Of a DNA stretch of 64,000 nucleotides, positions 1-64,000 are shown piece after piece. The stretch comes from Roridomyces roridus (lineage: Eukaryota; Basidiomycota; Agaricomycetes; Agaricales; Mycenaceae): NCBI GenBank assembly GCA_029378245.1, contig JARKIF010000006.1, positions 1,612,001 to 1,676,000 on the forward strand, written 5' to 3'. The translations under genes and the position numbers were made by a program. Under the pieces are notes generated by a model. That model did not search any database. It saw only the letters and a list, made by a program, of their open reading frames with translations, and was not told where the DNA came from. Numbering within the stretch: position 1 is the stretch's first letter; the number at the start of each line of letters is the position of its first letter.

Positions 1-725
1 GCAAAGTGAAGCACATCGGCATCTCTGAAGCATCCGCCACAACCCTCCGCCGCGCGCATGCTGTGCACCCCATCGCAACGTACCAAGTCGAATACTCGCC
101 TTTCACGCTCGACATCGAAGACCCCAAGATCGGGCTGCTCACTACGGCGCGCGAGCTGGGCGTCAAGATCATCGCCTATTCGCCCCTCGGGCGCGGGTTA
201 CTTACTGGACAATACGTAGGTTAGCCAACTGTGCCCGACTATCTTTGATTGAGGCACCTGTGTAGAAATCTCCAGACGATTTTTCCGCAGATGATTTCCG
301 CCGAGCCATCCCTCGGTGAGTGCCCCGGTGCAGCGCTTGGGAAAGCTGACATTTAGCAAAGCTACAACGCCGAAAATTTCCCCAATATCCTCAAGATTGC
401 GGACGGTCTCAAGGAGATTGGCGCCAAATACAACGCGACCGCAGGCCAAGTTGCCCTCGCATGGCTACTCGCACAGGGGGATGATGTTATTCCGATCCCT
501 GGAACGAAGAAGACCAAGGTACAATACAGCCGCGATCCCCACCCTCGCTGACACACTCCTTAGTACCTCGAGGAGAACCTGGGGGCGGGTAACCTCACCC
601 TTTCGCCTGGAGATATCGAGGCTGTGCGTGAGATTGCGAAGAACGCGGATGCAGCGCAGGGGGAAAGATATCCTGTTGGAATGGAGGACATGTTGTTTGC
701 GGATACGCCTGAGTTGACTGTGTAG
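1..725 (+). CDS. Aldo/keto reductase, C-terminal part (cut by window edge)
   Basis: This is the 3' part of an NADPH-dependent aldo/keto reductase of the YakC/pyridoxal-reductase-like group (cytosolic oxidoreductase). Visible barrel blocks are [45 protein letters not shown] and, after two introns, [20 protein letters not shown], which is the usual C-terminal cofactor loop. Introns lie near 217-265, 315-367 and 518-563; the last exon ends with [10 protein letters not shown] and a TAG at 723-725. The N-terminal catalytic Asp, Tyr, Lys and His lie outside the window. The gene is a close paralogue of the complete reductase at 12488-13779 on the other strand, with the same intron positions. The family call is secure; the substrate is unknown. 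Confidence 0.9.
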
Positions 726-1100
726 GTACTGTGAGTATGAGTGGAATTTGTCGAGTCGTTCTCTGACTTTTTGGTAGTGTACTTAGGTAGTGTACTTTGG
801 TATGAATCGCCGGAAGGCTGAAGCTGCTGTTATATTCGTTCAACTCGGCTCGATGGAACGATGAGTTGCCCCTTCTGAAATGTCTAAAACGAGACTTTCT
901 CAGTGTCATTCCGTGCCACCCATGTTCATCTTCACTGTTGGAGATATTCTTGGCACGGTTGAATGTGGAAGGACAGGACCTCCATATTTCGCTGTTTCCG
1001 GATTACCTGATTTGCATCCACGTCTTTGTCGCGGAGACTAGTCCAGTGGTAGAAGACGTGACTAGGGCGGACAAGAGGTAAACTTTGAGTTGAAAACTGG

Positions 1101-1802
1101 ATGGGCACTCACTGTTTTCCTAGCGCTTTCCAAGGATATTTCATTGTCCAGATTTTCAAGAATCTGACTCGCAGAATCGCAAACCAGAGTATCGAACTTG
1201 ATACCGTGACCACGGTTCTGAAAATAGTCGTGCGGGTGGTTCAATCAGCCGTGAAACAGCCGGTGGAACTCATCAAGAACAACTCTGGTCCCGAATGGCT
1301 GTTTGACTTTTGCAGCAGACTTCTTTCTTGTTGGGATGGGAATACTAAAGCGGCAGAGACCGTCCACGCGGCACTCACTCTCATGCCCCGATATCTCAAC
1401 ACGCGCTGGGAACAGTCGCTCCATATAGCAGACACCAGCTGGATCTACCGCGCTCTGGATCATCTCCCGCAAAAGGACGTCGAGTATCTGCACTCGGCAG
1501 TCCTGGACTTTTTGCAACTTTTACTCTCCTGCAAAGGTGGCCTGGACACGAAACCGCCGATTTCGTCCTTCCGAATTATCGTGCAACAAATTTCGCTGGT
1601 GGAGAACTCGTTGTGCTGGAACTTGAAAATCGCTTTCGCGTATTTGAACAGCGCCAGTCGGCGAAGGTGCTTCAATGATGGAGATATCCAGGACATCGTG
1701 TTGGAAAAATCGCTGGGGCGGTCACTGGAGGAGATAACGACCATATCAAGGCTCTCGCTGTGGCGAGGAGCTGGGTTGTTCCCGACACACGGGTTGGCTT
1801 AA
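1101..1802 (+). CDS. Hypothetical fungal protein, alpha-helical
   Basis: A 233-codon frame with dense leucine and isoleucine and no signal peptide or membrane segment. It reads as a helical-repeat protein (for example VEYLHSAVLDFLQLLLSC and TISRLSLW). An AATAAA-like signal lies about 65 bp after the stop. In-frame coding may extend upstream through an intron to about 866, so the true start is uncertain. I recognise no domain; the style resembles lineage-specific agaric orphans. It lies directly downstream of the truncated reductase on the same strand. Confidence 0.5.
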   Translation: MGTHCFPSAFQGYFIVQIFKNLTRRIANQSIELDTVTTVLKIVVRVVQSAVKQPVELIKNNSGPEWLFDFCSRLLSCWDGNTKAAETVHAALTLMPRYLNTRWEQSLHIADTSWIYRALDHLPQKDVEYLHSAVLDFLQLLLSCKGGLDTKPPISSFRIIVQQISLVENSLCWNLKIAFAYLNSASRRRCFNDGDIQDIVLEKSLGRSLEEITTISRLSLWRGAGLFPTHGLA

Positions 1803-1869
1803 ATGTACGATTTATGTAATGAGAACGAACCATTTTACTACTACCGAGTCGGAGAGATTCTGTAAGAAA

Positions 1870-2720
1870 TAAAGAATGAAACCTTACAGACTCAGGCGTT
1901 GTCGTAGCTCGGCGTTGGGAGGGGATACGACGAGGTCCAGGCAAAGAGGTCGGCGGATTCGGCATACTTGTAGCCATTGTCCGACCCTGTCTTTGGCGGC
2001 AAATATGCCAGTTTGAAGGGTATTGGTGATATAACACTATGGTACATTGTCGGTGGAGGGAAGATGGATCGGCAAGACGCTGGGACGCACCAGCCGAAGC
2101 ACAATCTCTGGACGTCGTTCTCCAGGCCGGGCCAAGTGCGTTGGCAGCTCCGAGGAGGGGCACCAAATCATGGGCGGCTGTAGGTGTTGCGACGGCCAGT
2201 CACCTTCTTCCGCAGCATGAAGTAGATGAAATAGATCGAGCGCAAGGCGGGGAGAGGCTAGACGCACAGATTGTATCTGCCGCAAGGCTCGAAGCACGGG
2301 GAAAGGGCTCTAGCCTAGGCAACCATATGAGCCAAATGCAGCGAGAGACCAGTTTCGAGGTGACGTACCACGCTTTCTCCATGACCCAAGCTGCGCCAAG
2401 CATGCACGGACAAACGAATTGGCTCGCAATGAGCAGACGGGATTGGTTGCTCCTCAAGTACGAGGATGGTCTTCTCTCGTTACCACGGGCCTCCGGTCCA
2501 GACAGCCACAGATGGCTGGATGGTCAAAGATCACCCGTCTTCACCAGGGTAAGAGTCAAGAAGGCGGGTGCGAAGAAGCGGTGCGCCGACATTTTCGGTG
2601 GGGACTCTAGCGCTGGGCTATGCTCCCGCGGCATGGTGCGACAGTCGTTTCGATGGGATGGCACAGCCAGACAATGCGCATACGGACCAGCCTCGCGAGC
2701 CTGTACACTTGTATGAGCCC
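1870..2720 (-). pseudogene. Possible remnant of a minus-strand membrane-protein gene
   Basis: Several minus-strand frames look coding but do not join cleanly. The 3' piece (1892-2104) ends YAESADLFAWTSSYPLPTP, and further upstream a hydrophobic stretch reads SIYFIYFMLRKK. Stops and frame changes separate the blocks and no start is evident. Transposon copy A starts at 2722, so the 5' end may have been removed by it. I do not recognise the family. A long plus-strand frame (2039-2716) covers the same bases and is probably a shadow. Confidence 0.2.
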
Positions 2721-2721
2721 C

Positions 2722-4790
2722 CACCTAAGGAAGCTACGTTCGCGTACCTTCGGCACCCAGTAGGTAGCTTAATTTGTTGACATGAAGCGTACCTAATAGG
2801 TTGTGTCTACACCCAGCGGCGGATCAACTATACCCAATCGGGAAGCTCCTCCTGCCACCGCACCATCACCATCTCTGACTACCGACACGCCGCCGTCCAT
2901 CCACGCGCCGGAGTGCTACACCACTCATTTCACCTTTACATTGGAGTACTCCCTCGCCCTTTCAAGCACCCTTAAAGCGCGGATCTTCGTCATGATGCCA
3001 CCACCTCCGTTCCACCTCCACCAGCCCGAACGATCCGTTCCTCCTCCACCCGCCCCTCGTTCGGGCTGCCTTGCACGCTGCTTCCGTATCGCGACCTTCA
3101 AGACGCTTCACGACCTTGGGGTCTTCGTCTCCTGCGCATTTTTCGACCTACGAGCGTCCGCCTCCGCTCCTCCATCCTTACCACCAGCACCCCGCCGCTC
3201 ATTCCGTTCGACCTCCTCGCCGTTCCCGCTTCCCTACCTCCAAGCTTGATGACCTTGGAATTCTCGTTGACTGCGCCGGCGTCGACCTACGGACCTACCC
3301 ACCTCCGGACCCGTTCCTCTTAACCAGCACCCCGCCTCTTGTTACGTCCGCTTGCACGCCGCTCCCGCGTCCTCAAGACAGTTCTAGCCCCGTACATGGT
3401 AGCCTCTGCGATACCCTACGCCGGGGCTGGGACGGATGCCATGCACAGCCTCCCCGTTCCGCTGCGCACCCATCAACACAAGCAACTGCTTCCCGCGTGT
3501 ACCACCTGCAAATTATTGACCTCTACGACCCCCATCCTCCTCCCAACGTCTCAAAAATGGTGCATCAAACTTTTTGTTCTCGGGCGTGCCGAATACGCGC
3601 GGTGCTCACCATCGTACATCGCCCTCGCACACAGGAGGGGAGAGGGGGGCGGGAGGGAGGGAGCAAGGAGGGAGTGAGATCGGGGGGTAAGCATGGGAGG
3701 TGAGAGTGGGGAGGTGAGCGTAGGAGGTGAGAGCGGGGTGGTGACTCTGGTGAGTGCGGTGTGTGAGTGCGGTGTGTGAGAGCGGTGTGTGAGGGCTGGA
3801 GTTGAGACCGCGAGATGAGGGGAGTGACGGGCGTGCACGAAGTACAGGAGCGGCACGGAGGCTAGGGAGCGGAGGGAGAGGGCGGGAGACGAGAGCGAGA
3901 GCGAGAGATGGGAAGGATGGAGGAGGGCGGAAGATGAGAGCCGAAGATGTGAAGCAGGGAGGGCGTGAGATGAGGGGAATGCACGAGTGATTGTGTTCAT
4001 TTAGTGTACATTGTCGACGTCGTCACCTACCACAATGCATGTTTGATGATTTCAACTTTTCGGAGGCCGGAAAAATAGAACGCAGACTTGGAGGAAGCAT
4101 CCCAAGGCTTGAAACAGCATGCACAGTAGTGCCGAACATGTCTGAGTGAGGGGAGAATTAATTGAGCGACACTCTGTAAAAAAGTATAGCACGAGTATGA
4201 ATCTCTATAGGGAAGTACTCTACCTTTCGAACGAAACCGTGTACGCGTGTTAAATCATCCGGAAAAATGGGGGAAAAATCAATTTGGGTGGGGCAGACCT
4301 ACGACACAAAATCCCGACCCTCAAATGAGGCAATCTATGGTAAAATAAGACCTCCAGAAAAAAGAAAGTGGGGAACGATCTTTATTCGGCATCCGATTGG
4401 CTGCCCGGAAATTACTCAACGGGTGTGCCGTTGCGACGGAGGTGTGGGAGGTGGGCAAAGTTCGTCAAGGATTCCATTTTATCTGTGTTATACGGACTAG
4501 ATAGTATTCACTGATATTCCAAGCCTGAGAATCAGGAGAATGAGAAGCTCGAGGGAGGTAATATTCACGGTGTGGAGGTGTCGTAGGTGGTACAAGCCAA
4601 TGATAGAAAGCACCGCCGGATGGGCTTGATATCCCAGTCTACCACGCTCCCATATCTTCGCCCTTCACCTTCAAACGTCCCTCGGCGTCCCCCTGCTCTC
4701 ATACCTGCACCTCCGCCACCTCTCACTCTCTCTCACGCCCACCTCCGTCACTTCTGGTCTTCCGTGCCCTCCCTCTCCATGTGTACGCGA
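2722..4790 (+). mobile_element. Truncated copy A of the CACCTAAGG TIR element
   Basis: The first about 170 bp (CACCTAAGGAAGCTACGTTC onward) match both ends of the 2.96-kb element at 21689-24647. A second block, about 4090-4620, matches 23020-23570 of that element, including a run around ATCTTTATTCGGCATCCGAT that is identical over more than 30 bp. No right-hand inverted end was found, so this copy is truncated or rearranged on the right. The interior is CT-rich on the plus strand and gives long Pro/Ser-rich frames with no transposase motif. It is probably non-autonomous. Confidence 0.7.
3640..3960 (+). repeat. Purine-rich G-tract low-complexity repeat
   Basis: A run of imperfect GAGGTGAGAG-type and GTGTGTGAG-type units inside element copy A, with many GGG or GGGG tracts on one strand. 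It may form quadruplex or triplex structures. The long frames here are compositional artefacts. Confidence 0.6.
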
Positions 4791-5514
4791 GGGCAATTAT
4801 GAGCACCGTGCGTTGTAGCCCGAGATCTGGTGATGCCAACAAAGTCCATGTGTGTCTATACTACGGGTCGTGATGGTCCTCCCGGGGATCTCCGGAGGTA
4901 TAGCAGGAAAGGGTCAGAGCAGGAATGTCGCGCGGGAGAGGAATGCGCCGGTTTCGGAGTGGAAGGGCGGTCTCATTGTCTGTTGGGACAAGGGTAGGGC
5001 CGGGGATGTAGAGGTCGAGGATAAGGCGGGTGTGGGTCGCCTACATTACAGTGACTGCGAGCAGGATCCGTATAGAAGGTATACAATGTAGGCGTCGTGC
5101 GGAGGAGCCCGAAGGCGTCCATGGAGTGGGTACACGGAGAGTGGAGGTGGAGGTGGAGGTATGGTGAATTTGGGCGCTGTACTGTTCCGGTCGGGGGACG
5201 GTCGGTGCTCCAGCAGCTTCGGGCGGTCGATGTGAAACGAGAGACGTAAGTTGGAGAGCGCAGACAGCGCAGGACAGCGGTAGAGGACAGTAGTAGTCCC
5301 GGAGCTGGAGCGAAGGTCGTTGTCCCAGCGTTGCAGGGCACTTCCCGAACACTGCTTGTGGAGTGGTGTATTTCACAGCCAAATTGGATAACGAACGCCG
5401 CCCCACACGCACCGCGCAGCACGAAAGGGCGGTGGTCCGGTGGGCGGCGGAGGTGGGAGGCGTCTGCAGTCGTCTAGCAGCTCCCGAGAGTTTCCAGAAG
5501 CAACGCCAAGACTG
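4791..5514. other. No recognisable gene
   Basis: Low-complexity transitional sequence between copy A and the next transposon, including a short GGAGGTGGAGGTGGAGGT run near 5145. Several minus-strand frames of about 150 codons exist but show no family features. Confidence 0.5.
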
Positions 5515-7455
5515 CATCAGCAACTTGACACCCTCTTTTCGGGGAGGCTCCAGAGCTTTTCTGGCCCTTTTTCCTCTTTTGCTTTTTTTACCACTTTTTG
5601 TTCAGCTTTTATGGAGTAGACTGTGGCTTTTGAAGCTTCAGGTCTTTTGAGAATCCTTTTTTCATTCTGGGTAAAAAGTGGTCAAAAAAGACACGGCTCA
5701 AGTTGTGTAAGGAATGCACTCCGGAATAGGGAATACGTGGGGGCGGTTCTGGGGACAGCCGCTGTGAACATAGAAGTACAGCAAGGCACAACGGCACAGG
5801 GGCAGACATGAGTGGCATTAATTCTGGGAAAGTAACGGAGAGGCCAAGTGCAATGAAGACAGAAAGACGCTCAAAGAGTGGCACGACTCGGGGATTGAAT
5901 GGTTTTTACGGCTCGATACGGACACGTAACATACAGAGTAGATATACAAGCCATCTAGGCACATGAGCAGAGCCAAAGAGTGAGTAAAATGACCACTCAC
6001 CCAGTCCCAATGCCGCACCGGACCTGGAATTAGTCCATAGTTTGTCCCGGACTGAAGCCGACACCGGTGGATGGCGTTCTGCGTGCTTCAGGCTATGGAT
6101 GACAAGGCGGCACAGGGTGGCGCAAGGGTGGCGACAATCCGATGATGATGGCGGCCACTCACCAACTCCCACAGTGTGTCGCCGTCCGTCCCAGCTCCAG
6201 TCACAGATGAGTATTGGCAACGATGCAGTTGCGGCGCAGTAGTTGGGTGCAATTGAAGCCTAGGCAGTTGGCGGATAACCCAGCTCGTTCCCCGAGTGTC
6301 GTCGAAGGTGAGGGGTGGCTCGCGATGGGTGTGGAAGAGAAGTCGAAGACGCCACGCGGTCATCGGTGATCGGCGTTCCAGCTTGCGGCCGCTGAACACG
6401 TGGTGGTGGTTGATGACTGAATTCGGACGGAAGACAACAAACGCCAACAACACCCTCTTCTTTTCCCTCATCTCACCGACTCTCTGTCTCATCCTCTCGC
6501 TGGTTTCTGCTGTCTGATACTTCGTCCACTAGGGAACAATGTTACCCAGTGAGTATACCTAGCTGCTGCGGGCCGTCGGAGCCGTCCTAGTCTGACTCAT
6601 TCCCTTATAGACTCCATCCTCTCAGCGCCGACTCGGTCCTGGACTTGAAGTCTTGACGGGAGACCTTCAGCCAAGAGTGCATTCCCTGACTCTTCCACAC
6701 ATCTCGCCCACTGATGATGCAGTCCCTCGTAGGGTGACTGACGTCGCGGACCGTGGCTGCGTCCGCTGCCACATATGTCGAGCTACAGTATGTCATCCAT
6801 TTCCTCACATTATCCGCAGTCGTTGACCTCTGTCGGCCAGGCTTTCTCCCTCTCCTCAAATCTGCCTGCATGGTACGCCAAACACTGTGAGTTGCCATGT
6901 TCCACCTGCGATCTTAACATCCTAATGTCCAGATAGGCTATCAACCACCCACCCAGTCGGCTCCTTACGCACACCTATGACCCGAATTACTTCATCTTTG
7001 TCAGCCTGTGCCCAATTTTCAGCCGCCATCGATGTGCGCATTGTCGGCGCTGCCGCCGCTACCTGGGTACGTGTTCAATGTGCCTACGTGTAATCCGAAG
7101 TCTAATTCTTGACCCAACAGTCTCAGTCTGGGCTCCGTGCTGTCGTTATTGCTTTGTTGCTAAGGGTACGTGCACTATCTTCTCTGCATAAGTAGATTTG
7201 TACATTCGATAGTGCTCAATGCAATATATATCTTCTACCCTCATTTGTGTGAAATATGGGTGTTTCGGGGCAGCTTTTGGAAGTGCTTTTGGGGGCAACC
7301 AGGCCGCTTTTCTGAGGGTAAAAAGCACTTTTTAAGCAAAGGGACCTAGCTTAAAAAAGTGCCGGACACTTTTTCCTCTTTTCCACTTTTGACGCTTTTC
7401 TGGGTCCAAAAAAGACACAAAAGAGGAAAAAGCCCAAGGTGTCAAGTTGCTGATG
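5515..7455 (+). mobile_element. 1.94-kb TIR element with TA target site (copy 1, full length)
   Basis: The two ends are inverted copies of CATCAGCAACTTGACACC (5515-5532 and 7438-7455), followed on both sides by similar TTTTTCCTCTTTTG tracts. The right flank is TA. The left flank is not TA, which the inversion described in the findings explains. The first 977 bp are repeated in inverted orientation at 20139-21115. No long transposase frame is seen; the interior has short exon-like pieces and a Cys-rich CVRCHICRATV peptide near 6760. It is a non-autonomous or decayed element; the TA target suggests Tc1/mariner-type mobilisation. Confidence 0.85.
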
Positions 7456-7469
7456 TACCTTTTCCGTAG

Positions 7470-10400
7470 AATCAGCGGTGCCATTTTCGGAGATTGCGAC
7501 CTGAACAATCTCTGCACGGCGGCCTGCACCAGCTCGCTGGCCAGCTACCGCGCCAACGTAGTCACCGCGTGTAAAGGATATTCAATGATTCTAGATCCAT
7601 CGACCAACGTCTCGTACGCTTTCATTTCTCCGCGTTTTGTGTCCGGGCTGACTGCTTTGATTCAGATACGCTCCGACGCTGGCTGTGGACTACGTTCTAG
7701 CCCCTTACACAGTTCAATGTCTCAAGGACACAACATCCGGGACCTACTGCCTGGACGTCCTCAAGGGTTTCAACGCCTCCGCCGGCATCTCATCCCTCCC
7801 CATGGCGGAACTCTGCTCGAATTGCATCTTTGGGACCATGAACGTCACCCTCTCAGTCCTGTTTTATATTCGATGGCAACCGAGAATCTCTACAACGCTT
7901 CGGCTGCGACATGCGGCCTTCCCAAGTTTAATCCCTCCTTAATCACATCTCCCATTGTTTCCCCCGGCACGCCCTCAGGATCCAACTCGACGTCGACCGT
8001 CTCCGATCAATGTGCGATGCTGGGACGGAATGTGACTGTCAATACAGCAAGCACCTGCGCCGCCGTGGCTAAACAATTTTCTGTCTCTCTCTACGATGTT
8101 TCTTCGTACGTGAATTCTCCTAGTATCGAACCGCTCTCATTACTTCCAGATCCAACTCCCTCCCGCAAACAGCGTGCAACGTCCCGGCAGGGTCTACCCT
8201 CTGCTTGCCCCAAGCGTGTACCACATACACAGTCGCGACGAACGACACCTGCCCCAGCATCGCCGCAGCCGCGAACATCACCACCGTCCAACTGGGACTA
8301 TACAACGTCAACTTTGGATCGGCATGTCAATATCTACCCCAGTTGGTCGGGAACCTCGTCTGTGTGAGTCCACACGGTGGATTCCCCTCTGTTGCTGCGT
8401 CTAGCGCAGCGATTGCGCCTTCGGGTACCGCAACCATGTTGGCTCCCGTGCCGACTCCTACAGCTGTCGGGTCGACAGCTGCCTGTGGGGAATGGGCTAT
8501 CGTTGTCGAGGGGGACTTTTGCAGTACCTTTGCGCTCAGATATGCGACGACGGTCGCGGATTTGTTTATAATGAACCCCGGTGTGTCTTCTACCTCGTCT
8601 TATCAAACAAGCTGTTCGAACATGTTTGTAGAAATCAATTCCACCTGCGGTAATCTCCTCGCTGGGTTCTACTACTGCGTTGAACCTTTCCCTCCGTTTA
8701 TGACGGTCACCACCACGGCGCTTCCCACTTCGGCAACAAACTTTACAAGCATATCGACATTTAGCTTTTCGCTCCCTGCCCCTACTCCTACTCTCGGCTT
8801 TGAAACTCTGACTCCCGTCGGTGTGCCCGCTCCGACGAATGTGGCTCCGGGTACGCGCACGGCGGCTTGTGGTTATTATTACAACATCTCGGTGGGTGGC
8901 TCTTTTTCTTTCCTTTCACGCCACTAACTTGGAGAGCTCAGACGGGTGATACGCTTGCGTCGATTGCAAACATCTCCGACCAGGCCGAGAGTGACCTCAT
9001 CACTTGGAATTCTGGTACGTACCTCATTGCATTTCTTTGCTCTTGATGCACTCATCCATCCTCCTTCCCACAGAACTAGCAACAAGTGTCCCCGCCGTAG
9101 GTTCAGCCGTCTGTGTCATATTCCCCACCGGCAACTACACGCTCTTTCCCGCCGACCCACCCGAGAATGTCTCGCCCTTTGCCACATTGGACTGTGCCGA
9201 CTACTACACCACCGTGCCGAACGATTCGTGTACCTCCATCGCGGCTGCGCAGGATATCTCCATCGACCAGTTCCTTGCTTTGAACCCGGGGCTTACGTGC
9301 GCAGGCCTCCTTGCTGGAGTCGCGTATTGCGATTTCCCGCTTACGCCGGTGCCGATTGGTCCCCCGTCGAACCTCGCTACCGGCTCACTCGCAAATTGCA
9401 CCACATATTATACGGTAGGTGTTGTTTTCCTTCAAGTATTCGGCGGCTGATGGTTGTGTAGGTTGCCTCGGGGGATAACTGCAATGTGGTCGAGCAGAAG
9501 TTCAACACTGCACTGGTTGATTTGCTCCGGTGGAACACGGCGCTTACCGCGTCTTGTACCACCATCGGGTTGGGCGAAGCCTACTGTGTGGTTGGAGGAG
9601 GGGATCCATGTCCCCAAGTTTACACCGTACGCTCTCCCCTTCCCTACCTCTCTTTATCTGGCAACTGATGAGCGTGCCAGGTCGTACCCAATGATTCGTG
9701 CGGCGCCATCGAAACCAAGTTCAGTATCACGTTGAACGATATCATTGCGTGGAACCCCTTCTTGACGTCGAGCTGCGCTATCCAAGTTGGCCAGAATCTG
9801 TGCGTCGCTGGACCTCCTTCGACTGGTGCGCCACCAACTAGTGGGCCACCCGCAAACATCGCATCTGGGACTCTCAAGAATTGTACGACTTATTACACGG
9901 TGAGGAGGATTTTTTCATCCGTCAAGCCGAAGTTATTCACACGCTTTGAAGATTGCCTCTGGCGATACATGCACAGCAGTAGATACGAAATTCAATATCG
10001 CGCTGAGGGATTTGTTGGAATGGAACACCGCACTTACCTCGGCTTGCACTACTATCCAGTTGGCAAGCGCCTACTGTGTTGCCGGGGGCGGAGACGTGTG
10101 CAGTAAAGTCTACACCGTGAGTTCCTCTCTCTAATCTTTCCGGGTATTTAAAGCGTCCACAGATAGCATCGGGCGATTCGTGCGGGTCCATCGAGACCAA
10201 GTTCGGCATCACGATCAACGATATTACCGCCTGGAATCCTTGGCTCACGTCGACTTGTGCCATTCAAATCGGTCAAAACCTCTGTGTTTCGGGGGCACCG
10301 GCGACGTCGACACCACCGGCGAGTGGGCCGCCTGCGAATATCGCTACTGGGACTCTGAAGAATTGTACCACGTACTACACGGTGGGATTTTTTTTGGGGG

Positions 10401-10782
10401 GCCTCACCCAGACAACTGACTTGATCTATGTACGCCAGATTGCATCTGGAGACACTTGCACGGCAGTGGATACGAAATTCAGTATCGCGCTCAGAGATTT
10501 GTTGGAATGGAACACCGCCCTGACCTCAGCTTGCACGACCATCCAGCTGGGCACCGCCTACTGTGTTGCCGGCGGTGGAGGCACGTGCAGTAAAATCTAC
10601 ACCGTAAGCTGACCTTCTTCTCTTCGACCACATCTCACGCATTGCAGGTTGTGCCCAACGACTCTTGTGGTGCCATCGAGACCAAATTCGGCATCACTAT
10701 GGCTCAAATGCTGCAATGGAACCCATTCCTAACTTCGACCTGTGCTATTCAAGTGGGGCAGAATCTGTGTGTTGCCGGTTGA
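7470..10782 (+). pseudogene. Multi-LysM secreted chitin-binding protein, body of the gene without its first exon
   Basis: A secreted LysM protein that would bind chitin oligomers. After the splice acceptor at 7469 come the Cys-rich N-terminal module (CDLNNLCTAACTSSL; then CLKDTTSGTYCLDVLKGF) and about 11 LysM-like units. Six of these form three near-identical two-domain blocks, alternating CTTYYT-IASGDTC and VVPNDSCGAIETKF types, each split by an intron at the same place after the YYT or VYT motif. The stop is a TGA at 10780-10782. A one-base deletion near 7862 breaks the frame between NVTLS and PVLYS. The matching first exon is at 21152-21307 on the other strand. No catalytic domain is present. 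The LysM call is certain; inactivation is inferred. Confidence 0.9.
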
Positions 10783-12487
10783 GCGTAGATTTTATATATA
10801 TAAATAGGGGTAGTTGGGCTACATTTCGTACAAACAGTTGTAGCGATTCCGCAGTTGATATCACAGAATCCTATCAAATTTGATGGCGGCGGTGCACGGC
10901 AACTTTTGATCGCAACAACAAGTGCCGAAATCTGCCGCTCAGCGAAAACATTTCAAGTCAAAGGAGCTGCGTTCCAGACAAATACCATTGGGCGAGTATT
11001 CCATTACATTCTCTACGCTACAAAATCCGGTTGGCAAGTACATACAAGCAGAGAGGCAGATGAAATGGTAGGGACGGATGTGCTTCGGGACTCTAGGCCG
11101 GACCGCGGACGGCGAGGAGCAGCCTCGACGCACCCAGACCACTACATAGCCAACAACGCCCCGCTGCAGCCGTATCCGTGCGCCTCACTTCATGAGGGCC
11201 CGAGGCTCATGTGGCGAGGAAGACACGGACACTAAGACGTGTTCGCCTCGACGACGGGCGACGGCGTGTGCAGCGGGGAAGTGGTAGCCGAAGGGGAGGC
11301 AAATGGGGTGTCTCAGCGCCAGTGACCAGCGCCAGCGACCAGCACCGCCTGAGAAAGAAGAGGCGAAGGGAGCACTCACCGTCACACCTCTACCCAGCGG
11401 TCCCAGCCCCAGCTCATTTGCCCGTCCAACGCGTAAGAGTGGCATTGTTCGCATGGAGGCATTATTACGGGCAGGTGATTAATGGGCGAGCATCGAGAAG
11501 GGCATGAATGCTGCACCTAGCGTCATCAATTGCACACATTGCGAGGTCGAGGGCCGAGGGTCCATGCGAAGCTCATGGCGGGCGAGTACCGACACTTTTG
11601 AGACCGGTGACACTGAGAAGGCAGAAAGACGGCTGACGTCGATGATAGACGGCGGGGTGTAGCGAGCGTGGTGTCGGGGTGTGAGGGGAGGAAAGGAATG
11701 ACGTTGTTGTCTCATGTTTTGCTTGACGGCTCTTGTCGGCACCCCTGACTGAGATCAAGAGCTGCCGCGTGCGCCGGGATCAATTTCTCCAGATCACATT
11801 TGATATCAACTGCGGAAATGCAAAAGTGCGTACAACCCTAATTGAATCGCTTTGATTTCCAGCGCCTGAAAGTTTCAGAAGTTCCAAAATGACTGGAATG
11901 AAAGCAAACTGCTACGCACCAATTGCTTAGAAAAGAAGCGAGAGAAGGAAAAGTTCCCCGCGGCAAACCACAGCTGCGAGCGTTAGCTTGCACCCTTCCT
12001 TGTTGATATTCAACTTACCCCGGGATACCCAAAAGCACGATAGCACCCGCGTACAGCCACATTTTCAATGCCGAGTCCACTATGCGGACGGGAAGCATTG
12101 CGGGAAGCCTAAGAAGGTGAAATGTTCGTGTCTTCCATCCACCTCACCCCGCCTTCAGTCATGTATTGAATTTCCCCACAGTCAACGCAAGACCATTACC
12201 GCCATGGTTGAAGATTTTGAATCTGCCCGGTGTGCGCTACACACCTGATCCATCAGACCTAACGCGCATTCGCCTCGCTCGCCAAAGCTTTCGAATGGAA
12301 TCAAGTGAATAGCAAATCATTAGATAATGACACTGGGAAAGTCTGGCTTTAGAAAAGGGAACTGCGTGTCCAAAAAACATGAGCTTCCGCCGCGGAAGTT
12401 TCATGACAAAAGTACTCTAAATCACTACGAGAAAATCAGAGAGATTCGACAAAGTTCCAGCGCTCATACTCACATGTTATACAAAGG
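10783..12487. other. Intergenic, no recognised gene
   Basis: Contains a TATATATAAATA run at 10794 just past the LysM stop, a short CAGCGCCAGCGACCAGCGCC repeat near 11310, and a small frame at 11988-12248 with no family features. Confidence 0.5.
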
Positions 12488-13779
12488 CTACGCACTCAAC
12501 TCGGGCGTATCCGCAAACGACATATCCGTCATCCCAGCAGGGTACCTCTCCCCTTGGACCGCATCCGCCTTGCTCGCCAACTCCCGCACAGCCTCGATGT
12601 CCTCTGCCGACAGCGTGATCGCACCCGCGGCGAGGTTCTCCTCGAGGTACTAAGGGTGCCGGTCAATGTTCCATACATCGCGGTGGACGGACAACGGACC
12701 TTGATCTTCTTCGTCCCAGGGATCGGAATCACGTCCTCACCCTGCGCGAGAACCCACGCGAGCGCAACTTGCCCTGGGGTAGCATTGTACTTGGCGCCGA
12801 TCGCTCCAAGGCCCTCGACGATCTTCAGGATGTTGGGGAAGTTTTCCGTGCTGTATCTGTTCGAATATTCTTGAGCATGAGAACGGACGAGAAAAGAAGA
12901 CAAAACGCTCACCGAGGGATCATCCGGCGGAAATCATCTGCGGCAAAATCGGCTGGAGATTTCTACACAGGTGCCTCAATGAAAAACACTCAGAGACTGG
13001 CCGCAAAATACGTACATATTGCCCAGTAAGCAGACCCCGTCCAAGAGGCAAATATGCGATAATCTTGATGCCGAGTTCACGCGCCGTGGTGAGAATCCCG
13101 ATCTTCGGGTCCTCGATGTCGAGCGTAAAAGGCGAGTACTCGACTTGGTACGCTGCGATGGGATGTACAGCGTGAGCCCGGCGGAGGGTTGCGGCTGAGG
13201 ACTCCGAAATGCCGATGTGCTTTACTTTGCCTTCTCTGAGAAGAATTCGTCAGAAAATGCGATGAAATGGGCGTAAAGCGCACTTGACGAGCTCGGCCAT
13301 GGCGCCGATGGTGTGCTCGATGGGCGTGTTCTTGTCCGGACGCTATAGTCACGTCAAAGAGAGAGATGACTTGTAGAAAACTGCGACGCACGTGAAGATA
13401 GTCCACATCCAGGCGCGCGAGGGAGGATTTTGCCGCCTCATGTACCCGCGCTGGCGTGCCGTCGATGGTGAAATCGGGCTTGAATCCAAACTTGGTGGCC
13501 AGAAAGATCTCGGAGCGCTTTCCAGTCCGTTTAAACCTGCCCCTGGTAAGTGAAATCTAACGATGGAACAGGAGAGACGCACCATTTGCCGATGAGCTCC
13601 TCGGAATCGCCGTACATGTCAGCCGTGTCCCAGAAGGTGCATCCAGCGGCGTAGGCAGCGTCGAGGACTTTGAAGCGGTCCTCGTCGGATTCTATTGCGC
13701 CGTAGAAGCCTGATATGCCCATTGCGCCAAAGCCAATGGCCGAGAAGGTTGCGTTTTCGATGCTGCGAGTAGGAGACAT
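12488..13779 (-). CDS. Aldo/keto reductase, complete, about 7 exons
   Basis: A complete NADPH-dependent aldo/keto reductase of the YakC-like group. The start at 13779 gives [20 protein letters not shown]. The catalytic set is visible: Asp and Tyr in [19 protein letters not shown], Lys in [10 protein letters not shown], and His in LDVDYLH followed after an intron by [15 protein letters not shown]. Then come [38 protein letters not shown] and [20 protein letters not shown]; it ends [10 protein letters not shown]. Introns are about 45-65 bp. It is a close paralogue of the gene cut by the left window edge. Cytosolic; substrate unknown. It lies inside the segment that appears to have been inverted. 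Confidence 0.9.
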
Positions 13780-15058
13780 GGTAGATGAGAATGAGATGAG
13801 GGAAAGTCACGATTACGGGGGCTCTTGTAGGCAGCCATTTGATGTCTTCGTCAGCGTCAACCCCTGCCGCGTCGACGTACGCGTCGACGGCACCGGGCGG
13901 GATCTGGGATGATGTCCAAGCTTGTTCGGGTAGACGGTAACGGTGAGCTGGAAGTCGGATTGAGTGGCAGAGGGACTCGGCAAGGACGTACGCGTCGACG
14001 GCATTGGTCAGCAAACACGGAACTCCGCCGATTACGGAGATCTGTTCCGTCGATCTGGGATCAGATAAGGCTTGCTTTCGCTTTTCACAACTTTTTCATT
14101 ATTTTACCAAGTCCTTGCCATGCGAATCTTCCGACGACCCAAGTTGGACCCAAGCCTACATCGTGCGCGCGTTCGGCAACAAGGCGGCCATTGACGCCAC
14201 AATAGATCCCGTGACCGCGTACTTGCATCGAAATTCTACGCGTCTACGCGTCTGCCACATCCCTTTCATCTCACTTGAACAATCGACCTCATCAGAAAAC
14301 ACTACTGAACCCAAAAATACCCCGTCGAATCAGCCTCACGACCTCACCAACTCTCAAACAATTTTCCCCTGCTAGGGGCGATAGGGCCCTACATACCGAA
14401 CGGCGAGGACGCACACAGTGGGGCGGCGCAATAACATTGAGCTCGGTGGCCTCTCACGTGGCGCGCGGATTCAAGTCTGTAGACAGACGGTACAGGTGGT
14501 ACGATGTCCGAAGTCGTGTTCAGCGCAGAAGAGGGGGTCGACAATAGCAAGGATGAGTGGGAGACCAAGGCGTAGGATGTGGTACTTGCACTTTTCTATC
14601 TTTCCTTTGGAATTCGAGCAGGGGGTTATGTACTTGAGTATCGGGTTCGTATTTATCTGGGCGAATCAGAGATAGCTTGCGAGTCGCGTTTCTTCCAGAC
14701 CTGCAGAGAAGACGCCGCGGTTCTCCGTAATCTGCGATGTGTAAATCTGAGGGCAAAACGTGTCGTTCGCGACTCGGTCTTCAGCTGCATCCAGTCCAAA
14801 AAAATGTCGAGTGGCAACGTGTTCTCGGGAGTGGCCTTGAGTTCTGCGGGAAGAAGAGAGGGATTCAAGGCGTCATTTGTATGTTAGGATAAGGTTTGGG
14901 GTCGCATTGAATTGATTAGGGCCCATGAGATCAACTGGTCCGGGAGAGCTGGTCAAAGCTCAAGTGCATCTGTCGCTTGGATTGTTTTACGTGTATGACA
15001 GAAGAGTCGGCAGCCTTGCACAGGTCTGCAGATCTAGATACACCAATGGTTGTGTCAA
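13780..15058. other. Intergenic, no recognised gene
   Basis: A motif GACGTACGCGTCGACGGCA occurs near 13873 and again near 13984, with a partial palindrome CGTCGACGTACGCGTCGACG. Frames here are short and show no family features. Confidence 0.5.
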
Positions 15059-18032
15059 TAATGCAATGTCCCCGGTGATAAGTGGGGGCAATGTTGCATT
15101 ATTCGCGGCCTCTCACCGCCGGTGAGATGGTAGGGTAATGCATTGTCCCGTTGTTTTGTGCGCAAGGGTTAACAGGCCTGGGTAACTGAGGTAAGCTTCA
15201 AATAAGTCCTCCGAGCATCGCGGACATGCCATTTCTGGAAGGTGTCGGTTCCTTTGTACTTAACATTGATGCCGGATCGTTTTTACTGAGCGATCCAGTG
15301 ATCTTTGGGACATACATATGACAGAGATCAATGGCAGCCCAAAAAGGTCCACAGATCAAAAATCCACAGCCCGGCACAATTGTTACCATCGCAATTGATG
15401 TGATGTATCAAAAAATCAAAATCATAGAGCGGCTCAAGGGCTACAAGAGTTGTCAACATGTGTTTTAGCTCAAATGGCTTGGTTAGGCTGTAAAATGCAA
15501 AATACATTCCCAGACCAGAGTCTTTTTGATCAAGTGAGGGTGAGCGCCGATGTGGTTGTCCCAAAGATCTGGCTTATCATGGCCTTGTTGTCTACTAGTA
15601 TGTTCCCTGTGCCTGCTGCATTCTCTTTTGCTCTGAGGTCCCGGGTTCAATCCCTGGCCTCCTCTTTTTTTTCTCCTGTCCCCAGCAAACAATTCCTGAT
15701 GACACCAGGCATCACAGGATGCTAGCATGATGTGCTGCAACATCACAGTGCCACCAGAATTCTATGTACCTCAAGTTTCCAGTGAATTTGATGCCGATTT
15801 CCAATTGTAGCCACTACGCTTTTGTCCCAAAAAGGCAATTTTTGAGTTTCTGGCCTCTCTGGGCTTCCCATGTTGATTGCTGACAGAATTTTCCACCAGG
15901 TATGTTTCTTGCAGTCTATTGATATGTAACTGTGGCCATTCAAGCTTCCAATGACCCTGTTGTACACCTGTAATTGCACAAATAGACCGGCTTTGGTTGA
16001 TCTCCCAATATTACCTCCCTTTTGGTTCCCTAATACTGCAGCTGCACCTCAGAGAGGTACCTAGAGTCATAGAGATGAGCTCAAAGCAATATGGCCCCAG
16101 GTGCATACCTTGAAGCTGACTTGCAAATGAATCAGTGAAAATGCTGATCTGACTGAAGGCACTGATAATGTCCATTGAGCCTGTGATCCAGGGGCTCATG
16201 AACTTGATGGCATGTCTAATTATCCATTGCAAGTGAGAACTTACCTAAGACTCTCCAACAGACAAGGCAATTGTGTGATACTGCCTGCAACAGACTGTTG
16301 CCTACATTGTGCATTCCCTAGATTTTCCCTGGTGATACAAATAGCTCAGGGGATCTCTGATAGTGTACAGACAGGCTTAAGAGCCAGAGATCACTGATTC
16401 ATGGACTCAGAAACACAAGTTTGAAGAGCATACATTTTGTGATCAATTCAGTGATTGGGCACTAAGGAGGTTGAATAAAGCATATCAGAGACTAGAAATG
16501 GGCAAAGGACGTTCTGAGCACCTCAAATGAGCTTTATATCATCAGATTTGGCGAAGAACTGAGAGAGTTCTGTTCAAGTGGTGTCCGAGCAAATGGCCGA
16601 AATCTTACCTCACAACCGTGACATCCCTCCACCCATTCAGATGCAGCTTGTTCATTTTCCACTTCAATGGATGTATTGGCAACTAGGAACATGTTCCACC
16701 TAAGTTTCAGCCATTGATTGGGCCTACAGAACCCCCCAGAGCAGGAACTCAGGGCATCAGTGCAAAATGATCCTGGTTGTATCTCAGGTTACAACCCCTA
16801 GCTGTGTGATTTCTCATATCAGGCTGGTAAATTATGCCCATTGAATATCCTTTAGGCCATAGGATTGAGCACATGAACTGTACAGGAGGAGAAATGGTGC
16901 AGAGTTGATTTTGACCAAGTTGTGGCAGAATCTCTTTGGACTGACTGGATGCTGTGAAACTAGCTTTCAATTCCAGTTTGGAGAGTATCTGGGCGTCCCA
17001 GACCTCTTGAGATCACATAGAATAGTCTCTCTATCAGCTCATACCACAAGATCAATCACTGGCTTGATGCACCTGGTATTATTCCCCAATGGTCTGAGCA
17101 CTTAGTTTTCAGCAATGAGGTTCATTGAATCATATGTGAAAACACTGAGGAGGATCCTATAAACTATTGAACAAGGCTAGCAAATGTGATCATGAATTGC
17201 AACAAGGGCTCTCTATTCAACCCATACAGTGTCCTGATCATGTTCTGTTGCTTTCCAATAGGAGCAAAAGGATGTATAATGCATCCCAGAACAATGTCTG
17301 ATCAGCATGCATCCCAGAATGCAGAGGGTTCTGCTTAAATTCACTCAAACTGGTGAAAATTCCCTTTTTGGGAAAAAAGCGTAGTGGCTCATGTCAATCA
17401 GGGCTGTCATCAAGTCCGGAAGTTGAAGCATTTCACAAGGTTCTGCTCACATTGAGGGTTTGCTTGTGATGAAAATACATACTAAATGAATGGTGTTACA
17501 CATTTCTGGGTACAGAGGGAAAGCCAGGAGAAAAAAAGGGGGCACCCGGGTTTTGATGCCAGCTTTTCCACAGTGTTTTGCATTCCCTGAGCTAACCAAG
17601 CATTTCCAGTCAAAGGTATATAGGAAGCTCCTGTAGGCCGGAATGCGGGCCACAACTTTGATGTACATCATGATTTGATGGCTGATGCGATGAGCCGCAT
17701 CTGCAATTGATCAACAGTGGCTACTGGCAATGACCATCAGAAAATGATCTAACTCATCACCATCAAAAACTGATCCGTCTATCAAAAATGATTCCTCCAT
17801 CCATCGCCATCAAAAATGATCCAGCGATAACCGTGATCAAACAACAGCGATCAATCTGAGAATGAAAACTATACCATTAAAAAGGCCATTTGAAATGTGA
17901 AATTAAACTCAGAAATAAAACCCTGAGGCCCTCGAAAACAACGGGACATTGCATTACCATCCATCTCACGGGCGGTGAGAGACCGTCAATAATGCAACAT
18001 TGCCCCCACCTATCACCGGGGCCATTGCATTA
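15059..18032. mobile_element. CpG-depleted 2.97-kb element with about 95-bp terminal inverted repeats
   Basis: The left end TAATGCAATGTCCCCGGTGA and the right end (inverted TAATGCAATGGCCCCGGTGA) match over roughly 95 bp, down to the CCCGTTGTTTT boundary. Each end also folds on itself, since AATGCAA at the tip pairs with TTGCATT about 35 bp inside. The interior almost lacks CG dinucleotides (I count about 26 in 2.5 kb), while flanking DNA is CG-rich. Near the right end, 17730-17850, a motif CATCAAAAATGATC recurs four or five times. No transposase frame survives. It is an old, decayed DNA transposon of unknown superfamily; no clear target duplication was found. Confidence 0.75.
15580..15672 (+). 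other. tRNA-like (pol III promoter-like) fragment
   Basis: GGTCCCGGGTTCAATCCCTG at 15638-15657 has a complete T-arm (CCGGG / CCTGG stem around TTCAATC), followed by CCTCCTC and a T-run that could terminate pol III. Upstream, GGCCTTGTTGTCTACTAGTA resembles a D-arm/A-box. No matching 5' acceptor strand is found, so it is not a functional tRNA; it may be a SINE-like or tRNA-derived relic inside the CpG-depleted element. Confidence 0.4.
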
Positions 18033-18448
18033 ATGGTACAGTTATTACTCCTAGATATGGGAATTGACGTCGCATTGCGCGAATAATGGACCCTGAAATC
18101 AAATGAGAACTGGTCTCTTGCTCTCGCATTTCACTCACCGTCGCAGTGTAGTCGTGCACAGCGCGGCATCCACATCTCCTGCACTCAGCAGACTCCCCAA
18201 TAGTGGAGTACTACCCTCCCCTCGCAGGAAATTGCAGGAATATTGCAATTTCCCGAGACGACTCGTCTTGCCACCACCCACCGGTTCGAGCTGGTCATAA
18301 ACCAGCCTTCCTCAGTTACGAACACCGACGCATCCACGGAGGCGTCCCACCTCACGAACAGCTGCGGCTACCCACGACCCGAAATAATTTATCCAGTGAG
18401 TAAGGCTTCACATTTCGCGGGTGGCACGCTCACCGATGGTCCAAAGCG
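18033..18448. other. Intergenic / possible 5' region of the next gene
   Basis: Minus and plus frames are short. CG content returns sharply to the level of the flanks. Nothing else recognised. Confidence 0.4.
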
Positions 18449-19679
18449 ATGGCCTATAGCTACCCCTACCCCTACACCTCTCCCCTTCTCCTCCCCTTCT
18501 CCTCCGCCTTCTTCCCCACCGCGCACACGACGGCCTATGCCACCGTCCCTTCAAGCATCCAAGGGACGCGACTGACTCTCCTCGACGCAAGAACGCGCTG
18601 GGAGAACCGGTGGCTTAGGAGCCAACTCCACCACATCCTCAGCAATCCTGGCCAGACGGATTCCCCCATTCACAAAAGTGAAGGGAACCGTCTGCTCGAA
18701 GCTCTGTCGACCGCGCAGCGTACGGGGACCGACATGATATTCCCTCCCCCGGGCCCCTTGGAGACCCATTTCCAGAGCCGCGCGCGCGTGCCACTGGGGA
18801 TTTTGACTAACGTTGTCGTGCTTGCCGAGGCAAGGAAGGACGAGCAGATACCGGTCGTTGGAGCCAACAGCGGGTCCAAGAACACGAATGAGACGGACAC
18901 GACGCCAAGGATCGCGATGCACGAGATTGTAGGGAACCGCCTCCTCAAGGCCCTGACGACCGCGCAGCGTACGGGGAATGACATGGTATTCCCTCCCCCG
19001 GGCCCCGTGGAGGCACGTTTCCAGAGCTGCGCCAACGTTGTCGCGCCTACCGAGGCGGAGAACCACGAGGAGAAGGCAGAGGCTGAAGCAGTCGTCGGGA
19101 CCTGTGGCGGGTCCAGCGACATGAACGAGCTGTATATGTCAGTGGTGCCAGGGCCCGCCACCGACGAGTCGCGCGCTCCGTCGGTAGCTTCTTCCTACGG
19201 CAGCTTGGACTGGTACCCACACCCGACGCCCGCAGAGGCAGGCGCTCGCCGACGAGCTCTTGGCTCCCGGTATGAAGCAGCGTCTGGACAAGCTGGAGGA
19301 GGACCCTGCCGAGCGAGTCAAGGTCATGGAGGCGATGAAGGCAGGCAACGCGTACGACTATATATTCTCTCTTCTCGAGGAGACGAGTCTGGCCTCTGAC
19401 ACCGAAACCGAGTCGGAATATTCTTGGACGGCGTGTAGCGACTCCACGTCGGAGTTATTCGTCGTCTGGGGCCAGGAGAATGCGACCGGGGATTCAGACG
19501 TGGATGTGCTCGACAAGGCCGGGCGAAACCAGTGGGACCACTTGGTCATCGAGGAGGGCGCGCTTGCTGGACCTCAGACTTCGGATTCGGCGCAGGAGAT
19601 GCGAAACGAGTATTGCGAGACGTTGGAGGATATCCTCGATCTGCTGCGAGCGGTGGACGCCGTGGTAGAGGGCCAATAG
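18449..19679 (+). CDS. Orphan acidic protein with internal duplication, probably frameshifted
   Basis: The first frame (18449 to about 19235) contains two copies of a motif, GNRLLEALSTAQRTGTDMI and GNRLLKALTTAQRTGNDMV, each followed by FPPPGP, from a direct DNA repeat with a period of about 249 bp. Near 19230-19240 coding appears to shift by one base into a second frame that runs QALADELLAPGMKQRLDKL and ends at 19679. That second part is paralogous to 53700-54216 (WDHLVIEEGA against WQHIVIEGGA, then an acidic helix). The homologous region lies only after the shift, so I think this is a frameshift and not two genes. No known domain; probably a lineage-specific orphan. Confidence 0.5.
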
Positions 19680-19936
19680 AGGCTCTCAGAGGGGTGCGCC
19701 AGTTTGAAGCAGGGCGCAAGAGATTCATTTGACGACGGGGAAGCATATTGACTGCATGGGGCAAGCAAAGTCCACGGAGTGTACCATATTGTACTGTTCA
19801 CTTGCTGTGTGTGTTGTAAATCATAATCACCTGCTTTCTTTGCATCTTGAAGCTTGAAGAGTGAAGAGCAGGCGACAAAGTGTCCGATGAGGAGGTGAAG
19901 TGAGCGAGTGGTGTTTCCCATCACTTTCTTCTTCCC

Positions 19937-20139
19937 CAGTGTTCGCCCAGAGGGCTTTGAATCGGGGTCCCAGAGGCTCAAAGGCCTTTCAAAGGGCAAG
20001 GAGCTTTTCTCATAGGGCATCTCAAAGGCCTTTGAGAAACAATGGCATTTTTTCGAACATCAGATTTATGGCCACATAACCGCAGAGATGAGCTGTTTTC
20101 TGAATGCCCAGAACCAGCCAGCTAATTTCTTTCTCTGGT
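19937..20139 (+). mobile_element. 203-bp 5' fragment of a hAT-like MITE
   Basis: Starts CAGTGTTCGCCCAGAGGGCT and matches the first 203 bp of the element beginning at 21308 with one noticed mismatch (GGCAAGGAG against GGCAAGGGG). It stops at CTCTGGT, exactly where the inverted 977-bp transposon piece begins; both share TGAG at the junction. The right-hand TIR is missing. Confidence 0.85.
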
Positions 20140-21115
20140 GAGACAGAGAGTCGGTGAGATGAGGGAAAAGAAGAGGGCGTTGTTGGCGTTTGTTGTCTTC
20201 CGTCCGAATTCAGTCATCAACCACCACCACGTGTTCAGCGGCCGCAAGCTGGAACGCCGGTCACCGATGACCGCGTGGCGTCTTCGACTTCTCTTCCACA
20301 CCCATCGCGAGCCACCCCTCACCTTCGACGACACTCGGGGAACGAGCTGGGTTATCCGCCAACTGCCTAGGCTTCAATTGCACCCAACTACTGCGCCGCA
20401 ACTGCATCGTTGCCAATACTCATCTGTGACTGGAGCTGGGACGGACGGCGACACACTGTGGGAGTTGGTGAGTGGCCGCCATCATCATCGGATTGTCGCC
20501 ACCCTTGCGCCACCCTGTGCCGCCTTGTCATCCATAGCCTGAAGCACGCAGAACGCCATCCACCGGTGTCGGCTTCAGTCCGGGACAAACTATGGACTAA
20601 TTCCAGGTCCGGTGCGGCATTGGGACTGGGTGAGTGGTCATTTTACTCACTCTTTGGCTCTGCTCATGTGCCTAGATGGCTTGTATATCTACTCTGTATG
20701 TTACGTGTCCGTATCGAGCCGTAAAAACCATTCAATCCCCGAGTCGTGCCACTCTTTGAGCGTCTTTCTGTCTTCATTGCACTTGGCCTCTCCGTTACTT
20801 TCCCAGAATTAATGCCACTCATGTCTGCCCCTGTGCCGTTGTGCCTTGCTGTACTTCTATGTTCACAGCGGCTGTCCCCAGAACCGCCCCCACGTATTCC
20901 CTATTCCGGAGTGCATTCCTTACACAACTTGAGCCGTGTCTTTTTTGACCACTTTCTACCCAGAATGAAAAAAGGATTCTCAAAAGACCTGAAGCTTCAA
21001 AAGCCACAGTCTACTCCATAAAAGCTGAACAAAAAGTGGTAAAAAAAGCAAAAGAGGAAAAAGGGCCAGAAAAGCTCTGGAGCCTCCCCGAAAAGAGGGT
21101 GTCAAGTTGCTGATG
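20139..21115 (-). mobile_element. Inverted partial copy 2 of the 1.94-kb TIR element
   Basis: The reverse complement matches 5515-6491 over exactly 977 bp with no length change. I noticed two substitutions, both giving single residue changes in shadow frames, so identity is above 99 percent. The minus-strand left end CATCAGCAACTTGACACC is at 21098-21115 and is flanked by TA (21116-21117). The other end is cut at the MITE fragment. Confidence 0.9.
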
Positions 21116-21151
21116 TAAGTGAATGTCGGGATGGGTATGAAAGGAACTCAC

Positions 21152-21307
21152 CCCATTGTAGAAGCAGTGGAATTGCATTGGATAGTCGCCGTGAGCGCCG
21201 CGGCACAAGTCGAGGACGGGGGAGGGTTGTTGGGGAGATTTGAACTTGTGTACAGATTGAATCCGATAGCGGCCGCAGCGACAACTGCGTTCGTCGTCGG
21301 GGTGACG
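21152..21307 (-). pseudogene. First (N-terminal) exon of the split LysM gene
   Basis: Minus-strand frame with AVVAAAAIGFNLYTSSNL, then a Pro-rich spacer and the Cys-containing CAAALTATIQCNSTAST. This is the typical start of a basidiomycete multi-LysM protein, with a weakly hydrophobic leader. The exon ends at a clean GTGAGT donor (first intron base 21151). The next exon is not downstream on this strand; instead the 977-bp transposon piece follows 36 bp into the intron. The missing exons are at 7470-10782. Upstream the exon is interrupted at 21308 by a MITE, and the frame resumes at 24663-24702. Confidence 0.8.
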
Positions 21308-24300
21308 CAGTGTTCGCCCAGAGGGCTTTGAATCGGGGTCCCAGAGGCTCAAAGGCCTTTCAAAGGGCAAGGGGCTTTTCTCATAGGGCATCTCAAAGGC
21401 CTTTGAGAAACAATGGCATTTTTTCGAACATCAGATTTATGGCCACATAACCGCAGAGATGAGCTGTTTTCTGAATGCCCAGAACCAGCCAGCTAATTTC
21501 TTTCTCTGGTTGAGTAGAAATGGCACCGACAAAGGGGGCGGGTCGTCGTCGGCATTGATGCGCCTTCCGCCGGTGATTGATTGATGCGAAAAGCACGTGA
21601 TCTCAGAGGGCTCTGAGAGCTTTGAAATTCCGCAAAAAATTTCAGAGCCCTCTGCAGAGGGGTCTCAAAGGGCTTTGCCCTTTGGGCGCACCTAAGGAAG
21701 CACCGTTCGCGTACCTCCGGGACCGAGTAGGTAGCTTAAAATGTTGACATGAAGGGTACCTAACAGGCGGCATCTACACAGCGGCGGATCAATTGTTCCC
21801 AATGGGGAAGCTCCTCCTTGCTCAACACCACCACCATCGTCACCGCTCTGACACCCCTCCGCCAATCCACGCTCAAGAGCGCTATGCGCCTGCTTCTCTC
21901 TCACCATCCTCGCTCTCTCAGGCACCCTCACGCCCGCTGAAAGGTCCAAGAAAGGTCTCCGTCGACGCCGCCACCTCTGTTTGACTGTTTCCCGCCCTCC
22001 ATTCGGGCCTTGCACGCAGCCTCCTGAATTTTCCCTCAACAAGATCTTGGCAAATCCGGTGTTCCCGTCGACTGCGACGCTATCGGCGTACCACACCCCT
22101 GGTGGGCCGCTTCCCGCACCGCCTCCGCATTCCTGCTTCAAATATGCCCGTACGACAGCCTGAACATCGAATTACTGCTACGCTTTTGACGAACCACAGG
22201 CCTGACCTACGACACCCCTCCACCTTCGTTCCTCACCTGCACCTCCGTTCCTCCTTGACCCGCACCTCGCTCCGGCCGCTTGGCACGCCGCCTACGCATC
22301 CTTACCTTTCAAATGTGCTCAACACGGTGCTCCCGCCAACTGACTGCGCTGAGGACGCTGCTAATGCAGCACCGGCTGTCCACACTGCAGCCGGGGACCT
22401 TAGGCTAGTTTACCGCCTCCAGATTGGGGATGAAGACATAGGCTTTGGTCCATGCCCTCGAGGCCATCATCCGCGACTCCCTCGAGGCCATCCACACCGT
22501 CTACGGCATCCCCTCCTCCCTCCTCCCTCCTCCCTCCTCCCTCCAGCCTACGACTGTCCTTCACTTGAAGCGTCCTCTGGTGGGTTGCCGTTGGTGTCGC
22601 TCCACCTGCGTACCCACGACCGTCGGCCTTTGTCCATGCCAGCGCAGCAACGGTGCTTCGTCGTCCGAGTCTACGTTGATGCACAGCCCGCAGCCCCAGC
22701 GTTCACTTCGCCTTCTCCTTCTCCCTCCTCGCTCTCCCTGCCTCTCGGCCTTCCTTCTTTCAACGCGTCCTCCGGTGAGTCGGCGTTGGCGTCCGCCGTC
22801 AATCCCCTCGCGCACTTTCGACCATTGGCCGGCCGTTTGTTGATGCTTGCGCAGTAACAGGGCTCTACCCTGGTAGGAGAGGGTAAAATGATGCTGGAAG
22901 TGCGCAACGGATGGGACGGGACGAAGAGGGAATGGCGGCTTGGCTCGGTTACAGGAGGATTTATGTTTGATAGAATTCTTGATTCAACTTGTTTGAGGCC
23001 AAAAGAATTAAACAGAGGATCGGAGGAAGCATGCAAGGCTTCGAACGACATTCCCAACAGTGCTGAGCATTGCTGAGTCGGGGAGGAATTAATTGCTTGA
23101 CAATCTGCGAGCAAGTTGTAACCGAAGTAAGAATCCGTATGAGAAGTACTCCGTCTTTCGAACGAAACGGTATTCGTGGACCAAATCACCCCAGAAAAAC
23201 GGGACAAAAATTCATTTGGGTGCGGCGGACCTAGAACATGAAATCCCGAACTTCAAATGAGTGAATACGAAAGGAAATGCGTGTTAGAGAAAAATAAAAG
23301 TAGGGAACGATCTTTATTCGGCATCCGATTGGCTGTCGGGACATTACTCAATGGTGTGCCGATGCGACGGAGGTGTAGGAGGTGGTCAAATTCTCAAGGA
23401 TTTTGTTTTATCTAGGCTTATACACAAAAGAGATAGTATCACTCAATGTTCTAAGCCTTGGGAATGAAGAGAACAAGAGAGGAAGTAGATCATAATGGAT
23501 TGTGCGGAGGTGCCGTAGGTCACCGGTCACCGGTGGTACAAGCGAGGATAAAAAGCAAGCATCGTCGCACGGCCTACCTTCACAAAACTCGACTCCCAAC
23601 GTTCCATAATCGACCTCCTCTCCCTCCTCACCTCCCAACGTCCCAGGTACCCCCGCTGATACCACCTCTTCACCTCCGACCCTCCTCACCCTCCCCTCCC
23701 GCATCTCCAGAAGAGTAATGATGGACGCCGCGCGCTGCAAATACACCTCACTCCCCCGGCCCACACCACCGCTTTACGCATACCATCCTCCTCATGATGG
23801 AACAACCCACCCACACTCCTCGCCGCCTGCTATCGCCCCTCGTATCTCCCTCCTCTTTGTACTGGATGGCTTGACATTGTTTCAGAAGGGCTCCACCGCC
23901 GTTCAATATGATTGGGTAGCACGCAAAGGAGGGACTAGTAGCACACAAAGGAGGGGCTACCGATACAAGCCGGGGCGCCAATGTGGCAAGCCCCACCTAG
24001 CTTTCGGGAGGACGGAAGCGTCGCAGATGCCAAGGACGTCGAGGTCGTCAAGCCGGCAAGGGCGTGGAGGTGCCAAGGAAGAACGGAGGTGGGGGAGGTG
24101 CCGTAGGTCAAAAGTGTCGCAGCCAATGGGGCATTGGGAGCTGTAACGTTGTGGAAACGTTTTGAAGTCGAGACGCCGATGCTGCGTAGAAGGCAGCCGA
24201 ACGGGGCGCGGGGAGCAGGGAGGTGCCGTAGGTGAGGTTGGTAGGTGGAAGGTTTCGCCGTCGGCGGGAATGGTATAGTGTCTTGAAAACGTTCTCGAGG

Positions 24301-24662
24301 TTGGGACGAGGAGGCCGCATGAAACGGCGTAAGGGGCGGGTAACAAGCAGGAAGGGAGGTAGCGGCGTCAACGCAGATCGTCCAGTGACCTTGAGGGTGC
24401 CTGAGACCATCAGCAAGTTGTTTGAGGGCTTGCCAAAAGAAGCGGCACAGCGCGCCGGGCATGGATTGGCGGCGGCGTGTCGGGCGTCGAAGGTGGTGGT
24501 GGTGTCGTGGCAGAAGGAGCTTCCCGATTGGGTATAATTGATCCGCCGCTGGGTGTAAACACAACCTATTAGGTACATACACTTCCTGTCAACAATTTAA
24601 GCTACCTACTGGGTCCCGAAGGTACGCGAACGTAGCTTCCTTAGGTGTTTGGGCGAACACTG
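21308..24662 (+). mobile_element. hAT-like 388-bp MITE, interrupted by a nested element
   Basis: Left end CAGTGTTCGCCC and right end GGGCGAACACTG are inverted, starting CA and ending TG. An 8-bp target duplication GGGTGACG flanks it (21300-21307 and 24663-24670). These features fit hAT-type mobilisation. Without the nested insertion (2959 bp plus an 8-bp duplication) the unit is 388 bp, too short to code. The interior has palindromic tracts rich in AGGGCTTTG/CAAAGCCCT. It sits inside the 5' exon region of the split LysM gene. Confidence 0.9.
21689..24647. mobile_element. 2.96-kb TIR element (CACCTAAGG ends), nested in the MITE
   Basis: Inverted ends of about 170 bp start CACCTAAGGAAGC and finish GCTTCCTTAGGTG. 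The 8-bp target duplication TTTGGGCG is at 21681-21688 and 24648-24655. No transposase is present; the long frames inside (for example 22102-22857 and 23935-24582) are Pro/Ser/His-rich by composition. A CTCC tract lies near 22505-22550. A truncated relative is at 2722-4790. It is probably a large non-autonomous element moved in trans by an 8-bp-TSD transposase. Confidence 0.9.
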
Positions 24663-24702
24663 GGGTGACGGCAATGAGGTTGTCAAGCGTCGGTTCCGGC
24701 AT
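24663..24702 (-). pseudogene. 5' end of the split LysM coding region
   Basis: A minus-strand ATG at 24700-24702 opens MPEPTLDNLIAV. Across the MITE and one copy of its target duplication this frame continues in phase into the exon at 21152-21307. Whether this ATG is the true start or an intron lies here is unclear, because the leader is not strongly hydrophobic. Confidence 0.45.
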
Positions 24703-24831
24703 CACTGGCTGTGTTGACGACCGCGAATCCGCAAGTCTAGAAAGGAAGATTTGAGCCACTTGTCGTGTCGCAGCTCATAATGGACTCACTGCTGCAAGAG
24801 TGCATCGTGGAAGAGATTGTTGTGGGCAGCT

Positions 24832-25262
24832 AGGCCCCCGGGCACTCCCTACTAGGTCCCTCTGGGGTAGAGTAAATCAAGAGGTCGAAATGGGCGATTT
24901 TGGCTCCGTGTATAGAGTAAATCAGGGTCTGAGGGTGTCACGTCGCTCCGGGTTAGAGTAAATCAGGCGGAGCTCGAATTTTTTTGCTGTCCAGGTCATC
25001 AGAAGCCATGATTTGGTGATGGTTTCGGGGCTCGGGACAGCTGAATCAACGCGGCTGAGCGGGGCCGAAACTGAGCGCACAAACCAAAAATTAAGCCGAA
25101 AAAAGCTGTGGAGCGAAAAATTGCCCGATTTGGGACCGTGGGAGCGTTTTTTCCGCTCCGAAATAGAGTAAAACAGCGCTGGATTGCCGATTTTCGTAGA
25201 GTAAATCAACCCCAGATGGAGAAAAAATTCGGAGGGGGTTAGTAGGGAGTGCCCGGGGGCCT
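24832..25262. mobile_element. 431-bp MITE with 8-bp TSD and repeated TAGAGTAAATCA motif
   Basis: Inverted ends AGGCCCCCGGGCACTCCC (left) and its complement (right). The 8-bp target duplication GGGCAGCT is at 24824-24831 and 25263-25270. Inside, TAGAGTAAATCA (once as TAGAGTAAAACA) occurs five times, at about 24871, 24912, 24952, 25164 and 25197, the last two near the right end. It lies between the LysM 5' end and the GH18 chitinase. No coding content. Confidence 0.9.
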
Positions 25263-26608
25263 GGGCAGCTACTTTCCCGGCGAGTTTCTGCTTGAAGTTG
25301 CTAGATGGGCCGGCGGACACGAGTCCCAGCCCGCCCAGAGTCAAAGACCACCACCAGCGCATAGGATGATAAACGAGAGAAGAATGTGGAGACTCGCACA
25401 TCAAGCTCTCGAGTATTTAGAAGATGACTCCGTCCCGCGACAGAATCAGGTTAGCGGGGCTGGGTTGGGCCGGATTGAATGCCAGCGAATGGTTTCACGG
25501 CATTCGAGTCCAAGAGACCATGTAATCATGCGGTTGGCGAGGGACCGGAGACTGTCCTGGTCCGTTGTTCGGAGCGCTCGACTACCACATACGGGAAGTT
25601 GATCCGAATATCGGGCCCCGGCTTCATGTCATTAATGATGCATGGCGGCACGGCCCTCGGGAGTCATTCAGGTTCCGGGTTACCTATCGGCTAAGTATCC
25701 CTTTGGGCATTCTGTTCCGCATCTCCGGTTCATCCCGGTTCCTGGTTCTCGCTTCTCCGAGCCTTCTCGTGTCCAGTGTCCACATAATCATTCACTTGCC
25801 AATTCGAGCTCGAAGTCCTTCACACTCTGGATTTCGCGTCACCCCAACCCTGGAATCTTCTGGATGGTGCCAACTTACCGTGATACCCGCGGCAGATCTA
25901 GACTCGCTCCCTGCTTTTCACTCGACTCAAATCTGCAGTCACGGTGTGCACACCCGACTGTATTCTTGTCTGACGCCAATCTATCAGTCAACTGGTCGCG
26001 GTAGCTAGTACACTCCAGCAACACCACATGTCCTCGGACGCGCGGATTCTACCGCTGCCGTAGTGGAGTCGGCTGCTCGTGAAGAATGGACGGCTGGCTG
26101 ATGATGAATCATGCCCAAACTCAATGCTGGAGGGCGGGCGGAGGTTACTCCGGTTTGAATGTGAGTCTGGCATCTCCGAGTCCGTTCGGTACACACTTAC
26201 GGTTTCTAGGGACACGAGAAAACATGTATACCGGCATTCTGGGGAATGTGCCAGTGATACCGAAGATGTTGCCGATGTGCGGCGGCACGGCCATCGGGAG
26301 TTGCACCTACATTATGCGCCTTTGGGCATTCTGTTCCGCATCTCCGGATCCTCCCGTTCTCGTTTCTCGTGTCACTAGAAACGGACTGTTACTCAAAGTG
26401 TTTGTGATATGTCGTTGGGCGGCACGGACCGTGCCCATGGCCAACCAGGTACGCTAGCACAGTATTCAATGAGGATTCAAGCAGCGCCAATCAGTCACTG
26501 ACCTCTGTATCGGTCTTACAGTTGGCGCGCGCGACCATAAGAAGACGATACCGCACGAACAGTCATCCATACACTCCTTTTGTCTCCCTCCTTCTTTGAT
26601 TTTGCAAG
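25263..26608. other. Chitinase upstream region with an imperfect direct duplication
   Basis: Blocks near 25638-25760 and 26277-26380 share GGCGGCACGGCC, then CTTTGGGCATTCTGTTCCGC and CTTCTCG/TTTCTCGTGTC, about 625 bp apart. Frames of 100-147 codons cover both blocks but show no convincing family. Before the transposon insertions this was probably the shared region between a divergent LysM/chitinase pair. Confidence 0.5.
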
Positions 26609-27528
26609 ATGGGGACCAGCTGGCGAAGCATTACGCTTGCTCTCACCGCGATCTGTGCGTCTCTTTCTTTCTTGCAAGTTCTTGACTGAATCTGTGCCCA
26701 TAGTTTTACTGCATCCTATCTTGGCGCAAGCACCCTCGAATTCGGCAAGCGCAGCTCTCGCACAGTCGACGCTTCCTGTCGGTTCTTGTACCTCAACCAT
26801 CGTGCGTTGCTCCTCTTTTGGAATACTTTTCTGTGAGACTCATATTTTGCAGCCTTGCTCAAACGGCGCGTGTTGCAACTCCAAGACAGGATACTGCGGG
26901 CATGTTCCTCGTTTCCCATTTACAACGGCCATTGACTCCCAACGCAGATACGGAGATGCTTTCTGCACTGCGCTCGCCGCCGGCGGGTGAGCCCATCTCT
27001 GCGTCCTCCAATTGTGACGCAAAGGCTCAGGTGTGTTCTCTTTGAAATACTCATAACCACCTTTTACCAACTACAATCAGTGTGGACCAAACGCGCCGGC
27101 CGGTGAAGAGGAATGTCCTCTCAACGTCTGCTGCTCCCAGTTTGGTTTTTGCAGAACCACTCGTGAGTCTGCTTGCTTGCATTCACAACATGTTTTTAAC
27201 CATTTCGAATACAGAGGACTTTTGTGGAGAAGGATGCACGAGCAACTGTAACCCAGCAAACCCCGCCCGGTGTGGCTCTGATGCGCAGACGGCACTCACC
27301 AAGCGTATCGGATACTACGAAGGTTGGGCGGCCGCTCGCAGCTGTGATGCGTGGTCTCCGAGTAACATCAACGTCGCGTCTCTAACCCATGGTACGCGTC
27401 GTCGGCGTTTATCTCGAATTAATTAATTCACTCACCGCCGTGTAGTCAACTTTGCTTTCGCCTACATCTCCAACACCTTCGAGGTCGTCGAGATGACCGC
27501 CGGCGACTCCAAGCTTTGGACCGATGAT
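26609..27528 (+). pseudogene. GH18 chitinase (killer-toxin-like), 5' part
   Basis: Secreted subgroup C type GH18 chitinase. The ATG at 26609 starts MGTSWRSITLALTAI, a signal peptide that continues over an intron. Then come Cys-rich CBM18-like chitin-binding pieces (PCSNGACCNSKTGYCG; CGPNAPAGEEECPLNVCCSQ; FCGEGCTSNC) and the start of the GH18 barrel (RIGYYEGWAAARSCDAW, HVNFAFAYISNTFEV). One intron near 26902 appears to use a GC donor, because joining across it gives YCGYGDAFC, the family motif. Coding stops being recognisable at about 27528 and resumes at about 31345, so an insertion of about 3.8 kb splits the gene. Confidence 0.85.
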
Positions 27529-28401
27529 GTATGTGCTCTAAACCTACTACAGAAATCGACAACACTCGAAGAATCTAACCAGATGAGTCGAGATACAGAC
27601 GAATCTATATCCAACTAACCCAATCACGAAGCTCCGGGGCGAGTGACAACTATTGAATAGCGGGAATGTGGCGAGTATAAGTCCCTAGTACAGGGCCTTG
27701 TAAAGGTTGTAGGGAATTGAGTGATATAGTCTCGGATACGATGTCGAAACAAAGTATTGCGAATAGAGATCCTTGATGTAAACCAAGAATGACGATTCTA
27801 AAGTGTTTTGTAGATGGTAAAGCTTCACAGCTAACACAAAAGATAGATTGAGTTTGGCTAAAGCCGGGGTTTTGCAATAAAGCAGGTATTTGGGTCTTTC
27901 GATCCCTTTCACACTGGTATCCGAAGATGACAGCGACCGATACAACACGGATTTCGTAGATTCCAACACTTCACAACTCTGAACACACAAATAACCCTTG
28001 ACAGACACACGGTACGACACAATCCAACAGATACTGATTCCAACACACTGATTCACACTCAAGTCACACACACAATAGCCAACAAACAAATGTTTAGATT
28101 TTCAATAGCGATTGCTTAACTACGCAATGCACCGTCGAAAGCCTCGGACAAAACCCTTGATCGCAGCTGGTAGCTTGCTAGTGGGGGAAGTATCCGCTGC
28201 CCTCTTGGGTAGCACTCTATCTACTTTATACAGGTCCGAGAATCATATGATAGTACAAACGAATGGCGCAATAATTAGAAATGTCCTTGGTATCTGGAAT
28301 GGAAACACCCTGATTGGTTGATTAGAACCGGCATCGTGTGCGGCCGGTGTGCCAAGCCATGAGTCCACGTGGCGGACCTGTCGATCCGTGACTCCAACAT
28401 T
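27529..28401 (-). mobile_element. Retrotransposon/LTR-like debris
   Basis: On the minus strand this reads from TGTTGGCTATTGTGTGTGTG (28090) toward CACATACA (27527), an LTR-like TG...CA arrangement about 560 bp long with no coding content. No second LTR and no 5-bp target duplication were found, so the label is tentative. 28091-28401 is unassigned filler up to the Harbinger end. Confidence 0.3.
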
Positions 28402-28689
28402 AGGGGAGGTCAGAGTGGACGAAACAGAGTCGGAACTCGATCGGAACTCGATTCGATTCTGATTCGATTATGGGTCGAGTTCCGACCGAGAATCGAAACT
28501 TCGAGTTCCGAAAACTTTGGGTGTTCCTCCTCCCGAGGAGGAACTCACCAGAATCGATTCTTGTTTCGATTCTGGAATCTTCGTAACTCGTCTCGATAAC
28601 TCTCAGAATTAAAATAAATGAATAAAATAAATTGCAAAATAGTTTCTGTGTCTCTCCTGATCTGTCCGTCGACGACTCCCCCGCATACC

Positions 28690-29202
28690 ATGGCTCAGTC
28701 CAAGAAGACCACCACCGAAACCCCAAAGGCCGCCACTCCCGCCGCCACATCCACCAAGCCTGTACGGAACAAGACACCGACGGCCAAGGCCCAGGCACTT
28801 GTGAAAGCCCACAAGAGCAAAAAAAAGGATGACGCCGACATCAACGACGTCTCTTCCAGCGACAGCGACGAGGACAGTGACAAGGACGGTGACGAGGACG
28901 ATGAGATGGACGGTGAGGGGGATGCTGCGAGACAGGGGAAAAAAGTTCCAAAGACCCTTGCATTCGAGTGAGTGGATCATGTCCTGCGCACTAACATTTC
29001 ACACACCTGGTATAGCTGGAGCGACCCCCAACTGAGCGAGCAACTCCTCGCGGAAATCATCGGGGACGCTGGCATCAAGCGTGCGCTCTACCCACCGCCC
29101 GGTCCTAATCCGTCGACCAAGAACGGTGGAGGCCAGACGAAGGTGGCGTCGTACTTTGAACTTCTGCCCAAATCCATTCTCCCAGGGCCATCCACAGCGT
29201 AA
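28690..29202 (+). CDS. Harbinger Myb/SANT-like protein, C-terminally truncated
   Basis: The ATG at 28690 begins MAQSKKTTTETPKAATPAAT, a Lys/Ala-rich and then acidic (DSDEDSDKDGDEDDEMDGEG) N-terminus. After an intron (about 28970-29017) the Myb/SANT-like block WSDPQLSEQLLAEIIGDAGI and the STKNGGG motif follow. This is the DNA-binding partner that accompanies Harbinger transposases and guides them to the TIRs. After KVASYFELLP the frame runs into sequence antisense to the transposase and stops at 29200-29202, so the C-terminal half is missing. Confidence 0.75.
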
Positions 29203-30507
29203 ACTCTTGGACAATGCGGGTGTGCTCCCAGGCAGTCGAGTCGTGCGTGCTTCCAGTAAAACCGTAACTAAAATCGATGATCCGGAGGTTTGGCAGGGAG
29301 ACGATCTTGAGGAAACTTGTGAGTACGATACACATCATTCAATAGCCAAACTCACCTGGACATTGAGCGAATAGTTACATTTGCGATCGAAGTAACTCTC
29401 GCCGTACCAGTAAGGTCGGTCGAAGAGGGGTACGAGTGTGCCATCAACAAGACACCACCCGTTTCTCCACGCCTTGCACGAGTGAGCTTCGACCCACTCC
29501 TTTGCCTTCTCCTTCTCCGCAGCGGTGGGCATTCGGACAGCGTTCTCCATGAACTCCCGGCGTAGAATGGCCGTCAATACCCTCCGTGTCACGAGCAACA
29601 CAGTGCCCTTGCCCACCCCTGCCCAGTTAGCGACCTTTTGCAAGCCCGCAGCATTCCCAGAATGGCCGAAACGGAAAAGAGCAATGGCGACCTGGGTTTC
29701 CACGGGCATCTGACCGTTGCGGGAGTTGTTTGTGAAGACAGGGTCGTCCGACAGGGCCTCGACCAGTCGATCGAAGGTGTAAGGTGATACACGCAGCTCT
29801 TGGCGGAAGAGGTCCGGACGCAAGACCTTCAGCTTGGTGAGGACGTGGGTGAGCTGGCCGATCGTGCGTGGGAGGGTATTCCGTGGCTGCTCATACCGCT
29901 GGGCGTACATGTCTTCGACAGATTCGCGCACCCAACGCCATGGCGCATTCCGACGAGGGATGCCAAGATCGGGATTGGGTTCCGAGGCGGATGAAACCTT
30001 GTCCGAGTCGTCGTCGTCGCTGAGGCTTTCGTCATCCGAGTCTTTGTCGTCTGACTCGGCATCATCATCTGCCAAGTACCCCAGCAGCTCCGGCATTTCG
30101 ATGTCTGAGTCGTTGCTCTCGGAATCGGTGGAGGAATCAGACGACGAGGAGACATCCGAAGATTCTGAGCCCGAGCTACGCCAATCTGTCCCTAGCACCT
30201 CCGACCAGCCGGCGTCGCTTGAGCTGCTAGTGGTCTCCGAGCTATCCGAGTCGAAGTCCAGTGACGAAGACAAGCTGCCGGAATCGGATTCAGAGCTGTA
30301 CTGCAGCTGGATGGATGGAATGGAGTTGAGAAGAGAGGAGTCGTCCAACGCAAGGTGCTGCTCCCGGTCGGTGTATCCCGCCCTTGCTAACATTCGTCTC
30401 CGCTTGTTTTTCAGACGGACGCGGCGCTTGACTCGAGCTTTGTGGAATTGGAAGTAAAGGCGGAGGAGCTTGGTGACCCGGGCCTGGCGTGCAGATAGTC
30501 TCGGCAT
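29160..30507 (-). CDS. Harbinger (DDE_Tnp_4-type) transposase, C-terminally truncated
   Basis: The start at 30507 gives MPRLSARQARVTKLLRLYFQ, followed by a Ser/Asp-rich acidic linker (about residues 60-170). The helix-turn-helix-like core includes ELRVSPYTFDRLVEALSDD, NAAGLQKVANWAGVGKGTV and WCLVDGTLVPLFDRP (first catalytic Asp in VDGT), then YFDRKCNYSLNVQ. After an intron come NLRIIDFSYGFTGSTHDST (second Asp) and LWMALGEWIWA. The third acidic residue lies beyond the deletion point near 29165 and is absent, so the enzyme is inactive. HARBI1-like family; would act in the nucleus. Confidence 0.85.
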
Positions 30508-30763
30508 GAGTAGGAGGTGGGGGAGAAGGACGTGAAAATTTAAAATTGATGAGTCATGACTAATAAAAATATTTAATTTGAGTCGAAGGCTCAGCGACTA
30601 AGTACCCTTAACCGATGCACAGAATCGAATGAGTTACGAAGCGAAACTTGGTGCGGTCAAAGTTCGAGTCGATTATCGATCGGAACTCGACCCATAATCG
30701 AATCAGAATCGAATCGAGTTCCGATCGAGTTCCGACTCCGTTTCGTCCACTCTGACCTCCCCT

Positions 30764-31328
30764 ATTGATCCATGACTCGACTGATTTTAGTGAAGTCGTA
30801 TCCGACCTCTCCCTTGATTGTATACCCTCCAGACGTACGCCCATAGGTTGTAGGTCCAGAACGATACCCATATCTCCGACTACCTGTCCCGGATACCAGC
30901 AGATACTAGTTCGAAGACTAGTATCCGACCCGGATCCTCCTTGTCCCGACTGCTGATGACAACTACGTCACTCCCTTTGGACCCGCTTCGGCGGTCTACT
31001 CATGTTTCAGGCTTTTCGGCCGACTTGCCCATCATCCCGTGAACTTCCGAACCTCCGAATTGCACTCGCACCAAGGTTCGAACGGCTGACAATCGTACAA
31101 CGGTTAAGAACTTGTTTAATTGGTGTATCCCATTGGTAGAGCAGGTATCCACAACTCCTACATGTTTCGGAGTGAGCCCGTCGGTCATATTCAGGTAAAT
31201 ACCCTTCAACCCGTACAGTACTCTTAAGTATCCACCACACTGACTGTCTCTGGGCTCAACATCAGTCTTGTACTGAGATGACTTAGCTAGGATACTACCT
31301 CTGAAATCGTGCAAAACGCGCGTTTTCA
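30764..31328. other. Unassigned sequence completing the insertion in the chitinase
   Basis: A minus-strand frame (31000-31329) has Cys residues and GYLRVLYGLKGIYLNM but no recognised domain; possibly retrotransposon residue. The palindromic ACTAGTTCGAAGACTAGT-like run near 30906 is notable. No host coding sequence. Confidence 0.3.
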
Positions 31329-34300
31329 AGGGCAGTCAAATTCCATGCTTATCACCGAAACGACGGCACTCAAGTCGCAGAACCCGTCATTGAAGGTGTT
31401 TCTCTCTATTGGCGGTTGGACTTTCAACAATCCTGTGCGTGGTTCCCTTCCCCTAATCTTCTGTACCATTGAAAAATGACCACAGCCGACGGCTGGGATT
31501 TTCAGCGCTCTGGTCGCCAGTGAGGCCAATACCAATGTGTTCATCAAGAGCGTTCTGGGCGTCATGAATGCCTACGGATTTGATGGTATCGACATCGAGT
31601 GCGTCTTCCTTTCTAACTCGTAGGAATCTTCTCTGACCGACTTTGTTCAGCTGGGAATATCCTGTGGCAGAGTACGCTCATTTTATCCATTCGCTCATTC
31701 TTATCTAATTCCCGCTACTAGGGATCGTGGTGGCGCCAAGGGCGACAAGGAGAACTGCGTGACTTTCATCAGTAAGCATACCACCACTCCGATTCCCGTC
31801 TCTGAACTTACGACCATCTTCCAGAGGCCGTCAAAACCGCCTTCATTCCATTCGATTATGAGCTGGTAACTCTCCCATCTTTGAACCATGCATTCATACT
31901 TATGAGTAACAGTCCTTCACCGCGCCGACCAGCTATTGGTACCTGCAGAATTATGACCTCCCCGGTATGTTGGCGGATGGCGCTGCCGACTGGGTCAATG
32001 TCATGACGTACGATTTGCATGTCAGTGTATCTCTATCTTTATCTGTGCTGAGTTAACTTTGTTTTCAAAGGGTGTCTGGGATTCTCCCGCAGATTACATC
32101 GGCTCTATCGTCCCAGCTCACACCAACTTGACCGAGATCATGGTCATTATTTCCTCTCTCTCTATCCCCTCGGCTTATTCTTTTATTTCCCAGGACGCAT
32201 TCCAATTGTACGCCAATGTTGGGATCGACCCATCCAAGATGGTCATGGGTATTGGCTTCTACGGCCGTTCATTCGAACTTGTCTCTGACCAGTGTACAAC
32301 TCCCGGCTGTCCGTTTGCCGGTGCGGCACCGGCCGGCCCCTGTTCGGCCAATGCCGGCACCCTCATGTTCACCGAGATCGAGGATATTATCTCATCTGTG
32401 GGGACTAACGCGCTTGTATTCGACGAAGAGGCGGCTGTCAAATACCTGGTTTATAATGAGTTGCGTTTTCCCCTGCTTCTTGAAGCTTTCAAGTACTGAT
32501 TGTGTTGGGTGTAGCGTTGACTGGGTCTCGTACGACGACCAGCAGACGTTGGCCATGAAGCTCCAATATGCGAATTCGATCTGTCTGATCGGCACCATGA
32601 TTTGGTCTGTTGACCAGGTGAGCAGGTCCCTTGACTCTTTGCAAACGGCTTCTGACATGACCAAGGATGATACCGCGTTCACTGCTTTGTCTGGTGAAAA
32701 AATTCAACCCGTCCGCGCTTCACCTTGCTAAATATTTTGCAGCCCTATATGGCGACGTCACCGACAACAATTCAACCGACCAGATCACCGGTAATCAATG
32801 CATGTACACGGATTGTGGCAAGTTCTGTGGGACGGGTACAGAGGTGATCAGAGTCCTAGAGAATAATCCAGTCACCCTCGAAACCTGCACTGGCGTCGGC
32901 AACGACTTTGTGTCAATTTGCTGCGTGAGCCTTCTCTTTCCGTGTCTGTGATCAATTTCTCTAAAAGTTCTTGCAGCCCGTGGGAGACTCGCCTCAGTCG
33001 TGCACGTGGAGAGGTGAACCGGTGCTCGCTTCCCTGATATGCGTCGGGTCTTGCAATACCAACGAGATCCTCATGGGCACGTCCCTGATCGGCGACACTC
33101 CTCTCACTCCGTGTGTCGTCGGGCAGAAGGTGAGTACCTCGTTTAACTGGCTTTACGGGTATAGGCTCAATTCTCCTAGGCGCTGTGCTGCCAAACGGAG
33201 GAAGATACCGCCTCGTTTTGTACGGTAACTTCGTGCGGTGAAACATGTGACTCTGGAGAAACAACATATGGTTCCAGTCTGACAATAACTGAAAGTCTAG
33301 GAACTTGTGAGTTCCCTTTACAGTACAGAGAGACGATTTTCAACTCGGCCTGACTCTTGTCAACAGGTGGACCGGGTGAAGGCGCGGTTCAGTTGTTCCA
33401 CTACTTTGTTGATATCCCACTCATCCAATGATTTAGAGTTTATGTTGCCAGGATTCAATAGGCCTCACGAATTGTGCTTGGGTGTGTGGAATACTCTCGC
33501 TGACCGCGGAGCGGCGTTGCTGACAGTGCATATACAGCACGGCACCCCACCCAATTGCCTGGACAGTGTTTGTCCAGTCGGGCAGACGGTCATCCGTGGG
33601 TGTCCATGCTCTGTATCGAACGGCCGTCGTTTCTGACATCCGGACCAGACACAGACCCTTCGGGGGATGATGGGTCAGCTGCCTGTCTTGGCCAATTCAA
33701 CCAACGCAATTTCTGCTGCGATACTCCCAATGGTTGGTTTACTCAAAACTTCTCTGGCGGACTCCAACATCTTTGCAGATGACACTTTCTCCCCTATCCC
33801 TAACCTCGATGTTTTCCCTGAAGATGAGCTTGTAGGGAACGCCGTCACGTTTGCTGTGAGGGCTGAACCTTGTGTCTTTTTCCCCTCTCTCATTGCGGTT
33901 GCAGGTTGATTTCGACGACAACCAGGGGACACCTGATATCACCCAGACTGGCGCTGGATCAAGTGGGATCGACGACGATGAACAGGAGGAAACTTCACCG
34001 GTGTGTTATCTTGTCCCAATACCTTTCTGTTTCTAAACAATCCAGTTTGCATCCGTGTTCATTTCGTCGCCCAATGCCGCCTCCGTGAGCTCTCTGGACC
34101 TTGAATCCGACTGGGCGATCACAAGCTGCGATCCTACGAGCGATCAATCTCAATCTGCGCGTACACATTGGCACTCCTCCGAATTGTGCTCACAACGCGT
34201 CTAGGTTCTGGCTTACTGCACCTGCCCCATCGAGGACGAGGATTGCGGCTGCGGTCATGTATTTATCGGCCAAGCTAACGACACGATCGTCAAACTTTCG

Positions 34301-36048
34301 GAAACCTGTGGACTTGGACCATACGCCCGTGTAGTTTCGCTTGAGCCTCACTCTGATCAGACGGTTCTTCCGGCGGATCACGCGGCGAGGAAGAGGAGCA
34401 CTGATCCGGTCTACTCACTTGTCTTCGACTACTTGTGAGCATTTCTTTTACAGTTCCAGCTTGGTTCCAGCTCACCTTTGTAGATTTACCGACATCGCGG
34501 AGGAGAATGGGCCGGTATAGTGCGTACTATTGAATCACCGGGATTTTGGACCGAGTTGACAACCCGTAAAGCATGCGGGCAGACATGGTAATAACAACCT
34601 CGACGGTTTCTGCGCTGCTGATCTTTCCGCCAGACCGACATACATGACTATTGGAATGAAATAGTTGATAGTGCTCCCGACTCCGATACTGATCCACTCC
34701 GAAAACGTGACTTAAACTTCCATTCCCCACGAGGATTGGAAAAGTAAGCAGCATATACTTTCTAGTGCATTAATAACAACTCTCAGGCGTTGGACTGGCT
34801 CGTTCGCAAACTGGTATGCATTTTGTGTACATTACTCATCGGTTTACGGTCTTTAGGCTCTCGAAACTCAACACCATCACCCTCTATTGCGAGGAATTAC
34901 CATTGGTCTGACACATATACGATTTTCCATCAGGAAGAAGTAAGTTCAACCATCCGTCCTCGTCGCGTTCGGAGACTAAATTGGTACATAGGCATGCCCC
35001 AATTTCCAGAGCAGTCTGGATATCAGTAAGCGGCTGGAATCCACGTGGATGCGTTGATCAAACCAGCTCTGTCCAGGTGTTTCCGGGTACGGTCCTGCAA
35101 TTCAAGCCCAGACGGGACTTGCTCACATTTCTTTCTTAGGTTCGCTCAAGTCAGCAGCATGTTCGGATATTATCTCGAGGCCAAGATCGTGCCTCCGTCC
35201 ATACAACAGGCGTACGTGTATTTCAAAGCCGGTGCCGGAGCGGAAGGTGCGTATAAAGCTTCCTGAATCTTTGATCCGAGTGCTAACGGATAACAAAGCC
35301 GCTTTTACCATCACCGGCGTTGCTTCTGCTTCATGGGACAGCGGGCGCTATGAGCTGATCAACTTTGGGTTCCCTGGACTGTGCGTGTTTATTTTCGCAG
35401 CACCACCAAATCTAATTATTCCCAGTTACTATCCCGGACTGCTAACGCTTGGTCCCTCCGTAAGTCATGTTGACTTTTTGGCTGTCCTCGAAACTAACCC
35501 TTGGGCAGCTGCATTTGTATGGAGAGCTTTCCGGAGAGCTCTCGCTGTCCGGAACGTACAAGACTTCTGTCATGTACAATTTCCCAAGTCTGGACTTGAG
35601 CTTCAGCAAACAAGACTCCAATGCCGGGCAAAGCAACTTTGGCCAGCCCGTTCAGCCCACGAGTAATTTCGGCAGTAGGGTAACCCTTCCTTTCTTGCAG
35701 ATTCTTTCTGAATTTCCTCTTCAGCCGTGGACTACAATGTCGGGTGGAATGTCGAGCTCACGGGCTCTGCCGATGTTCATCTCGTACCGAGCTTGCAACT
35801 CGGCATCAGTATTCTCGGCGGGAGTCTTCTTGATGGACAAGTATTCGTTGAAGCGGATTTGTTTGCGGGTCTGTCTATTTCAGGAAGTGTCTCGAACTCG
35901 GTAGGTCTACGCTTGACCCAGACGACATCAGCTTATCTTTGAACAGGTTGCGCCAAACTTTTGTGTCACACCGGTCTATGGCGTCAATTTGAACGCCGGG
36001 TTGACTGGCTCCGTGCTTTTCTGGGAATCCGGTCCAAGTGCGTTCTGA
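31329..36048 (+). pseudogene. GH18 chitinase (killer-toxin-like), 3' part
   Basis: Coding resumes with TALKSQNPSLKVFLSIGGWT (the SxGG motif near 31405) and, after an intron, GFDGIDIE joined to WEYP. This is the GH18 DxxDxDxE region with the catalytic Glu near 31598. MTYDL, GIGFYGRSFELVSDQC and the C-terminal barrel follow, then a long beta-sheet region typical of these large fungal enzymes ([80 protein letters not shown]) to a TGA at 36046-36048. More than 15 short introns are needed; the stretch 33300-33650 reads poorly and may be broken. The combined gene would encode roughly 1300-1400 residues, secreted. Confidence 0.8.
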
Positions 36049-36091
36049 TAGTTTCCTTGCGACTCTTTGTCTCCGTCCTCTCCTCTCTTCC

Positions 36092-36812
36092 ATGGTCGAA
36101 CTGCTCGATGCCCGCAGCGTTCGGTCTTCGTTGAAAGACCCTATCCACGACTACAGTCAGTGCCGCACCCTCGTCAGTAGTGGGGTCCAATCTGACGGCC
36201 ACCAGTCGAAGTTTCACCGCTCCTCTGTACCATCATTGATACGTACGTCCTCTGCTGCCGGGGCAGCGACGCGAGCGCATCTGACGCGCGGGTTCAGACC
36301 ACAGTTCCAGCGTCTCAGACATATCAAGCAACTCGGGACGTCGTATCGCGTCTGGGCGGGGGTCTCACATAATCGATTCGAGCATTATCTCGGTGCGTCT
36401 CAGTTGTTTCTGCCTTGGTTTTGGTTTTGAGTCCGACATTATGGCCAGGTGTAGCGCATTTAGCGCGTCAGATGGTGCAGCACCTCCACGACGAGCAGCC
36501 TTGGCTTGGGATCGCCGATCGCGATATGTATTGCAGATTGCTGGGTTGTGCCATGATCTTGGACATGGGCCGTGGAGTCACGTATGGGACTCGCTTTTTA
36601 TACCCACCGTGGCGTGCGTGCTGCGTCCATCTCCTCCTCTTTGCGTTTACCTGACTCAAATCGCAGTCCGGGCAAGAAATGGAAGCATGAAGACGCTTCG
36701 CAGATGATGTTTCGGTATTTGTTGAAAGACAATCATATCGAGCACTTCTGCGAAAAGGATATCCAGTTCATCCTCACGCTTATTGACGGCGATCGCAATC
36801 TGTGCAGGTGCG
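36092..36812 (+). pseudogene. SAMHD1-like HD-domain dNTP triphosphohydrolase, truncated and frameshifted
   Basis: The start [20 protein letters not shown] is followed after an intron by [11 protein letters not shown], then [18 protein letters not shown] and [11 protein letters not shown]. After the next intron [12 protein letters not shown] follows, and then the HD metal motif [19 protein letters not shown]. The match to SAMHD1-type dNTPases (hydrolysis of dNTPs to nucleosides and triphosphate) is clear. About one base is missing between DRDMYC and QIAGL (near 36535), which shifts the frame. After [13 protein letters not shown] and DIQFILTLIDGDRNLC no further SAMHD1 sequence is recognised, so about half the enzyme is absent. 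It starts only 44 bp after the chitinase stop. Confidence 0.8.
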
Positions 36813-38371
36813 TGATTGCTTCTTTCGACTTGGCCCAGCGCGCGGGACGTGAGTGTCCTGTGGAGTGTTTATGTGCCGAAGAGAATAAGGACTTGTTAGT
36901 GAGGTACCTGTTTCCCAAAGATCATCTGTGTCCAAGTCAGCTGTGGAGACGGAAATGACCAACGATCTTACGACTAGCTCGCCCTTGCTGGTTAGATCGC
37001 CTTTGCGGACTCGGGCGAGAGAGTCGTCGCCTCCCTTGCCGAGGCTCGCGCCATGGATATCCGTTGCAAAGAAACATACGGTCGCCAGGACGCGGGGGTC
37101 AAAGGCAGCCTGAAGGGATCCATGAGAAATGTAGCGTGATCAAGAAACTGTGACTTGCTCGGAAGGCCAAATGTCCACCAAGGCACATCCCGGTCGCTAG
37201 TAGGATGATATATCGACGTTAGAGGAGTAGACGGGCTTAGTTACCAGCAATGCGACCGTTGCAGTTGGGCAAAGACGTTAGAAGGTCAACGGAAAGCGTC
37301 GCGTCTTCATCGTACGCTGCCACGGTTTTCTCTATCTTGTACTTGTTGCCTCGGTCAGTGCCTTGGAAAATTGAGATGGGCTTTCCTTTTCTGTGTTTAT
37401 TCTTACCTTCAACATCGTAAGGAATGGCCTCTGGGCCCTCGAATTCATGATAGGTCGAAGGACAAGCTGGAGATCATTCAATTCGGATCAGACGGATCAG
37501 ATTAATCATGAACCAATCAATATCCATAACAAAATTGCGCTTCAGCCTCTCGTTCGGATGCTTTGTCACCGACGGAATTCGAGTGCCGGCGAAGGGAAGG
37601 AGCTTCTCTTCGCCCGGTTGGTTTCTTTCAAGCTGTCCTTTGACCAGGACACATATGAATTCGAGAGGCGTTTGGAATCGCACGATGAAGAGCACGACAA
37701 ATGGGTTCCAAACAATATTATGAACCAACAGAGCGCGGAAATGCAGGCGGCTCTGGTTCGCCTTGGCGAGTTGCGTGCTGGGGGTTTGCAGGTCTATCTT
37801 CGGTCTGATTTCAGATGGTTTGACGAGTATATCACTGCGGGAATCGTGCGTCGCATTTCTTTTCGGTCTATTCTCATTCCATTCTAATTTTCTTGCATTC
37901 GTTAGATCGAGGAGTTGCAATCGTGATGGTTTGGGAGGATTCTGCGATGTACTTATCTTCGATTCAGAGACATAACCTTAGGATATTCTTCGTCTGGACG
38001 AGACCACTGCAGTGCCGTTTGAATTTTGAGGAGTTCAGCTATGCAGTAAATATTGGCCTTGCTGAAGCACTGGGACATGCCAGATAAACTCCGTACCGGA
38101 GGTGCGCTGTTGGGGGACTCGACGATCTTACCGGAAAGCGATCTCCGGGACATTAATACTTTACTTTTGTTTCGGTACATTCTTGGTACATCATGATAAG
38201 ATCAAATTCCTCCTTGCCCCAAACTCCCATGGCGACGATCTCTCTCTTCTCCCGCGGAGCTGGTTCGGACGCCTTGCGTTACTCTCTGCCTTGTTTGTCT
38301 CCAAATCTGTCCTTTTCGGCTAGCCAGTAAGTAACTCGTTTCGCAATCGTTCAACTCTGATGGTGCATCTC
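36813..38371. other. Coding-like fragments of unknown family on both strands
   Basis: Minus strand 36990-37440 gives an exon chain containing SLPNCNGRIAG and WWTFGLPSKSQFLDHATFLM with an intron near 37193-37240. Plus strand 37393-37887 gives FKLSFDQDTYEFERRLESHD and SAEMQAALVRLGELRAGGLQ. I recognise neither. They may be remnants of one or two further genes disrupted together with the SAMHD1-like gene. Confidence 0.3.
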
Positions 38372-38379
38372 AATACAAC

Positions 38380-39382
38380 CAAGGGGCACCAAAGATAAGA
38401 AATTTCCTATTATAGGAGGGGAGGGGGGGGGTCCCTCCAAGGGCTGAAAAAAAAGTTTTGTACCAAATTTCTGCAGACACTGGAAAGGCTCTGTTTGCAT
38501 AGTAGGCCACTGAATAAGGCTCCAACCATTTCCGTTCGCAAACCGTTTCTTTCAAAAAAACAGTTTTTATTTCCGTTTTGTTTGCGATGCCCCGCAAACT
38601 GTTTCCTAAACGGTTCGGAAACAGTTTCCCGTGGCCAACCCAGAGGGCTTCAATTTGGCTAAACTACTGCAGCTCACAGTCTCCCAGCAGGCCTGCACAC
38701 GGGGTTCCAGAGAAGTTTCTTTGCTCCGGTGAACTCAACCCACCTTCCGCCAGTAAAATCAAGCCTTGAACTCTGGTCAGCTGCTTAGTCAGACGAATCT
38801 TGTTTGATGAATTCCCAATCTTGCTCCCTGTTGGCGTGAAACGACTCTGATACTCCGCAGTTTGGCTCCGCGTCCACGCAAAAGCATGCTGGGACCACTG
38901 GGGCTGCGCTGGACACTGCAAAAATGGGAGCCCCGAATTTAACCGTTCGGAAACTGTTTGCAAACGGTTGCAAACGGTTTCTTTCCGTTTCCGTTCTGTT
39001 TGCCCAAAATCACAAACGGAAACGAAACGGTTGGAGCCTTACCACTGAATAGAGCCCCAGTGAACTTTCTCAATTTTTTCGGTACATGGTCTCGACTTGG
39101 TCACGTGTCCGATTAGTCACGTGCTCTGGTCACATGCGGACCTTTGTCAACTCAAAATTTCGACGGAAAACCCCGATCTTGGGCTCCAGAGCTGATAGAA
39201 TGGACTGGAAGCCCTTGGGAGGCATGTACAGGCAGCAGGGGGGGGCAAAATACCCAAAATAATGTCATTTGATGTGTCCCAAAAAGGAAATTTCCTTTTA
39301 TAGAGGGGGGGAGGGTCTGCCGATTTGGCTGAAAAAAGAAATTCGAGGTGATGTGCTGATCTCTTATCTTTGGTGCCCCTTG
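38380..39382. mobile_element. hAT-like TIR element with 8-bp TSD, carrying a nested MITE
   Basis: Ends CAAGGGGCACCAAAGATAAG and the inverted CTTATCTTTGGTGCCCCTTG. The 8-bp target duplication AATACAAC is at 38372-38379 and 39383-39390. The element starts CA and ends TG, as hAT elements do. Without the nested insertion it is about 468 bp and non-coding. Subterminal GAAATTTCC with a G-tract recurs at both ends. Confidence 0.9.
38515..39041. mobile_element. 527-bp MITE nested inside the hAT-like element
   Basis: Ends TAAGGCTCCAACC and the inverted GGTTGGAGCCTTA, with the 8-bp target duplication CCACTGAA at 38507-38514 and 39042-39049. The subterminal regions are built from many copies of AAACGGTTT/GGAAACGG-like words on both strands, which may be transposase binding sites. 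No coding content. Confidence 0.9.
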
Positions 39383-39599
39383 AATACAACCCCTTCCCCC
39401 GGGGCTCCTCTTCAGGGTGCTTTAACCGCTATACTCATTCGGGTCGGCTCTCGCTTGCGGGTAAGTCCACGGATGCCAGTAGGAGCTAGATGTTTCGCCC
39501 CAAGACGGGCAACATCGCTCATCAACATGCTGAGTCATCGGTTCGAAGGTAAACAAGGAAAATTGGGTTTTCTGCTCCCGCGCTTCGTCCGCATATAAG

Positions 39600-40020
39600 A
39601 TGGGAAAAGATGGACTCACTTTATTCACCACAATCAGCATGGTCTGGCTCACAGCCACCCTTATTCGCCTCCCTCTGTGTGTGCACGCCGTCGCCTCACT
39701 GCCCACCACGGTGACCAAGCTACTTTTCCACAGTCCCGATGGAACGGACCTCGAAAACCTCGCAGTGCGCTCGTCTTCCGAGCTGATCATTACTTCCATC
39801 GTATCTCCCACACTCTTCTCCTTCGACCCCAGTGCCAAAAGCCCGACTGCTCGCGATGTAGTGACCTTCCCTCAACGCCACTAGTACTGGGCTCACCTCA
39901 ATAGGCGAGATTAGTCCGGATGTCTTCACTTTCGCTGCCTCCAAAATCAACACCAGCTCTATGAGCGACGCGCCAGGGAGGGTCTTCATCTGGACCGTCG
40001 ACTTCACTGTGCGTGGAGCG
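39600..40020 (+). pseudogene. Secreted six-bladed beta-propeller-like protein, N-terminal fragment
   Basis: The start MGKDGLTLFTTI (or the internal Met at 39639, MVWLTATLIRLPLCVHAVAS) gives a signal peptide. Then come LPTTVTKLLFHSPDGTDLEN, LAVRSSSELIITSIVSPTLF and, after an intron, LTSIGEISPDVFTFAASKIN and VFIWTVDF. This matches the opening blades of a fungal secreted SMP-30/propeller-like family I know from basidiomycetes. After about 130 residues the sequence loses the family pattern and meets stops, so the gene is truncated. Confidence 0.55.
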
Positions 40021-40840
40021 CGAAAGGCAACGCAATCAACTCTCGGCCTGAAAAATCAACCGGCTAGGACGGGCACCGGCGCATTCGCTCAGCGGTATTT
40101 ACCGAACCTTGTTCTTGGTGTGGGTGCTGAACTGCACTGACAGAAGTGTTCAGGTGAGGTTTAGGGACATGCTTGGTTCCCGTTCTCCTTTCCGACGTCG
40201 GCATTCGTGTTTGCCCAACCTCAGATGGGACACAGATCCCATTGGTGCATTCCTTCGCAGACTATCCATACGAAACGCTCGACTAACTATAGGTTATGAT
40301 GCGCCCAATTGCAATCTCGTATGGTTAAAAATACCAATCGGGGTCTGTGTGATAACGAACATATCACAAACTGCACCCCTGCAGCAATTGGTGTGCACCT
40401 CTCTTAGAACGTTTTGACTGCCATTCCCACCCCGACTCACAGCAGCCCGACAACGAATATACTACGTATTACGGACAGCACTCGTGTGACCTTTGGCGTG
40501 CGTGAGGAAACGCGGAGCATCTTTTGCTATCTCGTGGCCATGGGGCCTCGATGACAGCGTGTAACGTGTTCCTGGTTCTCTCACCATTCCACTCTTCCCA
40601 GCTTCCTGGGCTTCGCTGTATAAATTTGCCCATGAAGATCTGTTCGCGACAAGGTTGAGGGATAGGTGCAGCAGAGGTCAACATTCGAGAGCGACCGCAG
40701 AAGGGCAAGCGCGATTTTATCCAACCTGAGCTATAATTGAACATTGAATAGGGAACAACCGGCTGGTTATCTCGCCTGTGCTGCTCCGGTCACATAAAAG
40801 CACGGGTAAATTCCAGGCACTCCAATTCATCGCCCACACA
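40021..40840. promoter_or_regulatory. Intergenic with promoter of the transporter
   Basis: No gene recognised. A TATA-like CATAAAAGC at 40792-40800 lies about 40 bp before the transporter ATG, and TATAAATTT at 40619 is a second candidate. Confidence 0.35.
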
Positions 40841-43613
40841 ATGGCCAGCTCCACCCCTGCTGCCGCTGGTGTCGACCTCATGGAGGCCCGGTTCACCGAT
40901 GCTGAACTGGCCGCGATGACTTCTGCTGTGTCCCCCCACGCTGCCTCGTTTGCAGAGTACCTCTACTTTGCCGAACGCAAGCGCGCTGAGGAAGACGCCG
41001 ATCAAACGCAAGTAACATCCCGCCCAATAACCCTGTCATCGAACTCAACATGCTTGCTTTCACCCAGTGTCGTGGCGAGCCAAGGCTGGGGCCGTCTCAT
41101 CAAGTCCTTCAAGGACCGCAAGACTCAGCCCACAGATGTCTCTGACCCTCCGCCTATCTACGAGAAATCAAAGAAATTTGGCGCCGATACGGAGAAGAAC
41201 AACGGCGTCGTCGAGTTCGACTAGACCAGAAGCTGGTCTGTCTATGACTTGTCGATAGACACGACATATCATAGACAGACTGGTCTCGAGTCTAGAGTTC
41301 GACGAATACGTGGGACTGTCAGAGCACGACCAGGAGCTTCTCACCGCTCGGCGAGTTCTCAGACAAGCGGGCTGGGCCACGGGTGACTTTTTAATTCAAA
41401 TACCCTCTCACCGCGCTGATTCATTCCATCATAGTATTCTACCTCGTTACCTGGTGCGTCCATCAAACACTACCCGTCTCTTCCACTCAGTGATACATTC
41501 ATACCATAGTGACATCCTGGGACCATTCAACGCACCATTCTCCATCGGTGCGCGCAGTCCACCGTGAATGATGATGTTTCTAACCATGTGTTCTTTACTC
41601 AGCTTCAATTGGTATGGCGCCGGGCATCTGTCTCTATATCCTCTTCGGCGTTGTTGCGTTCATCTCCGGGGTAATGATCCATCGAATTTGGCTCCGTCTC
41701 GACTCTGCTAGATACCCGATCGTTTTGTACGGCGATATGTGCGAGCGGACTGTTGGGAGTTGGTTGAAGTATCGTAAGTCTTCATTTATTTCAAATGGTA
41801 TGGTGATATTGACCCATTTTTAGTGTCGGCATTCTTGCAATGCATCCAGCTCACCATCAATGTTGGACTTATCGTGCGTTACCCTTTTACTCGGTGCAGC
41901 TGATCGTCTTATCACCCCGTATTCTAGTGTCTGGTACGCTCGTTTATATCACTCTGGTCACATTGCGTTGAACTGTTTCAAAGACCAACGGACAAAGTCT
42001 ATCCCAAATCATCGCTGGTCCCAACGGAACAGGACATCTCTGTTTCTCAGTCACCGTCCTCATTTGGGCACTTGTCGGAATGTGCATCGGGATGATTCGT
42101 GGCCTCGGGAATTTTTCGATTCTCGCAAACGCCAGCGTCTGGCGTGCGTGTTTTTTGCTCTGCCGTTCTTGGTTTGGCTCATAGGAACCCGCTGTCCGCA
42201 GTGAATCTGTTGATTATCTTCATCAGTATTGGGTTTGCTGCGAGAACGCCACCGAACTTTGCGGCTGCTTTGGCGTGAGTGGGATTTCGTTCAGCTTACT
42301 CATTCGAAAAGGAATTGGTTGACTTCCCACCTTCAGATCGTCCAACCTAATGCCTGGACCCGTCCAGGTTTTAGCCACGATCCCCGACCAACCGCTCTTT
42401 GTCCAGATCAACGGCGTGTTCAACATGGTATTTGCCTATGGCGGTGTGAGTCCCTCGCAATTCATTGCACTCCGCGGATGTTGACTTGTGATGATAGGCA
42501 ATGATCTTTCCCGAGGTAAAAATACCCTTTCAATTCATTCTAAAAAATCTCACAGTGGGTTCCAGATCATGGCGGAGATGCGTCGTCCCCGTGATTTCGT
42601 CAAAGTGCGTCTATAGTGCCTAGATTGATCAGATGAATCTCATGGACCCTGCAGGGCATGGCATTGGCTCAGCTCCTGATCGTGACCGTGTACCTGGCCT
42701 ACGGTATAGCGCTATACGCTCTTCAAGGCCAATTCGTCCAGGCCCAATCCTACACCGGGCTCTCGCTCTACTCGGGTCAGACCATCTGCAATGTCATGGG
42801 CATCATCACAGGCACGATTGCTGCGGGGTTATACGGGAACATTGGGCTTAGTGCGTGCATTTATTCGTCCTGGCCAATGAATTATTGCTGACTGTTTGTT
42901 TGTTCAACAGAGGTCATCTACCGAATTATCGTCGAACAGCTGTTCAAGGGCCCGGGTTTGATGACCTTCAGAGGCCGTATCGTGTGGAGTCTCTCCGTGC
43001 TTCTTTACTGGGTGGGTCCGACGTTCCCTGTACCATATGAAATACTCACGCGTCTACCAGTCTGTGGCATTCATCCTAGGAAGTGCCATCCCATCTGTGG
43101 GAGCGCTCACCGGGTTGCTTGCCGCGATGGGTTTCTTCCATTTCAGTGCGTCGCCTTTACAAAAGCTGGAGATCTCAACTCACTTTCATTCGCCAGCCTA
43201 TACCTTCCCGCCGCTCATGATGCTCGGTCTCGACGTATACCTAATTCGTTCTCAAGTCGTTGCTTTATTGAAACTCTCTCTCTTTAGATGCAACTCGACG
43301 CCGCCCTCGAAGATGAACCATTCACGACCCCCGGCGTCGCACCCAGACAAATCGACACCTGGTGGGACTTTGTGCGTTCCCTTCCCTTGCCAAATCCCCC
43401 GATTGCGGAATCTAATTTCAATCGCAGTCCCGCTGGAAGCGCGGCTTCCTCGCCGGCGGACGTCGTCGCGTCGGTTGGAAAGTCGTCAACCTACTCTTCC
43501 TGCTCGCATCGCTCGCTACGGCTGGAATGGGTCTTTGGGCTACTGGCACTGATCTTAGGGAGGCTTTGGGGGCGGGTGCAGCGACGAGTTTGGGGTGTAA
43601 CGCTCCTGTTTGA
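40841..43613 (+). CDS. AAAP-family amino-acid transporter (Aa_trans), interrupted by a small insertion
   Basis: Polytopic amino-acid/H+ transporter. A hydrophilic N-terminus starts MASSTPAAAGVDLMEARFTD with HAASFAEYLYFAERKRAEED. Then come RRVLRQAGW, ILGPFNAPFSI (TM1 motif), MAPGICLYILFGVVAFISG, LRLDSARYPIVLYGDMCERT, and, spliced, TNGQSLSQI and VTVLIWALVGMCIGMIRGLG. NGVFNMVFAYGG, IMAEMRRPRDFVK, ICNVMGIITGTIAAGLYGNI and SVAFILGSAIPSVGALTGLL follow, ending GCNAPV at 43613. About ten introns are implied. A 73-bp hairpin at 41222-41294 puts a TAG in frame right after GVVEFD, so this allele is probably non-functional unless the N-terminal region is bypassed. Plasma or vacuolar membrane. Confidence 0.85.
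41222..41294. mobile_element. 73-bp palindromic micro-MITE in an exon
   Basis: The 9-bp duplication GAGTTCGAC flanks it (41213-41221 and 41295-41303). Ends are TAGAC and GTCTA; inside, GTCTGTCTATGA pairs with TCATAGACAGAC. The reading frame before (KNNGVVEFD) and after (EYVGLSEHDQELLTARRVLR) joins perfectly when the 73 bp plus one duplication are ignored. A 9-bp TSD is typical of Mutator-like elements. Confidence 0.85.
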
Positions 43614-43925
43614 GGAGGTTCAAGTTGCTTACGATCATTCCTGAATAATGTATCCCCTTCTGTTGTCCCGGAAGTGTTGAATTGAAAAAAAAAAGATGGT
43701 TGGATCGAAGTGGATGGGATATTGATTGTGGAAACACTGTGCATTTATCAAACCATTTATATCCAAAAACAAATTGAATTACAATCTAAGCCATATGGAT
43801 TCGTGAATAGTCGTTTGGTGTGTATACATAATACCGTTGGCGGTCGTAAATTGTGGCTGGAAACGAGCGGAGATTGAAAGGAAAGTGAGCCTTGGCCGTC
43901 TGAATCTACATCCACCGAAAGAATC

Positions 43926-44844
43926 TCAGAACCACATGGGTGGACAATACCCAACGCCCCGCCAAAGCGCAACCAAAACCAGGACGAGCAGACGCACAAA
44001 GGCGTTGAGCGGAACGTAAATCCAGCCGAACCCGAAGCGACCTGCCTTGACGGGCTTGGGACCGGATTGCGACGAAAGGCGCTTGACAAGGAGCTGGACT
44101 GGGCGGCTGGTGGCAGCGACGAGCCGGCGTTTGATGTGCGTGCGGAGTCGGGGCTGGTTTGCCACTGGTGGAGGCAGGAGAAGCGGGGTTGGCGGGAAGG
44201 GAGGTAGCTTCCGAGATTCCTCCCAAGCAATGGCGGACTGCAAGGTGCTGATATCCAAGGAGGGCCTCGTGCGGCGGGTCTCGGAGGGGAGGACAGGAAG
44301 GGACTGTCGTTTGTTGTAGGTGACCGTGCGGAGGCTGGACAGCGGGAATGACATGCGCCTGTTCTCGTATTTGCGAAAGACGTCGACAGGAACGGATGCT
44401 TCGGGATCAAAGTGACGTCTGCGACCGAACCCGATGAGGGTGGATTGTGTGAGGTCTTGGGTGGGGTCGGGGAGCGTTGGGAGCATCGAGTGGCGTTTAC
44501 TACGACCGAAGCTGACAACGATGGGCGCGTCGTCTGACGATTCTGAGCATGGTGAGATGGGCGAGATTGGGCATGGGTCAAAGTCTGGCTGAACGGCGGG
44601 TGCGAAGACGTCGGTGGGAACTGTGAAGACATCGTCCTAAACGAAGTGTGAGGGAGAAGAAGGAATGATGAGAAGAGCATGAACGAACCTTGGCGAGGGT
44701 AGAGAACGACATGGTAGCAGAGATGATGGTGGCGGAAGGAAAGGCCTCAGACAGGAGACATCTCCAAACTGAGGTAAACTTGATCGGCGAGGTGACGGCG
44801 TATTCTCGGGGATCAAAAATTTCAGTATTGTCTTGAGCGCCCAT
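43926..44844 (-). CDS. Orphan protein with C-terminal membrane segment
   Basis: Two exons. Exon 1 (start 44844) gives MGAQDNTEIFDPREYAVTSP and ends at a donor near 44690; exon 2 begins DDVFTVPTDVFAPAVQPDFD after an acceptor near 44637. A disordered Pro/Ser region and a basic stretch follow, with a C-terminal hydrophobic segment PLNAFVRLLVLVLVALW before GVGYCPPMWF and the stop. About 285 residues. Probably tail-anchored; no known domain. Divergent from the F-box gene, with overlapping start codons. Confidence 0.65.
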
Positions 44845-45997
44845 GACTCTTGTCTCTCTACCCTCTGAAATCTGGCTTTACATCTATCGAGAGGCTACCT
44901 GGTACTCTTCACCCTTGGTGGCCGCTCACTCCGAGCACATGTCACACAGACTAGCTTGGGAACCCTTACCTGATCCCCAGCATTTCTTGCGGGTGAGCGA
45001 ACTCTGCGATTTGTAGTGTGTGAACTCAAGATTATGCACGCAGGAGATGCGCTCGTTTGTGCTCGTATGCCGATTGTGGAATCGTCTGGCAAACGAGCTC
45101 TTGTACGAGAACATTACAGTCCCAGTCGACGCGCGGTTCAGCGCCCTGCACGCGGCTCTCGCACAACCGGAAGTCGCTGCCCGCGTCCGCACCATCCGTT
45201 TGTCGACATCCCGTCTGGACTACAATGTGGCCATCCTCATGCTCTGTGCTCGAGCTCAGGTCATATATCAACCTGATATTTCACCGAGCTTGAGAGCCAA
45301 GGACGGCGCGAAGGAGCCTATTCTGTCGGCTTTCTCATGCTTGAAGCATGTTTATTGGACAGAGTCGTTTCTGACGTCGCCTCTTTTGCGTCTACTCTTA
45401 CAAGCGGCTCCTCATCTCCAACACCTCTTCCTCACCCCGTCTCACGCCCAAAAATCATCCCCACAAGATCAGCTCGACCTCCCACCCATACCCACGCTCC
45501 GACGTCTAGCATGTCCTGGATTCGCCAACCGCTCTGTACCATACATATTCAAGCTCGATTTGGAGCACCTCACCCGCCTGAGCTGCTCGCCATCGCACTT
45601 GATACTCCCAGACTTCCCCACCCTCCCCGCACTCGAGACACTGGAGCTATTCGGCACCCGTCAAAGTATCCAATTCCCCGTAATCTTTGCGCGTTGCCCC
45701 AGTCTGCGCGAGCTCTTTTACGACATTTTCAACCTCCTCGAGCCTCCCACTGCTCTTTCGCGAGAGGATGCTCTGACACGCCTCCATCTTTACTTTCGAC
45801 CCAACGTCTTGACGGACTGGGGCCCTGTTGACGAACATCTCGGTGCGCTTCTTGCTCCGCAATTTCCTCGTATCGAGCGGGTGATATTGGAAGGAATGTG
45901 GAAGCATGTCGTCGATGATACGCGTTTTGTGCGGTTTCGCGATGGGTTGAGGAGCAAGGGGTCACGGATCGAATGTCCGGAAGGAGTTGAACTCTAA
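44843..45997 (+). CDS. F-box-like protein, copy 1
   Basis: Starts MTLVSLPSEIWLYIYREATW, an F-box-like opening. After a short intron (about 44994-45043) comes EMRSFVLVCRLWNRLANELL, completing the F-box fold, and then LYENITVP and leucine-rich repeat-like blocks (LSAFSCLKHVYWTESFLTSP, FPTLPALETLELFGT). The C-terminal signature is FPRIERVILEGMWKHVVDD and it ends ECPEGVEL. Such proteins would present substrates to an SCF ubiquitin ligase, but targets are unknown. Paralogous to the two genes at 54972-57429, sharing the intron position and the HVYWTES and LEGMW motifs. Confidence 0.8.
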
Positions 45998-46812
45998 TTT
46001 ATCAGGTACGTTTGAGGTGAGTACTGACTGTGTTCTATTCTTTGCGGAATGGCCCTGGGACGTGGGCAGAGGTCAATGCGGCGGGGATCCCGAGGGTTTG
46101 GATTCGAGTACTAGTGTGTTTGGGGTGCCGACTTTGGCGGCTTTGGGGGTGGATCGGAGGAGGAGGAGGAGGAGGAGAGGATGTTGTATGTTACTACCTC
46201 CGCGGGACAAGTTGTACGCGTTGATACTGGTTATGATCAAGTTTGTAGCAAATAATTCTCTCACCCTGAAAACGTGACCGCATTGTCGAGGGGCTTTGTC
46301 TCCGAATCAAAATAGCTCATCATCCCTTTCCTTTTGTCTTGAATGGCGATGAATGAAAACAACAAACGATCACGCGCGTGGCTGTGGTTTTGTGGGCCTG
46401 AACGGCGTTTGTCTCGCTTCGTCTTGTCTTTGGCGGTCACCAGAGTTGCCACTGAACGACTTGACCACCTACCTACCACCACCACCCAGCCACCGGACGC
46501 GTCGAACATCTTCCAGCACGGGATCTACACCAAGTCGGAACCTAGAGCGAGAGCCGACGACCCTCTGCGACGGGTGGCGCGCCACCGCTCCCAAGTTTAA
46601 GTCCAACTTGCAGCTCAACGAGCACCGAATACCCCACCTACAGACGTGTCCAGAGCCACATGTTTCCGGTAAGCTCAGCTCACTCCTTTCACCTCGAGTG
46701 GCAACAATTAACTTGCTCACCTTGATCCCAGCCATTTGAAGGCGCCTTTTCCTGAGAGTCAGAGCACAATTGCAAACCCTCCATCAGCATCTTCCTCACC
46801 CCCATCGTCCCT
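45998..46812. other. Intergenic or uncertain coding
   Basis: A GGA repeat run at 46158-46180 encodes polyglycine in one frame. Frames at 46353-46739 (plus) and 46469-46735 (minus) overlap; neither shows a family signature, and either may be a spliced orphan exon. Confidence 0.3.
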
Positions 46813-47259
46813 GTGTTACCTGGTACGGAGATGCTCCCCAACGTATACCCTTCGTCCCGCTGCGATGTGGGGTTGCAGCAGGCGTTCTTCAAACCTCGGC
46901 ACCCTCACGCAGCGGTCCAGATGGCGACGACGCAGAAGACTCGGGAGACGTCGATGAAGATCCACAGTCCACAGGCGCGTAGCGCGCTCACGGCGTTCTG
47001 CCTGCGAGATATGGCGCGGTACGATCCGTCCGACGCGTGCCAAGCAGAGCGCCCTCACAACAACATTAATACGATGGCGAACCTCCTCCTCACTCCCCGT
47101 GCGCAGCAGCGCCTGCTCCTGCTCTCAGCCTCGGAGGAGGTGTTTGACTCGGACGAGATTTTGGATATCCTCAATGACGGGGTGCATTTCGCTTTCGATA
47201 CGTCGGACTCGGAGGATGAATACAATTCTGATTCATTCTCGGATGACGAATGCAATTGA
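46813..47259 (+). CDS. Small acidic-tailed orphan protein
   Basis: The frame contains MATTQKTRETSMKIHSPQAR (a likely start at 46921) and then FDSDEILDILNDG, with an acidic C-terminus FDTSDSEDEYNSDSFSDDE before the stop at 47257-47259. No known domain. The DSDEILDILNDG motif recurs as SSDDVLDALNGD in the next frame, so the two may be tandem relatives or one gene with an unrecognised intron. Confidence 0.4.
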   Translation: MLPGTEMLPNVYPSSRCDVGLQQAFFKPRHPHAAVQMATTQKTRETSMKIHSPQARSALTAFCLRDMARYDPSDACQAERPHNNINTMANLLLTPRAQQRLLLLSASEEVFDSDEILDILNDGVHFAFDTSDSEDEYNSDSFSDDECN

Positions 47260-47289
47260 GAGAAGAGGCTACTGGGCGCCAAGTCTCGG

Positions 47290-47571
47290 ATGGGGTTGAG
47301 TTTGTTGGAAGCTCGAGCTCGGCAGGGAGAGGGAGGGTGGGTGCCTTCGAGTGATGATGTGCTTGATGCGTTGAATGGGGATTTTGATTTTGAGGAGGAT
47401 TCTGACGAGGAAGAGGAAGATGAAGAGGAAGAGGAAGACTCGGACCCAGAAGAGACGTTTGTCTGGGAAGTTGAAGACTCTGAGCTGGAGGACTCAGAAG
47501 AGAACGATGAATTCGACGACCTCGGTGGAAAAACGAAGGATTCGTGGCGGGTCTTTGACTGGGACGCATGA
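47290..47571 (+). CDS. Acidic orphan ORF
   Basis: Begins near MGLSLLEARARQGEGGWVPS and continues SSDDVLDALNGDFDFEEDSD with a long Glu/Asp stretch, ending SWRVFDWDA. Strongly acidic, probably nuclear or disordered. The start is uncertain (the first in-frame ATG is at 47290) and it may be a 3' exon of the preceding frame. The Ser-rich minus-strand frame over the same bases is an artefact of the acidic codons. Confidence 0.4.
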   Translation: MGLSLLEARARQGEGGWVPSSDDVLDALNGDFDFEEDSDEEEEDEEEEEDSDPEETFVWEVEDSELEDSEENDEFDDLGGKTKDSWRVFDWDA

Positions 47572-47753
47572 GATGCTGCGACCACCTTTTTCTTCTCGAG
47601 CACTTTGTACCCCTCCTCAGTATCTATTGAAATTGATAAGAAAGCGGGAGGATAAACAGAAAGAGAGAGAGCGCCGGGGCGGTCAAAATTTGATGCAAAG
47701 CGCATGCTCTCCCTCCGCCATGTATCGCATCAGCTATCTTGCCTCCCACCACC

Positions 47754-49878
47754 ATGGACGACACCAAAATCAAGGCAGAGCTGCCCGGGGTCATTCCTGC
47801 ACCCCGACAGACCCGACGCCGTTGGCCAATCCTCCTCGCCTGCCTCGCCCTCGTCGGATGCCTCCACCTCCTCCGACTCGTCTCTCCAACCTCCCGCCTC
47901 CCATGCGACAAGACAACGCACCAACCCGCTGTGTGCCCTCAATCCGATACCCTCGTCCCTGAGAAGAACAGCGCGCTTTGGACGGAGCTCACTCAGCTAC
48001 AAGCCACAGACGACTTTCTCGGGCGTGCAGTCGCCCAGTTGAGCGCTGCGGTGCAGATCCCCACCGAGACGTTCGATTCTATGGGACCTGTGGGCGAGGA
48101 CCCGCGGTGGGTTACTCGTGGGCCGTTCGTAGACCATTTGGTCGCTGCCTTCCCATTGGTGTGCGTGTTTCTTTCTGGATTCCCTCCTGCGTCGGCTTAT
48201 GCATGTACAGGCACGCTGCGATGGACCTCCAGAAAGTCAATACTTATGGGCTCGTCTACACTTGGCAAGGCTCCGACGCGAGCTTGAAGCCACTCTTGCT
48301 CATGGGCCACTATGGTATTTCGTTATCCTTGGGCTCATTGAAATCGACTCAAGCCTTCCTAGACGTCGTCCCCGTTGCTCCGCTCAGCGTCGATGAATGG
48401 ACTCACCCCGCGTACTCGGGACACTTTGATGGTAGGCTCACCTTTTTGTCTTCTGCCTTGCCACTCATTCTTTTCGCAGGCGAATTCATCTGGGGACGCG
48501 GCTGCGCGGACGATAAGAGCGGCGTCATCGGCATCCTGACGACCATCGAGCTCCTTCTCGAGAACGATTTCAAGCCCACTCGCACGATCGTCCTTTCGTT
48601 TGGCTTTGACGAAGAGGCGGGCGGGTTCCACGTGCGTTCGTCCTTGCATACTCACCAGCTTATTGAGCATTGTATAGGGCGCTGGACACCTTGGTCCCGC
48701 ACTCCTGGAGCGCTTTGGGCCCGATTCGTTCGCCATGATCGTCGACGAGGGCGGTAGGTCTCTGCTCCTCCTCCCTACGTCTCGCTCAAATGCCACCCAG
48801 CTGGATTCGTCGAGACCTACGGGGCCATATTCGCCACACCGGGTGTGGCAGAGAAGGGGTACACCGACATCTCCGTCGAGGTGCAAAGTCCCGGCGGTCA
48901 CTCGAGCATTCCGCCCGAACACACGAGCATCGGCATCCTCGCTGCACTCATCGTCCAGCTCGAGGCGAATCCACCACCCGCGCATCTCGTGCCTGGGACC
49001 ACGCTTTTCGAGATGGCACAATGCCTGGCTGCCCACGCGCCGGATTTACCGGTGGATTTGAAGCGCGTTTTGCTAAGGGCGGGGCATAGTGAGAAGGCGA
49101 GGAAGGAGGCGGAGCGGATGTTATTTTCCTCGGACCCGGCGTTCCGCGCGCTTGCTGGGACGACTCAGGCGGTGGATGTCATTAGTGGGGGTGTCAAGAG
49201 TAATGCGCTGCCGGAGCAGGCTGTGGTGCGTTCTTCTCTCTTTCCCTTGTCGGATAGCACTAAGGGCGGCAGGCAATCGTTAACCACCGGATTGCGACAC
49301 AAAGGTCAGGACACCATTTCCTTGCATCTTCGACTAAAGCTCATGTAACGCTATGCCAGCTCGGTGAATGAGACTCTCAAACGCAACACAGACCTCCTCC
49401 GGGACCTCGCCATCGAGCGCTTCAACCTCTCCGTCATCGCACACGGCGAGCAGCTCACACCCGCCTCGGCTGCAAGCGCAGGCACACTCATCCTGAGCAC
49501 CCCCCGCACGCTTGAGCCAGCACCCATCACGCCCAGCGATGCCCCGCCGTTCAAATTGCTCGCGGGGACTATCCGTGCGGCCATTCGTGCTTCCTCGGAT
49601 AAGATTGCAGGGGACAGCCCGGTGTACGTCGCACCGGGGATGATGTCGGGGAATACGGATACGCGGTATACGTGGGCGTTGTCGAGGCATATATTCCGCT
49701 ATGGGCATGGGTCGGGTGGGATGGGGGGTATACATACCGTTAACGAACGTGAGTCTCCTCTTTCCCATCTTTGTTTTTTCTTCACCAAGCTGCGCCAGAT
49801 ATCCGTGCGACGGATTTCGTGGGCATGATTACATTCTTTACGACTCTCATCTTGAATGTGGATGAAGCCGTATTGTAG
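47754..49878 (+). CDS. M20-family metallopeptidase, carboxypeptidase S-like (plus copy)
   Basis: Type II membrane-anchored vacuolar carboxypeptidase similar to yeast Cps1. Starts MDDTKIKAELPGVIPAPRQT, with a TM segment WPILLACLALVGCLHLL, then QLSAAVQIPTETFDSMGPVG. Metal-site motifs are visible: GHYDVVPVAPL (His-x-Asp, spliced near 48315-48360), WGRGCADDKSGVIG (bridging Asp), FGFDEEAGG (catalytic and metal Glu), and YTDISVEVQSPGGHSSIPPE for the dimerisation domain. The end has YTWALSRHIFRYGHGSG and a hydrophobic tail ITFFTTLILNVDEAVL. About 590 residues, at least six introns. Tail-to-tail with a close paralogue, 33 bp between stops. Confidence 0.85.
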
Positions 49879-49911
49879 TGAATACAATGTACAAATCATT
49901 TAACTATGGTG

Positions 49912-52090
49912 TTACAACGACGTGGCTTCATCCGCATTCAAGATGAGCGTCGTGATAAAAGTGATGATTCCCACAAAGGAATCTGCGCGGATACCTACAG
50001 ACGAGGGTCAGAACCAGCAGTAGGATACAGATGGAGAACGCACTCTCATCGACCGTATGACTCTTGCCAATTCCCCCATTCCAGTGCGCGTATCGTAAAA
50101 TGTGGTCCGAGAGGTCCCAGAAGTACCTCGTATCTTGAAATTGAATCAATGTACGTCGATGGATATAGGCGCAGGTAGGAGAAAGACAGACCGGTATTAA
50201 AGGTTTCCATTCCGGGCGTAACAAACACCTGCTTCTTATTAACGTCCGCGCCGTACGTCGCATCCAGCGACGCGAGTATCGTCCCCGAGAGCAAGCGGAA
50301 CGGGGGCGCCGAGCTGGACGCGATAGGCGCAGGCTCCAAGCCGCGGGGCGCACTGAGCGTGAGGGTACCGGCGTAGGAATCGGACTCGGCGGGAGGGGTG
50401 AGGAGTTGTCCGTATGCGGTGACGGAGAGATTAAAGTGCGCTGCGAGGTCGAGGAGGATGTCTCTGTCCCGCGTTAGGGTGGCGTTTATGGAGCTGGGAG
50501 AGTATGTAGGGTCAATGGAGAATAGCTGTAAGATGACGGGAAATGCATACCTCTGCGTCGTAATCCGATGATTGACCACGGCCTGCCTTCGTCGTCAGAA
50601 AGTTCCTGTGAGAAGAAAGAACGATAAAACTCACCACAGCCTGCTCGGGCAGCGCATTACTCTTCACTCCACCGTTGACAAGATCAACAGGCTGCGTCGT
50701 CCGCACCAACGAGCGGAACTTGCGGTCCTCAAACAAGATCCTCTCCGCCTCCTTCAACGCCCGCTTACTCTTCCTCGCTCGCCTAACCGCGCGTTTCAGT
50801 TTACGAGGCGCGTCGGGCCCATGCGTGCCGAGGCATTGAGCCATCTCAAACGGTGGCGTGTCGAGCTCGAGAACGGGTGGGGGCGCGTTGTTCTCGAGGT
50901 GCACGATGAGGGCGGCGAGGATGCCGATGCTCGTGTGATCGGGCGGGATGCTCGAGTGCCCGCCGGGTGTTTGCACCTCGATGCTGACGTCGATATACCC
51001 CTTCTCAGCGATACCAGGCGCTGCAAAGATGGCCCCGTATTGCTCGTTGTACCCGCCTTGTATTGCTCTTAATTGTGGGTCACCTAAGAAAGCCAATGGA
51101 AACTCACCGCCTTCGTCAATGATCATAGCAAACGCGTTCCGGCCGAAACGTTCGAGCAGCGCAGGGGCTAGGGATGCCGCGCCCTTGATATCGGTAAGTC
51201 TGGGTAACAGCATAATGCTCGTAGACCACGTACGTGATAACCGCTCGCCTCTTCGTCAAATCCAAAGGACAGCACCACGGTCCGAGTCGGCGCAAAGTCC
51301 TTCTCGAGCAACCCCTCAATGGCCATCAAGATACCGATGACGCCACTCTTGTCGTCGGTGCTGCCGCGGCCCCAGATGTATTCACCTGGCGAAATTGGGT
51401 AATGACTTGGAGATGTGGAACGCCGCCGTACCATCAAAGTACCCGGAGTAGGCGGGATGAGTCCATTGGTCCGCGCTTAGTGGGGCGACAGGGACCACGT
51501 CTAGGATGGCAGCCAGTTAGAGCGGCTGGTCCAGAATGACGAAGAAAACGCACCATAGTGACCCATGAGGAGAATAGGCTTCAAACTATCGTCCGAGCCT
51601 TGCCAGGTGTAAACCAGACCGTAGGTATTGACTTTTTGGAGGTCGAGAGACGCATGCCTAGGGCTGGATCAATAACGGGTGTGGTGTCAAGACGAAGAAA
51701 TACGCACACGCGCGGAAACGCAGTAACCAAATGGTCCACGAACGGGTCCCGGGAAGCCCACCGCGGATCCTCACCCACAGGCCCCATCCCATCGTACGTC
51801 TCGGTGGGAATCTGCACCGCTGCACTCAGCTGGTCGACAGCACGGTGGAGGAACGCATCGGTGCCGTGCAATGCGGTTAGATTCGCCCAGAGTGCGCCGT
51901 TTTTCTCTGGTACCAGAGTGCTGGGTTGTGGACACAGGGAGGAGGATGTGTCGTCCAGGAATTCGATTTGGAGTGGATGGAGGTTGAAGAGTGCGCAGAG
52001 AGCGATTAGGGTGAGTGGTACGCGCCATCGAAAACGACTGCGGGGAGGGGAGCTGCCAGGCAGTAGACCGCTCGACTTGACGTCGGCCAT
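49912..52090 (-). CDS. M20-family metallopeptidase, carboxypeptidase S-like (minus copy)
   Basis: Close paralogue of the plus copy. The start at 52090 gives MADVKSSGLLPGSSPPRSRF, then a TM segment VPLTLIALCALFNL and QLSAAVQIPTETYDGMGPVG. Motifs WGRGSTDDKSGVIGILMAIE, LSFGFDEEASGYH, YIDVSIEVQTPGGHSSIPPD and GGVKSNALPEQAVV are intact, with the end RADSFVGIITFITTLILNAD. The HYD motif is spliced near 51497-51556. Introns match the plus copy in position. All metal ligands I can check are conserved, so both copies look functional. Vacuolar lumen-facing peptidase expected. Confidence 0.85.
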
Positions 52091-52411
52091 GGTGGTAAGA
52101 AGAAGAAGGCTGGGTTGGCCATGGCGAAGATGGAAGGCCGTGTGACGTCATGCGGCTGATGTTTGATCGGAGATCAAATCGTGGTGCGTTCGCAGTTGAA
52201 ACTCTGGTGGTTCAAGTTCAAACCAGCTGCCCTGAATCACCTACCCTGAGTCAACGTGTAAAAAGAGGGATGTATCATAATGAATCTCAAGCCAACCTCT
52301 TCTCGGTGAAAATGCGAAAAGAAATTTGAACCCAGCTTGTACAACAATTATTTAGCAGAGAGGCATGAAATACAAGGCCGATGCAAACGATATAGGTACG
52401 TAAAAAGAGTG
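52091..52411. other. Upstream region of the minus-strand M20 gene; no gene seen
   Basis: Contains a GGTTCAAGTTCAAACC palindrome-like run near 52209 and an AT-rich stretch at 52335-52400. Nothing coding. Confidence 0.4.
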
Positions 52412-53230
52412 TCACACCAGCGCGGAGCCCCTAGCTGCTTGGTGGAGTTTGACAACACGGACTCTCCGCGCAGTGTTGAATAGCATTTTCATGAGAGCAT
52501 CGGAGTCCTGGATAGCTACCGCCACAAACGAAGGATCTATTGCTAATCGTTCAATTAGGGTGCACGCCCACAGGCTGACATAACCGGCTTTCGAATCCAG
52601 CAATGCCGCCAGAACTGCGGTACGTTCCGTGTTGTAGGAGATCGCGCCAAGAATTGATTCAGCTAGCCCTGGCTCGCCCAAGTCCCGTCTGCGGGTAGTT
52701 AAGCTTCATAGACATTGTGGGATGCCGAAACCTGACCTTGCAACCAGTATATCCTTGACTGTTCCAGGAGTCGATAGCCCTATTTTGTGGGCAAGCAGTG
52801 CTTTAACCACAGAGCAGGCTCTGTGTTTCAAACGTCCGTCCAACAACATGCGCGGCACCAACTTTGCGGCCCATTCAAGAGCACACGTGTAAATCCCAAA
52901 ATCTTCCAAGTGCTCCAAAACCCTGAGTTGTGTCTCGAGGAGTACATATTTGCACCTGGAATAGATTCGGTTCGTCTTTGGAAAATTCGATCGAGCAATG
53001 GCAGACACGCACGAAAGATAGCTCGTATAGATGTCAATCATCTCCCTCGAGAGCGGTTGCCCGGGAGTGTCCTTGGCAATGAACGCCAACGCCTGTCGAT
53101 GATACATCCGCTTCATCAACGGCTTCGCCAGTGCATGGATGTTGATTGTTGGGCCTTGGAGCAGGGGGTTGCTGTCTGACCACCAACTGTGGATGCTGTT
53201 GAGGGAGAACTGGCGCTCCAGGGTGGGCAT
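52412..53230 (-). CDS. ARM-like orphan of the agaric WWSDSNP family
   Basis: Starts MPTLERQFSLNSIHSWWSDS (an upstream in-frame Met exists about 54 bp earlier). Then NPLLQGPTINIHALAKPLMK and MYHRQALAFIAKDTPGQPLS lead into helical repeats (TYLSCV-like blocks, LRVLEHLEDFGIYTCALEWA). After an intron near 52690-52737 the C-terminal part is RDLGEPGLAESILGAISYNT, SLWACTLIERLAID and ALMKMLFNTARR. This architecture is an abundant family of unknown function in agaric genomes, with armadillo-like repeats. About 270 residues, intracellular. Confidence 0.7.
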
Positions 53231-53699
53231 GGGATGGGAAAAGGAGGAGGGAGATGCACAGCCTCGTTCACAGCCCTCTGGCATTCGAGCGACGTCAGTC
53301 AGACTCAGATTGCTGTTAAACGGGAAACATCAGGGTGTATCCGCTTGGGATTACGGCTGCAAAGTTGAATAAGGTGACGAAGGTTCAGCCCGGAGAGCCT
53401 GGTCAAGACTCAGGATCCGCGGAGTTGGTCTGTCGCAGTCTTGCGGTGTGGCGCGCTGAAGAGCATATTGCGATACGTACTGGACCACTGGGTCTCCAGA
53501 TAAAGCCGCAGAATTGACCTGCCGCTTTGAACGCGAAGATCGGAAGATGACGTCGGACGATGCAAGAAAACGATGCAAGAAAGCCGAGACGGATCCAAGA
53601 CGGATAAGGAGTGATCTTTGCAGGATTGACCCTTGGATGCACCACTCGAGCTAGTTTTTGGCCGGCTCAGCACATAGAGAGGTGCCACTGAGGTGGAAA
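53231..53699. other. Intergenic, no recognised gene
   Basis: Short overlapping frames only. An acceptor-like TGGTGTAG at 53703-53710 suggests the next gene has an upstream exon here that I could not identify. Confidence 0.3.
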
Positions 53700-54216
53700 A
53701 TATGGTGTAGTGGGTATCGTCACCGTGGTCAACAGCGCAGTGCAGGATCGTTTCACCGCGCTCGAACGCGACCCGCACAAGCTGCTCAGGATCGTCAAGG
53801 CGGGGAAGCAGGGTCTGGGGTGGTACTCGATTTTCGAGGTTCTCGAGGATGACGTTATGGATGAGGAGACGGAGGAGAGGGTTGTGGGCATGGACTACGA
53901 GGAGGAGGGCGATTCGAGTGATTCCGAGACGGAGGTGTTGGGTGTTGGACGCTGGAACGAATACACAGGGGATTCGGGCGTTGGAAGCACGGGGGCTACG
54001 GCCCAGGACGTGAAGTACAGGAACGACGACAACGGGGAGTGCTGGCAACACATCGTAATCGAGGGTGGCGCATTCGCTGCCGATCCGCGGCTCTCGCCCG
54101 CAGACTTGCTGTCAATGCTCGCTGCCACCTTGCAGGATATTGGGGAGGCCCTCCTTGAGCTCGTTCCGCCCGAGTTTGGCTCAGCGGATGGGAAGACGTC
54201 CCAGGGGTCAAAGTAG
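53700..54216 (+). CDS. Acidic orphan, 3' exon (paralogue of 18449-19679)
   Basis: Frame GIVTVVNSAVQDRFTALERD, then LLRIVKAGKQGLGWYSIFEV, an acidic linker, and the signature WQHIVIEGGAFAADPRLSPA with a final helix. It aligns with the second frame of the gene at 19260-19679 (KQRLDKLEEDPAERVKVMEA; WDHLVIEEGA). No ATG start is convincing, so it is either an exon of a longer gene or N-terminally truncated. Function unknown. Confidence 0.5.
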
Positions 54217-54402
54217 GCGATCTGGCGGACCGACGGCCTGACGAGCGAGGTGGTGGGCGGAGTGCGTTTTCAGGGGATGGTGGGTCCCGGTCGACGCTTA
54301 TCTACCGGCGCTGGCTTCAAATTTTCTTTGCTGTAGCCCGTGGTCGTGGCCGACGCGCGAGAACCAAACCAATTACCGAGTCCCTTTCGAGCTTGGAAAA
54401 TA

Positions 54403-54864
54403 CTGTACCATTTCAATCAGTTCTCCTTGGCTGTGACCTGTGACACGGGTTTTCGAACTTCGAACTTCGAAAATGGGTCGGTCCCAGCGTGACACCCGAA
54501 AATGTTCGAAAACCGGTTGATATCAGTTGCCCATTGGCAACAGCGGAACAGCGTTCGGCATGTTCGGCATCCTATCACTGGCAGCCGAAGCCGTGCCGGC
54601 ATGACATTTCGCTCTGATTTGGGTGATGCCAAGGTCAATTTCGCAGTGTTTCAATCAGGTTCAACCTCCGCCTTGCATTCGCGGGACCTGCAGACGCGCA
54701 TGAGGCGCGCCGGCGAAAAATGGGTTTTTTGAGCACCTTTCGAGCAATTTTGTGACTACTTTTGCAACTTCGAAAATCTCCCGGGTGTCCGTGACACTTT
54801 CGAAAATTTTCGAAAATTTGGGGGCCTGTGACGCGTGACATTCGAGTTGAATGAAATGGTACAG
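54403..54864. mobile_element. 462-bp Tc1/mariner-like MITE (TA target)
   Basis: Inverted ends CTGTACCATTTCA and TGAAATGGTACAG, flanked by TA at 54401-54402 and 54865-54866. The interior is full of TTCGAAAA/TTTTCGAA palindromic words on both sides. No coding content. It sits just upstream of the F-box pseudogene. Confidence 0.8.
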
Positions 54865-54971
54865 TAGTTGACGTCGTGAATAGGACAAAGCGGTTAGAGG
54901 CTGAGTTAGAGCGCCTAATTGATCTGCACCGCCTCAGCGACACCTTCTTCCCGACTTCCATCTGCCTCGCG

Positions 54972-55911
54972 ATGGGATATTTCCCTCCTGAGATTTGGCT
55001 CTACATTCATCGACTTGCTTCCCCTCTGTCCCTTTTGATGGTGGCCCGCTCCGAGGAATTGTATTATGTGCCGCCTCGGAATCCATTTCACGCTGTTTCT
55101 TTGAAGGTTGGCTCTCGATGACCTGTTTCGTCGTATATGTGTTCAATGCAGTTGCCCAGGACATCCGCTCTTTCCTCCTTGTATCTCGCCTGTGGTGTAA
55201 TCTGGCCAAAGAGCTCCTGTACGAAAATATCGCAGTGCCCTCCGATCCGCGTCGGTTCGACGCACTACACGATGCGTTGGAGAATCCAGGCACGGCGCGA
55301 CTCGTTCGCAGTATTCTGCTCACACAGTACCGCACCGATCACAACACCGCCATCCTCGCATTATGCCCTCGAGTCGAAGTGGTTTGCCAGCCTGACGCAA
55401 CTACTTCGCTTATCGGATGGAATTCGAGCGATATGTCCTTTCCGACCTTCGAGTTCCTCAAGCATGTCTATTGGACAGAATCCTTCCTTACTTCTGATTT
55501 CATGCGTGCCGTCCTCGCTGTGGCACCGAACGTCGAACACCTCTTCGTCCAGTGTTCAGCCCATCTCAGTTTCCCGAAAGACGAGGAGCTTACCCTCCCA
55601 GCTCTTCCTCGTTTGAGGAGGCTCGAATGTCTGGGCTTCGACAATCATGCGGGAGTTTTAAAACGCGATCTGACTCGCCTGGTTCGCCTCAATTGCGGGC
55701 CCACTCCAGCGTGGGCGTCATACGCGATTGGCGGCCCATAGAGGAGCATTTCTTGCTCATCGTCTCGCCGGATTTTCCTCATTTCAAGCGGCTGGTGCTC
55801 GAAGGGATGTGGTATCAAGTCGTGGGTGACGCGGGGTTCGTGCCTTTCCAGGAGCGGCTGCGCGCTCGTGGCGTCCAGTTGGAGTTTCCGGAAGGATTTG
55901 TACGTCTCTGA
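54972..55911 (+). pseudogene. F-box-like protein, copy 2, with internal deletion
   Basis: Starts MGYFPPEIWLYIHRLASPLS; after the intron, DIRSFLLVSRLWCNLAKELL and LYENIAVP. It runs colinear with copy 3 through LTRLVRLNCGP (near 55705) and then jumps to VIRDWRPIEEHFLLI in a different frame. About 180 bp present in copy 3 (57030-57220) are missing, and the deletion shifts the frame, giving an early stop at 55739-55741. The remaining C-terminal sequence (RLVLEGMWYQVVGD, ARGVQLEFPEGFVRL) is still readable to 55911. Confidence 0.8.
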
Positions 55912-56202
55912 TTGTGTTCTTGGTGGTCGTCCCATGAGCGCTGCAAATCACTTCGAAATATATCCCATGTACAGTATCTGCCATCCAATGCCAGTGGCCT
56001 ACCATCCAGACGCATTTCGCATTCTCGCTCTTCATCACGTCGGATTTCCTCGTATAAAGTAGTACTCGAGGGACATGGGCTGATAATAGATATGCTCTCT
56101 GACGTGCAGACGCGACGTTTTCAGGAGGCACTCCAAGCACGGGGGGTGTCATTTGCTCTGTGTCTCTCCCAGCGAGTCCCTTTCCAGAATACTAATACTT
56201 AG
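55912..56202 (+). pseudogene. Degraded C-terminal remnant of another F-box copy
   Basis: The frame ends with SSYKVVLEGHGLIIDMLSDV and QEALQARGVSFALCLSQRV, which corresponds weakly to KRLVLEGMWYRVVGD and EGLRARGVQLEFPEG in the neighbours. It suggests the array once held at least one more unit. Confidence 0.5.
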
Positions 56203-56305
56203 TTCATGAGCACAATTCAAGCACAATTACAAAGCTGTTAGAGCGCTTAGTTGATCTACACCGCCTTGAAGAGACACCTTCTTCCCGACTTCCATCTGCC
56301 CCGCC

Positions 56306-57429
56306 ATGGATTTCCCTCCTGAGATTTGGCTTTATATTCATCGACTTGCTTCTCCTCCGTCGCTGTTGATGGCAGCGCGCTCAGAGGAATTGAACTACGT
56401 GCCGCCTCAGAACCCATTCCACACTGTTTCTTTGCAGGTGGGCTCATCCATGACGTGTCTCCGAATGTACTCAATACAGCTGCCCAGGACATCCTCTCTT
56501 TCCTCCTGGTATCTCGCCTGTGGTACAGTCTGGCGAAAGAGCTCCTATATGAGAACATTGCAGCAACATCCGACCCGCGTCGCTTTGACGCACTCTGCGA
56601 TGCGTTGGAGCAGCCAGGCACGGCAGCACTCGTTCGCAGTGTCCTGCTCACACACTCGCATGTCCACAACTTCGCCATCCTCCCACTGTGCACTCGAGTC
56701 GAAGTGGTGTGCCAGCCTGACGCAACTCTGTCCTGGGGGTTCAGTGGAAGTTCCGCAGGGGCCATACCCTTCCCGACCTTCGAGTCCTTGAAGCACGTCT
56801 ATTGGACGGAATCCGTCGTGACCTCCGAGTTTCTGCGCGGTCTCCTCGCAGCGGCACCAAACCTGGAACACCTCTTCGTCCAGCCTTCAGGCCAGCTCGA
56901 ATTCCCGCCAGCCGGGGAGCTCAGTCTCCCATCTCTTCCTCATTTGAGGAGACTCGAATGTATAAACTTGGATAATCATGCAGGGGTTGTGCAACTCGAT
57001 CTCACTCGCCTCGTCCGCCTCAATTGCGGGCCCAGGCTCCCTTTCCCCGCCGTCCCTGCGCTGGTGACGCTAAAACTCTTCGGCTCACGCAAGACCATCG
57101 ATTTTGCCTCCATCTTCGAGCGTTGTCCCCGCCTGCGACATTTGTCATATGATATCTGGAACGCTGTCGTCGCGCCCGCGTCCCAGCAGGCGGTACTCGT
57201 GCTCGATGAGATGCGGCTGCACTCCGTCGTCACCGTCATACGCGATTGGCGGCCCATCGAAGAGCATTTCTCGCTCATCACCTCGCCGGAGTTTCCTCAT
57301 GTAAAGAGGCTGGTGCTCGAAGGGATGTGGTATCGAGTCGTGGGTGACGTGCGATTCATGCCTTTCAAGGAGGGGCTACGCGCTCGTGGCGTTCAGTTGG
57401 AGTTCCCGGAAGGATTCGTATGTCTTTGA
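56306..57429 (+). CDS. F-box-like protein, copy 3 (intact)
   Basis: Starts MDFPPEIWLYIHRLASPPSL. Exon 1 ends SLQ, and a short intron with acceptor CTGCCCAG joins to DILSFLLVSRLWYSLAKELL. Leucine-rich-like blocks follow (FPTFESLKHVYWTESVVTSE, LPSLPHLRRLECINLDNH, FPAVPALVTLKLFGSRKTID), with the C-terminal signature FPHVKRLVLEGMWYRVVGD and the end FPEGFVCL. About 360 residues. Putative SCF substrate receptor; no target can be inferred. The shared intron position and sequence show tandem duplication with copy 2 and older relation to copy 1. Confidence 0.8.
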
Positions 57430-57712
57430 TTGTCTTCGTAGAAACAGATATCTTTCATGGCGCTGCAATTGAATCTGTTCGAGAGGTGCCGATCTTCTTC
57501 TCCCCTACGAATACTTTCCTGCCAAATTTGGAACCATTATATACACCAACGAGTCGTGGTTCTGTCCGCATTTCAATTTCTCGAGGCTGAGTCGAATCGG
57601 CCAAACCCGTCGTCTGCTGTACACACCATTCAATAGATACATATACATGACGAACGGTCATAAATACAACGTCCAATTTGAATCCCAAAATACAAACAGC
57701 CATGTACTTACC

Positions 57713-59040
57713 TCAAACCTGTTCCGCGGTCTTTGAAGAAGAAGAAGAGCCGAGCGTCCTCCCCTCTCGTGGCCTCCAAAACATCCAAACGCTGATTATG
57801 TCCTGCGGAGATTGAGCAACATCGCGAATACATAGACAAAAAAGCAGACCCGTTGCGAAGAAAAGACGATAACTGCTAGCACGGGGACTGACAATGACGG
57901 GTGAGTTTGGGAAACTAGGAACCAATAGATACGTACTCAGAGCTAGCACGATGTTGACGCTGGCTCCGTGGTCCTCGTTGGCCGAGAAGACGAAAATCGC
58001 GCTCAAACTGGACCCGTAAGTGAACGCAGGAGACTTGGTAGAGCTGACGTACACGATAGCCAGCACCCCAATCACGCTGAATATGATGACGCGCAGGACG
58101 ATTGAGAGCGAGTTCTTCATGCGTCTGAACGTGCTCCAGTTTCTCCGCAGGGAGACGCAGATGAGGACTTCAAACACCAACGTGGGTAGTAACAAGATGG
58201 TGACAATCGTCGCGGAGACCTTTCCCCTGCTCAGATTCAGCCAAAAATGTTCGTAGAGGAACGCATAGGGACGTACAGAGCTCCAGTAGGACCCTATAGG
58301 AAAAAGAATGAGTAAAAAGGCGGGTGAGCGGGACTTCCAACACGCACGATGTGACAATACATCCCGCTCCCGATGAGTTTGACTAGCTCGGGGTTGTTTG
58401 AGCCGATCTAAGCTCCGGTTGGTCAAAGAGCTTTAATGTAGGGAGAAACGCACCACCCATGATGCCAAGACCATCGAGAAGAGCACCAAGTATGGCAGGA
58501 CCAAGATCTTTGGAACGATAAATGGGCGAGGAATACACGATGAGGGGGAAACCGTACTGCGAGAGTCCAGATGCGCTCGTGAGGGATTTTCTTGGCCGTG
58601 AGGGACTGGGTGCTGAACCAAATCTGGAAGATGATGAGACCGAGCCTGACGGCCAGTTGCCCGCTTACTTGTACGACAAGCCCAAAGGTCGTAGCCGCGG
58701 CGAGGGAAGGCGTCCCCTGCGATAAACAGTCAGCACATATACTCATGCGGAGTGCTCAAACACGCACGTATATCAATCCCGCCTGAGCCAGACATACTCC
58801 AAAGGGCGGGTCCCGGCTCCTCAGCTGCCCAGCAAACAAAAGCAGGGAATACGAAATGGTGGAGATGATCCAGGACGTGAAAAAGTTCTGCCACGTCGGG
58901 GTGCGGGGCGCCCGTGATGACAGCGTCGTCGTCAGCACGAGGGCGACGCTGCCAATGAGGCCGATCATCTGGAGGGCCACGAAGACGTTGATCAGCGTGT
59001 CGTGGTCGGGAGACTGAGTGCCAGCATCTCCGGATCCTAG
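57713..59040 (-). CDS. Polytopic (about 7 TM) membrane protein of unknown role
   Basis: Minus-strand exons give hydrophobic segments VFVALQMIGLIGSVALVLTT, NFFTSWIISTISYSLLLFAG, GLVVQVSGQLAVRLGLIIFQ, then AILGALLDGLGIMGG, TIVTILLLPTLVFEVLICVS and SIVLRVIIFSVIGVLAIVYV, and end in charged residues before a stop near 57713. The spacing and style fit the large family of uncharacterised agaric seven-TM proteins (receptor-like). The N-terminal exon upstream of about 59040 was not resolved, so the start is approximate. No ligand or partner can be inferred. Confidence 0.6.
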
Positions 59041-59566
59041 TGAGATACGTGAGAGGGATCTGCCTGGGGCAACTGAGTAGACGCGTACGCGGAAAAAAGG
59101 TCAAGGCAGGCAAGCCTGCTGTAAATGAGAAGGTCATTGTAACGGCCGGCGCGAAGTCGATTCAAGAGCCAGCGTACGACGCACGCGTCGCCAATGCGAA
59201 AAAGGGGGAAGAGGAAGAAGAAGAGAGAGAGAGCAGCCCGCCCGTGACAACGCTAATGCTCCGGATGTCAGGCATTGATCTAGTGTCAGGACGATCTCCG
59301 TGAAGTGCAGTGTTTTTCTTGTGGGCCACACGGAGGCGCTGTGTTGAAACATCGTGAATTCCGAGTACCTTGTCGTGACCGCCCAATGTTGTCCTAGGAC
59401 TCGGAGAACTCGGTCAAGGTCGGGGAGATATGAAGGGTGCAATTCGGTATCTCTGATGGTCAATAAAAGGTCACTATGGGGATGAAGTGATCGTCGTAAC
59501 AGAAAGCAGGGAGACGACTCGACGTCGGACGAGGGTGAAAGCAACAGCACTGAGCCAATTTCGGAG
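59041..59566. other. Intergenic, possible 5' exon of the seven-TM gene
   Basis: A GAAGAGGAAGAAGAAGAGAG purine run lies at 59209. Short minus-strand frames only. Confidence 0.3.
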
Positions 59567-59575
59567 AACCAACAA

Positions 59576-60143
59576 ACTATTTGTACTAAACGCTATCCGG
59601 CCAACAGTCTGGTGCAGCCACGTGATGTTGTCACTCAGCTCGGCCTGTGATCCCTGCGTGGCTTATTCCCTCTGTAAGGCTCTTTGTCTAGGGGTTAATT
59701 CCCCTGAATCTTATTGTATTTGTTTTGCCCAGCTGGGTTCGATCCCCTGCTACCGCACTATTTTTCGTCACCTGTGCCGGGCAAGTTGATAGATACCACC
59801 CGTCTGAGTGTTATCCAAGCTTCAGGTCTCCAGTGGCCTTCTCAAAATGGAGATTTTCCATCCCAGCAGGCCCCTGGCCCCCCACCAGCGAGCCATTTGA
59901 GCTTGTAAAATTATGTGAATAGCTTGTGAATTTCTGTATTGTCACATGTCTACATAAATGCAGTTTGAACACATCCTGGCTCCGGAATGGATAACACAGA
60001 GTTGCAGACACGAAAAAAAGGCAGGAAGCCTCTTCAAAGATAAGAGTAAGAAATGTTACTGACTTGACTCGAACGCGCGACTGATCACGTGTGTGACAGA
60101 TATCACGTGGCTGCACCAGACTGTTGGGCGGATAGCGTTTAGT
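59576..60143. mobile_element. 568-bp TIR element with 9-bp TSD, carrying a tRNA-like core
   Basis: Inverted arms of about 43 bp begin ACTAAACGCTATCCG and include CAACAGTCTGGTGCAGCCAC. Flanking duplication AACCAACAA at 59567-59575 and 60144-60152. The left end has 9 extra bases (ACTATTTGT) before the arm. The interior holds a tRNA-like segment but no frame. It lies between the seven-TM gene and the RUS-family gene. Confidence 0.75.
59676..59765 (+). other. tRNA-like fragment inside the 568-bp element
   Basis: TTTGTCTAGGGGTTA resembles a D-arm/A-box, and CTGGGTTCGATCCCCTG a T-arm (four of five stem pairs). Then CTACCGCA and a TTTTT run. No matching 5' acceptor strand, so it is not a working tRNA by eye; possibly a SINE-like head. 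Confidence 0.4.
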
Positions 60144-60368
60144 AACCAACAACAAAAGCTGTGGATGACATGGGATGAATCATGACACGTGTCATGTGCC
60201 ATCCACCAGCTTGCCTCCTGCTTCCACCCTCTCCAGTTTCCCCTCATGGACGTAGGACTACTCATCACCGAGCGCCAAGAAAACGGGCAGACTATCAGCT
60301 GCGAGCATGCGGGAGTGGAGGTCGTGCCATGATCGCCTTGATAGAATTTCCATTCACCACCCGCGTAG

Positions 60369-61921
60369 ATGTATGTTGAAGAAGACTCCTCCCTCGACGC
60401 ACGTCCACTCCAAGGGCGACTGGCAGAGTTCGCAGCCAAAGTATTCCTCCCGGCTGGCTACCCAGCCAGCGTTTCTCCGGATTATCTCAGGTAAAAGTTG
60501 TTCTCGTGGCTGTTTTCCGGGGTTCGACAGTTTTTAGATACCAGATATTCAATGCGCTCCAAGCGTTCTGCAGTTCCCTCGCAGGATTACTGTCATCTCG
60601 GGCTCTTCTCGAAGGTCTATGCCACACCTACTCTAGAATTTCTTTCTCAGCCTAATATAGGTTTTGGTGTTGGCAACGCAGACGCCTCGGCGACCCACGC
60701 GCTGCTTCTAACCGTATTGCAAGACTTTTTCAGCAGAGTGACGAGTATGCCGTTCTCATCTCCCTCGAATATAGCTGACGACAACCAGCCATATGCGCGG
60801 CATACGTTGTTGGCCCCTCTCTCTCATGCGAAGCCAAGACATATCGTCTTCTGGCCGATGTCGCCAACGATGCCGCCATAGTTCTCGACACGCTCACTCC
60901 GCTCCTCAACACCTGCTTTCCAGGTCTCCGCATCGCCGCACTATGCCTGAGCGGAACTCTACGCGCTCTTTGTGGTATCGCCGCTGGTGGCTCCAAGGCG
61001 GCGCTAGCAAATCACTTTGCGACGCCCATTTCTGGGACAGGCGATATCGGTGACCTCAATGCAAAGGATAGCAGCAAAGAGACCGTTCTCGCCCTTCTCG
61101 GCATGCTGGTGAGCGGCATCGCACGATCCGAGTTCATTTCGGGCGGCTAATCCGAGCGCAAGGCGGGAAGCCTTATTGTGCCCTACCTCACCACCCCCTT
61201 TGCTACGTACTCTGTTCTTTTCTGGCTCGTCGCACTTCATCTCGGGCTCAACTATCTCGGCATCCGTGGAGTCGTATTACGCTCGCTCAATCGACAGCGC
61301 ATGTCCATCGCCTGGGATATGTATCGCGAGTCGGGTGGAAGAAAGATTCCCACTCCAACCCAAGTGGCTGATATTGAACGCGTCTTCGAGAGCCCAGGTC
61401 TCCTACGCGAGCTTCGAACTAACAGCATCGCTGGACGCTGTTCGATTGGCTCCTCGTTGAATCAAGTTCTCCGAGGCGGTCTCGTCCATTGGGGCATTTT
61501 TGATCAAATGAAAGATGAAAAGTACGTTCTCTGGCTCGACCGCCGCAGTATGCATGGAAATCAAGTCCGCACCGCCGGTCGGGTGCACCTCCACATTTGC
61601 TTCAAGGAAGGGTTTGCCGCCGTCGACCAGCTCAAAGCTTGGGCACACGCCGTCGAGGTGGGACGTATGGTCGTCATCCAGCGCCGCGCTTCATTCCCGC
61701 CACCGGCACCCGCGGAACTCGTTCTCGCGGCTTACCGTCGTGCCGAGCCCGTATTCGCGGAGTTTTTAAAGGGATTGGATGACGCAGGATGGAACACCGC
61801 GGAGCCAGCGCTTCTGCCGGGCTCGCCTCGGGCTCTCATTCTATCCATCGAGCCCACGGAACTTGAACAAGAAGTTGAAGAGAAGAAGTACGTCTCTATG
61901 CTCCCGTTTAGCCGATCGTGA
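60369..61921 (+). CDS. DUF647/RUS (root UVB sensitive) family protein
   Basis: The ATG at 60369 follows an in-frame TAG and gives MYVEEDSSLDARPLQGRLAE; then FAAKVFLPAGYPASVSPDYL, which is the family opening. Exons continue with QIFNALQAFCSSLAGLLSSR, GFGVGNADASATHALLLTVL, QDFFSR joined to ICAAYVVGPSLSCEAKTYRL and LADVANDAAIVLDTLTPLLN, then RALCGIAAGGSKAALANHFA. The intron at about 61111-61162 uses a CGCAAG acceptor and removes an in-frame TAA, joining LGML to AGSLIVPYLTTPFATY. The C-terminal domain starts LGLNYLGIRGVVLRSLNRQR and ends at 61921. RUS proteins are membrane-associated and of poorly known function. Confidence 0.85.
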
Positions 61922-64000
61922 AGCTCAAGTTGTTGTTCACAGAAAAGTGTAAATGGTATACCGGACCCGCGAGAATAATGAATGAATGAATGAATTTCCC
62001 CCGTACTTCCTCCGCTAAAGTTGGCAAGCACGAGGAGCTCCGTAGATCCGCGTGTCACTTACCAGGCAGTCCTTCAAAGCGTATTTTGCTTCGAACTTGC
62101 GGGGGTTCGAATGTGATTCTCCACTCATGCCTTCGACCGGTGGTCATGGGGCCGGTCGTCCAGTGGACGCGCCTAATTTCGCAGTCGTAAGCAGGGCGAA
62201 GGCTGTGAACTCTGGGGAAATTCGCCGTAGATCCGGTGTCTCTGTGGGGCGCAAGGCTCAAAGCCTATTGGCTGGGACCAGATATGGTTCCACTCAACTC
62301 TAATCTGTGTTCCTGAATGGCTGAACCTCGGGGACCAAGGGTATGCCACGCATTGATGGATTGCCTGTATGTGTCTCCCTATTCGCAGTCCTCGGGTCTT
62401 GAACCGTAGAGCCATGTTCAAGAAATGCCGAGATCCCCTGTGCGCTGGCAATTCGCCGTCCAAAATTGGGCCAAAGCAGGCACCGCTGTCCCGCCAAGGC
62501 TTATCTCCGAGAACTACACGATTCGATTGAGCAAACCCAGAGCCTATTAGGGCGCAACACCTAATCGATGTCAGCAGGTCGCCCGATATGAGGGCAAGGT
62601 AGATCAAGCAGCACCGCCCGAAAGAAAGGTTGTTTCCCCGCATTTCCAATTATAAAGCTTAGGATCCGTACGTTGAAGAAGTTCTCGAAGTCCCGAATCT
62701 CATCTCGAAATCTCTGCAGGGGGGCAGGACCTCGGTCACCCACGCGCTATGACGCAGAGGTCTACCCTCGCCCTGATATCTTTTTGATATTTTATTTGAA
62801 CGCCGCAAGCGGTCCGACGCCCGACGAGCGAGCGCCTACGGGGGAGACGAGTCTGTCGGTCTTTCTCACTCACTCCTACTCCTACCCTACCCTGATCAAG
62901 CCAACCCTGGCCAGCCAAGGAATCATTGTCAAATACTTACTTGTGAACGGGAACAAATCAGATGCATGCATATGCTTCTTCTGAGCAAAAACTCCCGCAC
63001 AAAAAAGAAATCATTATCTATCGCGCGCTCTGTCGGTGACGGCGTCCACACCGCGCGTGCGACGTCTGGACACTTCTTGACCCACGTGCGGAAGTGTCAG
63101 ATTCTTGGTTTTATTCCCTTCAAACTTGCAAATCCGCATCTCGACAACGTCGAAGGCGCCCGTATGCATCAATCCGCCACATGGCGTGCCCCGCGGTTTT
63201 TCCCATAATGATAATCCACCTCAGCAAGCGAGAAGCGGGTCGTCAAGCTGCACGGCTTGATATTTATTCTCCGTTCATACGCCTCCCTCCCGGAAAACAC
63301 CGTCCATTCCAAGCTCGCCTACCTACCATATTTCCGTCTTATCCTATGATATCACTACCATTCCATCGTGGCACTACTGGATTCTTATTCACACAAGCAG
63401 AAAGCCCTAAGTATGTCATGAAACGAAAAGAATGAGAGTGAGAAGCGAGGACTTGGAAGTGGCTCGGGTTGGATGATATCACTTCACTCTACTTCTATCG
63501 TACAACAGGCACTACTCGATTCTTTCTTATTTAGTACTAATACCATACAAGCAAAAAGCCCAAGTATGCAATGAAAAACGAAAAGAGTGGTAGGTATTAC
63601 AACAAGCTTCCGCAGCTTTTTTCAATCAAGAGGGAGGGAGGGATGCCACAATAAGGAGTATGTAGACGACGACGAAGGGTAGGGAAAGCGGCGTGGGGAT
63701 GGATTGGATGCGATGGGGATACAGGTTATAAGTAGGAGTACATTGATTTCGATTCGATTTGGGCGTAGGGCAAGAACGAAGTAAGGGCGGGCATGGGCAT
63801 AAATGGCATGGGCGTCGTGAACGTGAGCGTGAGCGCACGTGCAGGAGCGGAGGGGTGGGCTACAATCGGGAGTAGGAGGAAACCAGGCAGGCGGGCGGTG
63901 AGAGGCCGGCATGCGTGTGTGTGGGACCGACCAACACCAGCACGGCGGGGGAGATACTATGGCGCAGAGGGGAATCTCGGAGCAAGCGGGTATCGTGGTC
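61922..64000. other. No supported gene
   Basis: A TGAATGAATGAATGAAT microsatellite lies at 61978. A minus-strand frame at 62173-62649 has a short hydrophobic start (CCLIYLALISGDLLTSI), and another at 62561-62743 has LQRFRDEIRDFENFFN; they could be exons of one orphan gene but no family is seen. 62760-64000 has only short frames and purine-rich runs, and may be upstream sequence of a gene beyond the window. Confidence 0.35.

What the first reader, a model, noticed from the sequence alone, without database searches (positions are those of the whole stretch)
5515..21117. A LysM gene split by an inversion between two copies of a TIR transposon
Copy 1 of the element (5515-7455) has its right end flanked by TA and then the splice acceptor and body of the LysM gene (plus strand). 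The inverted 977-bp copy (20139-21115) has its left end flanked by TA and then the donor side of the LysM first intron (minus strand). Neither copy has TA on both sides, but the two outer flanks match each other. Flipping the segment between the copies puts exon 1, the element and exon 2 in one orientation. Removing the element and one TA leaves a 48-bp GT-AG intron that joins in frame (TMG to ISGAIFGDCDL). That size and fit are hard to get by chance. The simplest history is insertion into intron 1, then recombination between inverted copies.
Basis: partly seen in the sequence, partly recalled or inferred. Interest (0 to 1): 0.9.

Follow-up and report, generated by a model that had tools for sequence, protein, structure and literature searches.

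The report
Transposon-made inversion splitting a LysM gene
In one of two versions of a mushroom chromosome region, two opposite copies of a small jumping gene appear to have recombined and flipped the DNA between them, cutting a LysM gene in two; the unflipped version is in the same assembly, and a sister element seems to have flipped a second region.

Summary
The assembly holds a second contig (C459), about 95-99.5% identical and collinear, in which 175746-184226 runs opposite to window 7456-19936. There LysM exon 1 and exon 2 are joined by a 48-bp intron with one TA and no element. In the window each half has a TA at its own element end, so the target duplication is split between copies. The element is a non-autonomous PlavakaB transposon; its duplication is any 2 bp, not TA. 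Copy 2 is cut short at 977 bp and differs from copy 1 at 3 of 977 sites, which favours crossover between two older copies over a duplicate made by the event. A sister subfamily shows the same signature on C442: opposite copies 13 kb apart with exchanged duplications and flanks that face each other on C212. A third inverted pair (C323) shows no exchange. The mechanism is known (Galileo); agent and setting are new to me. The gene is also hit by another insertion and both alleles show exon indels, so impact is modest. No reads were available.

The parts
2722..5514 (+). Left part of a haplotype-specific TIR element (B', 'hAT-like' is my label from recall); its right end is missing; the left Plavaka copy lies in it
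   Evidence: C459 is collinear up to 174920 = window 2721; begins CACCTAAGG; relatives L056-L058 align to window 5499 and run on about 211 bp to a right end CCTTAGGTG
5513..5514 (+). TG: remaining half of the 2-bp duplication of the left Plavaka insertion (inferred)
   Evidence: equal 2-bp flanks in 13 of 17 others examined
5515..7455 (+). Full-length non-autonomous PlavakaB element, 1941 bp; flanks TG/TA do not match
   Evidence: terminal class from PMC12730594 passages
7456..10782 (+). LysM gene from the acceptor side of intron 1 to the stop, inverted relative to C459
   Evidence: 7456-10835 is 98.8% identical to C459:184227-180853; LysM Pfam matches; stop seen
7456..19936 (.). Inverted segment (ancestral content C459:184227-175746), also holding two haplotype-specific insertions
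19937..20139 (+). First 203 bp of a MITE, cut off at the junction with the Plavaka fragment (1-bp overlap at 20139)
20139..21115 (-). Inverted Plavaka copy, positions 1-977 only; differs from copy 1 at 3 sites
21116..21307 (-). LysM exon 1 part with the donor side of intron 1; TA next to the element
   Evidence: 98% to C459:184225-184417
21308..24662 (.). Second insertion in LysM exon 1: MITE with 8-bp duplication GGGTGACG and a nested element 21689-24647 with 8-bp duplication TTTGGGCG
24663..24832 (-). Continuation of the LysM 5' region beyond that insertion
   Evidence: window 24662-24832 is 98.8% identical to C459:184409-184579

Best explanation
This haplotype carries an inversion of about 8.5 kb of ancestral sequence (12.5 kb now), made by ectopic homologous recombination between two opposite copies of a non-autonomous PlavakaB element. 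Steps: (1) one copy inserted in intron 1 of the LysM gene with duplication TA (shown by the empty site in C459). (2) Another inserted in element B' about 9 kb away with duplication TG (inferred from its one remaining flank). (3) A deletion removed the far half of that copy and the sequence up to a MITE (inferred; its order relative to the inversion is unknown). (4) A crossover within the shared 977 bp flipped the segment (inferred), leaving exon 1 and exon 2 about 13.7 kb apart with the TA halves on different copies. A further insertion, earlier or later, also broke exon 1. A second pair on C442 probably went through the same process.
For: Uninverted, element-free contig with a single TA at the site. 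Collinearity of the two contigs: window -22 kb to +52 kb with C459 151-220 kb, and C459:130-136 kb with C458:1521-1532 kb at 89-99%. Split TA. Variable 2-bp duplications in the family. Different variants in the two arms: copy 1's first 977 bp equal copy L004, while copy 2 differs at 3 sites. Element class: 4 of 5 facing terminus pairs 4-10 kb apart contain Plavaka transposase PF18759 matches, and PMC12730594 (passages) gives PlavakaB termini as CATCA..TGATG with 2 or 3 bp duplications. Second inverted pair on C442: exchanged duplications and flanks facing each other with a 2-bp overlap on C212.
Against: No reads were available, so spanning of the 977-bp arms is untested. The left insertion's second duplication half is deleted, so only one of the two sites shows an exchange here. 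Chimerism of the copies, the strongest mark of a crossover, could not be tested: no pre-inversion parents are held. TA and CG are their own reverse complements and CG is common among the flanks, so 2-bp matches alone are weak. The C442 flanks are repeats and its other junction was not searched. The C323 inverted pair shows no exchange, and C124 and C190 have unequal flanks without a known partner.
Confidence: 0.85

Rival explanations
1. Assembly artefact: this haplotype really has the C459 order with both element copies, and the assembler flipped the segment between the 977-bp inverted arms.
For: The arms are 99.7% identical, the family has other near-identical copies, and no reads were examined.
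Against: The contig is 2.9 Mb, which suggests long reads (inference). A second locus shows the same kind of structure. Even so, the insertions and the deletion junction would be real.
Confidence: 0.08
2. Aberrant (hybrid-end) transposition or a staggered break made the inversion and its inverted duplication in one event, with no earlier left copy.
For: The left copy begins exactly at the element terminus and copy 2 stops at an arbitrary position, 977. Hybrid-element insertion and staggered breaks are named as rivals for such structures in PMC2775673 (passages).
Against: That predicts identical arms. They differ at 3 of 977 sites, and one variant of copy 1 is shared with copy L004 elsewhere. 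Relatives of B' show the left copy sits inside B', so an ordinary insertion with TG plus one deletion suffices. The exchange on C442 fits a crossover.
Confidence: 0.06
3. C459 is a segmental duplicate rather than the allelic haplotype, and the two orders are paralogous.
For: LysM paralogues exist near by, and one distal stretch of the two contigs is only 89% identical.
Against: Collinearity over about 70 kb at 95-99.5%, differing mainly by insertions, versus 84-94% for the paralogues. A housekeeping family, RIBIOP_C, also has two nearly equal matches on different contigs.
Confidence: 0.08

Closest known systems
Galileo-generated inversions of Drosophila buzzatii (PMC2775673; abstract and passages seen)
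   Same: Two opposite transposon copies at the breakpoints, exchanged target duplications, several other transposons at the breakpoints, polymorphic inversion
   Different: Different transposon superfamily and kingdom; this inversion is only about 12.5 kb; chimerism shown there, not testable here; here a gene is split
PlavakaB elements of Agaricomycotina (PMC12730594; passages seen)
   Same: Termini CATCA..TGATG, 2-bp duplications, Plavaka transposase in long relatives with the same terminus
   Different: This element is 1.9 kb and taken to be non-autonomous; the passages I saw report no inversion
hAT-10 inversion and a Plavaka-related deletion in Marasmius oreades protoclones (PMC9674265; passages seen)
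   Same: Rearrangements at transposon copies in a mushroom, including one inversion and a deletion cutting into a Plavaka element
   Different: Variants seen between protoclones; the inversion involved a hAT element

Membership tests
Plavaka (PlavakaB lineage) | Termini 5'-CATCA..TGATG-3' | tested here: met
Plavaka (PlavakaB lineage) | 2 or 3 bp target duplications | tested here: met
   Equal 2-bp flanks in 13 of 17 examined (7 of 7, 6 of 10); the 17 are a choice out of 84 termini and include one 4.8-kb transposase-bearing pair
Plavaka (PlavakaB lineage) | Plavaka transposase encoded | tested here: inconclusive
   The element's own place is not among the PF18759 matches listed; 4 of 5 facing terminus pairs 4-10 kb apart do contain such matches, so it would be a non-autonomous member
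Transposon-mediated inversion by ectopic recombination | Two copies in opposite orientation at the breakpoints | tested here: met
Transposon-mediated inversion by ectopic recombination | Target duplications exchanged between copies | tested here: inconclusive
   TA is split between the copies with a single TA at the empty site, but the other site's second half is deleted; a full exchange is seen only at C442
Transposon-mediated inversion by ectopic recombination | Both copies chimeric relative to their parents | not testable with these tools
   No pre-inversion copies held; only 3 informative sites
Transposon-mediated inversion by ectopic recombination | A chromosome with the uninverted order exists | tested here: met
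   C459
LysM gene family | LysM domains (PF01476) | tested here: met
   3 of 4 LysM-gene pieces match above the cut-off

The most novel reading that the evidence does not exclude
This PlavakaB family is a recurrent maker of roughly 10-15 kb inversions between haplotypes: opposite copies lying close together tend to flip, so small gene-cutting inversions are a regular source of difference between the two nuclei of a mushroom. Two of the three inverted pairs under 60 kb that I examined carry the signature.
Probability: 0.35. Interest if true: 0.55.

Novelty: new member of a known kind. Interest (0 to 1): 0.45.

Why it matters
The assembly holds both orders of an inversion together with the empty insertion site, so most of the mechanism can be read directly. 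It points to a fungal transposon lineage as the agent, offers two cases in one genome, and shows how one allele of a LysM gene was taken apart. The 2-bp exchange test can be run across Plavaka copies of phased mushroom genomes.

Tried and rejected
TA-specific (Tc1/mariner-like) insertion: rejected, since equal 2-bp flanks are TG, CA, TA, CG, GT, TC, CC and GA, CA, CG, TC, TG. An inverted duplicate made by the event itself: disfavoured by the 3 differing sites. Separate partners for the LysM halves: not found, apart from the partial C141 body match. The flank 4300-5514 was searched in the hope of an empty left site; its matches, other than itself, are partial and 67-89% identical, to repeat sequence of B'. 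The C323 inverted pair (about 50 kb apart) has equal flanks on each copy (GA/GA, CA/CA): no exchange. C124 (CG/CT) and C190 (TG/AA) have unequal flanks and stay unexplained. The species was not identified. Literature searches that gave nothing used here: (0 papers; 15, 8 listed; 2; 15, 8 listed), all seen as listings only.
Full report
WHERE. The window is G000:C458:1612001-1676000 of a 90.8-Mb, 501-contig assembly. A LysM piece (window 8142-8906) gave 5 protein hits; the 3 with source names are Mycena sanguinolenta (2) and Mycena chlorophos (1), 56-68% identical. The organism is probably a Mycena-like agaric (inference); the species is unknown.

OBSERVATION. Element 5515-7455 and the inverted partial copy 20139-21115 are as described. 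The tool's 100% is rounded: 3 of 977 positions differ (160, 856, 938).

THE UNINVERTED CONTIG. C459 (237 kb) is collinear with C458 from window -22 kb to +52 kb at about 95-99.5%. Further out, C459:130-136 kb matches C458:1521-1532 kb in three pieces of 99, 89 and 98%. The two differ mainly by insertions and by one inversion: window 7456-10835, 11829-15040 and 18051-19936 correspond to C459 184227-180853, 180861-177654 and 177660-175746, all in reverse, while window 302-2721 and 21115 onwards are in direct order. At C459:184226 the exon 1 and exon 2 sides are separated by a 48-bp intron (my count) with a single TA at the insertion point. That the contigs are alleles is an inference from collinearity. 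RIBIOP_C matched 3 loci, two of them (C223, C14) with nearly equal scores; that two loci are usual in a haploid fungus (BMS1, TSR1) is recalled.

THE ELEMENT. L002-L008 (five copies at 99-100%, two at 85%) have equal 2-bp flanks in 7 of 7 cases. Of 10 further copies or relatives that I chose, 6 have equal flanks. The terminus has 84 matches with at most 1 mismatch, against 0 for the reversed pattern. Five facing terminus pairs in that list are 4-10 kb apart; 4 of the 5 contain PF18759 (Plavaka) matches and C246 does not. PMC12730594 (passages) describes PlavakaB as CATCA..TGATG with 2 or 3 bp duplications. I therefore take this as a non-autonomous PlavakaB element.

THE LEFT SITE. C459 is collinear up to 174920 and resumes, reversed, at 175746 = window 19936; the 825 bp between have no match in the window. 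In the window, element B' begins at 2722. Relatives L056-L058 (three places; L059 overlaps L057) align to window 5499 and run about 211 bp further to their right end. So the left Plavaka copy lies inside B', next to TG. A deletion then joined its position 977 to position 203 of a MITE, with 1 bp of overlap. Whether it came before or after the inversion is open.

MECHANISM. Insertion into the intron is shown by the empty site and a TA beside each half. Recombination between opposite copies is inferred: the reversed segment ends in the two copies, the TA is split between them, and the arms carry different variants. Copy 1's first 977 bp equal L004; A at 938 is found in those two only among 6 full copies and copy 2. 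A one-event duplicate would leave identical arms, the argument made for Galileo in PMC2775673 (passages). With 3 sites and no parents, chimerism could not be tested.

A SECOND CASE. Two 1783-bp relatives (79% to this element over its positions 766-1941) lie in opposite orientation at C442:2164179-2165961 and 2179171-2180953. Their flanks are CG/CT and CG/AG, the pattern an exchange predicts; CG is its own reverse complement and common, so this alone is moderate evidence. The outer left flank matches C212:505448-505729 (its last 282 of 400 bases, 99%) and the inner flank of the other copy matches C212:505050-505449 (400 bases, 100%), facing each other with a 2-bp overlap. In the three other places that match (C469, C461, C24) the same flanks also face each other, about 180 bp apart, with the last 186 bases of the inner flank unaligned. 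So 4 of 4 other places have the order that C442 lacks. The flanks are repeats, so C212 may be another repeat copy rather than the allele. Against a general rule: the C323 pair shows no exchange, and C124 and C190 have unequal flanks with no partner found.

THE GENE. LysM domains match 3 of 4 pieces. Exon 1 also carries a MITE (21308-24662, duplication GGGTGACG) with a nested element (duplication TTTGGGCG); 'hAT-like' for these is my label from recall of 8-bp duplications, no transposase was tested. The alleles differ by 34 mismatches and 4 indels over 3,381 columns; by my reading of frames, each has at least one exon frame change relative to the other, which may be decay or sequencing error. 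Other LysM paralogues exist. So the inversion is not a clean loss of an otherwise healthy gene.

LITERATURE. Two papers in the library hold both Plavaka and inversion. In PMC9674265 I saw passages: its one inversion involved a hAT, and one deletion cut a Plavaka element. PMC7473861 was seen only in the listing. I saw no Plavaka-made inversion in these searches, which are limited and mostly listings.

VERDICT. A real inversion by a known mechanism, with unusually complete evidence for one assembly and a probable second instance: a new member of a known kind.

Noticed in passing
G000:C442:2164179-2180953: Opposite pair of a sister Plavaka subfamily with exchanged 2-bp flanks, and outer and inner flanks that face each other in 4 of 4 other matching places: a second likely inversion of about 13 kb.
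   Followed up: partly
window 21308-24662: MITE with 8-bp duplication in LysM exon 1, itself hit by a nested 2959-bp element with an 8-bp duplication.
   Followed up: yes
window 10836-11828, 15041-18050, 24833-25261: Three more insertions relative to C459, with target duplications of about 8, 7 and 10 bp.
   Followed up: partly
window 27525-31341: Stretch absent from the aligned C459 sequence, holding an element with 99-bp inverted ends (28398-30767) and a 420-aa frame without a Pfam match above cut-off.
   Followed up: no
window 31957-32496: GH18 chitinase piece, 31.6 bits against a cut-off of 29.6, on the strand opposite to the LysM 5' region; in C459 the two lie roughly 5 kb apart. Whether they form a divergent gene pair was not tested.
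   Followed up: no
window 12529-13556: Aldo/keto reductase pieces carried inside the inverted segment; one above and one below the Pfam cut-off.
   Followed up: no
G000:C124:1031064-1032952 and G000:C190:63320-66061: Relatives with unequal 2-bp flanks (CG/CT, TG/AA), possibly products of recombination between copies.
   Followed up: no
window 54936-57437: Two similar stretches about 1.3-1.5 kb apart, 79-93% identical in pieces.
   Followed up: no
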